Shown one piece after another: positions 1 to 64,000 of a stretch of 64,000 nucleotides of DNA. Both the position numbers and the translations under genes were made by a program. The stretch covers positions 1 through 64,000 of the forward strand of contig NZ_JABTEX010000006.1 in the NCBI RefSeq assembly GCF_015711645.1, read 5' to 3'. The stretch comes from Planomonospora sp. ID82291 (GTDB lineage Bacteria; Actinomycetota; Actinomycetes; Streptosporangiales; Streptosporangiaceae). The notes below the pieces were generated by a model. That model was not told the origin of the DNA, did no database searches, and worked only from the letters and a program-made list of their open reading frames with translations. How positions within the stretch are numbered: position 1 is the stretch's first letter; each line of letters opens with the position of its first letter.

Positions 1-65
1 CCACCCGCCGAGTTCGAAGCTCTCCACGCGACAACCACTGCACCACAAGCACCCCTGAAAACCAG

Positions 66-674
66 CTAACCCACTCTCCACGAAACCCGGGGCTTGACAA
101 AACACGGGCGGCTGGTCACGCTGTCCCAGTCGGGCCGCACCCACCAGTCGAACCCGGTGGGTGCCCCCGTCACCTCCACCACCTGGTCCAGCAGCGGCGA
201 CAGGTCCTCGGTGCGGTAGATGCGCGTCGCCGTCGTCGTCCCCCCGGTTCCTTGAAACGACTTCAGCCACCGCTTGTCGGCCGCTGACGCCGTATGTTCC
301 AGCAGCCACTTCACCTCCGCCCACCCGGTGGCGGTCCGCTGCCCGGTGAACGCCACATACCGGGCGGCGTAGATGCCGACGACCTCCTCAGCGGTGATCG
401 ACAGCACGCCCGTTGAGGAGTCGTAATCGTGTGGGTCGACGACCCTTCCGCCCCACACGAAGCGGCCATCGCGAAAGACGCACAGCATCGTCCGCTCCGG
501 GATCGTCGCCGCCTCCACACGGCCCACCGAGTACCGCTCGTCGTACAGCGGGACTGCCGCCGTCAGCTGGCCACCGCCCGACAACGTGATCGACATCGAC
601 ACCTCTTGCAGCGGCAGAGCGTCGATGGGCATGTGGTCCCACCAGTCATAAAAGACGTACTCCCAGTCCGCCAC
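66..674 (-). CDS. Truncated phage minor tail protein
   Basis: The 202-residue product resembles the N-terminal part of actinophage minor tail (Gp37-like) proteins, which are usually 350 residues or more. The family-like sequence (WEYVFYDWWDHMPIDALPL at the start, GFDWWVRP near the end) stops abruptly. The last ~15 residues look unrelated to the rest, so the gene was probably cut by recombination or a frameshift near positions 66-115. It is the most distal gene of the minus-strand tail operon. The family assignment is from recollection of the motif, not a search. Bases 1-65 to its left hold nothing recognisable. Confidence 0.6.
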   Translation of the reverse strand: MADWEYVFYDWWDHMPIDALPLQEVSMSITLSGGGQLTAAVPLYDERYSVGRVEAATIPERTMLCVFRDGRFVWGGRVVDPHDYDSSTGVLSITAEEVVGIYAARYVAFTGQRTATGWAEVKWLLEHTASAADKRWLKSFQGTGGTTTATRIYRTEDLSPLLDQVVEVTGAPTGFDWWVRPDWDSVTSRPCFVKPRVSWRVG

Positions 675-747
675 CGGCCCCCCCGAAGATCCGGTGGTGG
701 AGGGTGCCGAAAACGCGCCTTAGTGTCGCTTCACGACATCGCCCGGT

Positions 748-2760
748 TCAGTTCCAGGCGTCCTGCGTCTCCACCAGCAGCCGCGGCCGGCCGACTTCGC
801 CGACGACGGCCGCCCCTTCGAACTGGAGGGTGTTGAGGCCGGGCTGCAGGGTGAACCAGCCCGGCGGGTGCCGCAGCAGCGCCCGTCCCGGCCGCGGCTC
901 CGGCCATATCTCCACCGGCACGTGAGCCGTCACCGATCTCGTCCCCAGGTCGATCTCGACGCTGTAGTCGGGGTTGGCCGGAATCGAACCGCCCGACACC
1001 GCCTGCAGCAGCCCACCGGACTCCACATGCCGCACCTGCCAGTCCCGGATCGGCCCGTACAGGCGCAGCGTCGCCGGAATGTACGGGTAGTCGCCTTCCA
1101 GCAGGATCGACACCTCCGCGACACCCGGCAGCGTGTCGATCATCGCGTCGGCGCGCGTGGGGGTCAGCGCGTACCGGCGCGGGTCCGCAGCACGCAGCCG
1201 GATCGTCCACGCGAACGCGTGCGGACCGGTGTCGGTGATCTCCACCTGTTCCAGCAGCCGCACCCGGGCACGCCGGCGAAGGTGATTTTCCACCACGCGC
1301 AACAGGCCCACCTGGGTGGGCGGCAGCGCGCTCAGCAGCCGCTGCTTGGCCTGGAGCATCGCCACCCGTGACGGCGCCACCGCCGTGCCGGACAGCGTCA
1401 CCAGCCGGGAGGAGAACAACCCCGGGCCTGCGATGCCGCCGGAGCGGCCTCCGGCCTCACGGGAAGCGGCCCGCACCTGCGGTGAGCTCGACCAGCCCTC
1501 CTCGGTCTCGACCGCCCACTCCACACCCCACACGTCGCGGACATTGGCCGACCAGGCGCCCAGGCGGTACACCGGCGTCGCGATCGGCGTGTACGACGGC
1601 GGAAGCGTCGCCACCGGCACTTCTCCGATCGGGCTCTCCTGGCCGAGGTTGTCGATCGCCGAGACGCCCACGGTGTAGTCGGTGTCACCCACCAGGTCAG
1701 TGATCGTGTACGCGGCGCTATTCCACCCTGGGCCCTCCCCGCCAGGGGTGAGCACCCGCATGTCGCGGGCCGCGCCCACGATGGTGCCGTCCAGCCAGAT
1801 GTTGTACCGCGTCACCTCGACGTCTTCCCGAGGCCGCTCCCACGTCAGCAGCAGCGACTCCTCAAACGCCTCCACCGTCACCTCGGGGGCGTCCGGTGCC
1901 TGGTCACCCAGGGTTTCGACGTCTACGCCGACCTTCGCAGAGCAGCGTCCCAGGGTGTCCTTGGCGTCCACCTCCACGCGGTATGCCGAGCTCAGCTCCA
2001 GCTCGTCCACCAGATGTGACAGGCCGAGCACGTCATCGGCCACCTGGACGCCATCGAGGTAGACGCCATACCCGGCGATTCCCGCGGCTGAGATCGCCGG
2101 GCTCCAGCCGACCGTCACCGACAACGACCACAGCTCGATGACGTGCAGATCCGCCGGCGGGGACGGCAGCGTCGTCGTCAGGACGATCGCGGCCGACGAC
2201 CGGTTGCCGGTCAGGTCCACTGCGTCCACGCCGAAGCTGTAGGTCACCCCCGGCTCCAGGCCGGCCAGCCACGCGGTCAGCGCGGGCTCATCGCCGCCAA
2301 TCTTGCTGCCGTCGCGGTACACGCCGTACCCGGCCACGGCCACGCCGTCGGCGGCGGCATCCCACACCAGTTCCACCGCCGTCTCGGTGACGGCGCCGAC
2401 GCGCAGGTTCAGCGGCGCCGTCGGCGGCGTCGTGTCCGTCGTGGCGGCCCCCAGCACCGCATACCCCGACCGGTTGCCGATGTCGTTGACCGCATCCACC
2501 CAGATGGTGTGCAGCGTCCCATCGGTCAGGCCGGTGAAGACATGCGACAGCGCCGCGACGTCGTCACCGACCTTCTCCGCGTCCAGATAGACGCCGTACC
2601 CGACAACCGGGCCGACGCCGCCTTCGGGCGCGTCCCACGCCACAGCGATCGACGTCGAAGACGTCGCGCTCACCCGCAGCTCTCTCGGCGGGTCCGGCCG
2701 GCCGACCGGCGCCGTCACGATGATGCGCGGCGCCGGGGTACCGCGCCCCAGACGAGCCAT
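748..2760 (-). CDS. Fibronectin-III/distal-tail-type minor tail protein A
   Basis: A 670-residue tail-tip protein. Residues ~20-385 hold four fibronectin type III repeats, each with a GYGVYLDG-like strand and a VDAxxxxGNRS ending. Residues ~390-670 form a siphovirus distal-tail (Dit-like) domain with a GWSSSP motif and an ADPRRY segment. FN3 repeats in tail proteins usually bind cell-surface carbohydrate, and the Dit-like domain would sit at the tail tip. The gene is paralogous to the larger 4717-7515 gene of the same operon. The ATG start is at the 5' end of the open frame. Confidence 0.8.
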   Translation of the reverse strand: MARLGRGTPAPRIIVTAPVGRPDPPRELRVSATSSTSIAVAWDAPEGGVGPVVGYGVYLDAEKVGDDVAALSHVFTGLTDGTLHTIWVDAVNDIGNRSGYAVLGAATTDTTPPTAPLNLRVGAVTETAVELVWDAAADGVAVAGYGVYRDGSKIGGDEPALTAWLAGLEPGVTYSFGVDAVDLTGNRSSAAIVLTTTLPSPPADLHVIELWSLSVTVGWSPAISAAGIAGYGVYLDGVQVADDVLGLSHLVDELELSSAYRVEVDAKDTLGRCSAKVGVDVETLGDQAPDAPEVTVEAFEESLLLTWERPREDVEVTRYNIWLDGTIVGAARDMRVLTPGGEGPGWNSAAYTITDLVGDTDYTVGVSAIDNLGQESPIGEVPVATLPPSYTPIATPVYRLGAWSANVRDVWGVEWAVETEEGWSSSPQVRAASREAGGRSGGIAGPGLFSSRLVTLSGTAVAPSRVAMLQAKQRLLSALPPTQVGLLRVVENHLRRRARVRLLEQVEITDTGPHAFAWTIRLRAADPRRYALTPTRADAMIDTLPGVAEVSILLEGDYPYIPATLRLYGPIRDWQVRHVESGGLLQAVSGGSIPANPDYSVEIDLGTRSVTAHVPVEIWPEPRPGRALLRHPPGWFTLQPGLNTLQFEGAAVVGEVGRPRLLVETQDAWN

Positions 2761-2815
2761 CCCGGCCCCTTTCTGTCGTTACTGCTGCCTGCTGCCGTTC
2801 ATCTGCCTGGGGTGC

Positions 2816-3277
2816 TCACCACACCGCCGCCCGCACCACGGCAGCGGGCCCCGCGATCGCGCGCTGCGGCCCGTCGGGCACGATGAAGGTGACGTCGTCG
2901 ATGAACGCCGCATCCAGTCCAGGGCTGCTGGAGCTGTCCTTGCTGTAGTTGAAAGTGATCGTGCTGCCGGGGCTCACCGGAAACAGCGCGGACTGGGTCC
3001 AGGAGACTTCTCCGGAGACGGCGATCTTTTCCGCGCCGTCGATGTAGACCCGCAGGAAGTCGTAGTTCTGCTCCGACGACACCGAGTACATGAACTGCAG
3101 ACCGGTCGCGCCTGCTGGCGCGGTCGCCGTCGTGGACACCGTGTTGGAGTCCCCGATGTCGGAGTTGGAGAAGGCGTACGACCCCCGGTAGACGCGAGCC
3201 GTTGAGCGAACCCACGTTCCCGAGCTGAACCCGAACAGCAGGGTGCTGTCCTCGAAGTCCTCGACGATGGCTGCCAC
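2816..3277 (-). CDS. Phage tail accessory protein with jelly-roll-like domain
   Basis: A 153-residue beta-rich protein starting VEDFEDSTLLFGF and ending LDAAFIDDVTFI, reminiscent of MAM/CUB-type jelly rolls that bind carbohydrate. The GTG start at 3277 is chosen because TAGGAGCAGC precedes it and it follows the upstream stop by 8 nt. It lies between minor tail genes, so a receptor-binding or tail decoration role is inferred. No catalytic motif is visible. Confidence 0.6.
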   Translation of the reverse strand: MAAIVEDFEDSTLLFGFSSGTWVRSTARVYRGSYAFSNSDIGDSNTVSTTATAPAGATGLQFMYSVSSEQNYDFLRVYIDGAEKIAVSGEVSWTQSALFPVSPGSTITFNYSKDSSSSPGLDAAFIDDVTFIVPDGPQRAIAGPAAVVRAAVW

Positions 3278-3285
3278 CGCTGCTC

Positions 3286-3984
3286 CTACCAGGTCGCGGC
3301 GCGGTGCGCAGCCAACGGGTTCATGCGCGGCACCGCCGGCTGCCCTTCCGGCGCGGCCCGGATCTCCACCGCGGCCGCCGCCCACCGGGTGCTTCCGGAA
3401 GGGCCGCCGGTCCGGATGTCGAACGACACCGGTGTGCCGGCGGCCGCAGTCGCGCTCGCCTTCCGTATCGCCAGCCCCGACAGATAGAGGGAGGAGCTGA
3501 CGTTGAACGTCTCGTAGACGTCATTCGAGGTCGGGGTCGCCGTCTGGTAGTCGTCGCAGGCCGCGCAGATGCCCCACGAGCCCGCCTCCGTCGAGGTGTA
3601 GGCGGAAAACGACCAGTTCTCCACGCCGCTGCTCTGCGTGCTGCCGGTGGCGCCGACCGGGGAGCCCATCTGCACCCCGGTCAGCACGAAGATCTTCAAT
3701 GCCAGCGACGCCGTCTGATCCAAGGCGCCGGTGACGGACATCAGCTGCGATCCTGCCGCCGGCGCGGTGTAGATCGCCGCGCACCCGTTGGTGTGGACCG
3801 CTAGTTTCCGCTGCGTCCACGTCAGCGTCTGCCCGTTGCCGGTGAGCGCCATCGTCGTGTCGTTCTTCGACAGGGCGCACGCCACCAGCAGCGAACCCGC
3901 AGGCGGAGTGAACGCCGCCGTGGTCACCGACGGGCCGCTGCCCGACACGATGGTCGGAGAGGAGGAATGCACTGCGATCGGCAT
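3286..3984 (-). CDS. Phage tail-associated protein, unknown
   Basis: 232 residues, rich in Thr/Ser/Ala and beta-prone, with the order SLLVACALSKND, LTWTQR, AAIYTAPAAG and AAAAVEIRAA. It looks like the adhesin/jelly-roll proteins common in actinophage tail operons, but no named family is recognised. It is tightly packed between its neighbours in the minus-strand tail operon. Confidence 0.55.
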   Translation of the reverse strand: MPIAVHSSSPTIVSGSGPSVTTAAFTPPAGSLLVACALSKNDTTMALTGNGQTLTWTQRKLAVHTNGCAAIYTAPAAGSQLMSVTGALDQTASLALKIFVLTGVQMGSPVGATGSTQSSGVENWSFSAYTSTEAGSWGICAACDDYQTATPTSNDVYETFNVSSSLYLSGLAIRKASATAAAGTPVSFDIRTGGPSGSTRWAAAAVEIRAAPEGQPAVPRMNPLAAHRAATW

Positions 3985-3993
3985 TTGGCCCCG

Positions 3994-4125
3994 TCACCCC
4001 GCCACGCCGTACCGACGCGCTGATGCGAGGCGCGGGCACTCTCGCACCGCGCCGCTGGACCCGCCCGGGTAGCGCACAGCCCACCCAGTCGCCTCGTACC
4101 GCCTCAAGGCGGCCACCAGGGTCAT
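3994..4125 (-). CDS. Small phage protein in tail operon
   Basis: A 43-residue frame beginning MTLVAALRRYEATGW. Its ATG overlaps the stop of the upstream gene (ATGA at 4123-4127), indicating translational coupling, and it ends 9 nt before the next gene. The function is unknown. The tight coupling and sensible composition support it. Confidence 0.5.
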   Translation of the reverse strand: MTLVAALRRYEATGWAVRYPGGSSGAVRECPRLASARRYGVAG

Positions 4126-4607
4126 CAGCAGCGCTCGAGCCAGAACCCGGCGCGCACCCCTACCGCGATAGGTGAGTTGACCAGCAGGGAGAACCCGTTG
4201 CCGGGCGCACAGTCCGGGGTGTCACCCAACGGGATGTCGTACATGACGAGCCCGCCGTTGGGCGTCAGCAGCCACGAGTCGATCAACGTCATCCCGGTGG
4301 GCTCGGCCGTCCACGTGTGCGCCGCCAGGAACCCGGGCGCGATGGTGCGGCCGTACACCTGCTGCGGCGTCACCGGAGTCGCCGGAGCCGTTCCCGTCTC
4401 AGGCGGCGGGTTGGTCGTGTACGGCCCCACCATCAAGCCGACCAGCGCAGGCGCCCCCGACGTGCCGCCGAACCCGATCCGGATCTTCTTCAAGTCCAAA
4501 CCGAACCCGAGCGCCGCCGGAACGAACGCGCCCAAGATCGTTTTAGTGCCGTTCGCGGTCAGCGACACCGTGGACGGCGTCAACGCCGTGTATCCCGCCT
4601 TGGCCAT
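4125..4607 (-). CDS. Phage tail protein, unknown
   Basis: 160 residues from an ATG at 4607 preceded by a G-rich ribosome site. The sequence starts MAKAGYTALTPSTVSL and is beta-rich with no membrane segment, resembling actinophage minor tail or head-fibre accessory proteins. It lies between the two large FN3 tail proteins. No catalytic residues are seen. Confidence 0.55.
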   Translation of the reverse strand: MAKAGYTALTPSTVSLTANGTKTILGAFVPAALGFGLDLKKIRIGFGGTSGAPALVGLMVGPYTTNPPPETGTAPATPVTPQQVYGRTIAPGFLAAHTWTAEPTGMTLIDSWLLTPNGGLVMYDIPLGDTPDCAPGNGFSLLVNSPIAVGVRAGFWLERC

Positions 4608-4716
4608 GCTGTGAGCCCCCCGGCCTCGATTGCCCATGTGCGAGGCGAAGGATGCCGACAAAAGCCGCTAACGTCGCAGCGTCTACAGCAGGCGGCGCAA
4701 CCGGGGGCGGCGCGGT

Positions 4717-7515
4717 TCAGATCCACGCATCTGCGGTTTCGATCGCCAGCGTGACCGGCGCCGGGTCCGTCGAGTGCGGCAGCCCGGTCAGCCGGATGGT
4801 GTTGGGCCCCGGCTGCAACTGAAACCACGTCGACGACGCGACCAGCGATCGGGCCCCGGCCACGGTCTGCTGCCCCGCCGGCAGTTGCGGGTTGTGCACG
4901 ATCACGTCCCGCCCGAGCAGGTCGACCATCACATGCTGCCCAGCCGACAGCTCCACGTTGTCGTTGAACGCGACCTCCACGCCCGACTCCACATGCAGCA
5001 GCTTCGGCGCCCGGATCTGGTTGCGGATCGTGGCGACCACGGGGATGCCTTCCGGCCAGTCGCCGTCCACCGTCACGCTCACCTCGACCGCATTCGGTGC
5101 CTCCCCGGACTCCTCGCTCGTGATCGGCGGGCCGTAGCGGCGCGGGTCAGCGGCCGTCAGCACCATCGACCAGCGGAACGCATGCGTCCCGATGTCGGCG
5201 ACCTCCACCTGATCGGACAGCCGCACCTGGGCGCGGCGCGTCAGCACCTGCTCGATCACGCGCAGCTCGGCCGACTGGCGCGGGTGCAGCAACCCGGCCA
5301 GGCGCTGCTTGGCCGCCAGCATCGACTCGTGGCTGCGCGCCACAGCGACGCCCGTCAACGTGATGACCCGCGGCCCGTACAGACCCGACCCGGCGAACCC
5401 GCCGTCATCGCCGTCGTTGTCACCACCGACCGGCCGCACCGGCGGCGACGACGACCAGCCGTCCTCGTCTTCCACCGTCCACGTCACGCCGTCCTCATCG
5501 ACGACGTTGCCCACCCAGGAGCCCAGCAGGTACACCGGCGAAGCGACCGGCATGTACGGCGGCGGGTCGGTGAGCGCGTCGATCTCCACCAGTTGCGAGG
5601 TGTTGCCCGAGCGGTCCACCGCGCGCACCGCCACCAGGTACGTCGTGTCGGCCGCCAGGTCACCGATGACGAAGGTCGTCTGCGCGGTGTGGCCGCGCCG
5701 CACCCCGTTGACGAGCACGTCGTAGCCGATCACCTGGTCGTTGTCGGTGGACTCCTCCCACGAGATCGTGACGCTGGAGTGGGTGGACTCGGTCTGGGCG
5801 ACGAAAGCGGGCTCGGTCGGCGGGACCGTCTCCCGCTCGGCCAGCACACTGAGCTCCGCCTTGGGCGAGCGGTTACCGGCCGCGTCGTAGGCGTCCACCG
5901 CGAAGGTGTAGGTGGTGCCCTCGGCCAGACCGTTGAAGCGGTAGTACAGGCCGGGGATGTCGGCCTGCTTGACGTCGTCGAGCCACACGCCGTACCCGGC
6001 GACGTCGATGTTGTCGCTGCTGGCGTCCCACGCGAGCGCGATCGACACCCCGGACACGCTGACGGTTCGCAGGTCGCCTGGCGCAGTCGGCGGCGCGGTG
6101 TCGGGGGAGGCCTCGACGGACCGCTGCGCCTTGATCGACCGGTTGCCGTGCAGATCGACGGCATCGACCGCCACCGTGTACGTCGCCCCCGCGGTCAGGC
6201 CGGTGAACGACTTGGTCAGCGCGTCGATGTCGCCGCCGTGCTTGGTGCCGTTCAAATAGGTGCCGTACCCGGCGACGGCGTTGTCGTCGCTGGCGGGCTG
6301 CCAGGCGATGGCGAAGCTGCCCGCACCCGTGGAGGTGATCTTCAGGCCGGGTGGTGACGTCGGCGCCGCGATGTCCGGCACCACGGTGAACGTCAGCGTC
6401 GCCTTCGTCGACCGGTTGCCCGAGGCGTCGGTGGCGTCCACGTCCACCGTGTACTGCCGGCCCAGCGACAGACCCGTCAGTGTCCGCGACCGGGCCGCCT
6501 GATCGCTGCCCAGGCGGGCACCGTCCAAGAAGACGCCGTAGCCGGTGACACCACCGGCGTCGCTGGCGGCGTCCCACGCCACTGTCGCCGACGTGGCCGA
6601 CATCCCCGTCAACCGCAGCCGTCCCGGCTGCGACGGAGGCGTCGCGTCCAGGTGGACGGTCAAGGATGCCCGGGAGGAGCGGTTGCCCTCATAGTCGTAG
6701 GCGTCCACCTCGATCGTGTGCGACCGGTTGGGCGCCAGGTCCGTCGCCGTGTAGTACCTGCTCTCGGTGGTCGCGACCCGGCTGCCGTTGACATAGACGC
6801 CGTATCCGGCCAGAGATTCGTTATCGCTGGACGCTCCCCAGCTCACCGACACGCTGGTCGCCGTCTTGGAGGTGACGGTCAGGCTGTACGGCGTCGTCGG
6901 CGGGGTCGCATCCCGGGAGAAGAACGCCCACGTCGAGGTGTAACCGGCATACGGCGACAGGTTGTAGGCGTCGATGTAGACGCTCTGGTAGCCGTCGACG
7001 CCGCGGTGCCCGAAGTCGGAGGAGAAGTGGTAGTCACCGGAGGCGTTGACGTTGGTGGCCCGATGCGAGACGTACAGGCCTTGGAAGTTGGAGGTGTAGA
7101 GGACTTCCCCGCCACCGAAGTGGAACCCGCCCACCATGTAGCCGCGGGTAGGGAAGGTCACCATCCGGGAGCCGGAATGGCCGGTGGAGAAGTAGTCGAT
7201 GATGTTCTCGCAGTCGGTGTGCTCGACCATCCACATGTGGCACACCCGCGACGACGCCGTCAGGTCCAGGTGGAAGCTCGCGATGCCCTGGAACACCACA
7301 CCGTCGGGGACGAAGACCCCGATGAAGTGGCCATCCTGCTCGGTGTAGGTCAGCGCCCGCCACGAACTATCCCATCCGGCCGCCGTCGGGTAGGCCGACG
7401 CGACCACGATCACCCGGTTGTCCATGTCGACCGAGTAGTTCGTCTCGATGTAATGGCGCGTCCTGGCGGTGCTGGAGTTCGCCGGCGCGTACGTGGCCGT
7501 CTGGACCACACCCAT
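4717..7515 (-). CDS. Fibronectin-III/distal-tail-type minor tail protein B
   Basis: A 932-residue tail protein immediately downstream of the tape measure gene. Residues 1 to ~205 are an unrecognised, probably beta-rich domain. Five FN3 repeats follow (~205-655) with recurring GYGVYLNG/VDAxDxxGNRS signatures. Residues ~655-932 are a Dit-like domain with GWSSSPPVRP, ADPRRYG and STWFQLQPG matching those of protein A. The ATG at 7515 is preferred over 7530 because GAGGGGGATCTTC precedes it. It probably forms the distal tail hub and adhesin. Confidence 0.8.
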   Translation of the reverse strand: MGVVQTATYAPANSSTARTRHYIETNYSVDMDNRVIVVASAYPTAAGWDSSWRALTYTEQDGHFIGVFVPDGVVFQGIASFHLDLTASSRVCHMWMVEHTDCENIIDYFSTGHSGSRMVTFPTRGYMVGGFHFGGGEVLYTSNFQGLYVSHRATNVNASGDYHFSSDFGHRGVDGYQSVYIDAYNLSPYAGYTSTWAFFSRDATPPTTPYSLTVTSKTATSVSVSWGASSDNESLAGYGVYVNGSRVATTESRYYTATDLAPNRSHTIEVDAYDYEGNRSSRASLTVHLDATPPSQPGRLRLTGMSATSATVAWDAASDAGGVTGYGVFLDGARLGSDQAARSRTLTGLSLGRQYTVDVDATDASGNRSTKATLTFTVVPDIAAPTSPPGLKITSTGAGSFAIAWQPASDDNAVAGYGTYLNGTKHGGDIDALTKSFTGLTAGATYTVAVDAVDLHGNRSIKAQRSVEASPDTAPPTAPGDLRTVSVSGVSIALAWDASSDNIDVAGYGVWLDDVKQADIPGLYYRFNGLAEGTTYTFAVDAYDAAGNRSPKAELSVLAERETVPPTEPAFVAQTESTHSSVTISWEESTDNDQVIGYDVLVNGVRRGHTAQTTFVIGDLAADTTYLVAVRAVDRSGNTSQLVEIDALTDPPPYMPVASPVYLLGSWVGNVVDEDGVTWTVEDEDGWSSSPPVRPVGGDNDGDDGGFAGSGLYGPRVITLTGVAVARSHESMLAAKQRLAGLLHPRQSAELRVIEQVLTRRAQVRLSDQVEVADIGTHAFRWSMVLTAADPRRYGPPITSEESGEAPNAVEVSVTVDGDWPEGIPVVATIRNQIRAPKLLHVESGVEVAFNDNVELSAGQHVMVDLLGRDVIVHNPQLPAGQQTVAGARSLVASSTWFQLQPGPNTIRLTGLPHSTDPAPVTLAIETADAWI

Positions 7516-7531
7516 GAAGATCCCCCTCAAG

Positions 7532-10500
7532 TCACCGGATGTAGGAGCCGACCTTGCGGGCGGCGATGGTGCCGATTTCCTGCTCTGACTGGCCGCGCTG
7601 CGGGTAGACGTTCACGACCACCGGCCGCTCCGAGCCCGTCCGCCCGGTCTCCCGGCCGATCGGCACCGGCCGGGAGGCGCGCCGGGCGGAGGCGTGCAGC
7701 GCGCCGGCGCCGCCGACGACGCCTCCGCTGGCGTAGCGGGGTAGCGCGCCGCGGCGGGCCGCGGAGTTGATCGAGTCAACCCAGTCGGCGCCCAGCCAGG
7801 CCGTCGCCTGCGGCCGGAGGCGAGCCTCACCGGGCGAAACCGCAGCCAAGGTGCTGGCGGCGGAGCTGATGCCGCCCCGCGCGTGCTTTTGGTTGTTCGG
7901 CTTGCGGTTGCTGTCCAGCCAGCCGATCGCGCCATCGATGAGCGACCCCGGGACCTGGCCGATGATCTGCCGGAATCCGTCACCGTTGCCGATGGTGTTG
8001 ATCGCGAGCTGCTTGAGCGGGCCCAGTACCTTGCGCGCCAGCGCCGCGGCGCCCTTCTTCAGCCAGTCGGTCCAGCTCGAGCCCTCGTCCTCCTGCTTCT
8101 TCGGGACCGTGCCACCCGTGGCGTAACGCGGCAGCCGACCGCGCCGCGCCGCCTGGTTCACCCAGTCGATCCAGCCGCGCCCGAGCCAGCGGGCCGCCTC
8201 CGGGCGCAGCCAGGCCTCACCGGGGGACACCTCGGCGAGCAGGCTGTCGCGTCCGGGGGAGTAGCCGGGCAGAACACCGTAGGCGCCGCCCGGGACGACG
8301 CCACCGCGAGCGAACCCGAGCGTCACCTTCGGCAGCGTGGGAAGGTTCACCTTCGAGGCGAGCCAGTTCCACATGGGCAAAATGCCCCCGTTGTACACGC
8401 TGTTGACGACGAAGCGGACGGGCGCCTTGGCGATCTCCTGCAGGCCGTCCCAGATCTTCTTCACTGCCGCGACGCCCTTGGTGAAGCCTTCGGGCAGGGT
8501 TTTGCTGATGAAGTCCCAGAAGCTCTGCAGGGGCGGCTTGATGATCTTCTCCCAGACCGCCTTGATGGCCCCGCCGATGCCGTCCCACGCGGGCTTGATC
8601 GCGTTCTGCCACAGCCATGACACCGCCGGCCCCAGGGTGTTCTTCATGAATCCCCACAAAGCCGTCAAAGCGGGCTTGATCACGTTCTCCCACGCGGCCT
8701 TGATCGCCGTGGAGATGTTCTGCCATGTCGGCTGGATCACGGCCGTCCACAGCGCTTGCACGGTCGGCCACAGGGTGTTCTTGATGTACCCCCACAAGGC
8801 CGTCAGGGCGGGCTTGATCACGTTGTTCCAGGCGGCCGAGAACGCCGCGGAAATCGCCTTCCACGCCCCGTCCACGAAGTTCCGGAAGCTCTCGATGTTG
8901 TTGTAGGCGTAGACGACCCCCGCGACCAAGGCCGCGATCGCCAAAACGATCAAGGAGATGGGGTTGGCGTTCAGGGCGGCGTTCAGCAGCCACTGCACGC
9001 CCGTCCAGGCCATCGTTGCCGCCTTGATCACGCCCGTGGCGGCCGACATGGCGATCTGCTTGGTCGCCGCGAGCCCGGCCTGCAGCGCCACCCGGCCGTA
9101 CGACAGCGCCAGCGTCCCAATCTGGGTCGCGCCGCTGACGGCGGCGCTGCCGACCGTCTTCAGCACGCCGCTCACCTTGGAGATACCGGTGGTCAGCGCG
9201 GTCCCGCCGGCCTTGGCCAGGGCCGCGGTGTACTGGCCGAGCGCGGCCACGCCGCTCTTGGCCGCCCCCGCGACCTTGCTGATCACACCGCTGGCTCCGT
9301 CGGCGATCTTCCCGACCGCGCCACCCTTGCCGGACGCGGCCGGCCTGCGGTGCTTGCCGCCCTCGCTGGCCGGACTCGTCCTGCGGTGCTTACCGCGGGC
9401 GTTGTCGCGGCCGCCGGAGTCGGGCGCGTCGAGGTCGCCGTCGCCCCCGCCGGACGTGCGGCCCTTCTTCCTGCTGGTCTTCTTGTCGCTGCTGCGGCCC
9501 TCACGCGAGCCGGACCCGCCGTCGCAGCAACCGCACCCGCCGCCGTGGCCGCTCTGCCCGCCGCCGGGAGAGCGGCGCTTGTCCGGTGCGGAACCCGAGT
9601 CGTCGTCCCCGCCGCCCTTGCCGGGGGAGAACACCTTCGACAACTGGGTGATCTTCCCGATGGCCTTGCCGGTCGCCAGCAGCGGCTTGAGCAGAAGCCC
9701 GACGCCGGCCTTCAGGAACGCGAACTTCGACGCCAGGGTGGCGACCGCCAGGGTCAGGCCGCCGATGAGCAGCGTCCACTTCAACACCTCGCCGATGACC
9801 GGGGAGGCGGCCCACTCGCCGAGCGTGGTGACGATGGCCTGCAGGACATCGACGAACCAGCTCAGGGCGCCGCTGTTGACGACGTTCTCGGTGAGGTTGC
9901 CGAAGAACTTCACCACGCCGACCAGCAGGGTGCCGACCTGGCGCAGCAGCGGCACCAGGTTGTCGAAGAACGCCGTCAGACGGGCCTGGGTCTCGGGCTG
10001 GTCGACCCAGGTGTGGAAGTTCTTGGCCGCGACCGCCAGGTCCTCCAGCAGGGTGCCGCCGGACGGGGCCGCGAGCTTGAGGATGCCGAACAGGCCGCCT
10101 CCGACGTCCTTGACGATGCGCCACAGCTTCGACGCCGCCTGCCAGGCGCCGTCGAAGAAGCGATACAGGCCGCTGTTCTTGCCGCCGGCGGCCGCACCGG
10201 ACGCCCAGTCCTCGAACGCCTGCGCGAAGTCCGCGATCTTGTCCGACAGGCGGACGACGAACGGCGTCCCCGCCTTGACGATCTTGACGAAGCCGCCCAG
10301 GACCGACACCGCCGCCCGGCCGAACGCGCCGGTCGCCTTCGCGTTGCCGTCCATGATCTCGGTGAGGTCGAGCTTGAACGCGGGGTCGGACACCAGGGCG
10401 GCGAAGTCCTCACGGAAGACCTTGCCGATCGCCGCACCGGTCTTGCCCATCCCCTTCTCGACGGTCTTGGCCAGGCCGAGCGCGGCTCGCAGACCGGCCT

Positions 10501-12244
10501 GGATGCCGGGCAGCATCTCCCGCTGCACCGCGTCGCGGATCGCCTCACCAGCCGGTTTGAGCTGGGTATGGACGAACAGGGCGAAGTCGCGGCCTTCCTT
10601 GGTCAGCTTCGCCATCGCCTGCCCGGCCGCCGACGTTGCCCCACTTTGCTGCTTTGCTGCCTCTTTGGCCGCTTTCTGTGCCTTGATCAGCTCGGCCTGG
10701 GCGTCGGCCAGTCGTTCGGCGGCGTTGCGTGCCTCCCGGCGTGCTTCGATGACGCCGCGCTCGGCGTCGCGTACGGCGTCGCGGGCGGCCTTCTCCGACT
10801 TGGCCGCCGCGACGGCCGCCTTGGCCGCCTCCTCGCGCGCCTCCCCGAGCGCGTACTCGGCGTCGCGGACGGCCTGCTGGCTGTCCTTGATCCGTTCCAG
10901 GGCGGCCTGTACTTCGTCGCTGCCCTCGACGCCCTTGGCGTCGGCTTCGGCTTTCTCGGACGCCAGATCGCCGTTGCGCTCCTTGACCTCAGCCAGCCGT
11001 TGCAGCGCCTGCCGGTAGGCGAGGTCGGCTTCCTGCTTGTCGAGGTCGCTGTTGAAGTCGCCCTCGGCCATGACCCGGTCGAGCCGCTCTTTGGCGCGCT
11101 TGACGGCGATCTCGGCGCCCTCTTCGTCGAGTGCCGCTCCCTTGGCCGCCAGCGCCAGGTCTTCCAATCGCTCCTGGGCGGAGCGCCGCGCGTCGCTCAG
11201 CGCTTCAACAGCCCGCTGGCTGGAGCGGTGCGCCTCGGCCAGGCGGCGCTCGGCCAGCTCCACCGACCGGGCCGCATCCCGCTGCCGTTCGGCTGCCTCT
11301 TCGGCGATTTCTGCCACGCGGCGGCGCGCCTCGCTGAGCTGCTCAGATGCCTGCTTGATGCGGTCCTGGGAGGCGGCCTCGGCTTCGGTGGCGTCGCGCA
11401 CCGCCCGGCGCGCGTTCTTGATCCTTTCGGCGGCCGCTTCCTGCGCGGCGGCATACGCCTGCGCGGAGGCGCCGCCGGCCGACTGCGCCGCTCCCAGCGC
11501 GGTCACGGCCTGCCCGATGCCGGAGAACCCGAGCAGCATCGCGCCCAAGCCCTGGCCGGCGGCGGCCGCCGCCGCCGGCAGGACGCCGAGCAGCCCGATC
11601 GCCTGCGCGGCTCCGGCCGCGAGCGCGACCAGGCCGCCGCCGGCCGCGCCCGCAGCCGCCGCCAGCAGCCCGAGCCCAGCGCCCTTGGCGGCAATCCCGG
11701 ACAACGACGTCAGGATCGACAGCGCGGCCTTGGCGCCGCTGGTGTCGGCCTTGACCGTCACCGGAATGGGGTTGCGGCGGGCGTTCTCGCGCAGGCTCTC
11801 GATCTCGGTATGCAGGGCGGTGATCTGCGCACGCGCCTGCTCGAGCTGCGCTTCCACCTCGACGGTGACCCGCGCCTGCGCCTGCCGGGCCGCGGCTTCC
11901 ACCTCGGCGCGCATCCGGGACGCATCCACATTCGGTGTCACACCGAGCCGGATGTCCCGCCCCGACGCATCCCGCAGCGTTCGCTCCAAGTCGGCGCGGA
12001 GCGTCGCCGAGTCCAGCGTCGCCTTCATGCGGATCTCTGACAGGCGACCGGCGGTCTGCTGAGCGGCGTCGATCTCCGCCAGCAGCCGCTTGGCGTCGAG
12101 CTCGGCCTCGACGCGGGCCCGTACCTTCGACAGCCGCTCGTCGATCGCCTTTTGCAGCTTGGCCGGCTTGATCGCGGACGGGTCGGCGACGACGTCCATG
12201 TTGATGACGCCGCCGTCGATCCCCCCGGCCCCGTTCACATCCAC
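7532..12244 (-). CDS. Tape measure protein
   Basis: About 1570 residues, the usual giant protein that sets tail length and passes through the tail tube. Residues ~180-240 are Ala/Gly-rich and hydrophobic. Residues ~265-530 are a long charged coiled coil (repeated AERIKNARRAVRDA-type segments). Residues ~875-980 are a Gly/Ser/Cys-rich low-complexity linker with CGCC. Residues ~1088-1285 hold tandem Trp-rich repeats (NVIKPALTALWGY-like). A ~38-residue block (SPGEAWLRPEAARWLGRGW) recurs near 1340 and 1467. At ~1.5 angstrom per residue the tail would be roughly 230 nm. The GTG start at 12244 is tentative; ATG at 12199 is an alternative. Confidence 0.9.
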   Translation of the reverse strand: MDVNGAGGIDGGVINMDVVADPSAIKPAKLQKAIDERLSKVRARVEAELDAKRLLAEIDAAQQTAGRLSEIRMKATLDSATLRADLERTLRDASGRDIRLGVTPNVDASRMRAEVEAAARQAQARVTVEVEAQLEQARAQITALHTEIESLRENARRNPIPVTVKADTSGAKAALSILTSLSGIAAKGAGLGLLAAAAGAAGGGLVALAAGAAQAIGLLGVLPAAAAAAGQGLGAMLLGFSGIGQAVTALGAAQSAGGASAQAYAAAQEAAAERIKNARRAVRDATEAEAASQDRIKQASEQLSEARRRVAEIAEEAAERQRDAARSVELAERRLAEAHRSSQRAVEALSDARRSAQERLEDLALAAKGAALDEEGAEIAVKRAKERLDRVMAEGDFNSDLDKQEADLAYRQALQRLAEVKERNGDLASEKAEADAKGVEGSDEVQAALERIKDSQQAVRDAEYALGEAREEAAKAAVAAAKSEKAARDAVRDAERGVIEARREARNAAERLADAQAELIKAQKAAKEAAKQQSGATSAAGQAMAKLTKEGRDFALFVHTQLKPAGEAIRDAVQREMLPGIQAGLRAALGLAKTVEKGMGKTGAAIGKVFREDFAALVSDPAFKLDLTEIMDGNAKATGAFGRAAVSVLGGFVKIVKAGTPFVVRLSDKIADFAQAFEDWASGAAAGGKNSGLYRFFDGAWQAASKLWRIVKDVGGGLFGILKLAAPSGGTLLEDLAVAAKNFHTWVDQPETQARLTAFFDNLVPLLRQVGTLLVGVVKFFGNLTENVVNSGALSWFVDVLQAIVTTLGEWAASPVIGEVLKWTLLIGGLTLAVATLASKFAFLKAGVGLLLKPLLATGKAIGKITQLSKVFSPGKGGGDDDSGSAPDKRRSPGGGQSGHGGGCGCCDGGSGSREGRSSDKKTSRKKGRTSGGGDGDLDAPDSGGRDNARGKHRRTSPASEGGKHRRPAASGKGGAVGKIADGASGVISKVAGAAKSGVAALGQYTAALAKAGGTALTTGISKVSGVLKTVGSAAVSGATQIGTLALSYGRVALQAGLAATKQIAMSAATGVIKAATMAWTGVQWLLNAALNANPISLIVLAIAALVAGVVYAYNNIESFRNFVDGAWKAISAAFSAAWNNVIKPALTALWGYIKNTLWPTVQALWTAVIQPTWQNISTAIKAAWENVIKPALTALWGFMKNTLGPAVSWLWQNAIKPAWDGIGGAIKAVWEKIIKPPLQSFWDFISKTLPEGFTKGVAAVKKIWDGLQEIAKAPVRFVVNSVYNGGILPMWNWLASKVNLPTLPKVTLGFARGGVVPGGAYGVLPGYSPGRDSLLAEVSPGEAWLRPEAARWLGRGWIDWVNQAARRGRLPRYATGGTVPKKQEDEGSSWTDWLKKGAAALARKVLGPLKQLAINTIGNGDGFRQIIGQVPGSLIDGAIGWLDSNRKPNNQKHARGGISSAASTLAAVSPGEARLRPQATAWLGADWVDSINSAARRGALPRYASGGVVGGAGALHASARRASRPVPIGRETGRTGSERPVVVNVYPQRGQSEQEIGTIAARKVGSYIR

Positions 12245-12294
12245 CGCGAAACCCCCGCCCCCCGACAAGCCGGGGCGACAGTGGCCTAAATCGC

Positions 12295-12340
12295 GGCTTA
12301 TGTCCTGGCGGGGACAGGGGCGGGCGACGGCGACATAAGC
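12295..12340. promoter_or_regulatory. GACATAAGC-type motif pair between tape measure and plus-strand genes
   Basis: GGCTTATGTC at 12295-12304 reads GACATAAGCC on the minus strand, 51 nt before the tape measure start. GACATAAGC at 12332-12340 reads toward the plus-strand genes. Together they form an inverted pair of the same element seen at 15582, 15681, 22707 and 53248. It may be a late promoter or operator. Confidence 0.4.
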
Positions 12341-12417
12341 GCCGCAACCCGGCAGCATCAGCGGCCGCAGCCGGACGCACCGCAGGCGCCCGGCGCAACC
12401 GACTCCAGGGGGCCGAC

Positions 12418-12567
12418 ATGTACGACGACGACTGCTGGACGGCGACAGCCGCAAGCGCCAGCGCGATCACCGCCGCCGGGGGAGGAGCGACCACCCTCAC
12501 CGCGCTGGCCGTACTCACCGGCGTTGGCCTGCTGGGCTACCGGTGGATCCGCCGCACCCGTGACTAG
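12418..12567 (+). CDS. Small single-pass membrane protein
   Basis: 49 residues: an acidic N-terminus (MYDDDCW), a hydrophobic helix (LTALAVLTGVGLLGY) and a basic end (RWIRRTRD). AGGGGGCCGAC precedes the ATG. It overlaps the glycosyltransferase start, so the two are probably coupled and the small protein may partner it in the membrane. Function unknown. Confidence 0.5.
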   Translation: MYDDDCWTATAASASAITAAGGGATTLTALAVLTGVGLLGYRWIRRTRD

Positions 12568-13789
12568 AAGACGACGGGCCCGGAACGTCTCCCGGATCGG
12601 GTGGGCGGTCGCAGTCGCGGGCGCCGCGTGGGCGTTCGGCTGGCGGGCCGCCACCGACTCCCTGGCCGGCAGCCTGTACGGCGTCACTACGCTGGCCCTG
12701 GTCGCGATGCTGATCCTGGCCGCGCTGCCCAGCAGGGCCCGGACCCGGTCGATCGTGCCGGGCCGGGTCGTGGCCATCGTGCCGACCTACAACGAAGACC
12801 CGGCGGCACTGCAGGCGACCATCACCGCCCTGCTGGCCTCAACGGTCCCGCTGGCCGAAATCCACGTCGTCGACGACGGTTCAATGCCGCCGGCCGCTCC
12901 GCATGCGCAGGTCCGCTGGCACCGCCACCCCAACGCCGGCAAACGCCACGCCCAGACCGTCGTGCTCGCCGAACTGGCCGCCGCCCGCGACGCCGGAGCC
13001 CCGCGCGCCGACTACATCCTCACCGTGGACTCCGACTCCGTGATCGGACCCGACGCCGTCGGCCACCTGCTGCAGGCCATGTCCGACCCGGGCGTTCAGG
13101 CCGCCACCGGCCTGATCATGGTCCGCAACCTCTCGGGGCTCATCGCGGCGATCACCGACCTGGAGATGCAGGTGGCCTGCCTGACGATGCGCGCCGCCCG
13201 CTCCCGCCTAGGCGTCGTCGCCCCCTGCTCGGGCGCCCTATCGCTGTACCGGGCCGACCTCGTGCTGGACAACCTCGCCGACTATGTCGCCTCCGGCACC
13301 GCCGGCGACGACCGCCGCCTGACCCACTACGCGCTGCAGCGCGGCAAAGCGGTGGCGGTCAACGCCGCCGTCGTCCACACCGACATGCCGACGACCCTGC
13401 GGGGAGTGTGGCGCCAACGCGTCCGCTGGTATCGCTCCTACTGGCTGTACGCCCTGTGGGAGGTGCGGCACCTGCCGCCGCTTCCGGCCGCCTGGCGTAT
13501 CTACAGCCTCACCCTGGCCGCCGTCACCCCGCTCGCGCTGGCCGCCGCCTTCCTCCTGGCGCCCCTCACCACCGGGCAGCCCGCATGGCAAGGGCTGATC
13601 TACTGGACCGGCTGGATGTACATCATGGCCGCCCACTACCTGGGCCGCCCCGGGCTGCCGCTTCGCCGACGCATCGCCATCTGGCTGGCCGGCACCCCCC
13701 TCATGGTGGCCGCGCAACTTCTCGTGATCCGGCCCGCCATGTGGCAGGCCCTGGCTCAAGCCCGCGACCGCGCCTGGTCCACCCGCTGA
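12560..13789 (+). CDS. Membrane glycosyltransferase family 2, hyaluronan/chitin-synthase-like
   Basis: 409 residues. Two N-terminal membrane helices (~15-55) are followed by a GT2 domain with VPTYNEDP, VVDDGS, the DxD-type VDSDS, GDDRR and the processive-synthase QRVRW motif, and then three to four C-terminal helices. This order matches inner-membrane beta-polysaccharide synthases (hyaluronan, chitin or cellulose type), which use UDP-sugars and extrude the chain. The substrate cannot be told. The GTG at 12560 (GTGACTAG overlap) is preferred; TTG at 12524 is possible. It is a plus-strand insertion in a minus-strand tail module, typical of a 'moron', and could alter the host surface. Confidence 0.8.
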   Translation: MTRRRRARNVSRIGWAVAVAGAAWAFGWRAATDSLAGSLYGVTTLALVAMLILAALPSRARTRSIVPGRVVAIVPTYNEDPAALQATITALLASTVPLAEIHVVDDGSMPPAAPHAQVRWHRHPNAGKRHAQTVVLAELAAARDAGAPRADYILTVDSDSVIGPDAVGHLLQAMSDPGVQAATGLIMVRNLSGLIAAITDLEMQVACLTMRAARSRLGVVAPCSGALSLYRADLVLDNLADYVASGTAGDDRRLTHYALQRGKAVAVNAAVVHTDMPTTLRGVWRQRVRWYRSYWLYALWEVRHLPPLPAAWRIYSLTLAAVTPLALAAAFLLAPLTTGQPAWQGLIYWTGWMYIMAAHYLGRPGLPLRRRIAIWLAGTPLMVAAQLLVIRPAMWQALAQARDRAWSTR

Positions 13790-13851
13790 CCATAACCGAA
13801 TCTACTTTGTACAGGCCGCAGCATCACACAACCCTCCCACCAGCGGAAAAA

Positions 13852-13931
13852 CAAAACCCACCAGCAGCGTCTCCGGCTCGACGATCACCGTGGCCGCGGG
13901 CTCCTACGACATCGCCCGCTGGACGCCCTGA
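13852..13931 (+). pseudogene. Possible remnant of a tail-type protein C-terminus
   Basis: A short stretch after the glycosyltransferase reads SVSGSTITVAAGSYDIARW followed by a stop, which looks like the end of a beta-rich phage protein, but it has no start. It may be a relic of the insertion event that brought in the glycosyltransferase. Weakly supported. Confidence 0.2.
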
Positions 13932-13941
13932 CGTCGCGGCA

Positions 13942-13974
13942 ACGGCCCGGGGGCGCAATGCGTACCCGGGCCGT
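13942..13974. terminator. Convergent terminator hairpin
   Basis: Perfect 10-bp stem (ACGGCCCGGG with CCCGGGCCGT) around a 13-nt loop. It lies between the 3' ends of the plus-strand glycosyltransferase and the minus-strand chaperone gene, so it can serve both directions. Confidence 0.6.
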
Positions 13975-13976
13975 GC

Positions 13977-14785
13977 TCACTGGATGACGTTCGCGCTGGC
14001 CGCCATGATGGCGAAGGCGCGATCCATGCCGCTCCTGCCGCCCGCGGCACCGCTGGCGTTCTTGACCCAGGCGGGCCGGCGGAAGGTGTGCGGTTTCTTC
14101 CTGCGGTGGTCGGCGGCCATGACGCCGATCTCGTCGCCGAGCATGGCCAGCAGTTCGTCCTTGCGGTCCCACGGTTCGGCGCGCTGCTCGGGCGTGAGGT
14201 GGACCAGCGCGTCATGGGGGAGCCGGTGGACCAGGGCTAGGAAGCGGCGGACTCCGAGGAAGCCTCGGTCGCCGGGGCGTCGCCAGAGTCCGCGGAGTTC
14301 GACTCGGGGGTAGTGGTGGGCGAAGTCGGCATCGAGGTCGTCCCACCGCTGGAGGTAGCGGAGGACGTCGGAGATTCCCCCAGGCGCAGCCCGTAGATGT
14401 TCATCAGGCCCTTGACCAGGGCGATGACGTCCGAGACCGACGGGCGAGCGGCCAGGAACGCCTCGTAGCCTTCGTCGGTGAGCAGGCGCCGGCCGATCTT
14501 CTTGGCGGCCTCCAGGACCTCGTCGGGCAGGTTCTTGTTCATCACCAGCAGGTCGATGAGGGTGTCCAGGACGGACACGGTGGCCGCGTCGGGGTCCTGG
14601 GACTTGAAGGAGTCGATCGCGGTGCGGAAGATGAGCGCGATGTCGACGTCGATTTCCGTCAGCGGCTCCAGCACATCCAGCGGGAGTTCCTGCGGAAGGT
14701 GGCAGATGGTCTGGCCGCGGAACTTCAGCGGGAACGGTGTGCCTTCGGCGATCCGATCCGCGCGGGCGGCGTCCAGGTCGAGCAT
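13977..14785 (-). CDS. Tail assembly chaperone, frameshifted long form (gpGT-like)
   Basis: The frameshift product shares the first ~135 residues with the short form, then continues in the -1 frame (GGISDVLRYLQRWDDLDADF) to a stop at 13977. The downstream frame has no start of its own near the junction and codes for a sensible domain ending AFAIMAASANVIQ. Long-tailed phages make gpG and gpGT in a fixed ratio to chaperone the tape measure. Position between tail tube and tape measure genes is exactly as expected. The coordinates span both frames. Confidence 0.8.
14237..14785 (-). CDS. Tail assembly chaperone, short form (gpG-like)
   Basis: 182 residues from an ATG at 14785 behind CAAGGAGCCCCTGGGA. 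The mostly helical N-terminal part (MLDLDAARADRIAEGTPFPL) is followed by a Ser/Thr/Glu-rich low-complexity tail after the slippery site, as is usual for the unframeshifted product. It would coat the tape measure before tube assembly and is absent from the virion. Confidence 0.8.
   Translation of the reverse strand: MLDLDAARADRIAEGTPFPLKFRGQTICHLPQELPLDVLEPLTEIDVDIALIFRTAIDSFKSQDPDAATVSVLDTLIDLLVMNKNLPDEVLEAAKKIGRRLLTDEGYEAFLAARPSVSDVIALVKGLMNIYGLRLGESPTSSATSSGGTTSMPTSPTTTPESNSADSGDAPATEASSESAAS
14375..14381 (-). other. Programmed -1 ribosomal slippage site
   Basis: On the minus strand the heptamer G-GGG-GAA is read in frame as CTG GGG GAA. A one-base slip back gives GGG GGA ATC, entering the long downstream frame. 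G-GGG-GAA is a usual slippery type in actinophage tail chaperone genes. Confidence 0.7.
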
Positions 14786-14872
14786 TCCCAGGGGCTCCTT
14801 GCGTGTGGTGTCGGGCGGGTGCGGGCTGGACGGTAGACCGCCGCCCGGTTTGCGTCGCGCCGGTGCCGTAGT

Positions 14873-14919
14873 GCACCGGCCGGGCATGAGCGGGTGTGCG
14901 GCTCACGCCCGGCCGGTGC
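14873..14919 (-). terminator. Hairpin after tail tube gene
   Basis: A 13-bp perfect stem (GCACCGGCCGGGC with its complement), with further pairing inside, lies just after the tail tube stop and before the chaperone genes. It probably lowers chaperone expression relative to the abundant tube protein. Confidence 0.6.
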
Positions 14920-14922
14920 GGG

Positions 14923-15525
14923 TCAGGCGGGGGCGGGGTTGAAGGCGGCCCAGGACTCGGCGATCACGTCGTAGTAGGCGGAACCCACGTCAGAGCCGAG
15001 CACCGACAGGCGCAGCGGCAGCGTGGAGGAACTGGTCTTCTCGAAGGTCTGCTCGACGCCTTCGGCCTGCTCAGCGCGCGGGATGATGCGCCGCATCCGG
15101 CGCAGCGGGCCGTCGCCGAGCTCCAGGCAGGCGGCCACCTCGACGCGCTGCCCAATGGCGGGCGGGGTGAACTTGTAGTAGGCCGTACCGCCGCCGGACG
15201 GGGTGACCTTCTCCACCGACCCGCCGCCGTAGACCGCCTGGAACGACTTCAGCGTCCACTCCAGCAAGTCCACTTCCAGGGTCGCGGAGTCCTCGGTCTG
15301 CCAGCGCTTGACCGGGTAGTTGCTCTGGTGCGCCCTCGTCTCCTCAAACTGGGGGTCGGTGGCCCAGTTCAAGCTGTCGGGGGTGAACATTCCGACGTCG
15401 TACCAGCCCGTCGGCATCGCCACGGCCGGTCCGTCCGGCGCGGTCGTGCCGACCGGGGCCAGCCACAGCTTGGCCACCTGCGCGGTAAACACATTCTCGG
15501 CACCCACAGGGGTCCTCCCAGCCAC
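14923..15525 (-). CDS. Major tail (tail tube) protein
   Basis: 200 residues, with the usual actinophage layout: an N-terminal VAKLWLAPVGTTAPDGP, TGWYDVGMFTPDSLNWATDP, a central beta region and a C-terminal SAYYDVIAESWAAFNPAPA. Size, order (tube, chaperones, tape measure) and sequence fit the siphovirus tube subunit. Its upstream side faces divergent plus-strand genes. Head-completion genes would normally come before it, and none are present. Confidence 0.85.
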   Translation of the reverse strand: MAGRTPVGAENVFTAQVAKLWLAPVGTTAPDGPAVAMPTGWYDVGMFTPDSLNWATDPQFEETRAHQSNYPVKRWQTEDSATLEVDLLEWTLKSFQAVYGGGSVEKVTPSGGGTAYYKFTPPAIGQRVEVAACLELGDGPLRRMRRIIPRAEQAEGVEQTFEKTSSSTLPLRLSVLGSDVGSAYYDVIAESWAAFNPAPA

Positions 15526-15581
15526 TCATCACGCCGGCCGGTTGGGGTCGGCGTGGTCGGGTTGGGGACCCGGGCGGACAG

Positions 15582-15604
15582 TACGTAAGCGGGCGGCTTA
15601 CGTC
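15582..15604. promoter_or_regulatory. ACGTAAGC inverted repeat in divergent promoter region
   Basis: ACGTAAGC (15583-15590) and GCTTACGT (15596-15603) form a perfect inverted repeat with a 5-nt spacer, between the tail tube gene (minus) and the gene at 15720 (plus). It contains two copies of the GACGTAAGC-type element, one per strand, and may be an operator or divergent late promoter. Confidence 0.45.
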
Positions 15605-15680
15605 GCGGCGGGTGCCGGCCGGGACGGAAGGGGCCGTGGGCGGCCGGGCGCGGAAAAGGCGCACATGCTCTGACCTGCGC

Positions 15681-15696
15681 GATGCGACGTAAGCTC
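15681..15696 (+). promoter_or_regulatory. GATGCGACGTAAGCTC element
   Basis: The 16-nt sequence is identical to 53248-53263 before the endolysin and differs at two positions from 22707-22722. It ends 24 nt before the gene at 15720, the same distance as the 22707 copy has to the gene at 22746. Confidence 0.5.
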
Positions 15697-15719
15697 ATGT
15701 TTCGGCTACACGTCCGGTC

Positions 15720-15887
15720 ATGGTCACGACGACATCTGCGGCTGAGCCGTACGCCGGCGGCTCGGCCCGCTGGCGCTGCATGCTGACGTGCGAGCTGGAG
15801 CGCCGCTGGCAGGAGGCGCCGCATCGGCAGGCGGCGCTTTCGGCTGCGCGGCGGCACTACCTCACGACGCACTGGGCGCGGCCATGA
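15720..15887 (+). CDS. Small unknown phage protein
   Basis: 55 residues: an N-terminal Ala/Thr-rich part and a helical part (RWRCMLTCELERRWQEAPHR). It overlaps the next gene by ATGA and lies 24 nt downstream of the GACGTAAGCTC element. Function unknown. Confidence 0.5.
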   Translation: MVTTTSAAEPYAGGSARWRCMLTCELERRWQEAPHRQAALSAARRHYLTTHWARP

Positions 15888-16243
15888 GCGGCTCGGAGAT
15901 CGGGAACGTGGTGCTGTCAGCGGTGCGGCTGGCCGTGGTCATCTCGCCCGTCATGCTGGCCGTGGGCGCGCTGGCGTTCCTGGTGGGGGCGAAGGTGGGG
16001 CGGGCGCACAGCGCACGCGAGGTGGCGCGGCTGAAGGCCCGGCTGGGCACGTTCGCGCGGGTGCTGGCTCCGCTGCCGCAGGCGCTGCGCGCCGGGCGCG
16101 GAGGCGCGTTCATCGCCCGTCAGGACCTGGCGGTGCTCGCGCTGCTGGTCGAGCACGAAGGCCCCGATGGAGAACAGCTGGTCGCGCTGGAGGAGGTGTT
16201 CCGTAACTCGCCTGCGTCACCGACGAATGGACACGTCGATTAA
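15884..16243 (+). CDS. Small membrane-anchored protein
   Basis: 119 residues from the ATG at 15884 (ATGA overlap). One strong membrane segment near the N-terminus (LAVVISPVMLAVGALAFLVG) is followed by a basic helical cytoplasmic part. It belongs to the same divergent late unit as the gene before it. Possibly lysis- or assembly-related, but nothing proves this. Confidence 0.55.
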   Translation: MSGSEIGNVVLSAVRLAVVISPVMLAVGALAFLVGAKVGRAHSAREVARLKARLGTFARVLAPLPQALRAGRGGAFIARQDLAVLALLVEHEGPDGEQLVALEEVFRNSPASPTNGHVD

Positions 16244-16286
16244 CCATCTTGTACTTTAATGATTGTTGGATCGGGGGGCGATCCCG
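16228..16286 (+). promoter_or_regulatory. TTAAC-type promoter with leader stem-loop
   Basis: -35 TGGACA (16228-16233), 16-nt spacer containing ATTAAC, -10 TGTACT (16250-16255). The leader then forms a short hairpin at 16272-16286 with stem CGGG/CCCG and loop GGGCGAT. It drives the 16331 gene and probably the plus-strand run that follows. Confidence 0.7.
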
Positions 16287-16330
16287 GTTCGGTGTCCGCC
16301 CAGGTCACAGCCATCATGAAAGGACTAGCG

Positions 16331-16696
16331 ATGGTCTTCGATCCCCTGCCGTATGAGGGCTACCTCGCAGCCGAACTGGCCGATCACGGCTTCGACGCGG
16401 GCGTCCGCGACATCGACAAGTTCGGCGACGACGCCTCACGGGCCGTCGTCACCTACCGCCTGCGCAACATCGAGGTCGCCGTCAACGAGCAGGACGGCGA
16501 CGTCACCTTGCGCGTGTACGGCGAGGACGACCCGACCTACGAGCACGGCTACGACCAGGCCACCTTCCAGCCCATGATCTACCCGCAGGTCATCCTCTCC
16601 GCGATCACAGCTGCGACCGCCACCAGCGCCGACCACGGCCACCTGGCCCGCGCCGACTCCATGGCCGCGCACCGCGCAAGCCTCACAGCCGCCTGA
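16331..16696 (+). CDS. Unknown phage protein, first gene of RNA-repair operon
   Basis: 121 residues from the ATG at 16331 behind AAAGGACTAGCG. The sequence is acidic (FGDDASRAVVTYRLRNIEVAV, TLRVYGEDDPTYEHGYDQ) with no recognised domain, signal or membrane segment. It is the first gene after a TTAAC-type promoter and leader hairpin. Confidence 0.55.
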   Translation: MVFDPLPYEGYLAAELADHGFDAGVRDIDKFGDDASRAVVTYRLRNIEVAVNEQDGDVTLRVYGEDDPTYEHGYDQATFQPMIYPQVILSAITAATATSADHGHLARADSMAAHRASLTAA

Positions 16697-16777
16697 CCGC
16701 CCTCACCCCGATGGCCTGCCTCACTCCCCTTCCCGCGCGGGGTGAGGCGGCCGCCCGCCCTCTGATCAAGGACCCTC

Positions 16778-17356
16778 ATGCCCTCCATCGACTGGCCCAC
16801 CGCCCTGCAGCGCGACCTGTGGGCCGAGCCGTACCGACCCGACGAGCGCGTCGCCATCGCCGAGATGCCCCTCCACAGCGCCGAACGGGCGTACGGCGTG
16901 CTCCTCAACCACGACAGCCTGGCCGCTGCGGCCGTGGCCAGGTACGCGATGCGCAACCCCGCCCCCGACGGGGTCGGCGACTGGTGGCCGCGCACTTCCA
17001 AGGAGCGCAGCCGCGTCCGCCGCGAGCCGCGCGAGTGGATCACCTCCACGCCGCTGGCCCGCGCGCTGAAAGGCCGCATCGACTACGTCGGCGACGTCGA
17101 CCTCACCTACGAACTGAACGACTCCAACGGCTACTGCGTCGACATGACGGTGCGCGACCTGCTGACGTACCTGCGCAACCAGCCGCTCGACGCCAAGGTC
17201 GTCGTGTTCTCCGACGCCGAAGGCAACACCGTGCATCCCGTTCATCGGGTCACCATCGACACCTTCTTCGCCGCTGGCCCCCGCAACTTCGACAACGAAC
17301 TCGTCGGCAACGGCCAGGGCGGTGTGCGCTGCGTCGCCCTGTGGCCCGCCGACTAG
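16778..17356 (+). CDS. Unknown phage protein
   Basis: 192 residues. The C-terminal half has a segment (VRDLLTYLRNQPLDAKVVVF followed by SDAEGN) of a type seen in several small actinobacterial proteins, preceded by a Trp/Arg-rich part. A strong hairpin follows the stop. Function not recognised. Confidence 0.55.
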   Translation: MPSIDWPTALQRDLWAEPYRPDERVAIAEMPLHSAERAYGVLLNHDSLAAAAVARYAMRNPAPDGVGDWWPRTSKERSRVRREPREWITSTPLARALKGRIDYVGDVDLTYELNDSNGYCVDMTVRDLLTYLRNQPLDAKVVVFSDAEGNTVHPVHRVTIDTFFAAGPRNFDNELVGNGQGGVRCVALWPAD

Positions 17357-17375
17357 CCCTTCCCTCTTCGTCTCC

Positions 17376-17397
17376 GCCCCGCCCTCACGGGCGGGGC
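17376..17397 (+). terminator. Intercistronic hairpin
   Basis: GCCCCGCCC and GGGCGGGGC pair perfectly around a 4-nt loop, 20 nt after a stop and just before the next ribosome site. It has no U tract, so it may be an attenuator or RNA-stability element. Confidence 0.5.
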
Positions 17398-17407
17398 ACC
17401 CCCACCG

Positions 17408-18052
17408 TTGAAAGGCACCGCCATCACCTACTTCGACCTGCTCGGGCAGCGCGACACGTGGATCGACCATCACGGCACCGCTCGACCGATCACCGATCTG
17501 CACCCCGACGACGCCTGGGCCGCCCGCCTATGGCTGGACCGCAACGCCGCCGCGCTCGCCGCCCACGTGGCCGCGCACGTCACCACCCTGTCCGCCAGCG
17601 ACTTGCCTGACGGCGACTGGATCCCCCGCACGCCCGACACGCTGGCATGGCTGACCGCGCGGCCCGCCGACTGGATCGCCTACACACCGCTCGGTGACGC
17701 CCTTGGCGGTCACAGCAGCGAGACCTTCAAGAAGATCGAGGACAGGGACATCCCGTTCTGGACCATCTGGATCGGCGGACACCGCCGCTGGGTCTTCGGC
17801 GGCTGCAAGAACCCCGCTGGCTACGCCAACCCCGAGGACGCCGCCGTCGAGGCCGAATGCCAGCTCACGGGCAAGACCCAAGGCTGGCTCGGCGCGACGG
17901 CAGGTCACGGCGTCACCCCGAAGGTCCACCGCACCAACTGGCTGGAGCTGGTCGAGCCGCTGGTACAGCGGGCGTTCGAGCCGCCGCCGCCCGCTCCCGA
18001 CGGCCTGCTGCCCGACGACCTGCCCGTACCCGCTCCCGCCGTCTGCGCCTGA
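17408..18052 (+). CDS. Unknown phage protein
   Basis: 214 residues as drawn from TTG at 17408. The start is doubtful: the usual ribosome site GAAAGG lies inside the first codons (TTGAAAGGCACCGCC), and by the spacing used in this region the start would be ATC at 17426, a rare codon. The protein is Trp- and Asp-rich (LDRNAAALAAHVAAHV, DWIPRTPDTLAWLTARPADW) with no named domain. Confidence 0.5.
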   Translation: MKGTAITYFDLLGQRDTWIDHHGTARPITDLHPDDAWAARLWLDRNAAALAAHVAAHVTTLSASDLPDGDWIPRTPDTLAWLTARPADWIAYTPLGDALGGHSSETFKKIEDRDIPFWTIWIGGHRRWVFGGCKNPAGYANPEDAAVEAECQLTGKTQGWLGATAGHGVTPKVHRTNWLELVEPLVQRAFEPPPPAPDGLLPDDLPVPAPAVCA

Positions 18053-18064
18053 CCCCCTTCTCCT

Positions 18065-18094
18065 GCGGGTGGGAGCCGTACGGCTCCCACCCGC
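18065..18094 (+). terminator. Palindromic intercistronic hairpin
   Basis: A 30-nt perfect palindrome (each arm reads GCGGGTGGGAGCCGT or its complement) directly after the 17408 gene. The centre must open to form a loop. Confidence 0.5.
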
Positions 18095-18118
18095 CTCAAC
18101 CCCGAAAGCTCCCCGCCG

Positions 18119-18295
18119 TTGCCTGAGCATCAGCCGCCCGCTGGCGCCGACGGCCTGGCCGGCGAGATCGCCGACGCGGTCACCGCCTTCACCGGCTTCA
18201 CCCCGACCTGCGGACCAGCCACCACCGGGCGGCCGCCCCACTCACCGCTGAAAGGACCCCGTTGCCCACACTGCGCCCCCTCCCGCGACCCCTGA
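18119..18295 (+). CDS. Small CxxC protein
   Basis: A 58-residue frame from TTG at 18119 behind CGAAAGCTCC, ending with CPHC in a short basic tail. It fills the gap between two supported genes. A CxxC pair could bind metal. Weakly supported because of the GC-rich background. Confidence 0.35.
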   Translation: MPEHQPPAGADGLAGEIADAVTAFTGFTPTCGPATTGRPPHSPLKGPRCPHCAPSRDP

Positions 18296-18311
18296 CCGCC
18301 GGCGGCAGGCG

Positions 18312-18563
18312 ATGAAGCCATCCCTGCTGCTGTTCGCCCTGGACATGGTCATCGCCGCGACGGTCATCGCCTTCGCCCGGAGCACCACCCGGGCCAAGGG
18401 CGCCCGCGCCGACCGCCGCGCCCTGGCCGACTACCGGACCGTCGTCGAGGAGGTCTACCAGATCGCGCTGGAGGCCCGCTCCCTCGACAACACCGCCGAC
18501 CTCATCGAAGCCAAGCTCCGCACCTTCCGCACCGCCCAGATCCGCAAGGAGTCCCGTTCATGA
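18312..18563 (+). CDS. Small membrane protein coupled to SPFH-like lipoprotein
   Basis: 83 residues with an N-terminal membrane segment (LLLFALDMVIAATVIAFARS) and a charged helical tail. It overlaps the next gene by ATGA, so the two are coupled and may form a membrane complex. Confidence 0.6.
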   Translation: MKPSLLLFALDMVIAATVIAFARSTTRAKGARADRRALADYRTVVEEVYQIALEARSLDNTADLIEAKLRTFRTAQIRKESRS

Positions 18564-19498
18564 CCCGCAAGCTCCCCACCCTGCTCGGCCTGTCCCTCCT
18601 GCTGGTGACCGCCACCGCGTGCGCCAGCGTCAACACCGAGCCAGACGAGATGTCCATCGTCTACAAGGCGGCCATGGGCTCAGCCACCACGTTCTCCAAG
18701 TGCATCGGCTCGGCCAAGCGGGAGAGCGTCTCCGTCAGCGAAAACTCCTGGACCTACCCCGCGGGGCAACTCACCTACGACTTCACCGGCGTGGCCGGCA
18801 CGCAGGCCAAGCCGATGAACGTCACCAGCAAGGACCTCGTCGTCCTGCCGGTCGGCGGCCTCGTCACCTTCCGCCTCAACCCCGACTGCGCGGTCCTGCG
18901 CACCTTTCACGAGTCCATCGGCCTGCGCAAGCGCGCCTTCCTCTACAGCACCACCAGCGGCGACTCCGACAACCCCGACGAGGCCGGTTGGAACACCGTC
19001 CTGAACACCTACCTGAGGGTTCCGCTGGACCGCGCCCTGGACGCGGCCAGCAAGGAATTCGACGCCCGCCCCCTGGTCGGTGACGCCACCATCAAGGAGC
19101 AGTGGGAAAAGCGCGTCGGCGAGCTCGCCCGCAAGTTCATCGCCGAAGCCAGCGGCGGCGAGTTCTTCTGCCAGCCGCACGCGACCACGCCCGGCTGCGG
19201 CGACATCGTCATCACCCTCAACCAGCCCGAACCGCCCAAGGCGCTCGCCGACGCCTTCACCGCCGAGCAGGCCGCCAAGGCCCAGACCCTCGCCCAGCAG
19301 CAGATCAACCGGAAGGTCAAGGCCGAAACCGAGTCCATCAAGGACCTCGTCGACCTGCTCGGACCCGACGGGGCCGTCGCCTGGAAGCACAACGAGCAGC
19401 TGCGCGAGATCCTGCGCGAGGCCGTCGCCAAGGGCGACCCGGTGATCACCCTGCCGCAGGGCAGCGGCGGCATCAACATCACCACCCCCAAGCCGTAA
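18560..19498 (+). CDS. SPFH/band-7-like lipoprotein
   Basis: 312 residues. A lipoprotein signal with a lipobox-like TATAC leads, then a beta region with a folding pattern of SPFH (band 7) proteins, two Cys residues that may pair (FCQPHATTPGC), and a long helical C-terminus with AEQAAKAQTLAQQQ-type heptads. Related 'band-7-like' membrane proteins occur in Streptomyces phages. SPFH proteins assemble into membrane rings or microdomains. In this operon it could anchor or sense at the membrane. The role is unknown. Confidence 0.6.
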   Translation: MTRKLPTLLGLSLLLVTATACASVNTEPDEMSIVYKAAMGSATTFSKCIGSAKRESVSVSENSWTYPAGQLTYDFTGVAGTQAKPMNVTSKDLVVLPVGGLVTFRLNPDCAVLRTFHESIGLRKRAFLYSTTSGDSDNPDEAGWNTVLNTYLRVPLDRALDAASKEFDARPLVGDATIKEQWEKRVGELARKFIAEASGGEFFCQPHATTPGCGDIVITLNQPEPPKALADAFTAEQAAKAQTLAQQQINRKVKAETESIKDLVDLLGPDGAVAWKHNEQLREILREAVAKGDPVITLPQGSGGINITTPKP

Positions 19499-19505
19499 CC
19501 CTTCC

Positions 19506-19536
19506 GCCGGCCACCGCCTTGCGGGCGGCGGCCGGC
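19506..19536 (+). terminator. Intercistronic hairpin
   Basis: GCCGGCC(A)CCGCC pairs with GGCGG(C)GGCCGGC across a short loop right after the lipoprotein stop and before the ligase ribosome site. Confidence 0.45.
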
Positions 19537-19565
19537 AATCCCCTCCCACCCTGAAAGGAGCAGCG

Positions 19566-20369
19566 TTGTTCTCGCTGCGCACCCCCGCCGACCTCGCCAA
19601 GGTCAACACGGCGACGAAGTACCCGTCCATCCCCACCCACCACCGCATCGACCCCCGCGGCCGCCTGCACGAAGAACCGACCGTCTTCACCGGGCCCGTC
19701 ATCGCCACCGAAAAGTGCGACGGCACCAACGCCCGCGTCCTGAAGTTCCCCGACGGCAGGTGGATGATCGGCAGCCGGAAGGACCTGCTCGCCGCCGACG
19801 GCGACCTCGTCAACGACCCCTCCCACGGCATCGTGGACGCTCTCACCGGCCTCGCCGAGACGATCCCGCCGCGTCCCGGCCAACTCGTCGCCCTGTACCT
19901 GGAGGTGTACGGCACCAAGAACCTCGGCGCGTGGAAGGAGTACGGCGACGGCGAGCCCGCCTGGAAGCTGTTCGACGCCTTCACCCTCGACCTGGACCTG
20001 CTGGAGCAGGAACGCGAAACGATCGCCTCCTGGCGGGAGCACGGCGGCCAGCCGTTCATGCCCGAGCACGACCTGCAGCAGCTGGCCCAGAGCATCGGCG
20101 TACAGGTGACACCGCGCCTGCTGGAGATCGACGGCGCCGACCTGCCGGCCAGCATCCAGGACATGCTCGCCTTCATGGAGCCCTACCGCACCACCGTGGC
20201 GGCCACCGGCCGTCCCGGTCTCAGCGAGGGCCTCGTGCTGCGCGACCCTCACCGCCGTACCATCACCAAGGCGCGTTTCCAGGACTACGACCGTACGCTG
20301 CGCCTGCGCGCCGATGAGGCCCGCGACGCATCCCGCGCGGCCCGCCGCGCCGCAGCCGCCACCCGCTGA
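19566..20369 (+). CDS. RNA ligase family protein (covalent nucleotidyltransferase)
   Basis: 267 residues from TTG at 19566 behind GAAAGGAGCAGCG. Motif I is EKCDGTNAR, with the Lys taking AMP. Downstream are LYLEVYGTKNLG (motif III region), EGLVLRDPHRR (motif IV) and KARF (motif V). This set and the size fit the Rnl2-like RNA ligase family, which seals 3'-OH/5'-phosphate nicks in RNA. It lies directly before a Thg1-like polymerase, suggesting joint repair of cleaved tRNA. No polynucleotide kinase/phosphatase is seen next to it. Confidence 0.8.
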   Translation: MFSLRTPADLAKVNTATKYPSIPTHHRIDPRGRLHEEPTVFTGPVIATEKCDGTNARVLKFPDGRWMIGSRKDLLAADGDLVNDPSHGIVDALTGLAETIPPRPGQLVALYLEVYGTKNLGAWKEYGDGEPAWKLFDAFTLDLDLLEQERETIASWREHGGQPFMPEHDLQQLAQSIGVQVTPRLLEIDGADLPASIQDMLAFMEPYRTTVAATGRPGLSEGLVLRDPHRRTITKARFQDYDRTLRLRADEARDASRAARRAAAATR

Positions 20370-20389
20370 CCCCCGCCACCCGGTAACCC

Positions 20390-20419
20390 GGTCCTCCCGC
20401 CCGCAACGGCGGGAGGACC
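20390..20419 (+). terminator. Intercistronic hairpin
   Basis: A 12-bp perfect stem (GGTCCTCCCGCC with GGCGGGAGGACC) and 6-nt loop between the ligase and Thg1 genes. Confidence 0.5.
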
Positions 20420-20453
20420 ATCACCCCCGCCAGTAAAGGACCCCCACCCCCTC

Positions 20454-21293
20454 ATGAGTGACACGACCGCCCTCGGCGACCGGATGAAGGGCTACGAGCA
20501 CGTCACCCGCGGCGTGCTGCCCCGCCGCACCTACACGATCATCCGCGTGGACGGCCGCGCCTTCCACACCTTCCTCGCCCACGCCGACCGCCCCTTCGAC
20601 GAGGCCGTCGTCGAGGCCATGAACGCAGTCGCCGTCGCCCTGTGCGGCCAAGCCCAGGGTGCGGTGTTCGCCTACACCCAGTCCGACGAGTGCAGCCTCC
20701 TGCTGACCGACTTCGCCTCCCGCACCACCCAGCCGTGGTTCGGCGGCGTCATCCAGAAGATCGCCAGCATCTCCGCCGCCGTCGCCTCTGTCGCCTTCAA
20801 CCAGGCCTACGGCTACCACTACGACGACGCCTGCGCCGTCTTCGACGCCCGTGTCTTCACCCTCCCCGACGCCGTGGAGGTCGCCAACTACTTCCTGTGG
20901 CGCCAGCGCGACTGCGTCCGCAACTCGATCACGATGGCCGCCCAGGCCCGCTTCTCCCACCGCCAGCTCCAGGGCGTCACCACTGAGCAGATGCAGGAGA
21001 TGCTGTGGCAAGGACACGGCATCAACTGGAACGACTACCCGGCCGGGATGAAACGCGGCCGCGTCATCGTCCGCGACACCGCCGAACGCGACATCACCTA
21101 CACCGACCGGCGCACCAGCCAGACGACGACCACGCAGGTCCTGCGCTCGGCCTGGACCGCGCAGGACGCGCCGCACTTCACCGCCGATCCGTCCGGCTGG
21201 CTCGCCGCCACCATCCCCGCCCAGGCCGCCCTGGCCCCCGCGGCGCCGGCGGCTACGGGCCACTTCCTGCCGGAGGTCGCGGGTGAGCACTGA
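20454..21293 (+). CDS. Thg1-like tRNA 3'-5' polymerase (tRNAHis guanylyltransferase family)
   Basis: 279 residues. The metal-binding acidic residues of the Thg1 palm domain are visible in RVDGRAFHTF and TQSDECSLLL, and a Thg1-type GHGINWNDY segment follows. Thg1-like proteins add nucleotides 3'-to-5' at RNA 5' ends, and the bacterial and archaeal forms repair truncated tRNA 5' ends. Next to an RNA ligase it suggests a phage tRNA-repair unit. It overlaps the following small gene by ~11 nt. Confidence 0.88.
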   Translation: MSDTTALGDRMKGYEHVTRGVLPRRTYTIIRVDGRAFHTFLAHADRPFDEAVVEAMNAVAVALCGQAQGAVFAYTQSDECSLLLTDFASRTTQPWFGGVIQKIASISAAVASVAFNQAYGYHYDDACAVFDARVFTLPDAVEVANYFLWRQRDCVRNSITMAAQARFSHRQLQGVTTEQMQEMLWQGHGINWNDYPAGMKRGRVIVRDTAERDITYTDRRTSQTTTTQVLRSAWTAQDAPHFTADPSGWLAATIPAQAALAPAAPAATGHFLPEVAGEH

Positions 21294-21717
21294 ACGCGGC
21301 GACCGCTGCCCTGACTGCCGTGCCGCACCCAGTCTCGGCCACCTGCCGAACTGCGACGTGGCCCGCTGCCCCGAATGCGGCGTCCAACGCGTCCAGTGCG
21401 AAGACCACACCTCCTCGCGCAGGTCATCGATCTGGACGGGCCGCTGGCCGGGAGAGGCAGAAGCCGAACGGGAAGGCTGGTGGGCGCACTTCGTTGAGGG
21501 CAACGGCTGGGCGGAGTGCGGACCTGACCAGCCCGGGGCCATGCCCGACCTGAACCGTGTCGCCCGTGCCGGCCTGGTCACCGGCGACCTGGTGTGGGAC
21601 CGCTCCGCCCAGCAGTGGATCCCGCCGGGGGAGCGGCCGCGCCGCTACGGGAAAGGACGCGCGGCGGCGCCTTCACTCAAGCGAGCAGGCGCAACACCCA
21701 CCATTTCCCTTAAGTAA
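21283..21717 (+). CDS. Zinc-ribbon protein downstream of Thg1
   Basis: 144 residues from GTG at 21283, overlapping the Thg1 end. The N-terminus has CPDC and CPEC pairs plus further Cys residues (a zinc ribbon). The middle has an aromatic segment (GWWAHFVEGNGWAECGPDQP). It could bind nucleic acid or protein. Coupling to Thg1 suggests a shared task, but this is inference. Confidence 0.55.
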   Translation: MSTERGDRCPDCRAAPSLGHLPNCDVARCPECGVQRVQCEDHTSSRRSSIWTGRWPGEAEAEREGWWAHFVEGNGWAECGPDQPGAMPDLNRVARAGLVTGDLVWDRSAQQWIPPGERPRRYGKGRAAAPSLKRAGATPTISLK

Positions 21718-21765
21718 CCACGCTGTACTAAATTCATTGAAACACGGGGGGAGCGGTCTCCTGTG
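21713..21765 (+). promoter_or_regulatory. TTAAC-type promoter variant with leader stem-loop
   Basis: AGTAACC stands in the spacer, with -10 TGTACT at 21724-21729; the -35 is weak. The leader hairpin at 21743-21765 has arms beginning CACGG and ending CTGTG, and loop GAGCGGT, one base from the consensus GAGCGAT. It drives the 21786 gene. Confidence 0.6.
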
Positions 21766-21785
21766 CTTTCACGAAAAGGACCCTG

Positions 21786-22352
21786 ATGACCACCGACTAC
21801 GTCTGGAGCCTGCACGAGATCGGCCCGCCCGGAGGCGAGAGAACGCGCGCGTTCCTTCACCTGCGGGACTGCGGATGCGGCCTGGATCCGTTCGCCGTCA
21901 GCGGCCAGATCCGCGCCCGCAGCGCCGTCCAGGCCGTCGCCCTGGCCTGGCCCGAGATCCACGCTGCAGGCGGCACCAGCCACGGCAACGCCGAATGCGT
22001 CCTGGCCGCCAGCGGAGCGCCCGCGCCCGCCTGGACCGCCGACCTGCTCGACGCCCTGGACGGCGTGGACATGAGCGCGCCGGAGAAGGCCGCGCTCTAC
22101 CGGCTGGCCCGCCACGCCGACGGCGCCGTGCTGGCCACACTGATCCGCCGCGCCCGCGCCCTCGAGCACCAGGTGCTGGGCGACATCGGCATGGAGCTCG
22201 GCCAGTGGATCGCCTGCGGTGCCGACGTCGCGCGAGCACAGGAAGAGTTCGCGCCCGCCGACGTGGCGATGGAGCGGGAGCGGGCCCGCGACGACGCCGC
22301 CGCCCGGGTATGCGAGCGCCTGCGAGCTCACCTGGTGCCCGCCGCCGGCTGA
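21786..22352 (+). CDS. Unknown phage protein
   Basis: 188 residues behind AAAAGGACCCTG. A CGCG-containing N-terminal part is followed by mostly helical sequence (ALYRLARHADGAVLATLIRR, DVARAQEEFAPADVAMERER). No known domain. It sits alone between its own promoter/leader and a strong terminator, so it is a monocistronic unit. Confidence 0.55.
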   Translation: MTTDYVWSLHEIGPPGGERTRAFLHLRDCGCGLDPFAVSGQIRARSAVQAVALAWPEIHAAGGTSHGNAECVLAASGAPAPAWTADLLDALDGVDMSAPEKAALYRLARHADGAVLATLIRRARALEHQVLGDIGMELGQWIACGADVARAQEEFAPADVAMERERARDDAAARVCERLRAHLVPAAG

Positions 22353-22364
22353 GCCGCCGACGAA

Positions 22365-22396
22365 GAAGGGGGTCTGCGACGCTGCGGACCCCCTTC
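22365..22396 (+). terminator. Terminator hairpin
   Basis: A 10-bp stem (GAAGGGGGTC with GACCCCCTTC) after the 22352 stop, followed by a short A/T-rich run. Confidence 0.65.
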
Positions 22397-22457
22397 ACCA
22401 TTATCGAACACATGTACGGAGAGGAGTGCATCGGATGCGACGTGCGACCATAGTGGT

Positions 22458-22718
22458 ATGGCCGTACGCAACGTCACTTTCGTCGTCCCACCGGGGCTGA
22501 CCGTCGACGACCTGAGGACCTGGTCGATGGCGTGCGCCACCGGCAAGCACGGCACCTGCAAGGGGTACCGCATCAACCCCGACCCGGCCGCCACCGGAGA
22601 GGACACGAGCCTGCCCTGCGACTGCAGCATCTGCACGCATACGCCCGGCGGAGGCGGCGGCCGCCCGTACAAGGAACGCCCCGCGACCGGCGTCCTCGAA
22701 GGCGACGACGCGACCTAA
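22458..22718 (+). CDS. Small Cys-rich protein
   Basis: 86 residues with CDCSIC and two further Cys residues (CATGKHGTC), a probable metal-binding cluster. CATAGTGGT just before the ATG could be a -10 box giving a leaderless transcript. Function unknown. Confidence 0.5.
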   Translation: MAVRNVTFVVPPGLTVDDLRTWSMACATGKHGTCKGYRINPDPAATGEDTSLPCDCSICTHTPGGGGGRPYKERPATGVLEGDDAT

Positions 22719-22722
22719 GCTC
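22707..22722 (+). promoter_or_regulatory. GACCTAAGCTC element
   Basis: GACGCGACCTAAGCTC matches GATGCGACGTAAGCTC at 14 of 16 positions and ends 24 nt before the GTG at 22746. It overlaps the end of the previous gene and may drive the methyltransferase/packaging operon. Confidence 0.45.
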
Positions 22723-22745
22723 ACCCGCCTGATACTCCTCCCGGC

Positions 22746-22943
22746 GTGACCACGCCGATCTTCAACGCGCTCGCCGCCGAGTACGCGGCCGACTGCGCCC
22801 TTCCTGCCCCTCCAGCGCCACAGGCCGCCCAGGGAACCCCGGCCGCGCCTCGCGACTGGTTCACCCCTGCATCCCCGGCCGGTGCCGCTGACCCGTTCAC
22901 CGGTCCGCCCGCTGACGTGCCCGCCGCAGCGGTGAGCGCATGA
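22746..22943 (+). CDS. Small Pro/Ala-rich protein
   Basis: 65 residues, with an N-terminal helix (TTPIFNALAAEYAADC) then a Pro/Ala-rich tail. GTG start; it overlaps the next gene by ATGA. It is the first gene of the operon downstream of the 22707 element. Function unknown. Confidence 0.45.
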   Translation: MTTPIFNALAAEYAADCALPAPPAPQAAQGTPAAPRDWFTPASPAGAADPFTGPPADVPAAAVSA

Positions 22944-23149
22944 GCGGCCGCCCCTCCCCCTCCGCCCAGGGCTGCGCCCTGCTCATCGAGCAGGTCGTTC
23001 GACTCCTGGCCGTGATCGCTCTCAGCTGGAGCGCGCTGACCACCCCTCACCTGGGGCTGGCCATCCTCACCTGGGCCCTGGCGGCCCTGTTCACTCTCGC
23101 CCTCATCGTCAGCCCTCTGACGCGGCATCTGGCAGGGAGCAGCCGATGA
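22940..23149 (+). CDS. Small two-helix membrane protein
   Basis: 69 residues with two hydrophobic helices (LLAVIALSW and LGLAILTWALAALFTLALIV). Overlaps both neighbours by 4 nt. The size and topology would fit a holin, but its distance from the endolysin (30 kb) argues caution. Confidence 0.5.
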   Translation: MSGRPSPSAQGCALLIEQVVRLLAVIALSWSALTTPHLGLAILTWALAALFTLALIVSPLTRHLAGSSR

Positions 23150-24087
23150 ACGACCTCACCCGCGACAACGCCACCCCCTTCGCCGACGCCGTCACCCCCA
23201 CGCCCGCCGAGCCGTACTGGAGCAGCGACAGCGCCGCCATCTACAAGGGCGACATCCTGTCCGTTCTGCCCGCCCTGCCCACCGGCAGCGTCGACGCCGT
23301 CATCGCCGACCCGCCGTACTCCTCCGGCGGCGTGTCCATCGCCGAACGCAAGCGCTCCACCCGCACCAAGTACGTCTCCGGTTCGGCCGGCGACATCGCA
23401 CATGAGAACCCGGACTTCCCCGGCGACCAGCGCGACCAGCGCTCGTGGACGTTCTGGTCCACGCTGTGGATGACCGAGGCGCTGCGCCTGACCAAGCCAG
23501 GCGGTTCGATCCTGGTGTTCACCGACTGGCGCCAGCTGCCCTCCACCACCGACGCCATGCAGGCCGCCGGCTGGACCTGGCGCGGCGTCGTCAACTGGGT
23601 CAAGCCCCGAGGCCGCTCCCGGCCGATCCGCGGCGGCTTCTGGAACCAGGCCGAGTACGCCGTCTGGGGCGTCAACGGCTCCATCCAGAAGGACTACGAG
23701 GTGTACCTGCCGGGCGCGATCGAAGCCCGCGCCCCCGTCGGCGCCAACCGCATCCACCAGACGGAAAAGCCCGTCGACCCGCTCCTGACCACGCTCGTGC
23801 GCGTCGCCCCACCCGGCGGCCTCATCCTGGACCCGTTCACCGGATCCGGCTCCACCGGCGTGGCCGCACAGATGCAGGGCCGCCGCTTCATCGGCATCGA
23901 GATCACCGACCACTACGCCAAGGTCGCCGCCGACCGGCTGTCGCGGCCCACGCTCGCCACCGCCCCCGATACGGCCGGCGCCGCCAGCGACCCCGAGCAG
24001 CCGCCCGCCGAGCCCGCCCACGACGCGCCCGGCACCGCCGGCGACCCGCCCGCCCTGTTCGTCCCGGCGCCCAGGAGCGGCCAGTGA
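23146..24087 (+). CDS. Beta-class DNA N4-cytosine/N6-adenine methyltransferase
   Basis: 313 residues. Catalytic motif IV IADPPYSSGG comes before the AdoMet motif I LDPFTGSGSTG, the order of beta-class amino-methyltransferases. IHQTEKPVDPLLT is the usual segment before motif I. No restriction endonuclease is nearby, so it is an orphan, as phages use to protect their DNA. It overlaps the next methyltransferase gene by 4 nt. Target site and base cannot be read from sequence. Confidence 0.85.
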   Translation: MNDLTRDNATPFADAVTPTPAEPYWSSDSAAIYKGDILSVLPALPTGSVDAVIADPPYSSGGVSIAERKRSTRTKYVSGSAGDIAHENPDFPGDQRDQRSWTFWSTLWMTEALRLTKPGGSILVFTDWRQLPSTTDAMQAAGWTWRGVVNWVKPRGRSRPIRGGFWNQAEYAVWGVNGSIQKDYEVYLPGAIEARAPVGANRIHQTEKPVDPLLTTLVRVAPPGGLILDPFTGSGSTGVAAQMQGRRFIGIEITDHYAKVAADRLSRPTLATAPDTAGAASDPEQPPAEPAHDAPGTAGDPPALFVPAPRSGQ

Positions 24088-24779
24088 GCCTGCCCACCCC
24101 GTTCTACGCCGACGAGCTGGTGACGCTCTACAACGCCGACGCGCTGGAGATTCTCGCCGAGCTCGCCCCCGGCGACGTCGACCACGTCGTCACCGACCCG
24201 CCGTACCAGACGACCGGCACCTCCTGGGCGACCAGGGCCAGCTCCTGGGCCGACACGATGAACACCGCGCACTGGTTCACCAGCTGGTACCGGCACGTGA
24301 CCCGCATCCTGCCCGAGCACGGCAGCTTCTGGTCGTGCTGCAACTGGCGGACCCTACCGATCGTGCAGCGCGCCGCCCACGACGCCCGCCTGGATGTGAC
24401 CTCTGTGGCGGTCTGGCACAAAGACGCCATCCGCACCGGTTCCCCGCGCGGACTGCGCTCCGACCACGAGCTCATCGCCATCATGGCCAAGAGCGCCTTC
24501 CGCATCTCCGACCGCTCCGCCGGCGATGTGTGGACCATCAAGACCAGCACGAAGAAGGCACACGGCCATCCCGCGGAAAAGCCCCTGGCCATCCCGGCCC
24601 GCATCATCGACCTCATCCAGCCCGCACCCGGGCAGGTGATCCTCGACCCGTTCTCCGGTTCGGGAACGACCGCAGAAGCCGCCAAGCGGCGCGGCCTCAA
24701 GGTGATCGCCGTCGAAGCCGACAGCGCCTGGTGCGACACGATCGCCCGCCGCCTGGCCGCCACCCCGCCGCCCGCGTAA
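24084..24779 (+). CDS. Second beta-class DNA methyltransferase
   Basis: 231 residues from GTG at 24084. Motif IV is TDPPYQTTG and motif I is LDPFSGSGTTAEAAKRRG, again in beta order, with HPAEKPLAIPARII before motif I. It is shorter than its neighbour and only distantly similar, so the two probably modify different sites. Tandem coupling suggests a combined anti-restriction role. Confidence 0.85.
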   Translation: MSLPTPFYADELVTLYNADALEILAELAPGDVDHVVTDPPYQTTGTSWATRASSWADTMNTAHWFTSWYRHVTRILPEHGSFWSCCNWRTLPIVQRAAHDARLDVTSVAVWHKDAIRTGSPRGLRSDHELIAIMAKSAFRISDRSAGDVWTIKTSTKKAHGHPAEKPLAIPARIIDLIQPAPGQVILDPFSGSGTTAEAAKRRGLKVIAVEADSAWCDTIARRLAATPPPA

Positions 24780-24950
24780 CCGCCCGGTGGCCCCTGAGCC
24801 CGGGGCCACACCGGCGCCTTCCATCCCCATCGCGGGTGCCCGATCCCTGCGGGGAGACGGCCGCAGGTGAGCCGAAGCGACGTTAACTCGCAAATGTGTC
24901 ACACTCCGCCCGCACCGTCCGACCCGGCCGACAAGGGGACAGCGCTGCCC

Positions 24951-25451
24951 GTGTTCACAACCGTCTTCACCCACTGCTTCAACGCCAGCCACCAACTGCC
25001 CTACCTGCGCGGCGAGCGCGGCGGACTGCACGGGCACACCTGGCAGGCCGCGTTCACCGTCGTTGCCGGCTCCCTGGACGAGCACGGCCGCCTGCTTGAC
25101 GAAGCGGCCTTTGCCGCACGGATGACGACCTTCATCGACGCTCGCCTGGCCAACGCCACCCTCCTCGGACACCGTGACCCGTTCGCCCCGATCATGGACG
25201 GCCACGGCAAGAAGCTGTTCCTGTTCGGCGGCGACTACGACGGCGCCGCCTGGCCCACCGCCGGCGCGGTCGCGCTGCTGCTCGCCCACCACGCCCACGG
25301 CTGGCTGACCGAGACAGCCGACCGCGCAGACCTTCACCTGGCCTCGGTGACCATCGCCCCGTCCGGTGCCAACCCCACCACGTGGCACAACCCCGCCCAC
25401 GCCCTCGTACCCGCTCCCCGGCCGATCCCAGCCTCCGCTCTGGCCGCCTGA
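24951..25451 (+). CDS. 6-pyruvoyltetrahydropterin synthase/QueD-like protein
   Basis: About 166 residues from GTG at 24951 (starts at 24867 or 24894 also possible). The zinc His pattern NASHQL and LHGHTW is clear, with a later Glu/His region (ADLHLASVTIAPSGANPTTW). QueD makes 6-carboxytetrahydropterin for preQ0, and phages use this route for 7-deazaguanine DNA. The Cys normally four residues before HGH is Arg here, so catalysis may differ. No queC, queE, folE or dpdA is in the window. Confidence 0.65.
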   Translation: MFTTVFTHCFNASHQLPYLRGERGGLHGHTWQAAFTVVAGSLDEHGRLLDEAAFAARMTTFIDARLANATLLGHRDPFAPIMDGHGKKLFLFGGDYDGAAWPTAGAVALLLAHHAHGWLTETADRADLHLASVTIAPSGANPTTWHNPAHALVPAPRPIPASALAA

Positions 25452-25481
25452 CCCACCCCGCCTTTCAAGGAGATCCCCACC

Positions 25482-26099
25482 ATGACCACCGCCACCGCTG
25501 CCGACGTCGTCACCGTCACCCTGCCCCGCGACCAGGCCGACGCCCTCTTGAAGGTCGCCGCCCTCCTGGACCGGGCCGTCAGCGACCAGGTCGTCCTGTC
25601 GCCTGCGCCGCAGACCGCGCTGCCGCTCACCAGCCAGCGCAAGCCGTACGACGCCGTCGACCGCGCCACCGCCGCCTCCATCCGCGACCACATCGTCACC
25701 GCGCTCGACCGCGCCGGCGTTGTCGGTCTGACCACCGCCGACGTCGTCGACCTCATGAAGAGCAGCAACCTCGTCACCCATGCCAGCCACGGCCGCGCCA
25801 CCTACGCCCTGACGGTTCTGGAGAAGGACGGGCGCATCTTCCGCCACGGCATCGGCCTCATCACCTGGTACGCCGCCCGGCACCGGGAACCGTTCGTCGC
25901 CTCCCTGATGGCCAAGCTGCCCGAGCACGACCTGACCACCGTCGAAGCCGCCGACGTCCTCGGGCTGGGACCCGGCAGTGTCCGCACCCTCATCGACGCC
26001 CAGCAGCTCACCTCGCGGCGGGTCGGGAACGCCACCGTCGTGCACCGAGCCTCCCTCGCTGCCTACATCAACAAGATCGGAACTACGGAGGCCCTATGA
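25482..26099 (+). CDS. Two-domain winged-helix/excisionase-like DNA-binding protein
   Basis: 205 residues. Residues ~60-125 look like a winged helix (AASIRDHIVTALDRAGVVGL). Residues ~150-205 resemble the excisionase-family helix-turn-helix (TTVEAADVLGLGPGSVRTLI then RRVGNATVVHRASLAAYI). It directly precedes and overlaps (ATGA) a small-terminase-like gene. A regulatory or DNA-packaging recognition role is plausible. Confidence 0.6.
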   Translation: MTTATAADVVTVTLPRDQADALLKVAALLDRAVSDQVVLSPAPQTALPLTSQRKPYDAVDRATAASIRDHIVTALDRAGVVGLTTADVVDLMKSSNLVTHASHGRATYALTVLEKDGRIFRHGIGLITWYAARHREPFVASLMAKLPEHDLTTVEAADVLGLGPGSVRTLIDAQQLTSRRVGNATVVHRASLAAYINKIGTTEAL

Positions 26100-26686
26100 G
26101 CATCGACGCCACCACCCAGCCCGACGCGACCGCCAGCGATACGGCTCCTGCTAAGTCTGTAGGCCGTCCTACCAAGCTCACTCCTGAGATGGCCGACGCC
26201 CTGTGCCAAGCCCGTCAGAACGGACACAGCATCACGGGGGCTGCCGACCTGTGTGGAGTGCACCGAGCGACTCTCCTGCGCTGGCTCGCAGAGGGGGAGG
26301 CCGACGACGCCCCGGAGGTATTTCGCGACTTTCGCGACAGGTTTACGCGCGCGCACGCGCACGTGATCGGATCGTTGGTGAACGCGGCGATTCAGGACGC
26401 GTTGGGTGGGTCGGTGGTGAAGAAGGTGGAGCGGGAGCTGCCGGATGGGTCGGTGATCCGGGAGGAGCAGGTGACGCCGCCGAACGGGAAGGTCGCGTTG
26501 GAGGTGGCGTCGCGGCTGAATCCGGATTGGCGTGGGGTGAAGGCGGTGGAGCTGTCGGGGCCTGATGGAGGGCCGGTTGAGGTGGCTCATGAGGTGGAGA
26601 TCCTCGAGGGGCTGGTGTCTCGGGTGGAGGCGGTGAAGGCGCGTAAGGCGGCTGAGGCTGTGTCCAGGTGTGATGACGTTGCGTGA
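26096..26686 (+). CDS. Small-terminase-like DNA-binding protein
   Basis: 196 residues. A helix-turn-helix (NGHSITGAADLCGVHRATLL, then RWLAEGE) is followed by a helical region (RDRFTRAHAHVIGSLVNAAI) and a C-terminal part (LNPDWRGVKAVELSGPDGGP) of the kind seen in phage small terminase subunits and Terminase-5-like proteins. It would bind pac/cos DNA. No large terminase is in the window. Third-codon-position usage changes from C to G/T at about 26,340, inside the gene. Confidence 0.6.
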   Translation: MSIDATTQPDATASDTAPAKSVGRPTKLTPEMADALCQARQNGHSITGAADLCGVHRATLLRWLAEGEADDAPEVFRDFRDRFTRAHAHVIGSLVNAAIQDALGGSVVKKVERELPDGSVIREEQVTPPNGKVALEVASRLNPDWRGVKAVELSGPDGGPVEVAHEVEILEGLVSRVEAVKARKAAEAVSRCDDVA

Positions 26687-26710
26687 TGTGCGACCTGCGG
26701 TGTTGGAGGC

Positions 26711-27124
26711 ATGGGGGTGACGGTGAGTGATCTTTCTGGGGTGGTGGGGCGTTCGCATCCGTGGCTGGTGGGCGGGGCGGCTGCTTCGTCTGCTGCGCGG
26801 GCGGTGACGGGGGAGCCGTTCGGGGGCCGGTCGCCGGAGGAGTTCGTCGCTGGGGTGCTGGTGGCGCTCGAGGCGCGGGTGCGCCGGCGGGTGGCTGCGG
26901 AGTTGGCGGAACAGGTGCGGGCGTGCCCTGATCATCCGTTGTCGTGGTTGCCGCGGCCGTTGTGCTGGCAGTGCGGGCGCAACGGGATGGTGGAGCGGTG
27001 CCGTCGGGTGGCGTTGGGTGGGTTTCCGCCGGGCGATGACGGTGACGACGGCGGCGGTGTTGATGCGGTGGTGGCGGAGTTGGCGGCGCGGGCCGCTGAT
27101 GCGTTGGCGGCGCCGATCGTCTGA
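26711..27124 (+). CDS. Unknown protein with zinc-ribbon-like CxxC pair
   Basis: Up to 137 residues. ATG at 26711 is only 2 nt from GGAGG, so GTG at 26717 or 26723 is more likely. It carries CPDHP and CWQCGRNG with Cys residues arranged for metal binding, and an acidic Gly-rich stretch. Codon third positions are G-rich, unlike upstream plus-strand genes. Confidence 0.5.
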   Translation: MGVTVSDLSGVVGRSHPWLVGGAAASSAARAVTGEPFGGRSPEEFVAGVLVALEARVRRRVAAELAEQVRACPDHPLSWLPRPLCWQCGRNGMVERCRRVALGGFPPGDDGDDGGGVDAVVAELAARAADALAAPIV

Positions 27125-27192
27125 AGATCCGGCTGGGCGCTGTGTATGGCTGCGGGGCCGTCTGTATGCGTCTGTGGCGAACCGGTGACCAT

Positions 27193-27237
27193 ACACAAGG
27201 GGCGGAAACCCCGCGGGCGGGGTTCCGCCCCTTGTGT
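27193..27237. terminator. Convergent terminator
   Basis: A 15-bp perfect stem (ACACAAGGGGCGGAA and its complement) with further GC pairing near the loop, between convergent genes ending at 27124 and 27259. Confidence 0.7.
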
Positions 27238-27258
27238 GCGTGTGAGGGCGTTGCGCTG

Positions 27259-27645
27259 TCAGGGGGTGGTGGTGGGCGGTTCGGTATCGGTGAAGCCGCC
27301 CAGGGCGTGAACGAGGCGGACGCCGACGGAGGCGCGGCCGTGGACGTCGTAGAAGCCGCGACAGACGGCTTGGGCTGCTTCGGGGTGGGCGCCGTAGGGG
27401 AGGGTGGCGTGGCAGATGATCCATGAGTTGTTGGCGAGGGCTTCGGTGACCATCTCGTCGCGGCGGCCGGGCGCCAGATGCATCAGGTTGCCGGGGCGGA
27501 AGATGCAGGTGCTGCACTTGCGTGCGGACAGGCGGGGCTGGCCGGTGGCGGGGTCCACGATGCCGCCGGGGTCGAGCGGCGCGTCACGGCGAGGGCGGGG
27601 AGGGTAGAGCTCGTCGAGGACGTTACGGGCGTCGCGGCTGGTCAC
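27259..27645 (-). CDS. Cys-containing phage protein
   Basis: 128 residues from GTG at 27645. CSTCIFRPGNLMHL plus two later Cys residues (WIICHATL, AVCRGFYD) make a CxxC...C...C pattern suited to zinc or an Fe-S cluster. I recall similar proteins in actinophages and actinobacteria, without a known function. It is the last gene of the minus-strand operon. Confidence 0.6.
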   Translation of the reverse strand: MTSRDARNVLDELYPPRPRRDAPLDPGGIVDPATGQPRLSARKCSTCIFRPGNLMHLAPGRRDEMVTEALANNSWIICHATLPYGAHPEAAQAVCRGFYDVHGRASVGVRLVHALGGFTDTEPPTTTP

Positions 27646-27762
27646 GGTAAGGGCTCCTGCGAGGGGGGGTCTGTTCGGGAATTATCCAGTGGTGCCGGGG
27701 TCAGCGGGGGCGTGCTCGGCGCGGGGCGGCTTTCGCCCGGCGGGACGCTGATCGGTCAGGTG

Positions 27763-27793
27763 GGGCGGGCGGCGGGTGCGTCGCCGCCCGCCC
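27763..27793 (-). terminator. Intercistronic hairpin, repeated type
   Basis: A 12-bp stem (GGGCGGGCGGCG with its complement) and loop GGTGCGT on the plus strand, directly after the 27800 stop. Near-identical hairpins follow stops at 28586 and 38046. Confidence 0.55.
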
Positions 27794-27799
27794 GCGAGG

Positions 27800-28516
27800 T
27801 CAGGGCGTCGCTGCGTCGGTGAGGGCGGGCTCTTCGCAGAAGTCGTCGAGGATGTCGGCCAGGTGCTTCAGGAAGACGGGGTCGCCAACGGCGGGGATCG
27901 GCCCGGCCTTCTCAGCCCAGGCCGGGTCGTGGCGGATCCGCGCGTTCCGGAACTGCTCGGCGTCGCCACCGGGTTCGAAGAAGGTCATTCCGGCGCTGAT
28001 GAAGTGCGCGACCTCCGTCGTCGCCCACGCGCAGGCTTCCCGCCACGTGCTGCGCGGGCGGCCGCGCCCCAGGGCGGCGTAGGAGTAGGTGAGCGCGTCG
28101 ATGAGGTACTCGGTTGAGGCGCCTGCTTCGGTGGCTGCGGCGTGGACTTCCCGCGGGTACGGCACGGGGATGGTCGCGAGGGTGTCGAAGCCGAACGCCT
28201 CGGCGAACGCCTGCTCGATCTCCTCGGAGAGTTGGGCGGCGGCGGCGGTGGCGGCTTTGGCGGCCTTGTCGCACCAGTCGAGGCGGCTGATGCCGGGGGA
28301 GGCGGCGCGGGCGGCGCGGATGCGGCGGCGGATCACCGTCATCGCTTTGCTCCAGGAGGGGACGGTGTAGTGGGGGAGGAGGTAGGTGACGATGGCAGCC
28401 CACGCGGCGGCGTTGCTGATCTGAGCGTGGGTGGCACCGGCGTCGTAGGCGTCGTGGGCGACCTGGGTGGGGCGGAAGTCGAGGTGCCGCACGGTGGGGC
28501 GGGTGTCGTTGAACAT
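27800..28516 (-). CDS. Unknown phage protein
   Basis: 238 residues, mainly helical (SWSKAMTVIRRRIRAARAAS, AAQLSEEIEQAFAEAFGFDT). No signal or membrane segment and no recognised domain. It lies in the minus-strand operon under the 29176-29238 promoter. Confidence 0.55.
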   Translation of the reverse strand: MFNDTRPTVRHLDFRPTQVAHDAYDAGATHAQISNAAAWAAIVTYLLPHYTVPSWSKAMTVIRRRIRAARAASPGISRLDWCDKAAKAATAAAAQLSEEIEQAFAEAFGFDTLATIPVPYPREVHAAATEAGASTEYLIDALTYSYAALGRGRPRSTWREACAWATTEVAHFISAGMTFFEPGGDAEQFRNARIRHDPAWAEKAGPIPAVGDPVFLKHLADILDDFCEEPALTDAATP

Positions 28517-28556
28517 GGGTCGCTTTCGTCTGGTGCGGTGGCGGGTAGGGCGGGGC

Positions 28557-28579
28557 GGGCGGCGGGTGCGTCGCCGCCC
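28557..28579 (-). terminator. Intercistronic hairpin, repeated type
   Basis: GGGCGGCG and CGCCGCCC pair around GGTGCGT (plus strand), 7 nt after the 28586 stop. Same element as at 27763 and 38013. Confidence 0.5.
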
Positions 28580-28585
28580 GCGGGG

Positions 28586-28765
28586 CTAGGACGCCTCCTC
28601 GCGGATGAGGTTGACCAGGTCGGTCTTGCCGCGTCGGCGCTGGATACGGACCCAGTAGCGGCGGCAGCGGCGGCTGGCGCCGAACATCGGGTCGTGGCCG
28701 GGGCAGCACCAGGCGAGGTCGCGCATGCGGCCGGACATGGGGGCGGAGGTGGTGGTGATGTTCAC
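28586..28765 (-). CDS. Small basic Cys protein
   Basis: 59 residues from GTG at 28765 behind GAAGGCACC. It has CCPGHDPMFGASRRC and a basic helix (RRYWVRIQRRRGKTDL), suggesting a small zinc-binding or RNA/DNA-binding protein. It fits exactly between its neighbours in the operon. Confidence 0.5.
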   Translation of the reverse strand: MNITTTSAPMSGRMRDLAWCCPGHDPMFGASRRCRRYWVRIQRRRGKTDLVNLIREEAS

Positions 28766-28840
28766 GGGCGGTGCCTTCTTTCCGGGGTGGGGTGGAGAGG
28801 TACGGCGGGCGGCGCGGGTGGCCGCCCGCCGTACGGGCTG

Positions 28841-29155
28841 CTACGGCAGGGGGAGGACGACCTGGGCGATGCGCTTCATGGTGAGAAGGGTGGGGCGGCG
28901 GTGCCATCCGTCGTCGTCGGCCAGGGTCGGCACGACGAGCACGAAGTCGATGAGGATGTCGGCCTCCTTCCAGGTGATCTGGCCGCCACAGGCGTCGACG
29001 AGCGCGCGGATCGCGTCGGTGTGCTCGGTGTGGCCGTCGGCGACGGCGGCGGCGTGGCGGGCGAGGAGCTGCACGCCGGGGGTGGCGGCCAGGGTGGCGC
29101 CGAAGATGCGCTCGATGGCGGGGGCGGTGCTGAGGGTGGGGCTGTCGGGCGTCAT
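28841..29155 (-). CDS. Unknown small phage protein
   Basis: 104 residues from the ATG at 29155 behind CAGGAGGACCAC. Helical, with ATPGVQLLARHAAAVADGH. It is the first gene after a TTAAC-type promoter and its leader hairpin. No recognised domain. Confidence 0.55.
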   Translation of the reverse strand: MTPDSPTLSTAPAIERIFGATLAATPGVQLLARHAAAVADGHTEHTDAIRALVDACGGQITWKEADILIDFVLVVPTLADDDGWHRRPTLLTMKRIAQVVLPLP

Positions 29156-29175
29156 GTGGTCCTCCTGGGTGCCGG

Positions 29176-29238
29176 GCAAGGGGATCGCGTCCCCCTTGCT
29201 CTACATAAAATAATATAAGACAGTTAATGGTGTGTCGA
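29176..29238 (-). promoter_or_regulatory. TTAAC-type promoter with leader stem-loop
   Basis: Minus strand: -35 TCGACA (29233-29238), 15-nt spacer with ATTAAC, -10 TATATT (29212-29217). The leader hairpin 29176-29199 has arms GCAAGGGG and CCCCTTGC with loop GACGCGAT. It drives the 28841 gene and those beyond. Confidence 0.75.
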
Positions 29239-29281
29239 GTGGTAGGGGTGCCCCCGCCCGCGTGGGGCGGGGGCGGGGTGG

Positions 29282-29566
29282 CTAGAGGCCGTCGCGGGCG
29301 TGCGCCCCGCCGGCGCGGGGGGTGAGCAGGCGGGCGACGATCCACACCGCAGCGAAAGCGGCGATGACGACGGCGGGGACAACGGCGACCGAGACGAGTG
29401 CGGTCGCCATGGTGTCGGGCGCGGTGGCCATCGCCGTGGTGGCGGCTCCCGTCGGTGCCTGTGTCGGTGTGACCGCACCCGCAACGAGGCGGGAGGCGAG
29501 CATGGTGAGCGCGCCGACGGCGAGAAGGCCGAGGAGTGCGGCGGCGGTGACGATTCGCATGAGCAT
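29282..29566 (-). CDS. Small two-helix membrane protein
   Basis: 94 residues from the ATG at 29566 behind AGGAAGGGCCC. An N-terminal signal-like helix (IVTAAALLGLLAVGALTML) and a second helix (LVSVAVVPAVVIAAFAAVW) flank a Thr/Pro/Ala loop. Its leader is nearly the same as that of the surface protein at 30485-31444, so the two units share a duplicated 5' region. Confidence 0.6.
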   Translation of the reverse strand: MLMRIVTAAALLGLLAVGALTMLASRLVAGAVTPTQAPTGAATTAMATAPDTMATALVSVAVVPAVVIAAFAAVWIVARLLTPRAGGAHARDGL

Positions 29567-29586
29567 GATGGGCCCTTCCTGGTTGC

Positions 29587-29654
29587 GGCGGGAGGATCGC
29601 ACCCCTCCCGCCTGAACAATTAAAATAGTACAGGGGAGTTAATTAGAGAGGCAA
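29587..29654 (-). promoter_or_regulatory. TTAAC-type promoter with leader stem-loop
   Basis: Minus strand: -35 TTGCCT (29649-29654), 16-nt spacer with ATTAAC, -10 TGTACT (29627-29632). The hairpin 29587-29612 has 9-bp arms GGCGGGAGG/CCTCCCGCC and loop GGTGCGAT. The hairpin is identical to the one at 31468-31493. Confidence 0.78.
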
Positions 29655-30480
29655 ATCTACGAGAGCACGGGGAAAGCGCAGCTCACCGGGGTAAATCACC
29701 GCACCCGGAAGCCGGACGAGGGCCGGGCACAGCACCGCCTCGAGGGACGCGCCGGGCAACTCGGCCACCCGGCACGTACGGCCGGCACGGTCCGCGCTGG
29801 GCGGCGTTCGCCGCGTCGCGGCAGGGCGCTGGGCGGTGCGGAAGGACCGCCTCGAGCGCGCCGCCGTGCGCAGCACGGTGCCTGCCGCACGGCGCGGCGG
29901 CGGGGTGGTGGGGTGGGGAGAGAGCCGCCTCGAGGGCGCGCCGCTCGCGGCGGAGGACTCGGGGGGAGGGGACGGCGCGGCGGGCACCCGTGCCTCGAGC
30001 GCGCTGCCGTACGGCGCGGCGGGGCGGGTGGTGCCTGCCGTGCGGGGCGGCGCGGTGGGCTCCGCCGTGCGGGGCGGTGCGGTGGGCTCCGCCGTGCGGG
30101 GCGGTGCGGTGCCTGCCGTACGGCAGGCGGGGCGGGAGAGGACCGCCTCGAGCGCGCCGCCGTACGGTGCGGTGCCTGCCGTGCGGCGCGGCACGGGGCG
30201 GGGCGGTGGATCTCGGGCGGCGGGGCGGTGGATCTCGGGCGGCGGGGTGGTGCCTGCCGTACGGCGCGGCGGAGGACTCGGGGGGACGGTGCGGGGCGGC
30301 GCGGTGGGTTCCGCTGTGCGGGGCGGCGTGGGCGGCGGGGCGGGGCGGGTTGGTGCGGGGACGGGGGAGCCCCCGCCCGTGGTTGTCGGGCGGGGGCTCG
30401 GGCGGTGCTGGGGCGGTGCTGGGGGTGGGTTCCCCTCGTGCGGGGTGGGGTGCCCGCCCCGTGTGCGGGGCGGGCGGGCA
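29655..30480. repeat. Noncoding direct-repeat region, candidate origin or centromere
   Basis: About 0.8 kb of very GC-rich sequence without a credible gene. GCCTCGAG occurs about five times (near 29735, 29850, 29927, 29992 and 30145). GTGCCTGCCG recurs about five times between 29878 and 30260. A ~27-bp unit starting GGTGGGCTCCGCCGTGCGG is in tandem near 30054-30110, and GGCGGTGGATCTCGGGCGGC is repeated near 30205-30245. Iteron-like arrays of this kind are known at replication origins and partition sites; here that is only a suggestion. Confidence 0.5.
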
Positions 30481-30484
30481 GGGG

Positions 30485-31444
30485 TCAGGCGGCGCGGTGG
30501 TGGCGTCCCGTCTGCTTGGCGTTCTTGCGGGTGGTGCGGGCGGTGGTGGCCTTCTGGGCGATCATCAGGACCGCGACGCCCGCGAGTGCCCAGATCAGGC
30601 CGTTACCGATCGGGGCGAGCGCGGCGAGGGCGGAGGTGTCGGCGACGTGGGCGGCGTTGAGGTTGACCGCGCCCGCGTTCGGGTCGGTGCTCGGCGCGGT
30701 GTCCGTGCTCGGGTCGGTGTTCGGGGTGGTGTCGGCGGTGGGGGTGGCCTCCTGCGTGGGCGTGCTGTCGGTCGCGGTGGTGTCGGCGGTGTCGGCGGTG
30801 TCGGCGGGGGCGACGTAGACGGGCGCGGGGTCGCTGGTCACGGTGACGGTCGGGGCGGGCGCGGGGGTCGCGGTGGGGGTGGCCTTGGCGGTGCTGGTCT
30901 TGGGCTTGGCGGTCGCGGTCGCGGTCGCCTTGGTGGTGGGGGTGGTCTTGGGCTTGGGGGTCGCGGTGACGGTCACCGTGGCCTTGGGCTTGGCGGTCGC
31001 GGTCGCGGTGGCGGTGGCCTCAGGGGTGGCCTCAGCGGTCGCGGTGGCCTTGGGGGTCGCGGTCGCGGTCGGGGCGGGCTCGGTGGGCTTGGGCTGGGGC
31101 TTGGCGGTGGCGGTGACGGTCGCGGTGTCGAGGGTCGCGCCGTCGCTGGTCAGGGTCACGGTGTAGGTGCCCGCCTTCTCGGCGGTGAAGGAGGCGGAGA
31201 AGGAGCCGCCGCCGCACAGGGGGTCGGCGGGGGCGGTGCCGATCGGGGCGCTGGTGCCGTCGGGGGTGGTGACGGTGAGGGCGGCGGTGCAGGTGCCCGC
31301 CGTGGTCGCGGTGACGGTGACCGCGCCGCCTTCGGTGGTGGAGGCGGGGGCGGTGAGCGTGCCGTTGCCCGCGTGGGCGGGCAGGGCGAGACCGAGCAGC
31401 GCGAGCGCCGCGAGGAGCGCGGCGGTCAGGAGACGGAAAGCCAT
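30485..31444 (-). CDS. Secreted, membrane-anchored Ig-like surface protein
   Basis: 319 residues from the ATG at 31444 behind AGGAAGGGCCCACC. A signal peptide (~1-26, ends PAHAG), an Ig-like beta domain (~27-115, with two Cys, GTCTAALTV and PLCGGGSF), a ~160-residue Thr/Pro/Ala/Lys stalk of low complexity, a C-terminal membrane helix and a basic tail (RKNAKQTGRHHRAA). This layout resembles wall-spanning adhesins anchored by a C-terminal helix. There is no LPxTG motif. It would be displayed outside the host and could affect adhesion, mating or superinfection. Confidence 0.65.
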   Translation of the reverse strand: MAFRLLTAALLAALALLGLALPAHAGNGTLTAPASTTEGGAVTVTATTAGTCTAALTVTTPDGTSAPIGTAPADPLCGGGSFSASFTAEKAGTYTVTLTSDGATLDTATVTATAKPQPKPTEPAPTATATPKATATAEATPEATATATATAKPKATVTVTATPKPKTTPTTKATATATAKPKTSTAKATPTATPAPAPTVTVTSDPAPVYVAPADTADTADTTATDSTPTQEATPTADTTPNTDPSTDTAPSTDPNAGAVNLNAAHVADTSALAALAPIGNGLIWALAGVAVLMIAQKATTARTTRKNAKQTGRHHRAA

Positions 31445-31467
31445 GGTGGGCCCTTCCTGGTGGGGGT

Positions 31468-31534
31468 GGCGGGAGGATCGCACCCCTCCCGCCCGAACAA
31501 GAAAAACAGTACAGGAGTATTAGCAAGGCGGCAA
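31468..31534 (-). promoter_or_regulatory. TTAAC-type promoter variant with leader stem-loop
   Basis: Minus strand: -35 TTGCCG (31529-31534), 15-nt spacer with CTAATAC in place of TTAAC, -10 TGTACT (31508-31513). Hairpin 31468-31493 has arms GGCGGGAGG/CCTCCCGCC and loop GGTGCGAT. Sequence beyond the -35 (GCAAATCTACG) also matches the 29.6-kb copy. Confidence 0.7.
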
Positions 31535-31669
31535 ATCTACGGGATGCAGGGAAAGTGCCAGCTCAGCACGGAAGCACGCGCCCCGCCTGCGACCGTCGCT
31601 CGAGCGGCCGACGCGGGCGGCACACCGACGCTCGACGCGCCCGTGGCCACCCCGCGCACCGCCGTTCTC

Positions 31670-31882
31670 TCACTCCACCGGACCGGCATTCGCCCCCGGC
31701 TGCGCCGCACGCTGCCGAAGCAGCAGACCCAGCGTCGCGCGCGCGTCCCTGCGCCGCACCGCCGAACGCGCCAGCACCGACACCAGGACCAGCCACGTGA
31801 CCGTGCCCCCGTACAGCAGGCCACCGGCACCCGCGACGGTCACGCCCGCCCCGACTACCTCCAGCACACCGCTCAACTTCAC
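31670..31882 (-). CDS. Small membrane protein
   Basis: 70 residues from GTG at 31882 behind AGGAGAGTGA. Hydrophobic N-terminal half (GVTVAGAGGLLYGGTVTWLV) and a basic C-terminal half (RSAVRRRDARATLGLLLRQR). Divergent from the STAND gene. Function unknown. The flanks 31535-31669 and 31883-32099 show no other clear feature. Confidence 0.45.
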   Translation of the reverse strand: MKLSGVLEVVGAGVTVAGAGGLLYGGTVTWLVLVSVLARSAVRRRDARATLGLLLRQRAAQPGANAGPVE

Positions 31883-32099
31883 TCACTCTCCTGGACACGC
31901 CCGCCCGGCCTGATGCCGCGGCGGCAGCACGCCCAGTGAGCCCCGACCCGGCACGGCACCGCGATTCCGGTTCAGCCACACCCGCCCCGAACCGGTGCAT
32001 AGCCGCAGGCCGGTTCCCTACGGTGAAATTCTCCGGACCGGACGGGACCGGAAGGAACGCCGGAAGCCGCTCCACGGCGCACGGGGATGGTGGGAAGTC

Positions 32100-34427
32100 A
32101 TGGTCCAGCGCGACGCACGTGCCGAGTTCGCCACCCGGCTGGCCGAACTCCTGGACGCCGCTCCCGAACTCGGCCAAGACGCTGTGGCCCGCGCGGCCAA
32201 CGACCGGCTCCGCCAGCTCGCCAGAACGACCCCGGCAGGTGCCTCGCAGCTCCCCGCCTCCCAGGTGACCGGCAAGAAGATCAGCGCCTGGCGCAACGGC
32301 GACCACCTGCCCGCCTCCCCGGATTCTCTGCGCGCCGTCGTCCACGTCCTGGCCGTGCATCTCCGCCGCCGCAACGTCACGGCCGACCAGGTGGCACCGG
32401 CACTGCTCGACCCTCAACGCTGGGATCGGTGGTGGGAGGCGGCCCGAAAGCAGCCGGTTCGCGCACCGCAGGCCGTCCCCGCCGGCGAGCAACCCCAGAC
32501 CGGTTCCGTTCCGCCGGGCAGCGCGATCGCCGGACTCGACCCGCTCGATCTGGAGGTGCACCCGGCGATCCGCCCCGACACCGATGCCGACACCTGGGAG
32601 GCGCTGCCGGCCTACATCCCGCGGACCCACGACCGCCTGCTCGCCGACCTGCTCGCCGACGTTCACGCCCAGGGCCGTAGCCGGTTCCGGGTCCTGGTCG
32701 GCGGATCATCGACCGGCAAGACCCGCGCCTGCTGGGAAGCGGTACGCGACCTCCCCAGCCCGTGGAGGCTGTGGCACCCCCGCACCGCCGAAGCGCTCCT
32801 CGCCGACATCGGCAACGTAGCTCCGCACACGGTGGTGTGGCTCAACGAAACCCAGAGGTACCTCCTCACCCCCGAACCCGAGACCAGCCGGCGCGCGGCC
32901 ACCCAGCTGCGCGCCCTGATCACCGATCCGGATCGGGGGCCGATCCTGGTCCTCGGCACCCTGTGGCCTCCGCACTGGGACAAGCTCACCGCCGCCTTCC
33001 CTGACCCGCCCGACCTGTACGACCAAGCCGGGGAACTACTCAAGGGCCGCACCTTGCGGCTACCCGAAGCCTTCACCGGCGACGACCTGACAGCGGCCGT
33101 CGCACACGCTGGGCACAGCGGCGACGCGCGCCTCGCCGAGGCACTCCGCAACGCGTCCGACGGTCGGCTCACCCAATACCTCGCCGGAGGGTTCGCGCTG
33201 GCGGAGCGCTACGACAACGCCGGTCCCGGCGCCAGGGCACTACTTGATGCCGCCGTCGACGCGCGTCGCCTGGGCCACAGCCTTCTGCTGCCACGGGCAC
33301 TGCTGGAGTATGCGGCCGCCGGCTATCTCACCGACGAGCAGTGGGAGACCACGGCCGCCGACGACAACTGGCTGGAAGAGGCGTTCGCCTACGTCACCAA
33401 CCACACCGCCTGCCGAGGAGCGCGTGCCCCCCTCACCCGCCACCGGCCCCGGCCAGGCGACTCCGGCCGGCACCCCAGCGCGAGCGGCGACGTGCGCTAC
33501 CGGCTGGCCGACTACCTCGAACAGTACGGCGCCGAGCAGCGCGCACACCTTTGCCCATCGGCGAGCCTGTGGGACGCGGCCACCCTGCACGCGAGCCCCG
33601 TGGACCAAGTGGTGCTCGGCATGCAGGCTCAAGTCCGGCTGCGGTACCGGCATGCCATCGAACTGCACGAAGCGGCCATGGCCGCGGGCAGCGCCGAAGC
33701 CATGCAGGAACTGGCCATATGGCGGGCGCAGACAGGTGAGGTCGAGGAAGGCGAACGGCTGGCGATCGCCGCAATGAGACGCGGCCACACAGACGCTCTC
33801 TTTCGGCTGAGCATTGAAGCAGACCGGGCAGGAGAGCACGAACGAGCTGAGCGGCTCGCCAACGAAGCCGCCGACGACGGACGCTTGTCCGGCCTGTGCA
33901 TGCTCATCCTGTGCCGGGAGCTCGCCGGCAAGACACAGACCGTTGAACGGCTCACGCGTGTGACGGAAGCCGAGCGGGGCCCGGAGTTCGGTGAGCTTCT
34001 GCGCGCCTACCGGGAGAAGTTGCTCCGAGCGCTCATTTTGAACGATGGAGAATCCGCCGCGAGACGTCCTTCCCGGCGTTCGGTAGTCGAAGGGGCGTTC
34101 GTCTCTCGGTTCCCCTCCTGGGATCGCTCTCGCCCGGAAAGAAAGCTGAGGCAGGATGACCAGGCAGTCGAGCAGCTGCGCCGTGCCGGGCTCTTGCCTG
34201 CCGCCATCCGAAGTGCTCATGCTGACGCAGGTCGAGGCTGGCCGGATCGGCTGCTGTGGCTGGCTCGCACCTTACGCAGGCAGGGCGAGCACCAGCCCTG
34301 GACGAACCTTCTCCGTTACGGGCTGGACGGCGACGGATCGATCAGCCGACCGTGGCCGCCCAGCGTCGCGACATCGCCCGACGCGGCCCCCGTGCTGCCC
34401 TTTCGCGGCAAGATGCGCACTGAGTAG
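32100..34427 (+). CDS. STAND-type NTPase with TPR-like repeats
   Basis: 775 residues from the ATG at 32100 behind GGGAAGTC. Residues ~1-110 look like a helical, HTH-like domain (VTGKKISAWRNGDHLP). The P-loop VLVGGSSTGKTRACWEA is at ~200 and the Walker B-like HTVVWLNETQRYL at ~245. A helical middle is followed by ~200 residues of Sel1/TPR-like repeats (AAMAAGSAEAMQELAIWRAQ, NEAADDGRLSGLCMLI). STAND ATPases are switch proteins in signalling and phage defence. No effector nuclease or TIR domain is recognised. Position between morons suggests an accessory defence or regulatory gene. Confidence 0.65.
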   Translation: MVQRDARAEFATRLAELLDAAPELGQDAVARAANDRLRQLARTTPAGASQLPASQVTGKKISAWRNGDHLPASPDSLRAVVHVLAVHLRRRNVTADQVAPALLDPQRWDRWWEAARKQPVRAPQAVPAGEQPQTGSVPPGSAIAGLDPLDLEVHPAIRPDTDADTWEALPAYIPRTHDRLLADLLADVHAQGRSRFRVLVGGSSTGKTRACWEAVRDLPSPWRLWHPRTAEALLADIGNVAPHTVVWLNETQRYLLTPEPETSRRAATQLRALITDPDRGPILVLGTLWPPHWDKLTAAFPDPPDLYDQAGELLKGRTLRLPEAFTGDDLTAAVAHAGHSGDARLAEALRNASDGRLTQYLAGGFALAERYDNAGPGARALLDAAVDARRLGHSLLLPRALLEYAAAGYLTDEQWETTAADDNWLEEAFAYVTNHTACRGARAPLTRHRPRPGDSGRHPSASGDVRYRLADYLEQYGAEQRAHLCPSASLWDAATLHASPVDQVVLGMQAQVRLRYRHAIELHEAAMAAGSAEAMQELAIWRAQTGEVEEGERLAIAAMRRGHTDALFRLSIEADRAGEHERAERLANEAADDGRLSGLCMLILCRELAGKTQTVERLTRVTEAERGPEFGELLRAYREKLLRALILNDGESAARRPSRRSVVEGAFVSRFPSWDRSRPERKLRQDDQAVEQLRRAGLLPAAIRSAHADAGRGWPDRLLWLARTLRRQGEHQPWTNLLRYGLDGDGSISRPWPPSVATSPDAAPVLPFRGKMRTE

Positions 34428-34497
34428 CGATTCGCTGCCGAATCACGGGCTTCCGCGCCCGCCCCGAGGCGAACGCCCCTGCCGGGCGCCCGCGTGA

Positions 34498-34914
34498 TCA
34501 CACGAGCAGGCAGACGTCCCAGCGGGGGCCGTCCGGGCCGGGGATGAGGCCGCCGAGCCGGTTGAACGGGTTGCCGGGGTGGGCCAGCCGCCAATCGCCG
34601 GCCGCGACGAACATCACCACGAGCGGCCAGGCCTGGCCGAGCCGTACCGGGTCACCGGTGTTGTGCAGCCGGATGGGGCCCGCGAGCCGGTAGCCGTCCT
34701 CCTGCCCGCCGTACACGGCGTAGTGCAGCGACAGGCGGCCGCTCCCCTCCTCCCAGGCGATCTTGTAGTGGTCGGCGGTGCCGTGATCGTCCGTGGGTCC
34801 GCCGGCCGTCGCCGGGTCGGTCCAGGTGAACGAGGCGCCGCCGGGTTCGAGGGCGAACACCAGGTCGACGGTCGCTTGGGTCGCTCGGGTCGCTTCGGTT
34901 GCGAGGGCTTCCAT
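34498..34914 (-). CDS. Single-copy GGxFTW-domain protein
   Basis: 138 residues from the ATG at 34914 behind AGGAAGGACCC. Its core (VFALEPGGASFTWTDP, YKIAWEEGSGRLSLHY, VVMFVAAGDWRLAHPG) matches each half of the 369-residue protein at 43995-45104. This appears to be a recurring small domain of this element. Function unknown. Confidence 0.6.
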   Translation of the reverse strand: MEALATEATRATQATVDLVFALEPGGASFTWTDPATAGGPTDDHGTADHYKIAWEEGSGRLSLHYAVYGGQEDGYRLAGPIRLHNTGDPVRLGQAWPLVVMFVAAGDWRLAHPGNPFNRLGGLIPGPDGPRWDVCLLV

Positions 34915-34935
34915 GGGTCCTTCCTGGGGGTCAAC

Positions 34936-34996
34936 ACCGGGATCGCATCCCCGATAACTCATATAAAAGAATACAGCGTGGTTAGTTCGGGTTGCC
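34936..34996 (-). promoter_or_regulatory. TTAAC-type promoter variant with leader stem-loop
   Basis: Minus strand: spacer has CTAACC, -10 TGTATT (34970-34975); the -35 is poor. Leader hairpin 34936-34955 has arms ATCGGG/CCCGGT and loop GATGCGAT. It drives the 34498 gene. Confidence 0.6.
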
Positions 34997-35063
34997 TGGT
35001 GCTGGGAAACCCAGGTGGGATTCAGCCGCTCACCCACGCCGCACCCTATGTAGGATCATCAAC

Positions 35064-35420
35064 ATGGAACCTGAGAGGAGAGAGGTGAGCGTCTCCCCGC
35101 GGATGGCGCAGATCCTCAAAATCTTCCTGGAAGACCCCGCCCGACTCCGCTACGGCTACGAGCTGATGACCGCGACCGGCCTGCCGAGCGGCACCATCTA
35201 CCCCATCCTCGCCTTCCTGGAGAAGCAAGGCTGGCTCCAGGCCTGCCGCGAGGACATCGACCCCAAGGCCGCCGGCCGTCCCGCCCGGCGCGCCTTCGTC
35301 CTCACCGCCGACGGCTACCTGCAGGCCATGGACCGGCTCAACGCCATCGCCGACAGCTACCGGCCCCCGGCGCCGCCGACCGGGCGCCCCACGGCCATTC
35401 GCCCCGGCGGTCGCGTGTGA
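35064..35420 (+). CDS. PadR-family transcriptional regulator
   Basis: 118 residues. The PadR winged helix is clear: MAQILKIFLEDPARLRYGYE, LPSGTIYPILAFLEKQGWL, then AGRPARRAFVLTADGY. PadR proteins repress nearby genes in response to ligands. TAGGAT at 35050 would give a leaderless transcript from ATG 35064; GTG at 35085 behind GAGAGGAGAGAG is the alternative. It overlaps the next gene by GTGA, so it probably controls that membrane protein. Confidence 0.8.
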   Translation: MEPERREVSVSPRMAQILKIFLEDPARLRYGYELMTATGLPSGTIYPILAFLEKQGWLQACREDIDPKAAGRPARRAFVLTADGYLQAMDRLNAIADSYRPPAPPTGRPTAIRPGGRV

Positions 35421-36316
35421 ACCAGCTCCTGCTCACCGCCTTCCTCTACGTGCTCGGCGCCCTGCTGTTCATCGTCACCACCGTGGTCGCCGTGCTGTGC
35501 ACCACCTGCAGCGACCTCATCAAGCAGGAGGCCGCCACCCGGCTGGAGCGCCTGCCGCTGTGGCTGCTGCACCGCGCCGCCCGCGACCTGCCGGCCGACA
35601 TCCGCGACGAGGTCCTCGACGAGCAGTGGATCCCCGACCTGCTGCACGTTTGCCGCGACGCCGACGGGATGCCGCTGACCCGGGTGTGGAAGGGCGCCCG
35701 GTTCGCCATCGGCCTCATGGGCGGCCCCGCGGTCGCGGTCGGCAAGATCCTCAAGCCCGGTGCGGCCGTGCCGCCCGCCGTCGCACCGGTTCCCGTTCCG
35801 CCGCACGCGAGTGAAGCCGATGGGCAGGCAGGAGGTGAGACCGCCCGGAAGGCGCTCGTCCTCTTCGTCTTTGATGAACTGGAATCCGTCGACGCCGTTT
35901 CCTGCTGCCCGTTCTGCATGGACGTGTCGGTGTGGCCGCCCCAGCCTCTGGCGGTGAAAGTGCCTGACTTCATCGCACACGGGCCGAACGGACCCGTGGC
36001 CGTCCAGGCCAAGGTCTACTACGGGGACAGGGCGATCCGGGACAGAGTCATCCGGGACAGGGTGATCCGGGACAGAGTCATCCGGGACAGGGTGATCCGG
36101 GACCGCTCCTGGAGCGTTGCGGCCCAGGAGCGCATCAGCGAAGACGGGCAACCGCCGCGCCTTCTGGAGACCGGCGCGTTCGGCGTGGAGTCGGCACTCG
36201 CTGATCTGTTCCGCCCGCCGACCGGCACGGCGAACCTGTACGAGCGCCAGGCGGTCATCGGTTCGCGCGATCGGTGCCCGGCCTGCCAGCGGAAGCTGGG
36301 CCGCCCCGAGGAGTGA
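35417..36316 (+). CDS. Membrane protein coupled to PadR, with internal 15-bp repeats
   Basis: 299 residues from GTG at 35417. One N-terminal membrane helix (LLTAFLYVLGALLFIVTTVV), a helical domain, then a C-terminal part with two CxxC pairs (CCPFC near 160 and CPAC near the end). Residues ~200-220 are an IRDRV unit repeated by tandem 15-bp DNA repeats. The operon with PadR resembles host-type regulator/membrane pairs. Function unknown. Confidence 0.6.
   Translation: MNQLLLTAFLYVLGALLFIVTTVVAVLCTTCSDLIKQEAATRLERLPLWLLHRAARDLPADIRDEVLDEQWIPDLLHVCRDADGMPLTRVWKGARFAIGLMGGPAVAVGKILKPGAAVPPAVAPVPVPPHASEADGQAGGETARKALVLFVFDELESVDAVSCCPFCMDVSVWPPQPLAVKVPDFIAHGPNGPVAVQAKVYYGDRAIRDRVIRDRVIRDRVIRDRVIRDRSWSVAAQERISEDGQPPRLLETGAFGVESALADLFRPPTGTANLYERQAVIGSRDRCPACQRKLGRPEE
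36025..36105 (+). repeat. In-frame 15-bp tandem repeat
   Basis: About five copies of a 15-bp unit alternating GGGACAGAGTCATCC and GGGACAGGGTGATCC, coding IRDRV each time. Because 15 is a multiple of three, copy-number changes keep the frame. Confidence 0.8.
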
Positions 36317-36327
36317 CCGCAACAGCC

Positions 36328-36359
36328 GACGGCCGCGAACCCGGTGGTTCGCGGCCGTC
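36328..36359. terminator. Convergent terminator
   Basis: A 13-bp perfect stem (GACGGCCGCGAAC with its complement) and 6-nt loop between convergent stops at 36316 and 36385. Confidence 0.65.
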
Positions 36360-36384
36360 AGCGTGTCCGGTGTGGAGCGCGGGC

Positions 36385-37161
36385 TCACGCCCACGGGGAG
36401 ACCGGCAACGAGTCCTCGTCCAACTCCAGCGCATCTAGCACCAGACGCAGAAACGCCGCGCCCGCCTGCGCCCGCAGCAGCCTGTCGGTCGCCGTGATCA
36501 GCTCTTCCGGCGTCTGAGGGTTCTCCAGGATTCCGCCCTGCCGGATCGCGACCGTGACCGCGCCGGCGATCTCCATAAGCGCGGCGTGGCGCACGCACCC
36601 GTGCTCCGGACCGGCGTTCGTCACCGCCACCAGGACCCGGCGCGCGTGAGCGGCCGTGTACTGGATGATCGCGATCTTTCCCCATCGCGCCGCCAGTTTC
36701 TCCGCCATCTCCGCACCGGAGACGGTCAAGGTGATCCCGCGCGCGGCTTCGTCAGCCGTCGCCGACGCCTCGAGCAGCTTGTTCACCACCGAGGCGAGCG
36801 CGGCGTCCTGACCGGCCCGGCGGTCGAACTCGGCGAGGAGTTCATGCGCGCCCTTCACGCAGACCAGCAGGTCGCGGTACACGCTGGTGATCTGCTCATG
36901 CGTGGGGCGCCGCGGGATGGGCGTGGTGTCGTTGATGGAGCGGATGAGACGGCGCAACTCGGGGACGGTGCGGTGCGCCGCGACAGCGTTGGCCTGTGCG
37001 TGAACGTCGGAGACGATCATCGCGACCGTGGACGCTTCCGCGGCGGAGCGGCGGGCGGCCTCCGACCAGGTCTCCCGCGCCTCCAGGTCGAAGCGGTCAC
37101 CGGCGGCATGCGGGGCCGAGGCGGGGGACGTGCGGGCGGAACGCAGAGGAATCACAGACAC
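36385..37161 (-). CDS. Unknown helical phage protein
   Basis: 258 residues from GTG at 37161 behind GGAAGGACTTCCC. Almost all helical (ASTVAMIVSDVHAQANAVAA, DLLVCVKGAHELLAEFDRR). Its C-terminus (FLRLVLDALELDEDSLPVSP) resembles that of the 39244 protein (CRAVLGALELRSLPVEPYEL), so the two may be diverged paralogs. Confidence 0.55.
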   Translation of the reverse strand: MSVIPLRSARTSPASAPHAAGDRFDLEARETWSEAARRSAAEASTVAMIVSDVHAQANAVAAHRTVPELRRLIRSINDTTPIPRRPTHEQITSVYRDLLVCVKGAHELLAEFDRRAGQDAALASVVNKLLEASATADEAARGITLTVSGAEMAEKLAARWGKIAIIQYTAAHARRVLVAVTNAGPEHGCVRHAALMEIAGAVTVAIRQGGILENPQTPEELITATDRLLRAQAGAAFLRLVLDALELDEDSLPVSPWA

Positions 37162-37251
37162 GGGAAGTCCTTCCAGACGGGGACGGCGCAGAGGCAAGGA
37201 GCAGGACGCGGTGGAGGGATGCGGCCACCCGCGGCAGGGCGGCCGCACCGT

Positions 37252-37410
37252 TCACGGGTGCGGGGGCGGGGTGTGCATGCCGGCGGCGATGACGCAATAC
37301 ATCGAGCCGGTGGCGATGACCACCCACCATCCGTAGTCGTCCTTGGCGATCGGCTTCCGGCACCACAAGCACACGGGCGGCTCGCAGGCAACAGCGGTAA
37401 GAACGGGCAT
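37252..37410 (-). CDS. Small CxxC protein
   Basis: 52 residues from the ATG at 37410 behind CTGGAGTCCCG. It has CLWCRKPIAKDDYGWW, a zinc-knuckle-like pattern with a His/Cys-containing tail. First gene after the 37430-37487 promoter and leader. Confidence 0.55.
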   Translation of the reverse strand: MPVLTAVACEPPVCLWCRKPIAKDDYGWWVVIATGSMYCVIAAGMHTPPPHP

Positions 37411-37429
37411 CGGGACTCCAGTCACATAG

Positions 37430-37487
37430 GAGCGGGATCGCTCCCCGCTCACATATAAAAGATACAGGAGAGTTAATAGCGTGACAA
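37430..37487 (-). promoter_or_regulatory. TTAAC-type promoter with leader stem-loop
   Basis: Minus strand: -35 TTGTCA (37482-37487), 15-nt spacer with ATTAAC, -10 TGTATC (37461-37466). Hairpin 37430-37450 has arms GAGCGGG/CCCGCTC and loop GAGCGAT. The stem differs from the 43-kb copy at several paired positions while the loop is identical. Confidence 0.8.
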
Positions 37488-37626
37488 AGGGGTAGCGGCA
37501 CCCGGTTCCGGCGGGGGCCGGGCGCGCTTCCGCAACGGTCAGCTGTGCCTGCGGTTCATCCGGTGCTGGAAGGCCGGACGGTGCGCACCCACGGCGCCCC
37601 GGCAGGCGGGGACGCCGCGGGCGCGG

Positions 37627-37974
37627 TCAGGTGGCGTCGCGGGCGCGCCGCTCGGCCTGCCGCGCCTTCGCCCACGCCCGAATCTGCTCAATCGAGCGAG
37701 GCTCCCACTGGTGAAAGCCTCGCCCGGTCGTTAACTGGGTGAAATGCCGCTCCTTGTCGATGCCGCACCAGCGGCAGCCGCCCGGCGGTGGCATGAACGC
37801 CGCCTCCGCGCCGCCCGGGGCGTTGGCGTCATCGTCCGGTGCCGGCTGAGCGGGCGCCGTATCTGGTGCGGTCGGCCGCGGCGCGCCGGCGGAGCGGCTG
37901 GTGAGCACGGCGAAGTGGAGCGAGCGGGGGATGCCGAGCCGGTCCAGGTGCCGGCTCACTCCGGGAATGTTCAT
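37627..37974 (-). CDS. Unknown phage protein with CxxC
   Basis: 115 residues from ATG at 37974 (GTG at 37977 also fits AAGGACCC). A basic helical N-terminus, a Pro/Ala linker, then GGCRWCGIDKERHFTQ and a basic C-terminus. The CxxC plus His may bind zinc. Function unknown. Confidence 0.5.
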   Translation of the reverse strand: MNIPGVSRHLDRLGIPRSLHFAVLTSRSAGAPRPTAPDTAPAQPAPDDDANAPGGAEAAFMPPPGGCRWCGIDKERHFTQLTTGRGFHQWEPRSIEQIRAWAKARQAERRARDAT

Positions 37975-38012
37975 CACGGGTCCTTGCGTGAAGGGCGACA
38001 GGGAAAGGGGGA

Positions 38013-38037
38013 GGGGCGGCGGGTACGTCGCCGCCCC
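38013..38037 (-). terminator. Intercistronic hairpin, repeated type
   Basis: GGGGCGGCG and CGCCGCCCC pair around GGTACGT, 8 nt after the 38046 stop. The same element follows two other minus-strand stops (27763, 28557), with one loop base changed. Confidence 0.5.
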
Positions 38038-38045
38038 CGTAGAGG

Positions 38046-38498
38046 TCACTCGTAAGCGCACAACTTCCATGCCGGGCGCTTCTGCGTCGGAGTGATGCCG
38101 AGCGCCGTCAGAGCCGCTCGCAGCGTGGCGTCCCAGTTGCCGGCGGCGCGCATCTGCTCCAACTCGACCAAGTCCAGGGTCTGGATGTCCTCCACGCCGA
38201 CGGTGACCACGTGGGCGGCGACGAAGTAGGAGTTGTCCTCGCGGTAGCAGTAGGACTCCACCTCGACGCCGTGACGGCGGAAGACCGGGCCGACGTCGGC
38301 GTCGTCGAGGACGGGCGGGTGCGGCGGGCCCGGCACCGTCATCAGGTGCTCGGAGGCACAGTCGAGGAAGTCCTCGCCGCTCTCCGCGTCGTACCACGGC
38401 AGGAGCGGGTCGCCGAGCTTGTTGACTTCGGCGATCTTCCACGGGGTCGAGCCCAGGTCGTAGCCGTAGAACAGGATGGCGCTGACATCGCTTCCCAT
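38046..38498 (-). CDS. Unknown phage protein
   Basis: 150 residues from the ATG at 38498 behind GAAGGACACCCC. It begins MGSDVSAILFYGYDLGS and has a central acidic part (ESYCYREDNSYFVAAHVVTV). Actinobacterial proteins starting with a similar ILFYGY segment are common and uncharacterised. No catalytic motif is evident. Confidence 0.55.
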   Translation of the reverse strand: MGSDVSAILFYGYDLGSTPWKIAEVNKLGDPLLPWYDAESGEDFLDCASEHLMTVPGPPHPPVLDDADVGPVFRRHGVEVESYCYREDNSYFVAAHVVTVGVEDIQTLDLVELEQMRAAGNWDATLRAALTALGITPTQKRPAWKLCAYE

Positions 38499-38566
38499 GG
38501 GGTGTCCTTCTTTCTTCGCGGAGCGCTGGGCGGCGGGCGCACCGTCGCCCAGCGCGGTAGGCGGGA

Positions 38567-38932
38567 TCAGTCGGTGGAACTCAGGAAGGAGCGGATCTCC
38601 TCGTTGCGGACCCACTCCATCTCGTTGTCCAGGCCGGAGGTGGAGCGGCCCCTGCCGGTCAGCAACTGCTGCAGGAAGTGCCTGCGCCCCTCGGCCAGAG
38701 CCGCCTGCAGGTCGCCGCCCGTCGCTTCGGTGGCCTGGGCGACGAACTGCCAGATCTCGTGTCTGGCCTGGGCGCGCAGCAGCGGGGCCAGGTTGAGGGT
38801 GGTGATCGTGGACTCGCCGGCGAGGACCGCGGCGAGAGTCGTGCGGCTGTTACGGAAGTCGTCGGCCGCGCGGGCGATGCGGCGGGCGACCATGCGGGCG
38901 ACGATGTCGGCCATCGCGGTCGTAGCGGTCAT
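38567..38932 (-). CDS. Unknown helical phage protein
   Basis: 121 residues from the ATG at 38932 behind CTTGGAGTTCCC. Helical and charged (MADIVARMVARRIARAADDF, GRRHFLQQLLTGRGRST). It is the first gene after the degenerate promoter/leader at 38952-39000. Confidence 0.5.
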   Translation of the reverse strand: MTATTAMADIVARMVARRIARAADDFRNSRTTLAAVLAGESTITTLNLAPLLRAQARHEIWQFVAQATEATGGDLQAALAEGRRHFLQQLLTGRGRSTSGLDNEMEWVRNEEIRSFLSSTD

Positions 38933-38951
38933 GGGAACTCCAAGGAGTCAG

Positions 38952-39000
38952 GCGAAGGTAATCCCCCTTCGCGAACATTGAAAAAGTGCCTGATGTTTAT
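38952..39000 (-). promoter_or_regulatory. Degenerate TTAAC-type promoter with leader stem-loop
   Basis: Minus strand: ATAAAC in the spacer and GGCACT at the -10 position (38985-38990), both off consensus. The leader hairpin 38952-38972 is intact, with 7-bp arms GCGAAGG/CCTTCGC and loop GGGATTA. Confidence 0.45.
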
Positions 39001-39243
39001 TGCGTGGAGGTGTTGAGGGGCGGGGGAGGTGGACGCTCACCGGGCGTCAGCCTGGGGTGGCCGACGCGAATCACCGGGACATGCCATCACCGGACCCCGC
39101 CCTCGACCGCGGGTCCGCCCCGTGCGAGGGGGCGATGGCGTCAGGTGACGCCACCGGGGAAGCAGCAAGAGAACTTCCCCGACTGCACAAAAAAATAATA
39201 CAAGAGACTTAATGAATGGGCAACTGTGGGGCCGCCTGTCCCG
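39001..39243. other. Gene-free gap holding a promoter and hairpins
   Basis: No frame with a ribosome site is convincing on either strand. The gap holds the 39156-39223 promoter/leader and a palindrome (GGCGTCAGGTGACGCC, 39139-39154) just downstream of it on the minus strand. It could encode a short untranslated RNA or be the long leader of the 38567 gene. Confidence 0.4.
39156..39223 (-). promoter_or_regulatory. TTAAC-type promoter with leader stem-loop, no gene attached
   Basis: Minus strand: -35 TTGCCC (39218-39223), 15-nt spacer with ATTAAG, -10 TGTATT (39197-39202). The hairpin 39156-39180 has arms GGGGAAG/CTTCCCC and an 11-nt loop unlike the consensus. No credible gene follows before 38932. 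Confidence 0.65.
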
Positions 39244-39993
39244 CTACAGCTCGTACGGCTCCACTGGCAGCGACCGCAGTTCCAGCGCGCCCAGCACCGC
39301 CCGGCAAAACACCCGTGCGCCGCGCGCCCGCACCCGCGCCGACAGCGCCAGGACCGGACCCGCGTCCGTCTCGGGCGGCGCCTCAGCCAACCCGGCCAGC
39401 CATCGCGCCGCCACCGGCAACTCGGCCAGGGCCGCCGCGGCGATGTCGGCGTCCTCCTCCTGGCAGGCGGCCGCCACCCGGCCGGCGTGGCCGCCCGCGC
39501 ACTGCGCCACCAGCACCTCATCCAGCCTGGCCAGTAGCGCGGCCGCCATCTCGTGCCCGTCGCGGCCGCGCACCAGCGACCGTATCGACCGGTCGGCGTC
39601 CTCCGAAGCCAGCAGCAGCCGGTTCAGCTCGGCGGCCAGGCCGCGCTCACGCGCCGCCGCCCGGGTGAGTTCGGCCAGCTTGGCCGGGGCGCCGCTGGCC
39701 TCGGCGCTGGCCTGCGCGTAAGCGAGCGTCACCGCCTGCAGGTCCTCCGGTGCGATGGGGCGCCGTTGCGGGCCGGTGGCCGCGACCATCTTGTGCAGCT
39801 GTGCCGCGCCGAAGCGGCCGGCGAGCTCGGCGGCCTGCTCGTGGATCTGCTGAATGCCGGCCTCAAGGGCGGGGCCGTGCTCGGCCAGCCGCCGCGCCGC
39901 GCGAGACCAGCGGGTCGGTTCCTTCATGGGGAGACACCGGTCCGACAGGGGGAGCGCGGTGAGCGGAGCGTCGACGGCGGGGAAAGCGATCAC
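39244..39993 (-). CDS. Unknown helical phage protein
   Basis: 249 residues from GTG at 39993 behind GGAAAGGACCTCT. Long helical stretches rich in Ala/Leu/Glu (QIHEQAAELAGRFGAAQLHK, LLARLDEVLVAQCAGGHAGR). C-terminal similarity to the 36385 protein suggests a paralogous pair. No domain recognised. Confidence 0.5.
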   Translation of the reverse strand: MIAFPAVDAPLTALPLSDRCLPMKEPTRWSRAARRLAEHGPALEAGIQQIHEQAAELAGRFGAAQLHKMVAATGPQRRPIAPEDLQAVTLAYAQASAEASGAPAKLAELTRAAARERGLAAELNRLLLASEDADRSIRSLVRGRDGHEMAAALLARLDEVLVAQCAGGHAGRVAAACQEEDADIAAAALAELPVAARWLAGLAEAPPETDAGPVLALSARVRARGARVFCRAVLGALELRSLPVEPYEL

Positions 39994-40067
39994 GACAGAG
40001 GTCCTTTCCGAGGGAAGGCGAAACGGGGAAGCGCCCCGGTAGGCCGGGCGGCCCGCCAGGGGGAGGG

Positions 40068-40442
40068 TCAGCGGGGCAGCAGTCGGTCGTGGTCGGACAG
40101 GCAGGAGGCGACCGCGCGGGCGAACGGGACGAACCGGCCCCACCCGTCCGACACCGATGCGTGTGCGCCCGGCGCGGCGGTCAGGGCGAAGCGCAGTTCC
40201 AGCACGTACCCGAGCTGGTCGAACCGGGGGAAGGCCACCGCCGACCAGCCCGGCCGGGGCGGGGTGATGGTGACGTAGACGCCACCGGGCTGGCGTTCGG
40301 CTTCCAGCCCGGCCTCCGACAGTGCGAGCGCCAGCTCGGCTTGCGCCTGGGCGTACTTGCCGGCGAGTGCGGCCGGTACGTCCAGCACGACACCGAACGG
40401 CGGCGGGGAGGGGACGAAGAACGGAGCGGGCGGCGTGGCCAT
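40068..40442 (-). CDS. Unknown small phage protein
   Basis: 124 residues behind GAAAGGACCCTG. A Pro-rich N-terminus, a helix (AALAGKYAQAQAELALALSE) and a beta part (GVYVTITPPRPGWSAVAFPR). It is the first gene after the 40518-40544 promoter. Confidence 0.5.
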   Translation of the reverse strand: MATPPAPFFVPSPPPFGVVLDVPAALAGKYAQAQAELALALSEAGLEAERQPGGVYVTITPPRPGWSAVAFPRFDQLGYVLELRFALTAAPGAHASVSDGWGRFVPFARAVASCLSDHDRLLPR

Positions 40443-40517
40443 CAGGGTCCTTTCGGCAGGGGCGGTGAGCGAGAAGCCAGAGGCGGCAGCACGCCCGCCC
40501 CGTTGCTCTGATAAAAA

Positions 40518-40544
40518 GATATATGATAGTTAATAAAGCGGCAA
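40518..40544 (-). promoter_or_regulatory. TTAAC-type promoter
   Basis: Minus strand: -35 TTGCCG (40539-40544), 15-nt spacer with ATTAAC, -10 TATATC (40518-40523). The leader (40443-40517) lacks the clear consensus hairpin. It is back to back with the plus-strand promoter at 40584, so this is a divergent control region. Confidence 0.7.
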
Positions 40545-40583
40545 CTCCAGGGCGAAGGGTGGCGGATCTTTCATCAATGCACT

Positions 40584-40631
40584 ATTAACTATCTTGTACT
40601 GTAATATGCATGAGGGAATGGTCCTGCATGC
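40584..40631 (+). promoter_or_regulatory. TTAAC-type promoter with leader stem-loop
   Basis: ATTAAC at 40584-40589 and -10 TGTACT at 40595-40600; the -35 (TCAATG) is weak. The hairpin 40608-40631 pairs GCATG with CATGC and GG with CC around GAATGGT. It drives the 40652 gene. Confidence 0.6.
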
Positions 40632-40651
40632 CGTCGCCGGAGGATCCGCCC

Positions 40652-40948
40652 GTGAGCTCCACCCCCCTCAAGTCCGCCCCCCGCTCGCGGCGCCATGTCC
40701 AGTCCCCCGGGACGGCGCGCACAGCCAGGCGCCGCTTCGCCCCTCATGCCGACCCGGCCTGCCCGGCCTGCGGGGCTCTCGACCCGGGCCTGCTGGCCGA
40801 GGGCCCCGACGAGGAGGGGCCCGTCTTCACCAGTTGCTGCGGCGCCGACCCTGTGGCGTTCACCTGCGGTACGTACTACGTGCACGCCTACCTGTCGCCC
40901 GACGGCGACCAGCCCGAGCGGTGCCCGCACTGCGGCACCTGCCTGTGA
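40652..40948 (+). CDS. Zinc-ribbon-type small protein
   Basis: 98 residues from GTG at 40652 behind GGAGGATCCGCCC (ATG at 40610 is an alternative but lies in the leader hairpin). CPACGALDPG, a CC pair and CPHCGTCL give two CxxC knuckles at the ends of the protein. It may bind zinc and nucleic acid. Function unknown. Confidence 0.55.
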   Translation: MSSTPLKSAPRSRRHVQSPGTARTARRRFAPHADPACPACGALDPGLLAEGPDEEGPVFTSCCGADPVAFTCGTYYVHAYLSPDGDQPERCPHCGTCL

Positions 40949-41024
40949 ACGTGCCGGCGGCGGGGCACCGGCACTCCGCCCCCGCCGCCGGCTCCGCTCT
41001 CCACCTGCGTCGAAAGGACAGCGC

Positions 41025-41141
41025 ATGCCCACCTACGAAGGCCCTGCCGTCATCACCGAGGACGGCTGAGTCCTCATCGACGGCCAGCAGGTCTCCATAA
41101 CCGCCGTCACCGTTCCCGGTGACCACGACGGCGACGAGTGA
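41025..41141 (+). pseudogene. Small gene with in-frame TGA
   Basis: A 39-codon frame from ATG 41025 behind GAAAGGACAGCGC has TGA as codon 15 (41067-41069) and then reads on sensibly (VLIDGQQVSITAVTVP) to a second stop. GPAVIT before the TGA also occurs in the intact 39-codon gene at 50549. TGA for TGG by one mutation or readthrough would both explain it. Confidence 0.4.
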
Positions 41142-41173
41142 CCCGCCAGACCTCCTCCTGGAAAGGACCCGCT

Positions 41174-41644
41174 ATGGGCAGCAAGATCGAGCATCCGGCC
41201 GAGGGGCGCATCGAGGCGGCATTCTCGGGTGCGTGCCCGACGTCGCCCGACTGGACGATCGACAGTGCCGGATTCTGCACCGGGTACGGGTGGGACTGCG
41301 CTGACTACAGGCTCGAGTCCTCCGGCGGAACGCTGGCGGTCAGCTCGCCCGCCCCTGGCCGTGGGGCCGTCACCGTGGAGATCGGCGGCCGTAGGTGCAC
41401 GCTGCCGCCGGACGGCCGCGCCCGGCTGGCCGGCATGCTCGCGCTGGCGCACGGCCCGGAGACCGCCGGCGTGCTCAACCTCGACGCCGTGGAGCAGGTG
41501 TATCTGCATGTCGCCTTCGGTGGCGGCCGGGCTGTGCTCACGGTATATGAGGATGCCGCGGTCGCCGGGGCGCGCGTCACCATCCTGGGCGAGGCCTGCG
41601 GGCGGGTGTGCGATGCGCTGACCGGCGCGGAGGCCGGACGGTAG
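41174..41644 (+). CDS. Unknown phage protein
   Basis: 156 residues from the ATG at 41174 behind GAAAGGACCCGCT. Beta-rich (GAVTVEIGGRRCTLPPDGRA, VEQVYLHVAFGGGRAVLTVY) with four Cys. It ends in CGRVCDALTG. No known domain. Confidence 0.5.
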   Translation: MGSKIEHPAEGRIEAAFSGACPTSPDWTIDSAGFCTGYGWDCADYRLESSGGTLAVSSPAPGRGAVTVEIGGRRCTLPPDGRARLAGMLALAHGPETAGVLNLDAVEQVYLHVAFGGGRAVLTVYEDAAVAGARVTILGEACGRVCDALTGAEAGR

Positions 41645-41727
41645 GAGACCGCCAGGCGTCGGCGAACCTGATGAAACAGCGGGCCCCGCCCCTTCCGGGG
41701 GCGGGGCCCACAGTCGTTGATGACCAT

Positions 41728-41788
41728 TCGACATCGCTATTAACTCTCATATACTATTTTCTCGTAGGTTTAGGGGAAGTGGTCCCCT
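41728..41788 (+). promoter_or_regulatory. TTAAC-type promoter with leader stem-loop
   Basis: -35 TCGACA (41728-41733), 16-nt spacer with ATTAAC, -10 TATACT (41750-41755). Hairpin 41772-41788 has arms AGGGG/CCCCT and loop AAGTGGT. It drives 41813-43106. Confidence 0.75.
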
Positions 41789-41812
41789 GGCTCGCCCGGC
41801 AGAAGGGAACCC

Positions 41813-42049
41813 GTGAGCATGCCGATCCGCGACGAGATCGCCGAGATGGGAGAGGTCAACCGCCTCGTGCGCAACCTCGTTGTCGAAGCCCTGGCCGACC
41901 AGAACGGACGCTCCGCGGACGGTCTGCACGTCGAGACCGCCCGCCCGCACGACAACCCCGCCGCCCTCACGTGCGTGGTCGTCCACCCCGACGGAAGCAA
42001 GTCCACCGCGCTGATCTCGGTCGAGTTCGTCGACTGGGACGCCCACTAA
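41813..42049 (+). CDS. Unknown small phage protein
   Basis: 78 residues from GTG at 41813 behind AGAAGGGAACCC. A helical start (RDEIAEMGEVNRLVRNLVVE) then a beta part (LTCVVVHPDGSKSTALISVE). First gene after its promoter and leader. Confidence 0.5.
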   Translation: MSMPIRDEIAEMGEVNRLVRNLVVEALADQNGRSADGLHVETARPHDNPAALTCVVVHPDGSKSTALISVEFVDWDAH

Positions 42050-42112
42050 CTTCCCCGCCCCGCGGGGAGGGGCACCCTCCCCTCCCCGCCCTTTCCCCTC
42101 CCGGAGGCTCTC

Positions 42113-42532
42113 ATGGCCGGCACCTACACCCTCGCACCCCTGACCTTCGACCCCAGCAAGCAGTACGACTGGAGCGACCTGGTCAACTCCATGCCGGTCA
42201 CCATCGCGCTCAAGGCCCACATCGGCGACGCCGCCGAAGGCGACACCTTCGCCCTGCTGCGCCACCACGACGGCCGCTACGGCCTGTCCGTGTTCGGCTG
42301 GGCGTCCTGCTCGGAGTGCGACGTCCTGAAGGGCTGCAAGACCCTGGACGACCTCACCGAGGTGCGTGACAACGTGTGGAACGGCATCCACTGGGAGGAC
42401 AACGCCACCGCCCTGCTCGCCTACCTCGACAACACGGACCTGGCGCTGAAGTGGTGGGGCCACACCGTTGGCGGGCGGGACTTCGCCGCCCAGGCCAAGC
42501 GGCACCTCGTGCGGCTCGCCACCGCCTCATGA
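42113..42532 (+). CDS. Unknown phage protein with CxxC
   Basis: 139 residues behind CCCGGAGGCTCTC. It contains FGWASCSECDVLKGC and a Trp-rich end (DLALKWWGHTVGGRDF). Metal binding is possible. No family recognised. Confidence 0.5.
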   Translation: MAGTYTLAPLTFDPSKQYDWSDLVNSMPVTIALKAHIGDAAEGDTFALLRHHDGRYGLSVFGWASCSECDVLKGCKTLDDLTEVRDNVWNGIHWEDNATALLAYLDNTDLALKWWGHTVGGRDFAAQAKRHLVRLATAS

Positions 42533-42632
42533 CCTCGCGGCGTGCCGTCCCGTACCATGATCACCTGCCCCAGAACGGCGCGCCGCCCCTCGTCTCCTCA
42601 CCCGTGCGTCCCCGCCAGCAAGGAGCTGCCCC

Positions 42633-43106
42633 GTGGCCCGCACCCAGCCGACCCGCTACACCGAGAAAGCCGCCTGGGACTATGCCGAGCCGAGCCGTAC
42701 GGCGCCCGCCCCCACCGTCACTTTCGACGGCCAGCGCGCCGTCCTGTCCGGCGTCAGGTTCCAGCACACCGACCACTGCTGGGGGTGCCGCTACTACATC
42801 ACCGCCTACACCGAGAACGGCACGGTCGAGATCGAGCTGAAGACGAGCCGGGCCGGCGCGACCGCCTGGCAGCGGCGCGAGGCGCCCGGCAGCCATCCCT
42901 CGCCCCCGTCCGCCTGCCCGTGGTGCGAGCGGGCCGAGCCGCTGCCGGCCCGCTCCGCGTTCGCCGGCGCGCTGCCGTCGGGCGGCGCGAGCGGCTGCCC
43001 CGCAGGCGGCACCATCTACCCGGCGGAGCAGGCCGCCTACGACTACCTGCGCGCGACTTTCCCCACCCTGGCCGCGGCGGCCGACAGAGCGGACGGCATC
43101 CGCTGA
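42633..43106 (+). CDS. Unknown phage protein with two CxxC pairs
   Basis: 157 residues from GTG at 42633 behind AAGGAGCTGCCCC. CWGCRYY near residue 50 and CPWCERA near 93 suggest a zinc site. The flanks are basic and beta-prone. Function unknown. Confidence 0.5.
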   Translation: MARTQPTRYTEKAAWDYAEPSRTAPAPTVTFDGQRAVLSGVRFQHTDHCWGCRYYITAYTENGTVEIELKTSRAGATAWQRREAPGSHPSPPSACPWCERAEPLPARSAFAGALPSGGASGCPAGGTIYPAEQAAYDYLRATFPTLAAAADRADGIR

Positions 43107-43129
43107 CCGGCACCCGCCCGGACCTCGAC

Positions 43130-43189
43130 TGGACTCTTTGTTAACTCTCCTATATTTTTTTTATGTGAGTAAGGGGGAGCGATCCCCTT
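43130..43189 (+). promoter_or_regulatory. TTAAC-type promoter with leader stem-loop (best consensus copy)
   Basis: -35 TGGACT (43130-43135), 15-nt spacer with GTTAAC, -10 TATATT (43151-43156). Hairpin 43171-43189 has arms AAGGGG/CCCCTT and loop GAGCGAT. GGAGG follows 12 nt later. It drives the 43212 gene. Confidence 0.82.
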
Positions 43190-43211
43190 GCCCTTCCCCC
43201 TGGAGGTCCCC

Positions 43212-43529
43212 ATGTCCCGCAAGCGGCCTATCACCACCATGACCCGGATGCGCGCCCTCCTGAGCGCCGACACCGACGCCGGTATCGGCGACTCCAACCC
43301 CGCCGCCGTGACCTTCCTCGCCCTCGACGCCGCCGACCTGCGCAACGGCTGGATCACCCCCGATGCGGCCGTCGCCAACCTCGTCGCCCTGTCCCGGGGA
43401 GCGCTGGCCGTCGAAGACGCCGACGTCATGCTGCGCTACGCCGTCACCCTGCCCGACATCAAGCCCGGCGACTGCTTCACCCAGCCCGCGCTCCCGACGG
43501 TCGACCGCTTCCTCAGCGTCGCCTTCTGA
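43212..43529 (+). CDS. Unknown phage protein
   Basis: 105 residues behind CTGGAGGTCCCC. A basic start (MSRKRPITTMTRMR) is followed by a helical domain (ITPDAAVANLVALSRGALAV) and a short acidic part. No recognised family. Confidence 0.5.
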   Translation: MSRKRPITTMTRMRALLSADTDAGIGDSNPAAVTFLALDAADLRNGWITPDAAVANLVALSRGALAVEDADVMLRYAVTLPDIKPGDCFTQPALPTVDRFLSVAF

Positions 43530-43535
43530 CATCCC

Positions 43536-43565
43536 GCGAGGGCAGGGCGCCCGCCCCGCCCTCGC
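43536..43565 (+). terminator. Intercistronic hairpin
   Basis: GCGAGGGC pairs with GCCCTCGC, with extra GC pairing inside, 7 nt after the 43529 stop. Confidence 0.45.
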
Positions 43566-43605
43566 GCCCCGCCTCTCCCCATCCCTGCTTACGGAGGTCT
43601 TCTCG

Positions 43606-43938
43606 ATGCCCACCCCCCAGCCGGCCGCCGACGCGGCCGCGTCCCGCACCGCCGCGCAGCCGCTGCCCGGGTGGGACCAGGAATCGCCGGTGGTGCGCGG
43701 CGTGTACGCCACCGACGTGCCCGTCTACCGCGTGGTGTGCGACGAGTGCGAGACCTACGTCGGGCCGGTCACCCTCGACATGGACGAGCACGTCCGCGAC
43801 GTCCGCGCACACGAACGCGTCCACGACGCCTGGGCGGACTGGCGCGCCTACATGAGCGTGGAGACCCTGCGTGCTCACCGCGCCGCCCAGCAGGCCGACC
43901 GCGGCCGCTACGACCACCTGCGTCCCCGCCCTCTGTAG
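43606..43938 (+). CDS. Unknown phage protein with zinc-finger-like segment
   Basis: 110 residues from the ATG at 43606 behind CGGAGGTCTTCTC. YRVVCDECETYVGPVTLDMD then HVRDVRAHERVHDAW gives CxxC with downstream His residues, like a C2H2-type knuckle. Possibly DNA or RNA binding. Confidence 0.5.
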   Translation: MPTPQPAADAAASRTAAQPLPGWDQESPVVRGVYATDVPVYRVVCDECETYVGPVTLDMDEHVRDVRAHERVHDAWADWRAYMSVETLRAHRAAQQADRGRYDHLRPRPL

Positions 43939-43994
43939 CCCGCCCGCCGCCGCACCCTTCCTGCCCGATCAGCCGCGAAAGGCAAACACCGATC

Positions 43995-45104
43995 ATGACC
44001 TACACTCCGCCCGCCATCGGCGTCACCTTCACCCCCGCGTCCGGCGGGGGAGGCGTCTTCACCTGGACGGCCCCCCTTCACCTCGACGACCGCCCTCGCA
44101 ACTGGCGGATCATCTGGCAGCCGCACGGCAGCATGAACGTGGCCTGGGACGCCCCCGGCTGGGGCCCCTTCGTCGGCGCCGAGCCCGTCCGCGCGCTGCG
44201 GATGCCGGATGACAGGCCGTTGCCGCAGCGGCTCGACGGTGCTTGGCAGGTGGTGGAGGCGTTCGTCGAATCCGGCGCCTGGACCGCGGGCCTGACCCGC
44301 GAGAGCGGCAGCTTCGCCGTCCACCTGCCGGCCAGATCCCGCTGGAACGTCCAGCGGATCACCGGCGACCAGGCCGTCGCCCCCGCAGGCCGCGCCGTCG
44401 AGGTCACCTTCACGCCGCACCCGCGTGGCGGTTCTTTCACCTGGGCTCTCGACGACCCTGAAGCCCCGCCTTTCGTGCCGTCCGCATGGGAGATCGTCTG
44501 GCGCTCCATCGGCAGCATGACGCTGCTCTGGCACGACGGCAGCGGCATCGGCGGCCAGGCCGCCGTGCGCGTGCTCGACAAGTCGGCACCGCGCACCCTG
44601 GAGGCCGCATGGGAAACGGTCACCGCCCTGGTGGCGACGGGCGACTGGGCGAAGGGGATGCAGCATCACCCCGGCGACCGCTACCTCATCACCACCCCGG
44701 AGCACCCCGCATGGGTCGTCTGCCGCGCCGAGCCGCCGACGTGGGAGAACGCCACCGGTGACCGGCACCCGGCGGCGATCGCGCTGCCGTACGTCCACGT
44801 CGACCGCAACGTCGCCTGGCCGGACGTGGTGCCCGGTCGGCCGTCGGTGTTCCCCCTCGTTGGCGAGCTGCCCGGGCGCGTCCGCGTGGGCGAGTGGGCG
44901 TTCACTCCCGAGCAGGCGGAGGAGTTCGCCGCGGTCATCGCGCTGAAGGCGTTCCAGGCGCGCATGCCCGACCTGGACACCTACACCGAGCTGGCTGCCT
45001 TCCTCGCCGAGGTGATGGCGCCGGATGAGGACGGCGACGTCTGCGAGGCCGAGGCCGTCGCCGAGGCGGTGGTGCGCCGCTACCGGTTGACGGCTCGTTC
45101 CTGA
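43995..45104 (+). CDS. Duplicated GGxFTW-domain protein
   Basis: 369 residues. Residues ~8-130 and ~135-255 are two copies of one domain: VTFTP..GG.FTW, W.I.W....GSM.L.W, then A W..V.A.V..G.W. A third region (~256-369) has a separate helical end (FTPEQAEEFAAVIALKAFQA). The single-domain relative is at 34498-34914. Soluble; function unknown. The ATG at 43995 is behind CGAAAGGCAAACACC. Confidence 0.6.
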   Translation: MTYTPPAIGVTFTPASGGGGVFTWTAPLHLDDRPRNWRIIWQPHGSMNVAWDAPGWGPFVGAEPVRALRMPDDRPLPQRLDGAWQVVEAFVESGAWTAGLTRESGSFAVHLPARSRWNVQRITGDQAVAPAGRAVEVTFTPHPRGGSFTWALDDPEAPPFVPSAWEIVWRSIGSMTLLWHDGSGIGGQAAVRVLDKSAPRTLEAAWETVTALVATGDWAKGMQHHPGDRYLITTPEHPAWVVCRAEPPTWENATGDRHPAAIALPYVHVDRNVAWPDVVPGRPSVFPLVGELPGRVRVGEWAFTPEQAEEFAAVIALKAFQARMPDLDTYTELAAFLAEVMAPDEDGDVCEAEAVAEAVVRRYRLTARS

Positions 45105-45150
45105 GACGCGTGGCGGGTCCCTGGTGGTACGGCCCGCGCCGTGCCACCAG

Positions 45151-45198
45151 TGGACACTATATTAACTCTCATATATTGTTTTTTATGTAGATACGGGA
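45151..45198 (+). promoter_or_regulatory. TTAAC-type promoter, leader hairpin weak
   Basis: -35 TGGACA (45151-45156), 15-nt spacer with ATTAAC, -10 TATATT (45172-45177). The leader (ACGGGAAAGATTCTTGCCG) keeps only traces of the hairpin. It drives 45232 onward. Confidence 0.72.
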
Positions 45199-45231
45199 AA
45201 GATTCTTGCCGCCGAAGACAAGGAGATCGCC

Positions 45232-45432
45232 ATGCTCGACGAGGGCGAGTTCGCCTACCGCCTCGGAACCGCGAAGGACCACCTGGAAGGCCTCGACGTC
45301 ACCGACGCCGAATGGGCGCTCGTGGAAGGCATCCTGCGCGGCGAGCAAGCGGAGGTGTTCCTTCGCCTCCTGTGCAAGGTGCGCGAGGCGGGAGACCTCG
45401 ACGCGACCTGCGGCAAGATCTTCGGCGGCTGA
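45232..45432 (+). CDS. Small acidic helical protein
   Basis: 66 residues behind ACAAGGAGATCGCC, acidic and helical (DEGEFAYRLGTAKDHLEGLD). No domain recognised. Strong hairpin follows. Confidence 0.55.
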   Translation: MLDEGEFAYRLGTAKDHLEGLDVTDAEWALVEGILRGEQAEVFLRLLCKVREAGDLDATCGKIFGG

Positions 45433-45447
45433 TCGCCGCCCTCTCCC

Positions 45448-45473
45448 GGCCGCCGCGCGAACGCGCGGCGGCC
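45448..45473 (+). terminator. Intercistronic hairpin
   Basis: GGCCGCCGCGCG and CGCGCGGCGGCC form a 12-bp stem with a 2-nt apparent loop, 15 nt after a stop. Confidence 0.5.
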
Positions 45474-45514
45474 GCCGCCATTGCCCCTTCCTTCATTCTC
45501 TGGAGTTTTCCGCC

Positions 45515-45766
45515 ATGCCTAGCTACGTCCTCAAGGCCGCCCCCGACGACGACTGCTACGCCATCTTCTCGACCGTCGTCATGGGCGAGACGTTCGCCGG
45601 CACCCGCGACGAAACCGCAGCCGAGCTCGACCGGCGCGGCTGGTCGGCCACTGAGTTGCTGGAGCGCGCCGACCGCACCGGCACCTCCTGCCCCGAGCAG
45701 AGCTTCGGCGCCTGGAACGGACCCGACCCGGTCGTCCTCACCTACACCCTGCCCGGCCTCTCCTGA
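45515..45766 (+). CDS. Unknown small phage protein
   Basis: 83 residues behind CTGGAGTTTTCCGCC. It starts MPSYVLKAAPDDDCYAIFST and has a helical centre (RDETAAELDRRGWSATELLE). Function unknown. Confidence 0.5.
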   Translation: MPSYVLKAAPDDDCYAIFSTVVMGETFAGTRDETAAELDRRGWSATELLERADRTGTSCPEQSFGAWNGPDPVVLTYTLPGLS

Positions 45767-45806
45767 CGCCTGGCCGTGCCGCTGCGGGCAGCGGCACGGC
45801 CAGGCG
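45767..45806 (+). terminator. Strong intercistronic hairpin
   Basis: A 19-bp perfect stem (CGCCTGGCCGTGCCGCTGC with its complement) with a 2-nt apparent loop, starting at the base after the stop codon. Confidence 0.6.
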
Positions 45807-45842
45807 CGCCGCCCCTTCCCCCTCTGAACGAAAGGCCCCGCC

Positions 45843-46616
45843 GTGACCTCCACTCCCACGCCCGCCGTGCCGACCGCCGGCGCGATGGCCGAGCTGACCG
45901 GCCGCCGCGCCGAGCTGGAGACGCTGCTGCGGTATGGCTCCTGGCGCGGCCTGGACGACCCCGGCCACGAGCACGCCGGCGTCCTGGCGCGGCTGCGCCA
46001 GGCGCTGGCCGACTCGGCCCCCGCCGCGCACACCACGCGCACCACCCACTCGTGGAACCGGTCACGCAGGATCAACCGGCGAGGCGCGCTCGTCTACGGC
46101 GACGAGTCGTTTGCCGAGTGCCGGTGCGGCTGGCTGCGCCACGAGGTGACCCGGGCGCTGGCGCGCGGCCTGGCCCGCGCCCACCGGAAGGAGGCGACCC
46201 GGCTGCTGGTGCCGGCCGGCGACGTGGCCGCCATCGCCGAACTGCTGGACCCCTACGGCCTGGACCGGCCGCGCCGGACCTACACCGGCTGGACCGACGA
46301 CGTGAGCCTGCCGAGCGTGTTCCAGGCGAGCCGCTACATCGTGGAGGCGCCCATTGTGGCGGTGGAGCCCCTGCCCTCAGCCGACGCGAGCCTGCCGCGG
46401 GTGCTGCTCACCCTCGCCCACCCAGAGCGGCCGTCGAACCGCGCCGCCCGGCTGCACGTCACCACGGTCGATCTGCGCTACGAGCCGGATCCGCGTTTCG
46501 CACCCCGCGTCATCGCGGGCCTGCCGCCGTTGCCGCCGTGGTCGAACCTGCGCTCGCACACAGACCCGGTGCGGGTGGCGTGGCTGGCCGAGCAGGAGCG
46601 GGCGGCCGCACAGTGA
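45843..46616 (+). CDS. Unknown phage protein
   Basis: 257 residues from GTG at 45843 behind CGAAAGGCCCCGCC. It has a helical N-terminus (MAELTGRRAELETLLRYGSW), FAECRCGWLRHEVTRAL, and a beta-rich middle. No catalytic motif or family recognised. Confidence 0.5.
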   Translation: MTSTPTPAVPTAGAMAELTGRRAELETLLRYGSWRGLDDPGHEHAGVLARLRQALADSAPAAHTTRTTHSWNRSRRINRRGALVYGDESFAECRCGWLRHEVTRALARGLARAHRKEATRLLVPAGDVAAIAELLDPYGLDRPRRTYTGWTDDVSLPSVFQASRYIVEAPIVAVEPLPSADASLPRVLLTLAHPERPSNRAARLHVTTVDLRYEPDPRFAPRVIAGLPPLPPWSNLRSHTDPVRVAWLAEQERAAAQ

Positions 46617-46621
46617 GGTCA

Positions 46622-46648
46622 CCGGGAGCGCAGGGGCGACGCTCCCGG
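46622..46648 (+). terminator. Terminator hairpin
   Basis: A 9-bp perfect stem (CCGGGAGCG/CGCTCCCGG) and 9-nt loop between the 46616 stop and the next promoter. Confidence 0.6.
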
Positions 46649-46655
46649 CCACCCT

Positions 46656-46720
46656 CGACTTCCCCATTTAATTAACTATCATATACTATATAAATGTGAG
46701 TAAGGGGGAGCGATTCCCTT
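46656..46720 (+). promoter_or_regulatory. TTAAC-type promoter with leader stem-loop
   Basis: The spacer carries ATTAAC and the -10 is TATACT (46682-46687); the -35 (TTCCCC) is poor. Hairpin 46702-46720 has arms AAGGG/CCCTT around GGAGCGATT. It drives 46749-47779. Confidence 0.72.
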
Positions 46721-46748
46721 GCTTGGATCCCATCCCTGGAGGACATGA

Positions 46749-47240
46749 ATGCCGCGCCGCAACGTCACCGAGATCGCCGCGCACCACGCCGCCGCTCGCT
46801 ACCACCACAGCCTCGCCGAGGAGCTGATGGACGAGCACACCGACGCCGCGTACTGGTTCGTCATCGCCCGCCACGTCCTGGGCGCCCGCCAGGCGTACAT
46901 CGCCGCCGCCGTCGCCAACGGCACCATTGAGGCCGGTACCGAGCCGACCACCGAGCAGGTGCTCGAGATGTCGATCCTCGGTCAGCGGGTCTACAAGTGG
47001 CTCGCCGCTCTGGCTGACACCGAGATCGTCGCCCTGGCCATCGGGGAGGGCTTCCCCGCGCACCTGGCGCTCATGGTCTCCGCCGGTTCGCTGCGCGCCT
47101 GGCTGAACCCCGCCTACGGCGAGGCCGCCAACCAGACCAACCCGATGGCCGCCGCGCTCCGCCGCTACGCCGAGAAGTACTCCGGCCTGGTGGAGGACGG
47201 GACCGTGCTCGCGGCCGCCTCCGCCTCCGTGCCCGCCTGA
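46749..47240 (+). CDS. Unknown helical phage protein
   Basis: 163 residues behind CTGGAGGACATGA. Largely helical (HHAAARYHHSLAEELMDEHT, RAWLNPAYGEAANQTNPMAA). Soluble. No family recognised. Confidence 0.5.
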   Translation: MPRRNVTEIAAHHAAARYHHSLAEELMDEHTDAAYWFVIARHVLGARQAYIAAAVANGTIEAGTEPTTEQVLEMSILGQRVYKWLAALADTEIVALAIGEGFPAHLALMVSAGSLRAWLNPAYGEAANQTNPMAAALRRYAEKYSGLVEDGTVLAAASASVPA

Positions 47241-47253
47241 CCATCCGCCTCCG

Positions 47254-47284
47254 CTCTGCCCCGGCACGCCGTGCCGGGGCAGAG
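47254..47284 (+). terminator. Intercistronic hairpin
   Basis: A 14-bp perfect stem (CTCTGCCCCGGCAC with its complement) and 3-nt loop, 13 nt after the 47240 stop. Confidence 0.55.
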
Positions 47285-47303
47285 CCCTTCCCGAGAGGTG
47301 TCC

Positions 47304-47444
47304 ATGAACCTCCTCCCTCCCTGCACGATCTGCGACGCCGAAGCCGGACGGGTGTGCCGCTTCGAGCACTCCTTGCCGGCTGTCGAGCCCCACCCCGCCC
47401 TGCTGCCCCCAGGGCGGAGGCCTCCGCTGGAGACGACATGCTGA
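47304..47444 (+). CDS. Small Cys protein
   Basis: 46 residues behind CGAGAGGTGTCC, starting MNLLPPCTICDAEAGRVC, so CxxC plus a third Cys and a His. It overlaps the next gene by 7 nt. Possibly a one-knuckle zinc protein. Confidence 0.5.
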   Translation: MNLLPPCTICDAEAGRVCRFEHSLPAVEPHPALLPPGRRPPLETTC

Positions 47445-47779
47445 GCCTGAACGAGACCGTCACGAACAGCCGCGCCCGCCGCAGGCTGAGCGCTGACGAG
47501 ATCATGATGAACGGCCGCGTATACCGGCCCACCGTCTACCCCGTGCCCGGCGTCATCTCCGCCCGCGCCAACGCGGTGTTCGCCGCCGCGCCGGGCTCGC
47601 CTGAACGCGAGGACGCGCTCGCCCGCTTCAACCGCTACTACCGCGTCGACCGGCGTACGGCGTTCCGCCTGGCTCGCAGCATGCACCTGCGTCCCCGCCG
47701 GTACGCCCAACTGGAGGCCGAGCGGATCGCCGCCCAGCGGATCGCCGACTGCCGGGCGTTCGGCTGCTGCGACGTGTGA
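47438..47779 (+). CDS. Unknown basic phage protein
   Basis: 113 residues from the ATG at 47438 behind CTGGAGACGAC. Basic and helical at the C-terminus (NRYYRVDRRTAFRLARSMHL), ending CRAFGCCDV. It may bind nucleic acid, by composition only. Confidence 0.5.
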   Translation: MLSLNETVTNSRARRRLSADEIMMNGRVYRPTVYPVPGVISARANAVFAAAPGSPEREDALARFNRYYRVDRRTAFRLARSMHLRPRRYAQLEAERIAAQRIADCRAFGCCDV

Positions 47780-47837
47780 CCCCCGCATCCGCCCGCTTGC
47801 GGCTGACCTGGCCGGATAGCGGGCAGATAGGCGCAAG

Positions 47838-47899
47838 TGGACTCCTTTATTAACTCTCTTATATTCTTTTCATGTGAGCAAGGGGAAGCGATTCCTTGC
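47838..47899 (+). promoter_or_regulatory. TTAAC-type promoter with leader stem-loop
   Basis: -35 TGGACT (47838-47843), 16-nt spacer with ATTAAC, -10 TATATT (47860-47865). Hairpin 47878-47899 has arms GCAAGG/CCTTGC around GGAAGCGATT. It drives 47922 to ~50421. Confidence 0.8.
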
Positions 47900-47921
47900 C
47901 GTATGAGCCCAGGAGGACACC

Positions 47922-48230
47922 GTGACCACGACTGCCACCATCGCCGCCGTCGCCCCCGTGACCGTTGAGCACCCCGGCGGCATCACCGAGACCTACCACC
48001 CGCGGGGCGGCGGTCACGTCTTCCACGCCCCCGAGGTGAAAGGCACCCGCGACGGCGTCAAGATCACCGTCCACCCCTTCTCGTACTACGTGGGGCACGC
48101 CTACCGCCGCGCCGGTGACCCGTACAACCCCGTCAGGTTCGAGCACACCGTGAGCAGCTGGAGCGGCGTCGAGGAGATGCGCGCCTCCGCCCTGCACCAG
48201 TTGGCCCGCTACATCGAGAACGGCATCTGA
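47922..48230 (+). CDS. Unknown phage protein
   Basis: 102 residues from GTG at 47922 behind CAGGAGGACACC. Beta-rich (TVEHPGGITETYHPRGGGHV), with KITVHPFSYYVGHAYRRAGD. No family recognised. Confidence 0.5.
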   Translation: MTTTATIAAVAPVTVEHPGGITETYHPRGGGHVFHAPEVKGTRDGVKITVHPFSYYVGHAYRRAGDPYNPVRFEHTVSSWSGVEEMRASALHQLARYIENGI

Positions 48231-48245
48231 CCCTTTCCCTGCCTT

Positions 48246-48263
48246 CCCGCCCGCTCGGGCGGG
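48246..48263 (+). terminator. Intercistronic hairpin
   Basis: CCCGCCCG and CGGGCGGG pair with a 2-nt apparent loop, 16 nt after the 48230 stop. Confidence 0.45.
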
Positions 48264-48295
48264 GAGGCGCTCTCACCCCGAGGAGACCAGCCACC

Positions 48296-48529
48296 ATGAC
48301 GCGCCCGCCCGCCACGCCCGCGCCGTGCTCCTGCCCGCCGCGTCCCGCCGTGCTCCACCTCGTCGAGACCGACCGCGCAACCTTCTGGCCCGGCCTGCTG
48401 TTCACCAACCTCGGCACGTCGGCCTACCTGCACATCGCCCACCTCGACAGCACCTACAGCATCGCGCACCTGTCCGGAGAGGACCTGCGCTACCTGAAGC
48501 GCCACGTGGCCGCCTGCGGCTGCCCCTGA
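48296..48529 (+). CDS. Unknown small phage protein
   Basis: 77 residues behind GGAGACCAGCCACC. PCSCPPRP near the start and CGCP at the end; the middle (TNLGTSAYLHIAHLDSTYSI) is beta-prone. Function unknown. Confidence 0.5.
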   Translation: MTRPPATPAPCSCPPRPAVLHLVETDRATFWPGLLFTNLGTSAYLHIAHLDSTYSIAHLSGEDLRYLKRHVAACGCP

Positions 48530-48549
48530 CCTTCCCCTGCCCCGTTCGC

Positions 48550-48576
48550 GGCGCGGCCGACGCACCCGGCCGCGCC
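48550..48576 (+). terminator. Intercistronic hairpin
   Basis: GGCGCGGCCG and CGGCCGCGCC form a 10-bp stem with a 7-nt loop before the 48605 gene. Confidence 0.5.
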
Positions 48577-48604
48577 GCCCTCTCTCCCCGTAGGAACATC
48601 CCCT

Positions 48605-49732
48605 TTGACCACGCTCAAGGCCGCGCCCGCCGCCGATCTCGCCGAAATGATCACTGCGAACAACCGGGAGTCCGTTCGGCGCTGGAAGGCCTTCCCCTTC
48701 GCCGCCCCCTACATCGCGACCGTCGGCGAGGCGGCCCGCACCGGTGCTCTGCCGCCCATCCCCGACGGCCTCGCCGCCCTGATGGACCGCAACCCGCGCG
48801 CCGGCCAGGACCTCGTCTTCACCGCCCAGCAGCACGCCGCCTGCCGCCTGTGGAAGCGCTACCGCATCACCTACGCGATCGACCGCACCCTGTGGCACGA
48901 GCTGGGGGAAAGCGACCCGGGTGACATCATCCCCGCCAACCTGTTCGACCAGCTCCCGCACTCCGACCCGTTCATCTGCTTTCCCGAGCCGCTGCTGATC
49001 GACGACGGCGGCGACCTGGTGGAGAAGGTCGTCGGGGTGTTCCTGTCGGGCCGCCGATCGGAGACGGTTCCCGACGCCGCCGTCGCCGCCTACGGCGACC
49101 TGGGCCTGGTGCCTCCCAAGGGCACGACGATCACCATCCAGTGCTCCACCCACCACCCCGAACGCGACGTGATCGCGCTGACCTTCGTCGGCGTCATGCA
49201 CCGCCGCGACGGGCGCCCCCACACCCCGGGCGGCATTCCCGACCTGGTCTGGACGCACGTCAGCTTCGGCTTGGACGCCGACGCGACGGTGGCCGAACTC
49301 GTCGACGGCTGCCTCTCCCGCTTCCCCAGTGCCAACGGTGGGCGAGGCGTCGGGGTGATGCTGCGCCGCGCCGTGTCCCTGCTGATCTACCTGTGCGCCG
49401 TCAACGCCGAGATCGACGCCGCGCCGCCCGCGCCAGCACCGCGAGGCAGGGGCAAGGGCCGGGGCGCGGCACGGCCGAAACCGCCGCGCGTGATGAACGT
49501 CGGCTACCGGATCGGCGCAAAGCTGCGCGCCTACCGCGCCGCGAGCGCCCGCCGCGCTTCCGCGGGCGGACCGGATGACCGCAGTGTGCCCCCGCATCTG
49601 CGCCGGGCGCACTTCCACACCTTCCGGCACGGCAAGGGCCGAAAGCTGAGGAAGGTCACGTGGCTGCCGCCGATCCCGGTCAACTTCGACAAGGAGGCCG
49701 ACAAGACCACCGTCATCCCCGTCCCTGCCTGA
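48605..49732 (+). CDS. AcrVA2-like family protein
   Basis: 375 residues from TTG at 48605 behind GTAGGAACATCCCC. The C-terminus has RVMNVGYRIGAKLRAYRAAS, PHLRRAHFHTFRHGKGRKLR and TWLPPIPVN, the pattern I recall from the AcrVA2-related family widespread on plasmids. The middle has LRRAVSLLIYLCAVNAEID, also usual for it. AcrVA2 itself blocks Cas12a by triggering loss of its mRNA during translation, but most relatives are untested. Family call from memory. Confidence 0.5.
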   Translation: MTTLKAAPAADLAEMITANNRESVRRWKAFPFAAPYIATVGEAARTGALPPIPDGLAALMDRNPRAGQDLVFTAQQHAACRLWKRYRITYAIDRTLWHELGESDPGDIIPANLFDQLPHSDPFICFPEPLLIDDGGDLVEKVVGVFLSGRRSETVPDAAVAAYGDLGLVPPKGTTITIQCSTHHPERDVIALTFVGVMHRRDGRPHTPGGIPDLVWTHVSFGLDADATVAELVDGCLSRFPSANGGRGVGVMLRRAVSLLIYLCAVNAEIDAAPPAPAPRGRGKGRGAARPKPPRVMNVGYRIGAKLRAYRAASARRASAGGPDDRSVPPHLRRAHFHTFRHGKGRKLRKVTWLPPIPVNFDKEADKTTVIPVPA

Positions 49733-49794
49733 CCGCCCCGCTCTTCCACCCGGCGCCGCCCCTGGGCCGCGCCCGCCTTCCCCAGGAGCACCTG

Positions 49795-50421
49795 TTGACC
49801 CGCATCTACTACGACACCGAATTCCACGACACGGGCAGCAGCATCGACACCATCTCCATCGGCCTGGTCGCCGGCGAACGCGAGTACTACGCCGTCAGCG
49901 CCGACTTCGACCAGAAACGGGTGTACGGCCACGAGTGGCTGCGCGCCAACGTGATGCCGCACCTGCCGCTGGCCAGCGGCCCGGCCGCGCCGGACGCATG
50001 GCTCGACCTGAACCATCCGCACGTCAAACCGCGCGCCCAGATCGCCGAGGAGGTGTATGCGTTCATCGCGGCGGCCCCCGAGCCGGAGCTATGGGCGTAC
50101 TACAGCGCCTTCGACCACGTCGCTCTGGCGTGGCTGGCCGGTCGGCCCATGGTGCAGCTGCCCCGCGGGGTGCCGTGGCGGACCAACGACCTGGAGCAGG
50201 AGGCCGCCCGGCTCGGTAACCCCAAGCTGCCGGTACAGGAGGCCGGTGAGCACTACGCCCTAGCCGATGCCCGGCACAACCAGGTGGTGGGGGAGTACCT
50301 GGCCGAGCTGGCCGAGCGCCGAGTCCCGCTCAACGGGCGCCTGTACGACGTCGCCGCCTTTGAGTGGAACGACGGCTTCGCGGGAGAGGAGCGGTGGACG
50401 GTGTACGGCCATCGTGTGTGA
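49795..50421 (+). CDS. Rv2179c-like 3'-5' exonuclease (DEDD type)
   Basis: 208 residues from TTG at 49795 behind CAGGAGCACCTG. Exo I motif YYDTEFHDTG supplies the D and E. AYYSAFDHVALAW is the exo II region, and HYALADARHNQ is exo III, with H and D. The mycobacterial relative Rv2179c degrades RNA 3' ends in vitro. Here it may trim RNA alongside the ligase and Thg1 functions of the same element. Last gene of its operon. Confidence 0.72.
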   Translation: MTRIYYDTEFHDTGSSIDTISIGLVAGEREYYAVSADFDQKRVYGHEWLRANVMPHLPLASGPAAPDAWLDLNHPHVKPRAQIAEEVYAFIAAAPEPELWAYYSAFDHVALAWLAGRPMVQLPRGVPWRTNDLEQEAARLGNPKLPVQEAGEHYALADARHNQVVGEYLAELAERRVPLNGRLYDVAAFEWNDGFAGEERWTVYGHRV

Positions 50422-50455
50422 GCGCGGGGGTGCCGCGCCGCACTATGGGCTCGAC

Positions 50456-50515
50456 TTGCCAGCCTATTAACGATCCTATATTATTTTTATCACAATGAAG
50501 GGCTTCCCTTTCGGT
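50456..50515 (+). promoter_or_regulatory. TTAAC-type promoter with short leader hairpin
   Basis: -35 TTGCCA (50456-50461), 15-nt spacer with ATTAAC, -10 TATATT (50477-50482). The leader has only a short AAGGG/CCCTT pairing (50498-50510). It drives 50549 onward. Confidence 0.72.
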
Positions 50516-50548
50516 TCGGTCCCCGAGCCGGACCCCAGAAAGACACCC

Positions 50549-50665
50549 TTGAATGATCGCCGTCACCCCCGCCGCACCTTCAGCGCTAGCGTCACCCTTG
50601 AAGCCCTTGACGGCGGCCCCGCCGTGATCACCATAAGCGACGGACAAGTCATCGCCGACTGGTGA
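50549..50665 (+). CDS. Very small protein
   Basis: 38 residues from TTG at 50549 behind AGAAAGACACCC: a basic start (NDRRHPRRTF), then LDGGPAVITISDGQVIADW. GPAVIT recurs in the interrupted 39-codon gene at 41025. An overlapping ATG frame at 50553 looks less protein-like. Confidence 0.4.
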   Translation: MNDRRHPRRTFSASVTLEALDGGPAVITISDGQVIADW

Positions 50666-50672
50666 AGTTCCG

Positions 50673-50707
50673 CCCTGTGCTCCGCGCCGACCGCGCGGAG
50701 CACAGGG
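50673..50707 (+). terminator. Intercistronic hairpin
   Basis: A 14-bp perfect stem (CCCTGTGCTCCGCG with its complement) and 7-nt loop, just after the 50665 stop. Confidence 0.55.
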
Positions 50708-50737
50708 CTCCCCGCCCCCTCCCAAGAAAGGCCCGCC

Positions 50738-51133
50738 ATGGCCACCGTCACCACCGACTCGCTACTCACCGCCCTGCGCACCCACCTGGACCGGGCGGGT
50801 TTCTACAGTCTCGCCCGGCTTTACGACAACGACAGCGCCATCCGCGACCAGTTGCGGCCGCTGCCGTGCCCGCCGCCGTGTGCGCCTCCGCCCGGTGACC
50901 GCGCGGCCCGCTGGGCGGAGGTCGTCGTACGCGGCCACGGCAGCGAGTTCGCCACCGTGCTGGTGTCGCTGTGCCCGCACGGCGAGCCCCACTTCGACGT
51001 CTTCCCCGACCACAGCGACCCCGGGCACGACGAGGCGACCAAGGCGGCCGTCGCCGCCCAGGACACCGCCGCCGTGCGCACCTTCACTTTTACCCGCGAC
51101 GCCGCAGACCACTTGCGCCACCTGTTCCGTTGA
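50738..51133 (+). CDS. Unknown phage protein
   Basis: 131 residues behind AGAAAGGCCCGCC. A helical N-terminus (SLLTALRTHLDRAGFYSLAR), a Pro/Cys linker (CPPPCAPPP) and a beta region (EVVVRGHGSEFATVLVSLCP). No family recognised. Confidence 0.5.
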   Translation: MATVTTDSLLTALRTHLDRAGFYSLARLYDNDSAIRDQLRPLPCPPPCAPPPGDRAARWAEVVVRGHGSEFATVLVSLCPHGEPHFDVFPDHSDPGHDEATKAAVAAQDTAAVRTFTFTRDAADHLRHLFR

Positions 51134-51191
51134 CCGCCGGACGCCGCAGCCCCGCGCCCGGCGCACTCCGCTCACCTGCGAAAGGACCCGT

Positions 51192-51958
51192 GTGGGAGCC
51201 ACCTTCAAGACCGACGGCCGTATCGGCGTCAGCCCGCCGCTGCCCGCCCGCGCCATCGCCCCCGGCAGCCCCACCTGCCCGCAAACCGCCCCAGCGACGG
51301 CGATCCGCCCGTCGACCTGATCTTCGACATCGCAGAAGACCCCGCAGGCGGCGAACGGGCAGCCCGGGGACTCGTCGCCGCCTGCGACTACCCCAGCCGC
51401 TTCGGCGACCTGGCCGACCAGTGGCAGGCCCTCATCGACGCCCACCCCCACTACGTCTTCACCGGGACCGTCGTCTTCACCGGTGAGGACCCCGACGACG
51501 TCAACACCATCACCGCCGTCGGCGGCCACGCCGTCTTCGCCGGCGACCCGGACTTCCCCGACGACTTCGGTACCGGCACCGCACGCGAGACGAAACCCCC
51601 CGCCTCCCCGCACGCCGGCCACACCGCCGCGGCGACCGATCCGTGGGCGCACCTGGCCACCCGCTACAGCGTGCACCGCCGCCCGCCCGGCAGCCCCGGC
51701 TACCACCCCGAAGACACCGTCCACGTCGTGCGCCGCGACGAGCTGCGCGCCGTCGATAACGACGGTTTCTACACGGTCGAGCCCCGGCACCCGTGGCTGA
51801 TCGTCCATGGCCGCCGCGACGACCGACTGTGGGATGAGGCGCTCGCCGACTGGGACGCGTTCGACGACGACCTGGACCGGCTGACGATGGACCGCGACGA
51901 CGCGATCACGACCGCCCACCGCATCCTCGGCATCGAGGAGCACCCCGTACGCCCGTAG
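51192..51958 (+). pseudogene. Frameshifted gene related to 52759-53217
   Basis: GTG at 51192 behind GAAAGGACCC opens a frame (GATFKTDGRIGVSPPLP) that stops at 51320. A second frame, open over at least 51266-51958 with no start before 51671, codes PPVDLIFDIAEDPAGGERAA and, later, DPWAHLATRYSVHRRPPGSP. That segment matches DPHAHLATRYTVHNAPPGSP of the 52759 protein, so it is real coding sequence. A one-base indel near 51240-51270 (a C run) or programmed slippage would join them. A sequencing error is possible. Confidence 0.5.
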
Positions 51959-51980
51959 CCTTCAGCGCCGCGTACAATCA

Positions 51981-52008
51981 ATCATCAATTTATTAACTAT
52001 CATATACT
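51981..52008 (+). promoter_or_regulatory. TTAAC-type promoter
   Basis: Spacer ATTAAC (51992-51997) and -10 TATACT (52003-52008); the -35 (ATCATC) is poor. The leader has no clear consensus hairpin. It drives 52081 and 52759. Confidence 0.65.
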
Positions 52009-52080
52009 GTTCATGTGTTTTTAAAGTGCTTCCCTGGTGGGTGGCGCTTCACCCTCCCGCCCGTCAAGGAGAACCACTTC

Positions 52081-52689
52081 GTGACCTCACCCCTGGTCTG
52101 GACCAAGAAGACCATCGGCCGCTCCCGCACCTCCCAACACGGCCACCTTGGCGATGTGCTGCTGTTCGTCATCAACCCGCCCACGGGCGCGACCAGCCAG
52201 CTGGTCGACGCTGACGGCACCCCCGCAGGGCCCGTGGTCGCCAGCGGGTGGACGCTCACCAGCTACCTGCCCGCCAGCGACCGCCAGCCGAACGTCTACC
52301 CGGTCAAGAGCGCCGCCGACGGCAAGGCCACCGCTGAGCGGCTGCTGATCGACTTCCACCGTCTGCTGGACCCCCACATCGACACCTGCTCGCGCTACAC
52401 CATCGACATCAACCCGGTGCCGCCCACCGACCTCGCCTACAATCCCGACCAGCGCGTCTACGTCGAGCGCGGCCCTCACGGGTGGGCGGTGCGCCACAGC
52501 ACCCCCGCAGGGCCCATCTACAACTTCGCCACCGGCCTGTGGACCGAACTGGACAAGAACGGCGACCTGGCCGACTACGACGTCAAGGACCTCGACAACC
52601 CCGACGGGCCCGCCACCCACCGCAACGACTGGGAGCGGCCTTTCGAGGAGGCGCGGAAGACGGCCTACGCCATCCTCGGCATGCCCTAA
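52081..52689 (+). CDS. Unknown phage protein
   Basis: 202 residues from GTG at 52081 behind AAGGAGAACCACTTC. It mixes beta and polar segments (GWTLTSYLPASDRQPNVYPV, DTCSRYTIDINPVPPTDLAY). No family recognised. Confidence 0.5.
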   Translation: MTSPLVWTKKTIGRSRTSQHGHLGDVLLFVINPPTGATSQLVDADGTPAGPVVASGWTLTSYLPASDRQPNVYPVKSAADGKATAERLLIDFHRLLDPHIDTCSRYTIDINPVPPTDLAYNPDQRVYVERGPHGWAVRHSTPAGPIYNFATGLWTELDKNGDLADYDVKDLDNPDGPATHRNDWERPFEEARKTAYAILGMP

Positions 52690-52758
52690 CTCCCCGCGGG
52701 TGGGTGCCTGCGCGGCGCCCACCCCACCCTGTCCTCTCACCACGCTGATGGAGTCCGC

Positions 52759-53217
52759 ATGCAGCCCACCTTCAACACCGTCCGCGCCGACATCCTCACC
52801 CTGCTGGACGGCATCGCGCTGGACGAGTCCACCGCCTGGTTCCTCGACCACCTCATCCGCGACCAAGTCGTCGATGGCACCACCGGCCGCTTCACCGCCC
52901 TGCTCGGCCAGATTTGCGCCGGCCTGACCGACCCGCATGCCCACCTGGCCACCCGCTACACCGTTCACAACGCCCCACCCGGCAGCCCCGAGCACGACCC
53001 GCTGCGCAGCGTCCACGGCGTCCCCCACGACGGCGGCTGGCTGATCCGCCGGCACGACCCCGACGGACCCCTGCGGGACGGCGACCCCGCTCACGGCGGC
53101 TGCTGGTCGGCGCCCGGCACCGGCGCCATGGCCCGCTTCCTGTTCACCGACGTCGACACCGCGATCGCCGCCACGCACCGGGCCGTGGCAGCACCCGAAC
53201 CGGCGCTGTCCTTCTGA
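52759..53217 (+). CDS. Unknown phage protein, intact relative of 51192
   Basis: 152 residues behind GATGGAGTCCGC. Helical N-terminus (RADILTLLDGIALDESTAWF), then DPHAHLATRYTVHNAPPGSP shared with the frameshifted gene, and a Gly/Asp-rich C-terminus. Function unknown. Confidence 0.5.
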   Translation: MQPTFNTVRADILTLLDGIALDESTAWFLDHLIRDQVVDGTTGRFTALLGQICAGLTDPHAHLATRYTVHNAPPGSPEHDPLRSVHGVPHDGGWLIRRHDPDGPLRDGDPAHGGCWSAPGTGAMARFLFTDVDTAIAATHRAVAAPEPALSF

Positions 53218-53247
53218 CCCCGCCCCCGGGGCGGCAGGCCAGCAGCC

Positions 53248-53263
53248 GATGCGACGTAAGCTC
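53248..53263 (+). promoter_or_regulatory. GATGCGACGTAAGCTC element before endolysin
   Basis: Exact copy of 15681-15696. It ends 51 nt before the endolysin start, the same distance as the minus-strand GACATAAGCC copy to the tape measure start. Candidate late promoter or activator site. Confidence 0.5.
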
Positions 53264-53313
53264 GCCGCCCCGGCACTCTCCCGACGTCGATTTCCGGACT
53301 CGGGGGAGTTGCC

Positions 53314-54087
53314 GTGCAGAAGATCCAGGCCAGGTACTACACCAAGGGCCGCGTGCGACCGGTGCGCTTGATCGTGTGCCACTCAATGGAGGCGCCCGAG
53401 AAGCCCACCACCGCCGAGGCCGTCGCCCGCTGGTTCGCCACCAGCTCGCCGCGCACCTCCACGCACGTCAACGTCGACAACAACAGCATGGTCCGGTCAG
53501 TGGACGACGGGGACACCGCCTGGTGCGCTCCCAACGCGAACGCCGACGGCCTGCACGTCGAACTCACCGGCTACGCCCGCCAGACGCGCACCGAGTGGCT
53601 GGACGCCTTCTCCCGCGCGACGCTGGCCAACGCCGCGAAGGTCGTCGCCCGTTGGTGCAAGAAGTACAAGATCCCGGTGCGTAAGCTCACCCCGAGCGAG
53701 GTCGCCGCTGGCAAGAAGGGAATCTGCGGGCACGTGGACGTCACCCGCGCCTACCCGGGCACCGGTGACCACACCGACCCGGGCAAGCACTTCCCGTGGG
53801 ATGTGTTCCTGTCCATGGTCCGCGCTGAGCTCGGCGATAAGCCCGCCGCGCCGCCGCGGTTCACCCGCGTCCTGGTCTACACCAAGGGCAAGGCGTTCCT
53901 GCGCGGCGCCGACGTCGAGGCGTTCCAGGCGCGCCTGGCCGATCACGGCATCGACGTCGAGGTCGACGGTGTGTACGGCCCGGCCACCGTCAAGGGCACC
54001 AGCGCGCTGCAGAGGAGGCTCGGGTTCATCGTTACCGGCACGGTGGACAAGGCGACGTGGAAGGCAGCCTTCGCCAAGGCCGCTTGA
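53314..54087 (+). CDS. Endolysin: N-acetylmuramoyl-L-alanine amidase with peptidoglycan-binding domain
   Basis: 257 residues from GTG at 53314 behind GGGGGAGTTGCC. The amidase-2/PGRP fold has zinc ligands in IVCHSMEAPE, the substrate-cleft STHVNVDNNS and KGICGHVDVTRAYPGTGDHT. A C-terminal peptidoglycan-binding repeat follows (~185-255, VDGVYGPATVKGTSALQRRL). It cuts the muramoyl-alanine bond at the end of the lytic cycle. There is no signal peptide, so a holin is needed; none is adjacent. It is followed by a strong terminator. Confidence 0.88.
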   Translation: MQKIQARYYTKGRVRPVRLIVCHSMEAPEKPTTAEAVARWFATSSPRTSTHVNVDNNSMVRSVDDGDTAWCAPNANADGLHVELTGYARQTRTEWLDAFSRATLANAAKVVARWCKKYKIPVRKLTPSEVAAGKKGICGHVDVTRAYPGTGDHTDPGKHFPWDVFLSMVRAELGDKPAAPPRFTRVLVYTKGKAFLRGADVEAFQARLADHGIDVEVDGVYGPATVKGTSALQRRLGFIVTGTVDKATWKAAFAKAA

Positions 54088-54098
54088 TGACGCTCACG

Positions 54099-54135
54099 GT
54101 GAAGGCCCGGCACCGCGATCGTGCCGGGCCTTCAC
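54099..54135 (+). terminator. Terminator after endolysin
   Basis: A 15-bp perfect stem (GTGAAGGCCCGGCAC with its complement) and 7-nt loop, 12 nt after the endolysin stop. Confidence 0.75.
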
Positions 54136-54232
54136 CATGTCCCTCACCGGCCGGGCGACAGCACGACGGACCGGCTCGCCCGCGCCAGCCTTCCTGCCGG
54201 TGCAGGCAGGGGGATTCCGCCGTGCAGCCGCC

Positions 54233-54418
54233 CTATATCGGACTCACTCCCCACACCCAGCGGGCCAGCTCGACCACGAACCGGCCCACGGCCGCGAGCG
54301 CCTGCACGACCTGCCACCGCGATTGGTCCGGTGCCCTGCCCAGGCGCCGCCGATGCCCTCTCCTCATGCGTAACCCCTTCCGAATGCAGAGACCGGCCTG
54401 ATCTCTGACCTGCTCCAC
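54233..54418 (-). CDS. Possible small membrane-associated protein
   Basis: 61 residues from ATG at 54418, basic at the start (RMRRGHRRRLGRAPDQSRW) with an amphipathic/hydrophobic end (LAAVGRFVVELARWVWG). Protein-like but without a strong ribosome site. The rest of 54136-54421 shows nothing else. Confidence 0.3.
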   Translation of the reverse strand: MEQVRDQAGLCIRKGLRMRRGHRRRLGRAPDQSRWQVVQALAAVGRFVVELARWVWGVSPI

Positions 54419-54421
54419 GCC

Positions 54422-54685
54422 CTACGGGACGAGGAACGGGAGCATCCGGATCTCCACATCGGGCCGCTCACCAACCTCGACCAACCGCTCCAGTTGCCCG
54501 CGCATCACCTCGCGGCCGCCTACCCGGCGCAGGAGGACCGCCTCGTCGAGCACCACGACGAACTGGATCAGGTGACCGGTACCGAGCAGCAGCCACTGAC
54601 GCGGAATACGCACGGGTGACCTGATCCATCGACTTCGGAGGAGATCTCGGGAACGGGGAGGCCAGCTTGATGACGGCGGAGGCAT
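54422..54685 (-). pseudogene. Truncated DUF5753-type regulator fragment
   Basis: The last ~60 residues (QWLLLGTGHLIQFVVVLDEA, LERLVEVGERPDVEIRMLPF) match the middle of DUF5753/Scr1-type actinomycete XRE regulators, but the HTH and the end of the domain are missing. It is probably a relic of host-type DNA captured here. Confidence 0.5.
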
Positions 54686-54753
54686 AGAAGCCCAGGTGAC
54701 CGCTCTCCGCCGGATCCCGGCCGGTTCGCGACGGCCAGGACCCGGCGCCTGCC

Positions 54754-55365
54754 CTACAACAGGACCGTGAGCGTGACCCACGTCGCCGCCGCCCCGGCCA
54801 CCGCTCCCGCAGCGGTCTGCGCGAGCGTGTGGTCCCGGATCATCACCCGCGACCAGGCGACCAACGCCACCACCACGGCCCCGGCCGCATATACCAGAGC
54901 CGGTGGCAGGAGCCACGCAAGCATCACGACCGAACCCCCGGCGACGGCCGTGTGGAAGCTGATCTTCCACAAGAGCGTGATCGGGCCCGTGACCGCCAGC
55001 GTCGCCAGCATGATGGCCACGCACGCCACCATCACGGCCGGGGCACCGAGCATGACCAGCAGCGCCAGCGCGATGAGGACCAGGGCGACGATCACCCCGA
55101 TCAGCCACGGCCGCTGCGCCCGGTCGGTGAGGTGCCGGTTGCCGAAACGGCCTGACTTCACACCGGCGACGATCACCACGGCGGGCACCCCGCCGCACAG
55201 CAGCGCCGCCAGCGCCCCCCATCCCACACCGGGCCACCCGGAGGTGACGGCGCCGACGGTGAGCGGCAAGGCGATCACCAGGTGAGCGGGCGCGAACACC
55301 TCGGTGAGCCAGTGGGCTGTCTTCAACGCCGCCGTCGAGCGGCTGCGGGTGTCGGCGGCGGTCAA
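54754..55365 (-). CDS. PAP2-like membrane phosphatase, cassette copy 1
   Basis: About 203 residues from TTG at 55365, overlapping the upstream stop by TTGA. Five to six membrane helices. PAP2-type residues appear late: KISFHTAVAGGSVV (SxH-like motif) and WSRVMIRDHTLAQTAAGA (SRxxxxxHxxxQ), with the usual final Asp replaced by Gln. PAP2 enzymes remove phosphate from membrane lipids, so the changed residue makes activity uncertain. Last gene of the four-gene cassette. Confidence 0.65.
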   Translation of the reverse strand: MTAADTRSRSTAALKTAHWLTEVFAPAHLVIALPLTVGAVTSGWPGVGWGALAALLCGGVPAVVIVAGVKSGRFGNRHLTDRAQRPWLIGVIVALVLIALALLVMLGAPAVMVACVAIMLATLAVTGPITLLWKISFHTAVAGGSVVMLAWLLPPALVYAAGAVVVALVAWSRVMIRDHTLAQTAAGAVAGAAATWVTLTVLL

Positions 55366-56423
55366 TGCGGCCTCGTCAGACTCACGTAGGCGCGCGACAC
55401 CTGGGCCAGCCATGCCGCTTCGGCCATCATGTCGGTACGAGCGGGTACGGTCTGCTCAGCCACGGCCAGCGCACCCGCAGGTGCAGTGAACGGCTCGCCC
55501 GCGCGGTAGGCGGCGATCGCGGCCGCCACCCAGTGCGCGGCCTGCTGGGTGTCGCTTTCCGACAGCGGGCCGGGCCCGTACGGCGTCAACGCCACCAGCG
55601 CTTCGCGGATTTCCACGGTGCGGCGCACCAACTGCTCATCGACGGTGGCGGCGTCCATGACGCTGTCGGGGAACAGGTCGGCCAGCTCGGAGTGCAATGG
55701 TTGCAGCGCCCGCACCGTCAGGTGCACCCGTAGGCGCCGCCACCCGGTGGCGACCGCCGGAATGCAGGTGCCGAGCGTGCACAGCAGCAAGCAGGCCGCC
55801 ATGACCCAGCGGGCTTGGGTCAGCTTCAGGAAACCGGGACCGGCGATGAGCAGGGCGTACAGCGTGTACAGCGGGGAGCCGATGCCGATGAGCATGCCGG
55901 CGCCCAAGATACCCATGCCGAGCCGGGTGGTGCCGGGGTCGTCGGCGCTGCCGCGGCCGAGCGCGTACCGCAGGGAGACGTAGCCGGACACGGCCAGGGC
56001 CAGCCCGAGGAAGCCGTCGAACACGCCGAAGTACCAGCCGGCCGCGACGCTGCCGTCCCAGTCCTCCATCTCGCCGACCCGATGGTCGGCGGCGTCGTGC
56101 GCGATGACCAGCGCCCAGCCGGTGACGCCGGCCGCGAACCACACGATGCGGGTGTTGCGGCCGGTGACGGCCATGGTGAACGCGGCGACCGAAGCCGCGC
56201 CGACTGTGATGGCCACCCGTTTGGCCAGCGGCGTGAACTCCCAGCCGACGAGCGCGTTGAACCAGCCGGAGACGGCTGGCAGGGTCAGCGTCCAGCCGAT
56301 CGCCAGCGACAGGAAGGTCAGCCACAGCGAGCGGGCGCCGTTGGAGCTGCGGACGGCCGGGGCGCGCCACAGGACGACGGCCCACAGCACGGCCAACACG
56401 AGGTACTGCCGGATCTCAGCCAC
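55362..56423 (-). CDS. MAB_1171c-like multipass membrane protein, cassette copy 1
   Basis: 353 residues from GTG at 56423, overlapping the metallopeptidase stop. Seven predicted helices in the first ~230 residues, including a conserved DWDGSVAAGWYF segment, then a cytoplasmic helical domain (VDEQLVRRTVEIREALVALT) of ~120 residues. Such proteins are named putative transporters in actinobacteria, but the layout also fits a membrane sensor. Paralogous to 58063-59124. Confidence 0.65.
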   Translation of the reverse strand: MAEIRQYLVLAVLWAVVLWRAPAVRSSNGARSLWLTFLSLAIGWTLTLPAVSGWFNALVGWEFTPLAKRVAITVGAASVAAFTMAVTGRNTRIVWFAAGVTGWALVIAHDAADHRVGEMEDWDGSVAAGWYFGVFDGFLGLALAVSGYVSLRYALGRGSADDPGTTRLGMGILGAGMLIGIGSPLYTLYALLIAGPGFLKLTQARWVMAACLLLCTLGTCIPAVATGWRRLRVHLTVRALQPLHSELADLFPDSVMDAATVDEQLVRRTVEIREALVALTPYGPGPLSESDTQQAAHWVAAAIAAYRAGEPFTAPAGALAVAEQTVPARTDMMAEAAWLAQVSRAYVSLTRPH

Positions 56424-56946
56424 GGCCGCCGCCCAGCGGGTGGCCCAGGACGCCTTCGGCACGGCGCCCGGTGGCGCCCGAGGACCGGCGCGCTTCGGCG
56501 GCCGCCATGCTCATCACGGCGGTGGCGAACGCTTCGGCCTCCTTCTCTTCAGGTGTATCGTAGGTGGAACGGGCCGCGGCCGCGCGGGCGATCACCGTGG
56601 GCGGCAGGTGAGGGAAGGTCTGCTGCAGCAGGGCGATCACATTTCCTTCTGAGGTGGCAGACTGGTCGTGACCGGCGACGATGTGTCCCAGCTCGTGGGC
56701 GGCGACCTGCGCTTTGAGCGCCGGGATGCGGGCATAGCCGGCGTCGATGAACAAGTAGTCGATGTTGTCGTCGCCCAGCACCCACAGGCCGCACCAGCCG
56801 GCGCGGGACAGGCCGGTGATGACGTCGAGCTGGATTGTCCTGTCGAGCGCGACGCTGAAGTGGTCGACCAGCGTCTCAGCGGTCACAGGGTAGGGGAGCC
56901 CTACCTGCTTCAGGACCCGCCGAGGATCGAACGTGTCACGCTGCAC
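56416..56946 (-). CDS. ImmA/IrrE-like metallopeptidase, cassette copy 1
   Basis: 176 residues from GTG at 56946 behind AAAGGGGCTGATAC. The zinc motif HELGHIVAGHD (HExxH) sits in the middle, and a helical region with EEKEAEAFATAV follows, as in ImmA/IrrE peptidases that cleave or regulate XRE repressors. It lies between an XRE gene and the membrane protein. These proteins are often annotated as toxins without proof. Confidence 0.75.
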   Translation of the reverse strand: MQRDTFDPRRVLKQVGLPYPVTAETLVDHFSVALDRTIQLDVITGLSRAGWCGLWVLGDDNIDYLFIDAGYARIPALKAQVAAHELGHIVAGHDQSATSEGNVIALLQQTFPHLPPTVIARAAAARSTYDTPEEKEAEAFATAVMSMAAAEARRSSGATGRRAEGVLGHPLGGGRG

Positions 56947-57047
56947 GTATCAGCCCCTTTCGGGTGAGAAGTCGGTGATGTCGTATGACGTGGAAAAGCT
57001 CCGGGACAGCGGACGGCTGCCCTTCGGGACGGAAGGAGAGTGCCCCG

Positions 57048-57476
57048 CTACGGTCGCTGGGGCGGCTCCTGGGCGGCTCGCAGCGCCTTCGCCAGGGTCT
57101 CGATCGCCAGCCGCGGGTCCCCACTGACCGCGCAGCCGCGAAAGCCCAAGTGCTTGACCTGGGCGTCGCGCAGCAGCTTGAGCACGCCCGAGGCGCGAAG
57201 CTCGGCGAAGTCGGCGAGTTCGCGCCGGATCTGCTCCCCGGCGGGCGAGTCGGCGAAGTAGGTGGCGTCGAAGTCGAAGAACGCCGCGATGGCCGCCACG
57301 GTGGCCTCGTCGGGCCGCGACCGGGTGCCGTCCAGCAGTTCCTGCAGCGTCACCGGGTCAAGCCGGATGCCGGCGGACGCCAGCCCCGCCTGCACTTCGC
57401 CGATGGTGTACTCGCGGCCGTCGGGGTGGTGAACCGTCTGCCATAGCTGGCGCAGCCATGCGTTGAACGTCGGCAT
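57048..57476 (-). CDS. XRE-family regulator, cassette copy 1
   Basis: 142 residues. The HTH spans ~25-75 (TIGEVQAGLASAGIRLDPVT, LQELLDGTRSRPDEATVAAI), followed by FFDFDATYFADSP and a helical C-terminus. It is the likely substrate or partner of the ImmA-like peptidase. Copy 2 is at 59694. First gene of the cassette; the promoter is probably shared with the end of copy 2. Confidence 0.75.
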   Translation of the reverse strand: MPTFNAWLRQLWQTVHHPDGREYTIGEVQAGLASAGIRLDPVTLQELLDGTRSRPDEATVAAIAAFFDFDATYFADSPAGEQIRRELADFAELRASGVLKLLRDAQVKHLGFRGCAVSGDPRLAIETLAKALRAAQEPPQRP

Positions 57477-57487
57477 CTGCCCGGCTC

Positions 57488-58066
57488 CTAACCGAAGATC
57501 GCGAGGATGATCAGCGGCGTCGTGGCCCCCTGTGCCAGGCCGACCACCACCTGCGCGGGAGTGTGCTCCCCGAGGTGGACTCGCGACCAGGCGATCGCCG
57601 CACCCGCGGCGATCGCCGGAGGTAGCGCCCACGGCCCGAACAGGTAGACCATCCACACGGCGAACCCGGCGACGATCGAGGAATGCCAGGACACGTCCCA
57701 GGTGCGCGCCACAGGGATCTTGGAGACGAGGCCGGTCAGCATCGACGCCACGACGAACACCAGCACCGGTGGCGCGCCCGCCGCGGCGAACGCCACCAGA
57801 CAGGCGACGAGGACGCCGACTGCGATGGCTAGCGGCAGCACCTTCTTGCGGTGGCCGTCGCGCACGTCCATCACGGTGAACACGGCCAAGGGCACGCCGG
57901 TGCACACCACGGTCGCGGCCAGTCCCCACAGCAGCCCTGTCCGGCCCGCTTCGATCAGCCCCGCAAGGGGAAGCAGCGGCGGCAGCAGCAGCCGAGGGTT
58001 GAAGGCGGCCGAGACCGCGGCCGCGATGCGGTGAGCGCGGCTCGGCGTGCGCGTGCCCGAAGTCAG
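57488..58066 (-). CDS. PAP2-like membrane phosphatase, cassette copy 2
   Basis: About 192 residues if it starts at CTG 58066, which overlaps the upstream stop by CTGA just as copy 1 uses TTGA. The first standard start (GTG 57913 or 57910) would remove two helices. The catalytic segments are WDVSWHSSIVAGF and WSRVHLGEHTPAQVVVGL, again SRxxxxxHxxxQ. Sequence upstream of 57910 aligns with copy 1 (LTxxxTRS), so the near-cognate start is the better guess. Confidence 0.6.
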   Translation of the reverse strand: MTSGTRTPSRAHRIAAAVSAAFNPRLLLPPLLPLAGLIEAGRTGLLWGLAATVVCTGVPLAVFTVMDVRDGHRKKVLPLAIAVGVLVACLVAFAAAGAPPVLVFVVASMLTGLVSKIPVARTWDVSWHSSIVAGFAVWMVYLFGPWALPPAIAAGAAIAWSRVHLGEHTPAQVVVGLAQGATTPLIILAIFG

Positions 58067-59124
58067 CGTCCCACCGCCTCAGCCTGCCCGTACGCGCGGG
58101 AAACGGCCGCGAGCCACTTCGCCTCGTCCATGAACTTCTGCCGGGTTACGGCGGCGGTGGCTACGGCCAGCGTGCCCCGCTCGGCGTGCTTTCCGGCGGC
58201 GTGGTTGGCTATGGCGGTCGTGAACCACTGCGCCGCGGCGGCCGGGTCGGACTCCGGAGCGGGATCCGGGTGGTAGGCGGCCAGCGCCGTCTGGGCGTCG
58301 CGGATCTCTACCACGTGCCGGATCAGCTGCTCTTGGTCGACGGGCATCGGCAGAACCCGCTCGGGGAACAGTTCAGCCGCCGCGGTGTGCAACGGCGTCA
58401 GGCCGACCAGGAGCCGGCGGGTGCGCCGGGCGTGCATGGCGGCGCCGATCTCCAGCACCATCGAGCCGACCACGCATGCGAACAGCATCAGCGCCTGAAC
58501 ACCGCGGAACTGCTGGTCCGCGTAGACGCCGGGCCCGGCCACCAGCAGGCACCACAGGATGTAGAGGGCAACCGGGAAGCACGCGATGGTGCCGACACCG
58601 AGGATGCCCATGCCGATGCGGATGTCCTTGCGGGCACCATGATCGATAATGGCGTGCATGAGCGTGACCCCGCCAGCGATGGCGTAGGTCATGGCCAGGA
58701 ACGCCTCGTAGGCGACGAAGTAGACGCGGCCCGCCATGGAGCCGTCCCAGTCGGCGATGGCTCCCACCGTGTGACCGGAGGCGATGTGTGCGCCTGCCAT
58801 CACGGTGAGCGTTCCTAGAGCCGAAGGCCACACCCAGCGGATGGAGCGCTGGGTGATACCGAAGTACAAGGTGGACACGGCCGCGGCGGACAAGATGGCC
58901 ACCGTCCGCTTCACACCCGAGATGAGTGGCCACCCCGCCCAAGCGTCCACCTGGTCAAACCACGGCTCGAGAGCGGTAGGGGACGACAGCGTCCACGTCA
59001 TCGTGATGCCCACGTACATGAGCCAGCGTTGACGGTGGATACCCGGGGTGGACAGCGTCCTGGCACGCCATACGACGACAAGCCACATCAGCACCATCAA
59101 GATCAGATGGGAGCGTTCGGACAT
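58063..59124 (-). CDS. MAB_1171c-like multipass membrane protein, cassette copy 2
   Basis: 353 residues, the same length as copy 1. ATG at 59124 overlaps the metallopeptidase stop (ATGA). Seven helices, ADWDGSMAGRVYFVAYEAFL matching the copy-1 motif, and the same C-terminal domain (VDQEQLIRHVVEIRDAQTAL). A sensor or transporter role is inferred only. Confidence 0.65.
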   Translation of the reverse strand: MSERSHLILMVLMWLVVVWRARTLSTPGIHRQRWLMYVGITMTWTLSSPTALEPWFDQVDAWAGWPLISGVKRTVAILSAAAVSTLYFGITQRSIRWVWPSALGTLTVMAGAHIASGHTVGAIADWDGSMAGRVYFVAYEAFLAMTYAIAGGVTLMHAIIDHGARKDIRIGMGILGVGTIACFPVALYILWCLLVAGPGVYADQQFRGVQALMLFACVVGSMVLEIGAAMHARRTRRLLVGLTPLHTAAAELFPERVLPMPVDQEQLIRHVVEIRDAQTALAAYHPDPAPESDPAAAAQWFTTAIANHAAGKHAERGTLAVATAAVTRQKFMDEAKWLAAVSRAYGQAEAVGR

Positions 59125-59639
59125 CAGGAGGTGGGTTCCTTCCAGCTGATGAACATCCGCGCAGCAGCACGTCCGAAGGAAGTGCCGGACTGGAGGCTGG
59201 CGCGCGCCATCACGAGGGTGGCGAAACGTTCCGCCTCGTGCTCGGCTTGGAGTTCATAGGTGGTGCGGGCCATGACGGCCCGGACGATCACATGCGGCGG
59301 CAGCGTCGGGAAGCGCTCCTTCAGCATGGCGATGAGCCCGGCCTCGGCGGTGACGCCCTGGTCGTGCCCGGCGGCGATGTGGCCGATCTCGTGGGCGACG
59401 ACATGGGTCTCCAGCGTGGAGACGGCCGTCGTGGCCTGATCGACGAAGATGTGGTCGACTTCGTCGTCACCACGGATCCACAGTCCGCACCAGCCCGTGG
59501 TCGCGGCCAGGCCGGGCAAGGCGGCCAGCCGGATGTCGCGGCTCAGCGCCTGGGCGTAGTGGGCGACCAGTGTGGACGCGGTCAGCCGGCGAGGCAGCCC
59601 GATCGTCTGCAGGGTCGTTGCGGGGTCGAACTGGGGCAC
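59124..59639 (-). CDS. ImmA/IrrE-like metallopeptidase, cassette copy 2
   Basis: 171 residues from GTG at 59639 behind GAAGGTATGTCTGC. HEIGHIAAGHD gives the HExxH zinc site, with EHEAERFATLVMARA later. Same context and length as copy 1 but clearly diverged, so the duplication is old or the copies came separately. Confidence 0.75.
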   Translation of the reverse strand: MPQFDPATTLQTIGLPRRLTASTLVAHYAQALSRDIRLAALPGLAATTGWCGLWIRGDDEVDHIFVDQATTAVSTLETHVVAHEIGHIAAGHDQGVTAEAGLIAMLKERFPTLPPHVIVRAVMARTTYELQAEHEAERFATLVMARASLQSGTSFGRAAARMFISWKEPTS

Positions 59640-59693
59640 GCAGACATACCTTCGAAGATCGAACGGGCACGAACGCGCCCAAACGTACGGCAA

Positions 59694-60152
59694 TCAGGCG
59701 GAAGGTTTGCCTTCGGGGTCGAGGCTGGAGCCGGAGCACAGTTCCGCCGCTCTGCGCATCGCATCGGCAACGTTCTGCAAGGTGGCCAGGTCAGATTCGG
59801 GCAGTCCTGCGGCGGTGCGGGCGAAGGCCGCGACCTTGCCGTTGCGCATGACGTCGAGTAACCCGGAATCTTTCAGGGCACGCAGCTCGTTGAGCTCGCG
59901 CCGCATCTGCTCCCCTCGGGGGGAGTCGGCGAAGAAGGTGGCCTCGAAGCCGAAGAACTCTGCCAGCGCCTTCTTCAGGTCATTGGAGGGGTTGACCCGT
60001 TTGCCGTTGCGGAGCATCGACAGGTACTCGCGGGTGACGGGTACGCCTGCCGCCGTGACGGCCTCGGCCACCTCTTGCAGGGTGTACGGCTTGCCGTCCT
60101 CACGGGGCACCTGCTCCCAGAGCTGGTTAAGCCGGGCGGCGAACGTTGGCAC
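59694..60152 (-). CDS. XRE-family regulator, cassette copy 2
   Basis: 152 residues from GTG at 60152 behind GAAGGCAGCAGA. HTH ~25-75 (TLQEVAEAVTAAGVPVTREY, then LSMLRNGKRVNPSNDLKKAL), FFGFEATFFADSPRGEQMRR and a helical end. Its upstream region (60153-60373) holds three TTAAC boxes resembling the spacer element of the element-wide promoters, so it is a candidate reader of that site. Confidence 0.78.
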   Translation of the reverse strand: MPTFAARLNQLWEQVPREDGKPYTLQEVAEAVTAAGVPVTREYLSMLRNGKRVNPSNDLKKALAEFFGFEATFFADSPRGEQMRRELNELRALKDSGLLDVMRNGKVAAFARTAAGLPESDLATLQNVADAMRRAAELCSGSSLDPEGKPSA

Positions 60153-60244
60153 TCTGCTGCCTTCCAATACGAGGTGGACCGGGGTAGTCCGGGGTGGGTC
60201 GGCGGAAACGTTACCCGTCGTTCCCGCGCGGCGCGACCTCCAGG

Positions 60245-60333
60245 TTGACAGATGATCTCCTACCGGGCAGATTAACCGCCGGAAATTAACTGCGGCACCC
60301 ATAACCTGCAAGAAGAGCTGATGGCTGGTTAAC
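60245..60333. promoter_or_regulatory. Divergent region with three TTAAC boxes
   Basis: ATTAAC at 60271-60276 and 60285-60290 and GTTAAC at 60328-60333, with TTGACA at 60245-60250. It lies between XRE copy 2 (minus) and the 60374 gene (plus). It could be an autoregulatory operator. Confidence 0.4.
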
Positions 60334-60373
60334 AGTACCTCGTTCCACCCTGAACACCTCAGGAGCCCTGCAC

Positions 60374-62044
60374 GTGTCCCCCCAAGATCAACGAGATTCC
60401 GGGTTCGGCGGCGCCGCCCGATGGCCGTCCGGCAATGACGCCGACCAGCCGCCTGGGTTCGAGGAACTGCTCATCTCCACCTCGGTGGAGTTGTGGCTGG
60501 CCACCCGGAACGCACCCCACCAGGGCCGTGCCTTCCTGGACGCGGGAGTGGCCGCGCTGCGCCGGGAGCAGGAGCAGACCAAGCTGAAGCAGGCGGTGCT
60601 ACGCCACATCATCGGCATGGGCATGCGGCGCCTGCGCGATGAGGAAGGCGTCACGGTCAAGCGGATCGTGTCACGCACGACCTGGGACGGCGACCCCCGC
60701 CGGCCGGTCAGCCGGGCCTGGGTGGACAAGCACATGCTCACCCCCGACCAGTACGGCAAGATCGTCGACATCTTCTCCCGGGCGGAGCACGACTACTCCC
60801 GCATCGCCGTGGACCCGGAAGCCTTCCCCGCAGCCCGCACCGGCGCCCAGCGCAACAGCGGCTACCTGCGCCAGCTCATGCGGTGGATCGGGGCACGCGC
60901 CACCGGGGCCGCCGTGCTGGCCCTCGCCCTGTTCCTGATCACCCATACGGCGACGGATATCGAGACCGTCACCGGACTGTCGGCCACCAGCCTCCTGATG
61001 GCCGCCGCTTCCAGCAGGCTGACCGGCGCACCGAACATCCCCGGGTTCGACCCGGCTGCCACCGTCCAGCTGGGCCACTCGGTCAGCGGTCTGAGCGCGA
61101 GCGGCTTGACCACCTGGACCGGCTCAGTCCCGGCGACCACAGGAGTCGCCTCAGCCTCGGCCAGCGCAACCGCGGGACCCGCCACCACCACCGTCACCAA
61201 GTTCACGGTGGGAGTGGTGGCGGGCGTAGAGGCACTGGTGGGAGTTTCCGCGCCGGTGGCCACGACACTGGTCGCCGTCCCGGCCATCGTCGCCGCGGCT
61301 CCGGTCGTCGAGCAGGCCGCGACCGGCTTCCACGACCTGCTCGGCCCGAGCGGCGATCCGGTCCGGCCGGGGGCCGCAGAGCCGTCACCGACACCCAACC
61401 GCGACACGCCCACAGTGCCGAACGGCTCACCGGTCGAGGTACCCGCCGTCAAAGCGACGAGCGGACCGGCCAGCCCATCGGACGGGCTGGTGTCCGCGGC
61501 GCCCACCACGGCGGCACCGGCTGTGCCGACGGCCGCGCCAGCGCTGACCGCCGCAACGTCTCCCTCGCCCACGCCCACGCCGGAGAGCAAACTGCCGTCA
61601 GCGGAGGCCACGACCCCGGCAGCGCCATCGCCACTCGCCGATGCGTCTATGCCCTCGGCCTCAGCCCCGACGCAGCATCCCGAGTCGTCGCCCTCGACAC
61701 CTGAGACGGAACCCAGCGCCGCGCCGACCGTGGCTCCCACGCCCGAGCCGATTCCCGCACCTTCTGCTACAGCGGAGCCTGCTCCGACCGACCAGCCGGC
61801 CCCCACGCCCGCCCCTACGCAGGAACCGGTCCCCACGCCCACGGGCACCGACCAGCCGGCCCCCACGCAGGAACCGGCCCCCACCAGTTCCAGCGAGGCG
61901 GAGCCGTCGGCTTCGGCGCCGCCGGACGGCACCCCGCCCGCTGACACGGTCGAGGAGGTGGCGTCCCGCCCGGTCGCCTGCAAGGAGAAGAACCGCAGCT
62001 GGAGGCGAGGAAGCGCGCCGCACCAGCGGCCGGTGATGGTGTAG
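60374..62044 (+). CDS. Membrane protein with helical N-domain and long Pro/Thr/Ala tail
   Basis: 556 residues from GTG at 60374 behind CTCAGGAGCCCTGCAC. Residues ~1-165 are a charged helical domain (RLRDEEGVTVKRIVSRTTWD). A membrane helix sits at ~180-200 (GAAVLALALFLITHT), more hydrophobic stretches at ~275-320 (VATTLVAVPAIVAAAPVV), then ~200 residues of Pro/Thr/Ala/Ser. The first part could be a cytoplasmic DNA- or protein-binding domain linked to an external stalk. Function unknown. Confidence 0.55.
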   Translation: MSPQDQRDSGFGGAARWPSGNDADQPPGFEELLISTSVELWLATRNAPHQGRAFLDAGVAALRREQEQTKLKQAVLRHIIGMGMRRLRDEEGVTVKRIVSRTTWDGDPRRPVSRAWVDKHMLTPDQYGKIVDIFSRAEHDYSRIAVDPEAFPAARTGAQRNSGYLRQLMRWIGARATGAAVLALALFLITHTATDIETVTGLSATSLLMAAASSRLTGAPNIPGFDPAATVQLGHSVSGLSASGLTTWTGSVPATTGVASASASATAGPATTTVTKFTVGVVAGVEALVGVSAPVATTLVAVPAIVAAAPVVEQAATGFHDLLGPSGDPVRPGAAEPSPTPNRDTPTVPNGSPVEVPAVKATSGPASPSDGLVSAAPTTAAPAVPTAAPALTAATSPSPTPTPESKLPSAEATTPAAPSPLADASMPSASAPTQHPESSPSTPETEPSAAPTVAPTPEPIPAPSATAEPAPTDQPAPTPAPTQEPVPTPTGTDQPAPTQEPAPTSSSEAEPSASAPPDGTPPADTVEEVASRPVACKEKNRSWRRGSAPHQRPVMV

Positions 62045-62052
62045 ACCGCGCA

Positions 62053-62126
62053 CCCCTGCCTGACGTGGGCGGCAGGGGCGCGGCAGATGGTGAGGGCGGG
62101 TAGCCGTACGGCCACCCGCCCTCACC
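62053..62126. terminator. Convergent double hairpin terminator
   Basis: Two stems: CCCCTGCC/GGCAGGGG (62053-62078) and a 13-bp perfect stem GGTGAGGGCGGGT with its complement (62089-62126), between convergent genes ending at 62044 and 62140. Confidence 0.65.
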
Positions 62127-62139
62127 ATGTCACCGGAGG

Positions 62140-62664
62140 TCAGCGCCACACCGGCTGAGCTGTAGGAGTGATCTTCCACCAGGTGGGTGCGGCCGCGCGG
62201 GCCGCTGCGGTGAACGTCGCCGCAGCCTCGGCAGTGGCGAAGACGACCGTGGTGTAGTCGTTGCCGCCGACCCGGGCGTGCACGGGACCGGTCTCCTCGG
62301 CCAACTGGGGCACCCACTCGTAGATGAGGTGGGCGGCCTGGGCGTCCTGGGCGTCGCCGTGCGCGATCGAGACCGGGTGAAGCCCGTGGGCGGCCAGTTC
62401 GGCCTCGGCCACGCCAGGCTGTCCCCCCATCACCTGCTGCATCGCCTGGATACGTTCGACGGCGCGCGCGACCTCCTCAGTGGTCAGCGTCTCAGCCGCC
62501 GGGGGAGCGGCGGGTGCAGCCTGACGCAGGCCGGTTCCGTGGCAGGTGGCGCAGTCGCCGCCGAAGAAGACCGCCCCGTGGCAGGACCGGCAGGAGCAGC
62601 TCGTGCATAGGCCGGGCCCGTAGTCGCAGGGCCCGCCGCAGCGGGTACACGTCGAACAGCTCAC
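62140..62664 (-). CDS. Protein with DnaJ-type zinc fingers
   Basis: 174 residues. The N-terminal ~50 residues carry at least four CxxC pairs (CTRCGGPC, CTSCSCRSCHGA, CATCHGTG), like DnaJ central zinc fingers. A linker and a C-terminal alpha/beta part follow (EWVPQLAEETGPVHARVGGN). It is coupled by ATGA to the HAD gene and may present it a substrate. Function unknown. Confidence 0.6.
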   Translation of the reverse strand: MSCSTCTRCGGPCDYGPGLCTSCSCRSCHGAVFFGGDCATCHGTGLRQAAPAAPPAAETLTTEEVARAVERIQAMQQVMGGQPGVAEAELAAHGLHPVSIAHGDAQDAQAAHLIYEWVPQLAEETGPVHARVGGNDYTTVVFATAEAAATFTAAARAAAPTWWKITPTAQPVWR

Positions 62665-63230
62665 CAGGCCGCCCGCGCCCGAAGGGCATCGAGCCAGGTG
62701 TCCACGCTGGCGATGTCGTCGAGGGTGAGCGCGTAGGCGGGGTCGACGTGGACGATCAGGGTGGCGATGCCGCCGGCGGTGCGGTCTTCAGCCCAGATGA
62801 GGTCCTTGCCGCCGAAGGCGTTGTCCACCCACACCAGCGGCCGGTCACCGATGTACTTGCAGACGGCGCCGAACTTGCCGACGCGACCCCAGGTGATGGT
62901 GCTGTCGTAGAGGCTGATCGGGATGACCGGAAGTTCGGGCAGCCCGAAGACGGGACAGATGCAGGCGTTCGCGGTCGCCCCCCAGGACGTGGCCCATACG
63001 ATTTCCACACCGGCGTCGGCGACATCGCGCAGCCAGGCGCCGTGGGCGGGGTTGAGCAGCACCTCGCCGTTGACGACATCGCCCGTGGGGGTGGGGCCGG
63101 TGTAAAGGTGGTGCTTGTACGGCGGCAGGCCAGCCGCCTCGGCGCGGGAGGCGACGTGGGTGTTGCGGGGGTTCAGGACGTCGTCGACGTCCAGCGCGAG
63201 GATGGGGCGCGTGCCGGTAGTGGAAGCCAT
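62661..63230 (-). CDS. HAD-superfamily protein of the RNA-repair-associated (SAK) type
   Basis: 189 residues. Motif I is LALDVDDVLNPRN (DxDxV). WATSWGATANACICPVFGLP is the motif II region, and WVDNAFGGKDLIWAEDRTAG fits motif IV. I recall this HAD subfamily as the 'Swiss Army Knife' RNA repair HAD domain found in actinobacteria; that link is from memory. It could remove end phosphates from RNA and so complement the ligase. First gene after the 63300-63325 promoter. Confidence 0.65.
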   Translation of the reverse strand: MASTTGTRPILALDVDDVLNPRNTHVASRAEAAGLPPYKHHLYTGPTPTGDVVNGEVLLNPAHGAWLRDVADAGVEIVWATSWGATANACICPVFGLPELPVIPISLYDSTITWGRVGKFGAVCKYIGDRPLVWVDNAFGGKDLIWAEDRTAGGIATLIVHVDPAYALTLDDIASVDTWLDALRARAAW

Positions 63231-63299
63231 GAGGGGGCCTTTCGGGGAGTGAGAGCGCTGTGCTGGGACACAACGGCAACCCTAATTTCTATATAAAAT

Positions 63300-63325
63300 A
63301 GTATAGGGTGGTTAATGTCAGTCAA
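63300..63325 (-). promoter_or_regulatory. TTAAC-type promoter
   Basis: Minus strand: -35 TTGACT (63320-63325), 14-nt spacer with ATTAAC, -10 TATACT (63300-63305). The leader (63231-63299) lacks the clear consensus hairpin. It ties the HAD/zinc-finger genes to the same regulon. Confidence 0.7.
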
Positions 63326-63349
63326 GCGGGGTGGAGCTCATCGCGCTGG

Positions 63350-63838
63350 TCACGAGGCGTTGCCGGCCAGGCGATCACGTAGGGCAGCACCGGCTTTCGT
63401 GAACGGCCCGACTAGCTGCACCCCCGGCCAGGTTCCGGCGATGTGTGGCCATGCTTGCTGGATGAGACCCCGGCCGCGTTCGTTCGGGTGGACGTATACC
63501 CACGTCGCGCCAGGCCCTTCGGTGAAGTTGGTGGAGACGCCAACGGCACCGGCGATGAGCCGGGCACGGCCGATGAGGTACCAGGTGGAGGGAAGGAGAA
63601 CCACGGTCACATGGCCGCCTGGCGGCGTAGCCGCACGATAACCGACCTGCATGTCGGTTTCGCGGTCGAACTGGGCGCAGAGTTGTTCAGCGATGCGCCT
63701 CATGCGGATCGGAGACCGATTGGTGACGTGGGGCCACGGGTCCCGGGAGTTGAGGCTGTCAGGCAAGTACGGCATGCGGACGACGGTCCGACTCATCAGG
63801 AACCGCGCGTCGGGGTCAAGGTATCGGCTCATGATCAC
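63350..63838 (-). CDS. GNAT-like acyltransferase, putative
   Basis: 162 residues from GTG at 63838 (or ATG 63832) behind CTCAGGAAATA. A likely beta-4 strand (TWVYVHP) leads into NERGRGLIQQAW, a reasonable R/QxxGxG acetyl-CoA loop. The fold would be GNAT-like, though the rest is diverged. Substrate unknown. Bases 63839-64000 hold no convincing gene start. Confidence 0.45.
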   Translation of the reverse strand: MIMSRYLDPDARFLMSRTVVRMPYLPDSLNSRDPWPHVTNRSPIRMRRIAEQLCAQFDRETDMQVGYRAATPPGGHVTVVLLPSTWYLIGRARLIAGAVGVSTNFTEGPGATWVYVHPNERGRGLIQQAWPHIAGTWPGVQLVGPFTKAGAALRDRLAGNAS

Positions 63839-64000
63839 TATTTCCTGAGTTCTGACTGGGTTCCGGCGGGATGCTGGGCATAGGCCGCACAGCGCAAGCC
63901 ACCTGGGTGAAGGCAGATTCGAGGAGTGCGGCAGGAGGTTGGCTGTCGTCCGGCCGGCAATCTCCGCCCTTCCGAAGGAAGGTACGGGCGTTAGAGCATG

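Follow-up and report, generated by a model that had tools for sequence, protein, structure and literature searches.

The window, a 64,000-nucleotide stretch of DNA from Planomonospora sp. ID82291, carries a gene for a putative RNA ligase directly before one for a Thg1-like polymerase, which raises the question of whether the two enzymes form a tRNA-repair set and, if so, against which kind of damage. The features concerned are as follows.

18560..19498, + strand: lipoprotein of 312 aa with weak SPFH/Band-7 similarity (phrog_200 'lipoprotein', E = 7e-7); a neighbour, and a putative member only
19506..19536, + strand: strong hairpin in the lipoprotein-ligase gap (fold of 19499-19565, -32.6 kcal/mol)
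19566..20369, + strand: compact RNA ligase of 267 aa, TTG start, nucleotidyltransferase domain only
20390..20419, + strand: perfect 12-bp hairpin in the ligase-Thg1 gap, with no T run
20454..21293, + strand: Thg1-like protein of 279 aa, with Pfam, PHROG and solved-structure matches
21283..21717, + strand: small cysteine-pair protein, zinc-ribbon-like, overlapping the Thg1 end by 11 bases
49795..50421, + strand: predicted Rv2179c-like 3'-5' exoribonuclease (DEDD type; PF16473, 2e-8), 29 kb away
62661..63230, - strand: HAD_SAK_2 protein (PF18143, 3e-6; 27.9 bits, cut-off 27.5), 41 kb from Thg1

The ligase matches the Pfam family RNA_ligase (PF09414, E = 7e-14; 52.7 bits, cut-off 27), and a PHROG search also returns an RNA ligase (5e-7). 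Its EKCDGTN motif lies at residue 49, and the motif columns (E49-K50-x-D52-G53, E113..G116, F136-D137, E221-G222..R226 and K235-A-R237) show complete or at least 90% conservation across 23 aligned sequences, namely the window ligase, 12 relatives and 10 of the 35 ligases of viral contigs (L175 and L177 were excluded, and L177 carries a stop). We take K50, E113/G116, F136/D137, E221/G222 and K235/R237 to be nucleotidyltransferase motifs I, III, IIIa, IV and V. A sequence search for solved structures found no relative of the ligase. With a predicted model (pLDDT 87), the best folds in the PDB were T4 Rnl2 and the Naegleria, archaeal and trypanosome editing RNA ligases; ranks 1-26 were all RNA ligases and the first DNA-ligase entry came at rank 27, among 50 matches listed of 73 with E <= 0.001. 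The predicted fold is thus nearer to RNA ligases than to DNA ligases. The protein shares the nucleotidyltransferase motifs with the T4 RNA ligase 2 family (PF09414), especially with the isolated nucleotidyltransferase domain (PDB 1s68), but it is only 267 aa long, has 15-16% identity to T4 Rnl2, and lacks the C-terminal domain of the full-length enzyme, stopping 30 residues past motif V in what the model shows as mostly one helix; we therefore file it as a PF09414 member and not as a full Rnl2. The RNA ligase of Streptomyces phage Kela belongs to the same branch (41.5%) and adjoins a gene for a Ro-like RNA-binding protein, although the Kela record, unlike the window, has no Thg1. We know of no activity for any member of this ligase branch.

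The Thg1-like protein matches PF04446 (1.7e-26) and Thg1C (PF14413, 1.8e-8), both above cut-off, as well as phrog_4717 (3e-78), so that the predicted order of a ligase with the EKCDGTN motif followed by a Thg1 protein holds. Its closest solved structure is BtTLP of Bacillus thuringiensis (PDB 4kgk, E = 6e-54), with 45% identity over 211 aligned residues. Residues D33, D78, E79, R31, E15, H38, R150 and M161 correspond to D30, D75, E76, R28, E12, H35, R147 and M158 of BtTLP, and the three metal carboxylates (D33, D78 and E79) are invariant in 19 sequences. The window protein differs from BtTLP in having R46 for K43, which is described as an ATP-contacting activation residue (PMC3701042), and in a C-terminal tail (APHFTA..GWLA motif) that is also found in three close relatives from bacterial genomes. 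It carries GINWNDY, at 189, in place of the HINNLYN of eukaryotic Thg1, and M161 in place of the N of human Thg1. These residues and a tree position apart from human and yeast Thg1 assign it, as judged from sequence, to the TLP (repair) type and not to eukaryotic Thg1. Ligase and Thg1 both appear intact, with complete catalytic residues.

In a tree of 48 Thg1 proteins, the window protein falls in a clade of 12 rows (support 100/100) that it shares with eight high-G+C viral-contig sequences (G+C 0.66-0.73) and three others from bacterial genomes. The host family contributes nine Thg1 proteins of greater distance, one from each of nine genomes, and these group in a clade of their own (99/91); they are presumed chromosomal, and only one of them was seen in a single 11.5-Mb contig. 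The tree thus places the window Thg1 in a phage lineage, apart from the more distant homologs of related bacteria. A recent gain from the host family was rejected on the same separation. BtTLP also groups with phages, inside a Bacillus/Staphylococcus phage clade (6 rows, 100/99), and is 80.6% identical to a protein of Bacillus phage BM15. BtTLP is reported to prefer the repair of 5'-damaged tRNA and to work on 5'-monophosphate ends (PMC3701042), to be able to use an external template, and, in a figure legend, to accumulate adenylated ends (PMC6471195). Since this 5'-end-repair enzyme also lies in a phage lineage, 3'-5' end repair is by analogy a probable function of the window Thg1.

The original prediction had placed these genes in one operon of a phage element. 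The lipoprotein, ligase and Thg1 genes do lie on the same strand, with gaps of 67 and 84 bases, but a single operon is doubtful because strong hairpins separate them; many other intergenic gaps of the window also hold hairpins. The gene before the ligase is a lipoprotein as predicted, while its SPFH character is weak, the Band_7/SPFH match falling below the Pfam cut-off (19.3 against 23.6 bits). The predicted zinc ribbon after Thg1 has visible cysteine pairs, a weak coding score and nothing in Pfam better than E = 0.09; its 41% homologue (9e-19) in a related contig, G004, indicates a real gene. The distant DEDD exonuclease was likewise recovered, and the HAD protein proved to be a HAD_SAK_2 member barely above cut-off, 41 kb away on the opposite strand and with a putative tie to the pair at most. 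Tape measure, major and minor tail protein and amidase genes are present in the window, and a scan of 27 proteins also gave a small-terminase match. The ligase and Thg1 sit in tailed-phage DNA, in a prophage-like element of an actinobacterial genome. PHROG scans of window proteins recognised no capsid, portal or large terminase, so that a complete phage is not supported. In the related G004 contig, 2 of 10 proteins have decoration- or fibre-like matches.

If the two enzymes were fixed partners, they would be expected to co-occur elsewhere. Of 35 contigs with the ligase, 7 carry both genes (one of these by a weak match for the ligase, E = 9e-6), so that the total lack of co-occurrence which would have spoken against the original prediction is not what is seen. 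The figure is not significantly above control (p = 0.09-0.19), and the distances between them are not clearly shorter than chance (Fisher tests and distances were computed from hand-compiled coordinates). Of 50 viral contigs with Thg1 (each 40 kb or longer, taken in rank order from the best 80 of at least 537 relatives), 21 have an RNA ligase, versus 21 of 48 control contigs retrieved with NAMPT as bait (at least 40 kb, from 80 kept of 346). NAMPT adjoins Thg1 at 7 of 98 loci, and since this control is not fully neutral, antipodal windows of the same contigs were added. Repair genes of any kind lie within 3 kb in 11 of 50 Thg1 windows versus 6 of 50 antipodal windows (p = 0.29), and ligases in four of each. 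A DNA methylase bait, which retrieved contigs of 5-66 kb, was dropped, and an exonuclease bait found no contigs. Among 15 named Thg1 phages, one has a repair gene within 3 kb of Thg1 and seven have no PF09414 ligase; Thg1 is absent from the two named phages examined that carry a ligase of this branch. Across 198 related genomes, the window's own included, the ligase occurs in 8 and Thg1 in 14 (two by a C-terminal remnant only). A conserved ligase-Thg1 pair as a general rule was not borne out, with ligase frequency equal to control and distances near chance, and a fixed partnership is not supported by the comparisons made.

RNA-repair genes recur beside phage Thg1, namely RlaP, HAD_SAK_2, RNA ligase, PNK-like, PNKP-like phosphatase and Ro60. 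At 98 phage or prophage Thg1 loci, some on contigs that look near-identical and so represent fewer independent cases, the adjoining genes include RlaP (7), HAD_SAK_2 (7), RNA ligase (4) and PNK-like (3). The neighbour scan covered 61 hand-picked proteins from 19 loci (L093 and L094 were omitted, and the L087 ligase and L088 RlaP scanned apart); the neighbour count (142 proteins of 110 aa or more at 21 loci, Thg1s included) is not exactly matched by the antipodal control, which took every complete protein of that size from 20 windows (123 in all). Viral contig L087 carries an unbroken run of Ro60, a small ORF, Thg1 and, last, a ligase of Rnl1 type, and two viral contigs join Thg1 with RlaP and a PNKP-like phosphatase, in L088 with 4-base overlaps. 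The G004 element has a truncated exonuclease homologue, a Thg1 tail remnant and the ligase in a row, and another related genome, G066, retains C-terminal tail similarity from an apparently broken Thg1.

The chemistry of the RNA ends narrows the kind of damage. No polynucleotide kinase or PNK-type healing family was recognised in 81 of the 84 called window genes (76 by Pfam and 5 by PHROGs only; the scan covered the first 64 kb of a contig of 201 kb), and the only candidate for a T4-type 5'-kinase/3'-phosphatase healing enzyme is the marginal HAD_SAK_2 protein. In the host genome, 16 PIN-domain matches were found, and none to AAA_13 (PrrC/RloC-type) at E = 0.001. Because both enzymes would need a 5'-phosphate and the window has no recognised kinase, the best-fitting damage is that of metal-dependent tRNA nucleases, which leave 5'-phosphate and 3'-hydroxyl ends, rather than the 5'-hydroxyl and cyclic-phosphate ends of PrrC- or colicin-type nucleases. 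For the defence nuclease AriB, 5'-phosphate ends are expected and 3'-hydroxyl ends confirmed (PMC12409363). The Thg1-like protein would use ATP to activate a 5'-monophosphate end and then add templated nucleotides in the 3'-to-5' direction, restoring 5'-shortened tRNAs; the ligase would seal nicks with 5'-phosphate and 3'-hydroxyl ends; and the phage would benefit from a supply of working tRNAs despite cleavage by the host or by a rival element. Such a role in tRNA repair is plausible. We give a probability of about 0.5 to the reading that the two are RNA-end enzymes of the RNA-repair complement of a tailed (pro)phage and not necessarily an obligate pair. Of the predicted repair or counter-defence set, then, the intact enzymes, the repair-type Thg1 and the repair-gene context stand; a fixed pair is not supported, and the T4-like scenario lacks a recognised kinase.

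A lesser but substantial possibility is that the two are chance neighbours, unrelated accessory genes in the early region of a mosaic phage, each useful alone and functionally uncoupled. The lack of significant enrichment or closeness over controls, the hairpins in many gaps of the window (the ligase-Thg1 gap among them), the differing spread in the related genomes and two genomes (G067 and G098) with the ligase and a distant Thg1 on separate contigs are all consistent with this; against it, the ligase still lies beside a Thg1 remnant in G004, and in L087 a close relative of the window Thg1 (59%) has a ligase of another family directly downstream. A T4-like counter-defence, in which the pair, the exonuclease and the HAD phosphatase mend both break ends of tRNAs cut by PrrC/RloC-type anticodon nucleases, seems improbable to us. 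All four proteins are in the window and an equivalent proposal has been published for jumbo phages (PMC7824862), but an ATP-type ligase can join PrrC-type ends only once these have been healed (PMC7824862, PMC3400036), and we demoted this model since the window has no recognised kinase and the host no AAA_13 match; it fits less well than the repair of 5'-phosphate breaks. It is more improbable still that Thg1 adds G-1 to tRNA-His during infection, with the ligase unrelated: this is the founding function and name of the family, but G-1 is gene-encoded in most bacteria (PMC6471195), the window protein has neither HINNLYN nor the human N, and a scan of the contig in pieces turned up no tRNA-His gene. 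ARAGORN gave one match inside a called window gene and one at 182.8 kb, and no credible tRNA gene in the window.

A more specific version of the repair reading is unlikely, though less so than the last two. Here 5'-phosphate repair would be kinase-free with divided labour, Thg1 filling an RNA gap at its 5' side and also leaving adenylated (App) 5' ends that the minimal ligase joins. Thg1 would then be the fixed component of a phage gap-repair kit that swaps its partners and is directed against metal-dependent tRNA nucleases. The minimal ligase can be likened to truncated T4 ligase 2, which is used in laboratories with pre-adenylated ends. Sister phages, on this partner-swapping reading, fill the company of Thg1 with RlaP and a phosphatase or with Ro60 and an Rnl1 ligase.

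A link between Thg1 and RNA ligases in repair has been in print since 2010, when Anantharaman described Thg1-PNK-(MACRO)-RNA ligase neighbourhoods of bacteria and proposed an RNA-repair role and viral use against host defences (PMC2904730). Thg1 adjoins an RNA ligase there as it does here, but the window is phage-borne and no PNK or MACRO gene was recognised in it. Iyer (2021) grouped ATP-grasp ligases, Thg1 and HAD 'Swiss-army-knife' enzymes of jumbo phages as RNA repair, with Thg1 sporadic (PMC7824862), whereas the window belongs to an actinobacterial prophage-like element with no recognised RlaP or PNK.

The biological substrates of bacterial Thg1-like proteins were called unidentified in a 2019 review (PMC6471195), in which a word search found neither 'phage' nor 'virus'. 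The best-studied of these proteins, BtTLP, sits inside a phage lineage in the present tree, and the compact ligase beside the window Thg1 would be a natural partner for the adenylated ends reported for BtTLP. If the partner-swapping gap-repair kit were real, the enzymology of the 'bacterial' BtTLP would be phage biology; and if phage RNA repair is the real task of bacterial Thg1-like proteins, the question would be directly testable by infection.

The proposal that an RNA ligase and a Thg1-like protein lie side by side in phage-like DNA is borne out by family matches and by the conservation of catalytic residues. The two genes and the hairpins in the flanking gaps are as follows.

19566-20369, plus strand: compact PF09414 RNA ligase, with a TTG start and an AAAGGAG box upstream
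20454-21293, plus strand: Thg1-like protein
19506-19536: strong hairpin in the gap between the lipoprotein and ligase genes
20390-20419: perfect 12-bp stem in the gap between the ligase and Thg1 genes

The ligase scores well over the Pfam cut-off for PF09414 and consists of the catalytic domain only. In an alignment of 23 sequences, where the other 22 share 35-59% identity with the window ligase, the adenylation lysine K50 and residues G53, E113, G116, D137, E221, G222, R226, K235 and R237 do not vary, and conservation is at least 90% at D52 and F136. The best solved folds for its predicted structure (mean pLDDT 87, pTM 0.83) are T4 RNA ligase 2 and the Naegleria, archaeal and trypanosome editing RNA ligases, with a DNA-ligase entry first appearing at rank 27. 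For the Thg1 protein, the best solved relative is the Bacillus thuringiensis Thg1-like protein, BtTLP (PDB 4kgk, E 6e-54). All eight of the BtTLP residues E12, R28, D30, H35, D75, E76, R147 and M158, metal carboxylates included, are kept in the window protein, K43 is replaced by arginine, and GINWNDY stands in place of the HINNLYN motif of eukaryotic Thg1. The BtTLP-like active site together with the GINWNDY motif leads us to predict from sequence that this is a Thg1-like protein of the end-repair type.

Thg1 is present in 123 of 50,697 phage records. In a tree of 48 rows, which has an arbitrary root and long branches joining its two halves, the placement of both BtTLP and the window protein is independent of these two features. 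The window Thg1 falls in a 12-row clade (100/100) with eight sequences from high-G+C viral contigs, presumably actinophages, and three from bacterial genomes, and a separate clade (99/91) holds the more distant Thg1 proteins found in nine genomes of the host family. BtTLP lies within a 6-row clade of Bacillus and Staphylococcus phages (100/99) and matches 127 phage records, the closest being Bacillus phage BM15 with 80.6% identity. A word search for "phage" gives no match in the BtTLP structure paper (PMC3701042) or in a 2019 review (PMC6471195).

The window covers bases 1-64000 of a contig of 201,469 bases (C12) in an actinobacterial genome of 7.58 Mb, and megablast found no phage records near to window positions 16000-26000. 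The left part of the window has genes for a tape-measure protein and for a major and minor tail proteins, after which come a small-terminase match and an amidase. Since scans of the window proteins gave no capsid, portal or large terminase, we speak only of a (pro)phage-like element and claim no completeness. A contig of a related bacterial genome, G004:C15, has the tail module and a set of accessory genes in common with the window, in partly kept order. ParA-like and replication-initiation-like proteins near its tail module (65311-111856; L406, L052, L053) suggest a possible plasmid-like phage relative, or phage-plasmid; no capsid was found among ten proteins scanned from this element.

Several other features of the window were recorded. 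A 1.4-kb inverted repeat (99.65% identical), inside which lies a gene for 319 aa that shows weak filamin-like similarity, links 30084-31516 with contig positions 183136-184567, and a further 153-base piece is found at 29573-29725 and 185095-185247. The segment 23146-25451 carries a DNA methylase at 23146, a probable second at 24084 and a QueD-like 6-pyruvoyl-tetrahydropterin synthase at 24867, genes that possibly serve DNA or tRNA base modification. Two DUF6545 proteins are encoded on the minus strand (55362 and 58063, within 55362-59124), and the G004 element carries a homologue of one of them. The ARAGORN tRNA-Trp at 16965-17060 lies within a called protein gene (16778-17356) and is probably spurious.

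Co-occurrence of the ligase and Thg1 as a general rule is not supported: there is no significant excess over either of two controls, and these are imperfect in both directions. Of the Thg1 contigs with a length of at least 40 kb, 21 of 50 carry a PF09414 ligase (17 over cut-off); among control contigs fetched by their NAMPT gene the figure is 21 of 48 (17 over cut-off), NAMPT being itself a Thg1 neighbour, which biases this comparison against detecting a link. Conversely, Thg1 is present in seven of 35 viral contigs with the ligase branch of the window (the ligase match being weak in one of the seven) versus four of 48 NAMPT contigs (p 0.19), or 7/29 versus 4/48 when the ligase contigs are at least 40 kb (p 0.09). 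Where both genes occur, their distance is near the chance expectation: gaps of at most 10 kb are seen in 8 of 21 cases (4.9 expected, P 0.08) and of at most 5 kb in 3 of 21 (2.7 expected), and NAMPT-ligase gaps of at most 10 kb in 8 of 21 (5.3 expected). Repair genes lie within 3 kb in 11 of 50 Thg1 windows versus 6 of 50 antipodal windows, placed opposite Thg1 on the same contigs (p 0.29), a test biased toward a link because its RlaP, HAD, PNK and one ligase model derive from Thg1-neighbour families; the counts are four versus four for ligases and six versus one for RlaP (p 0.11). Outside these 50 windows, such genes are within 3 kb at 11 of 30 other Thg1 loci and in one of 15 named phages. 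Antipodal windows of 20 contigs (123 proteins) contain two TROVE and one HIT protein, which indicates that Ro60 is simply frequent in such phages; RlaP, HAD_PNKP and ligases are absent among the 25 listed of their 31 families. A PF09414 ligase is carried by 8 of the 15 named Thg1 phages, mostly larger ones, and Thg1 is absent from Streptomyces phage Kela and a Nodularia phage, both of which have the ligase branch of the window.

In favour of a link are the presence of Thg1 in the seven of 35 ligase contigs given above and the neighbours of Thg1. Among 98 Thg1 loci, with families named after one or two representatives each and with apparent near-copies of equal score (L135/L137, L122/L123, L138/L140), RlaP recurs seven times, HAD_SAK_2 seven, PF09414 ligase four and PNK-like proteins three; few others recur, NAMPT (seven) and YqeY-like genes (five) doing so likewise. 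On contig L088 (3001-4990) Thg1, RlaP and a PNKP-like phosphatase each overlap by 4 bases, and on L092 (1352-3783) RlaP and a similar phosphatase are directly upstream of Thg1; these tight groups are likely a phage RNA-repair cluster. On the viral contig L087 (1113-4557) the order is a Ro60-like protein (40% to that of Kela across 581 columns), a small ORF, a Thg1 59% identical to the window protein, and an Rnl1-type ligase (PF09511, 1e-12) whose gene extends past the contig end. G004:C15 has a row of a truncated exonuclease, homologous to that at 49795 in the window, an ORF of 86 aa with the Thg1 C-terminal motif at its end (59% across 34 residues), and the ligase (48%). Separately, on L026 (717-2079) a protein with helix-turn-helix and HIT domains shares 11 bases with the beginning of a 68%-identical Thg1; HIT enzymes are able to act on adenylated ends.

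The reading as a tRNA repair set is partly supported: the enzyme types and the repair-gene neighbours speak for it, the controls do not bear out a fixed pair, and the T4/PrrC analogy fits less well, given that no kinase turned up in the window genes scanned and no AAA_13 match in the host. That lipoprotein, ligase and Thg1 form one operon is doubtful, since hairpins occupy both gaps. Counting perfect stems of 9 bp or longer, 24 lie between called genes and 11 within them, although genes make up 83% of the window; perfect hairpins with stems of 9-18 bp, mostly without T runs, lie in many intergenic gaps at 16000-62200.

With moderate confidence, we prefer to a T4-like set countering PrrC a repair role in which the ligase and Thg1 would act on breaks that carry a 5'-phosphate and on 5' ends that have been shortened, because of end chemistry, the kinase and AAA_13 results, and the ends left by AriB. 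No kinase was found by Pfam or PHROGs in 81 of the 84 called window genes, and AAA_13 (PrrC/RloC-type) has no match in the host genome, which has 16 PIN-domain matches and its own RtcB. PIN nucleases (VapC) may leave 5'-phosphate and 3'-hydroxyl ends. One report, which links VapC to a repair operon responsive to cyclic-phosphate tRNA fragments (PMC7790460), argues against VapC leaving 5'-phosphate ends. ATP-grasp ligases require a 5'-phosphate and a 3'-hydroxyl (PMC7824862), and for AriB of the PARIS defence 3'-hydroxyl ends are demonstrated and 5'-phosphate ends expected (PMC12409363). Thg1 enzymes act by activating a 5'-monophosphate end, and the Thg1-like proteins favour Watson-Crick-templated repair of 5'-damaged tRNAs (PMC3701042); when BtTLP lacks a suitable template, adenylated 5' ends build up, and an external template is accepted (PMC6471195). 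A bolder reading, in which Thg1 would adenylate and the minimal ligase join, draws on the use of truncated T4 ligase 2 with pre-adenylated adapters (methods of PMC12409363).

In bacteria, Anantharaman et al. 2010 described Thg1 genes that have polynucleotide kinase, MACRO and RNA ligase genes as neighbours; they suggested RNA repair roles, including ligation through App ends, and raised viral use against host defences (PMC2904730). For jumbo phages, Iyer et al. 2021 described RNA repair by ligases, RlaP and HAD phosphatases, with Thg1 occurring sporadically (PMC7824862). The window pair is a further example of the same kind. The present analysis adds an example from an actinobacterial prophage-like element whose ligase has only the catalytic domain, related viral contigs where Thg1 has other partners, a test in which no general Thg1-ligase co-occurrence was seen, and a phage lineage for BtTLP, the "bacterial" Thg1-like protein whose structure and biochemistry have been studied.
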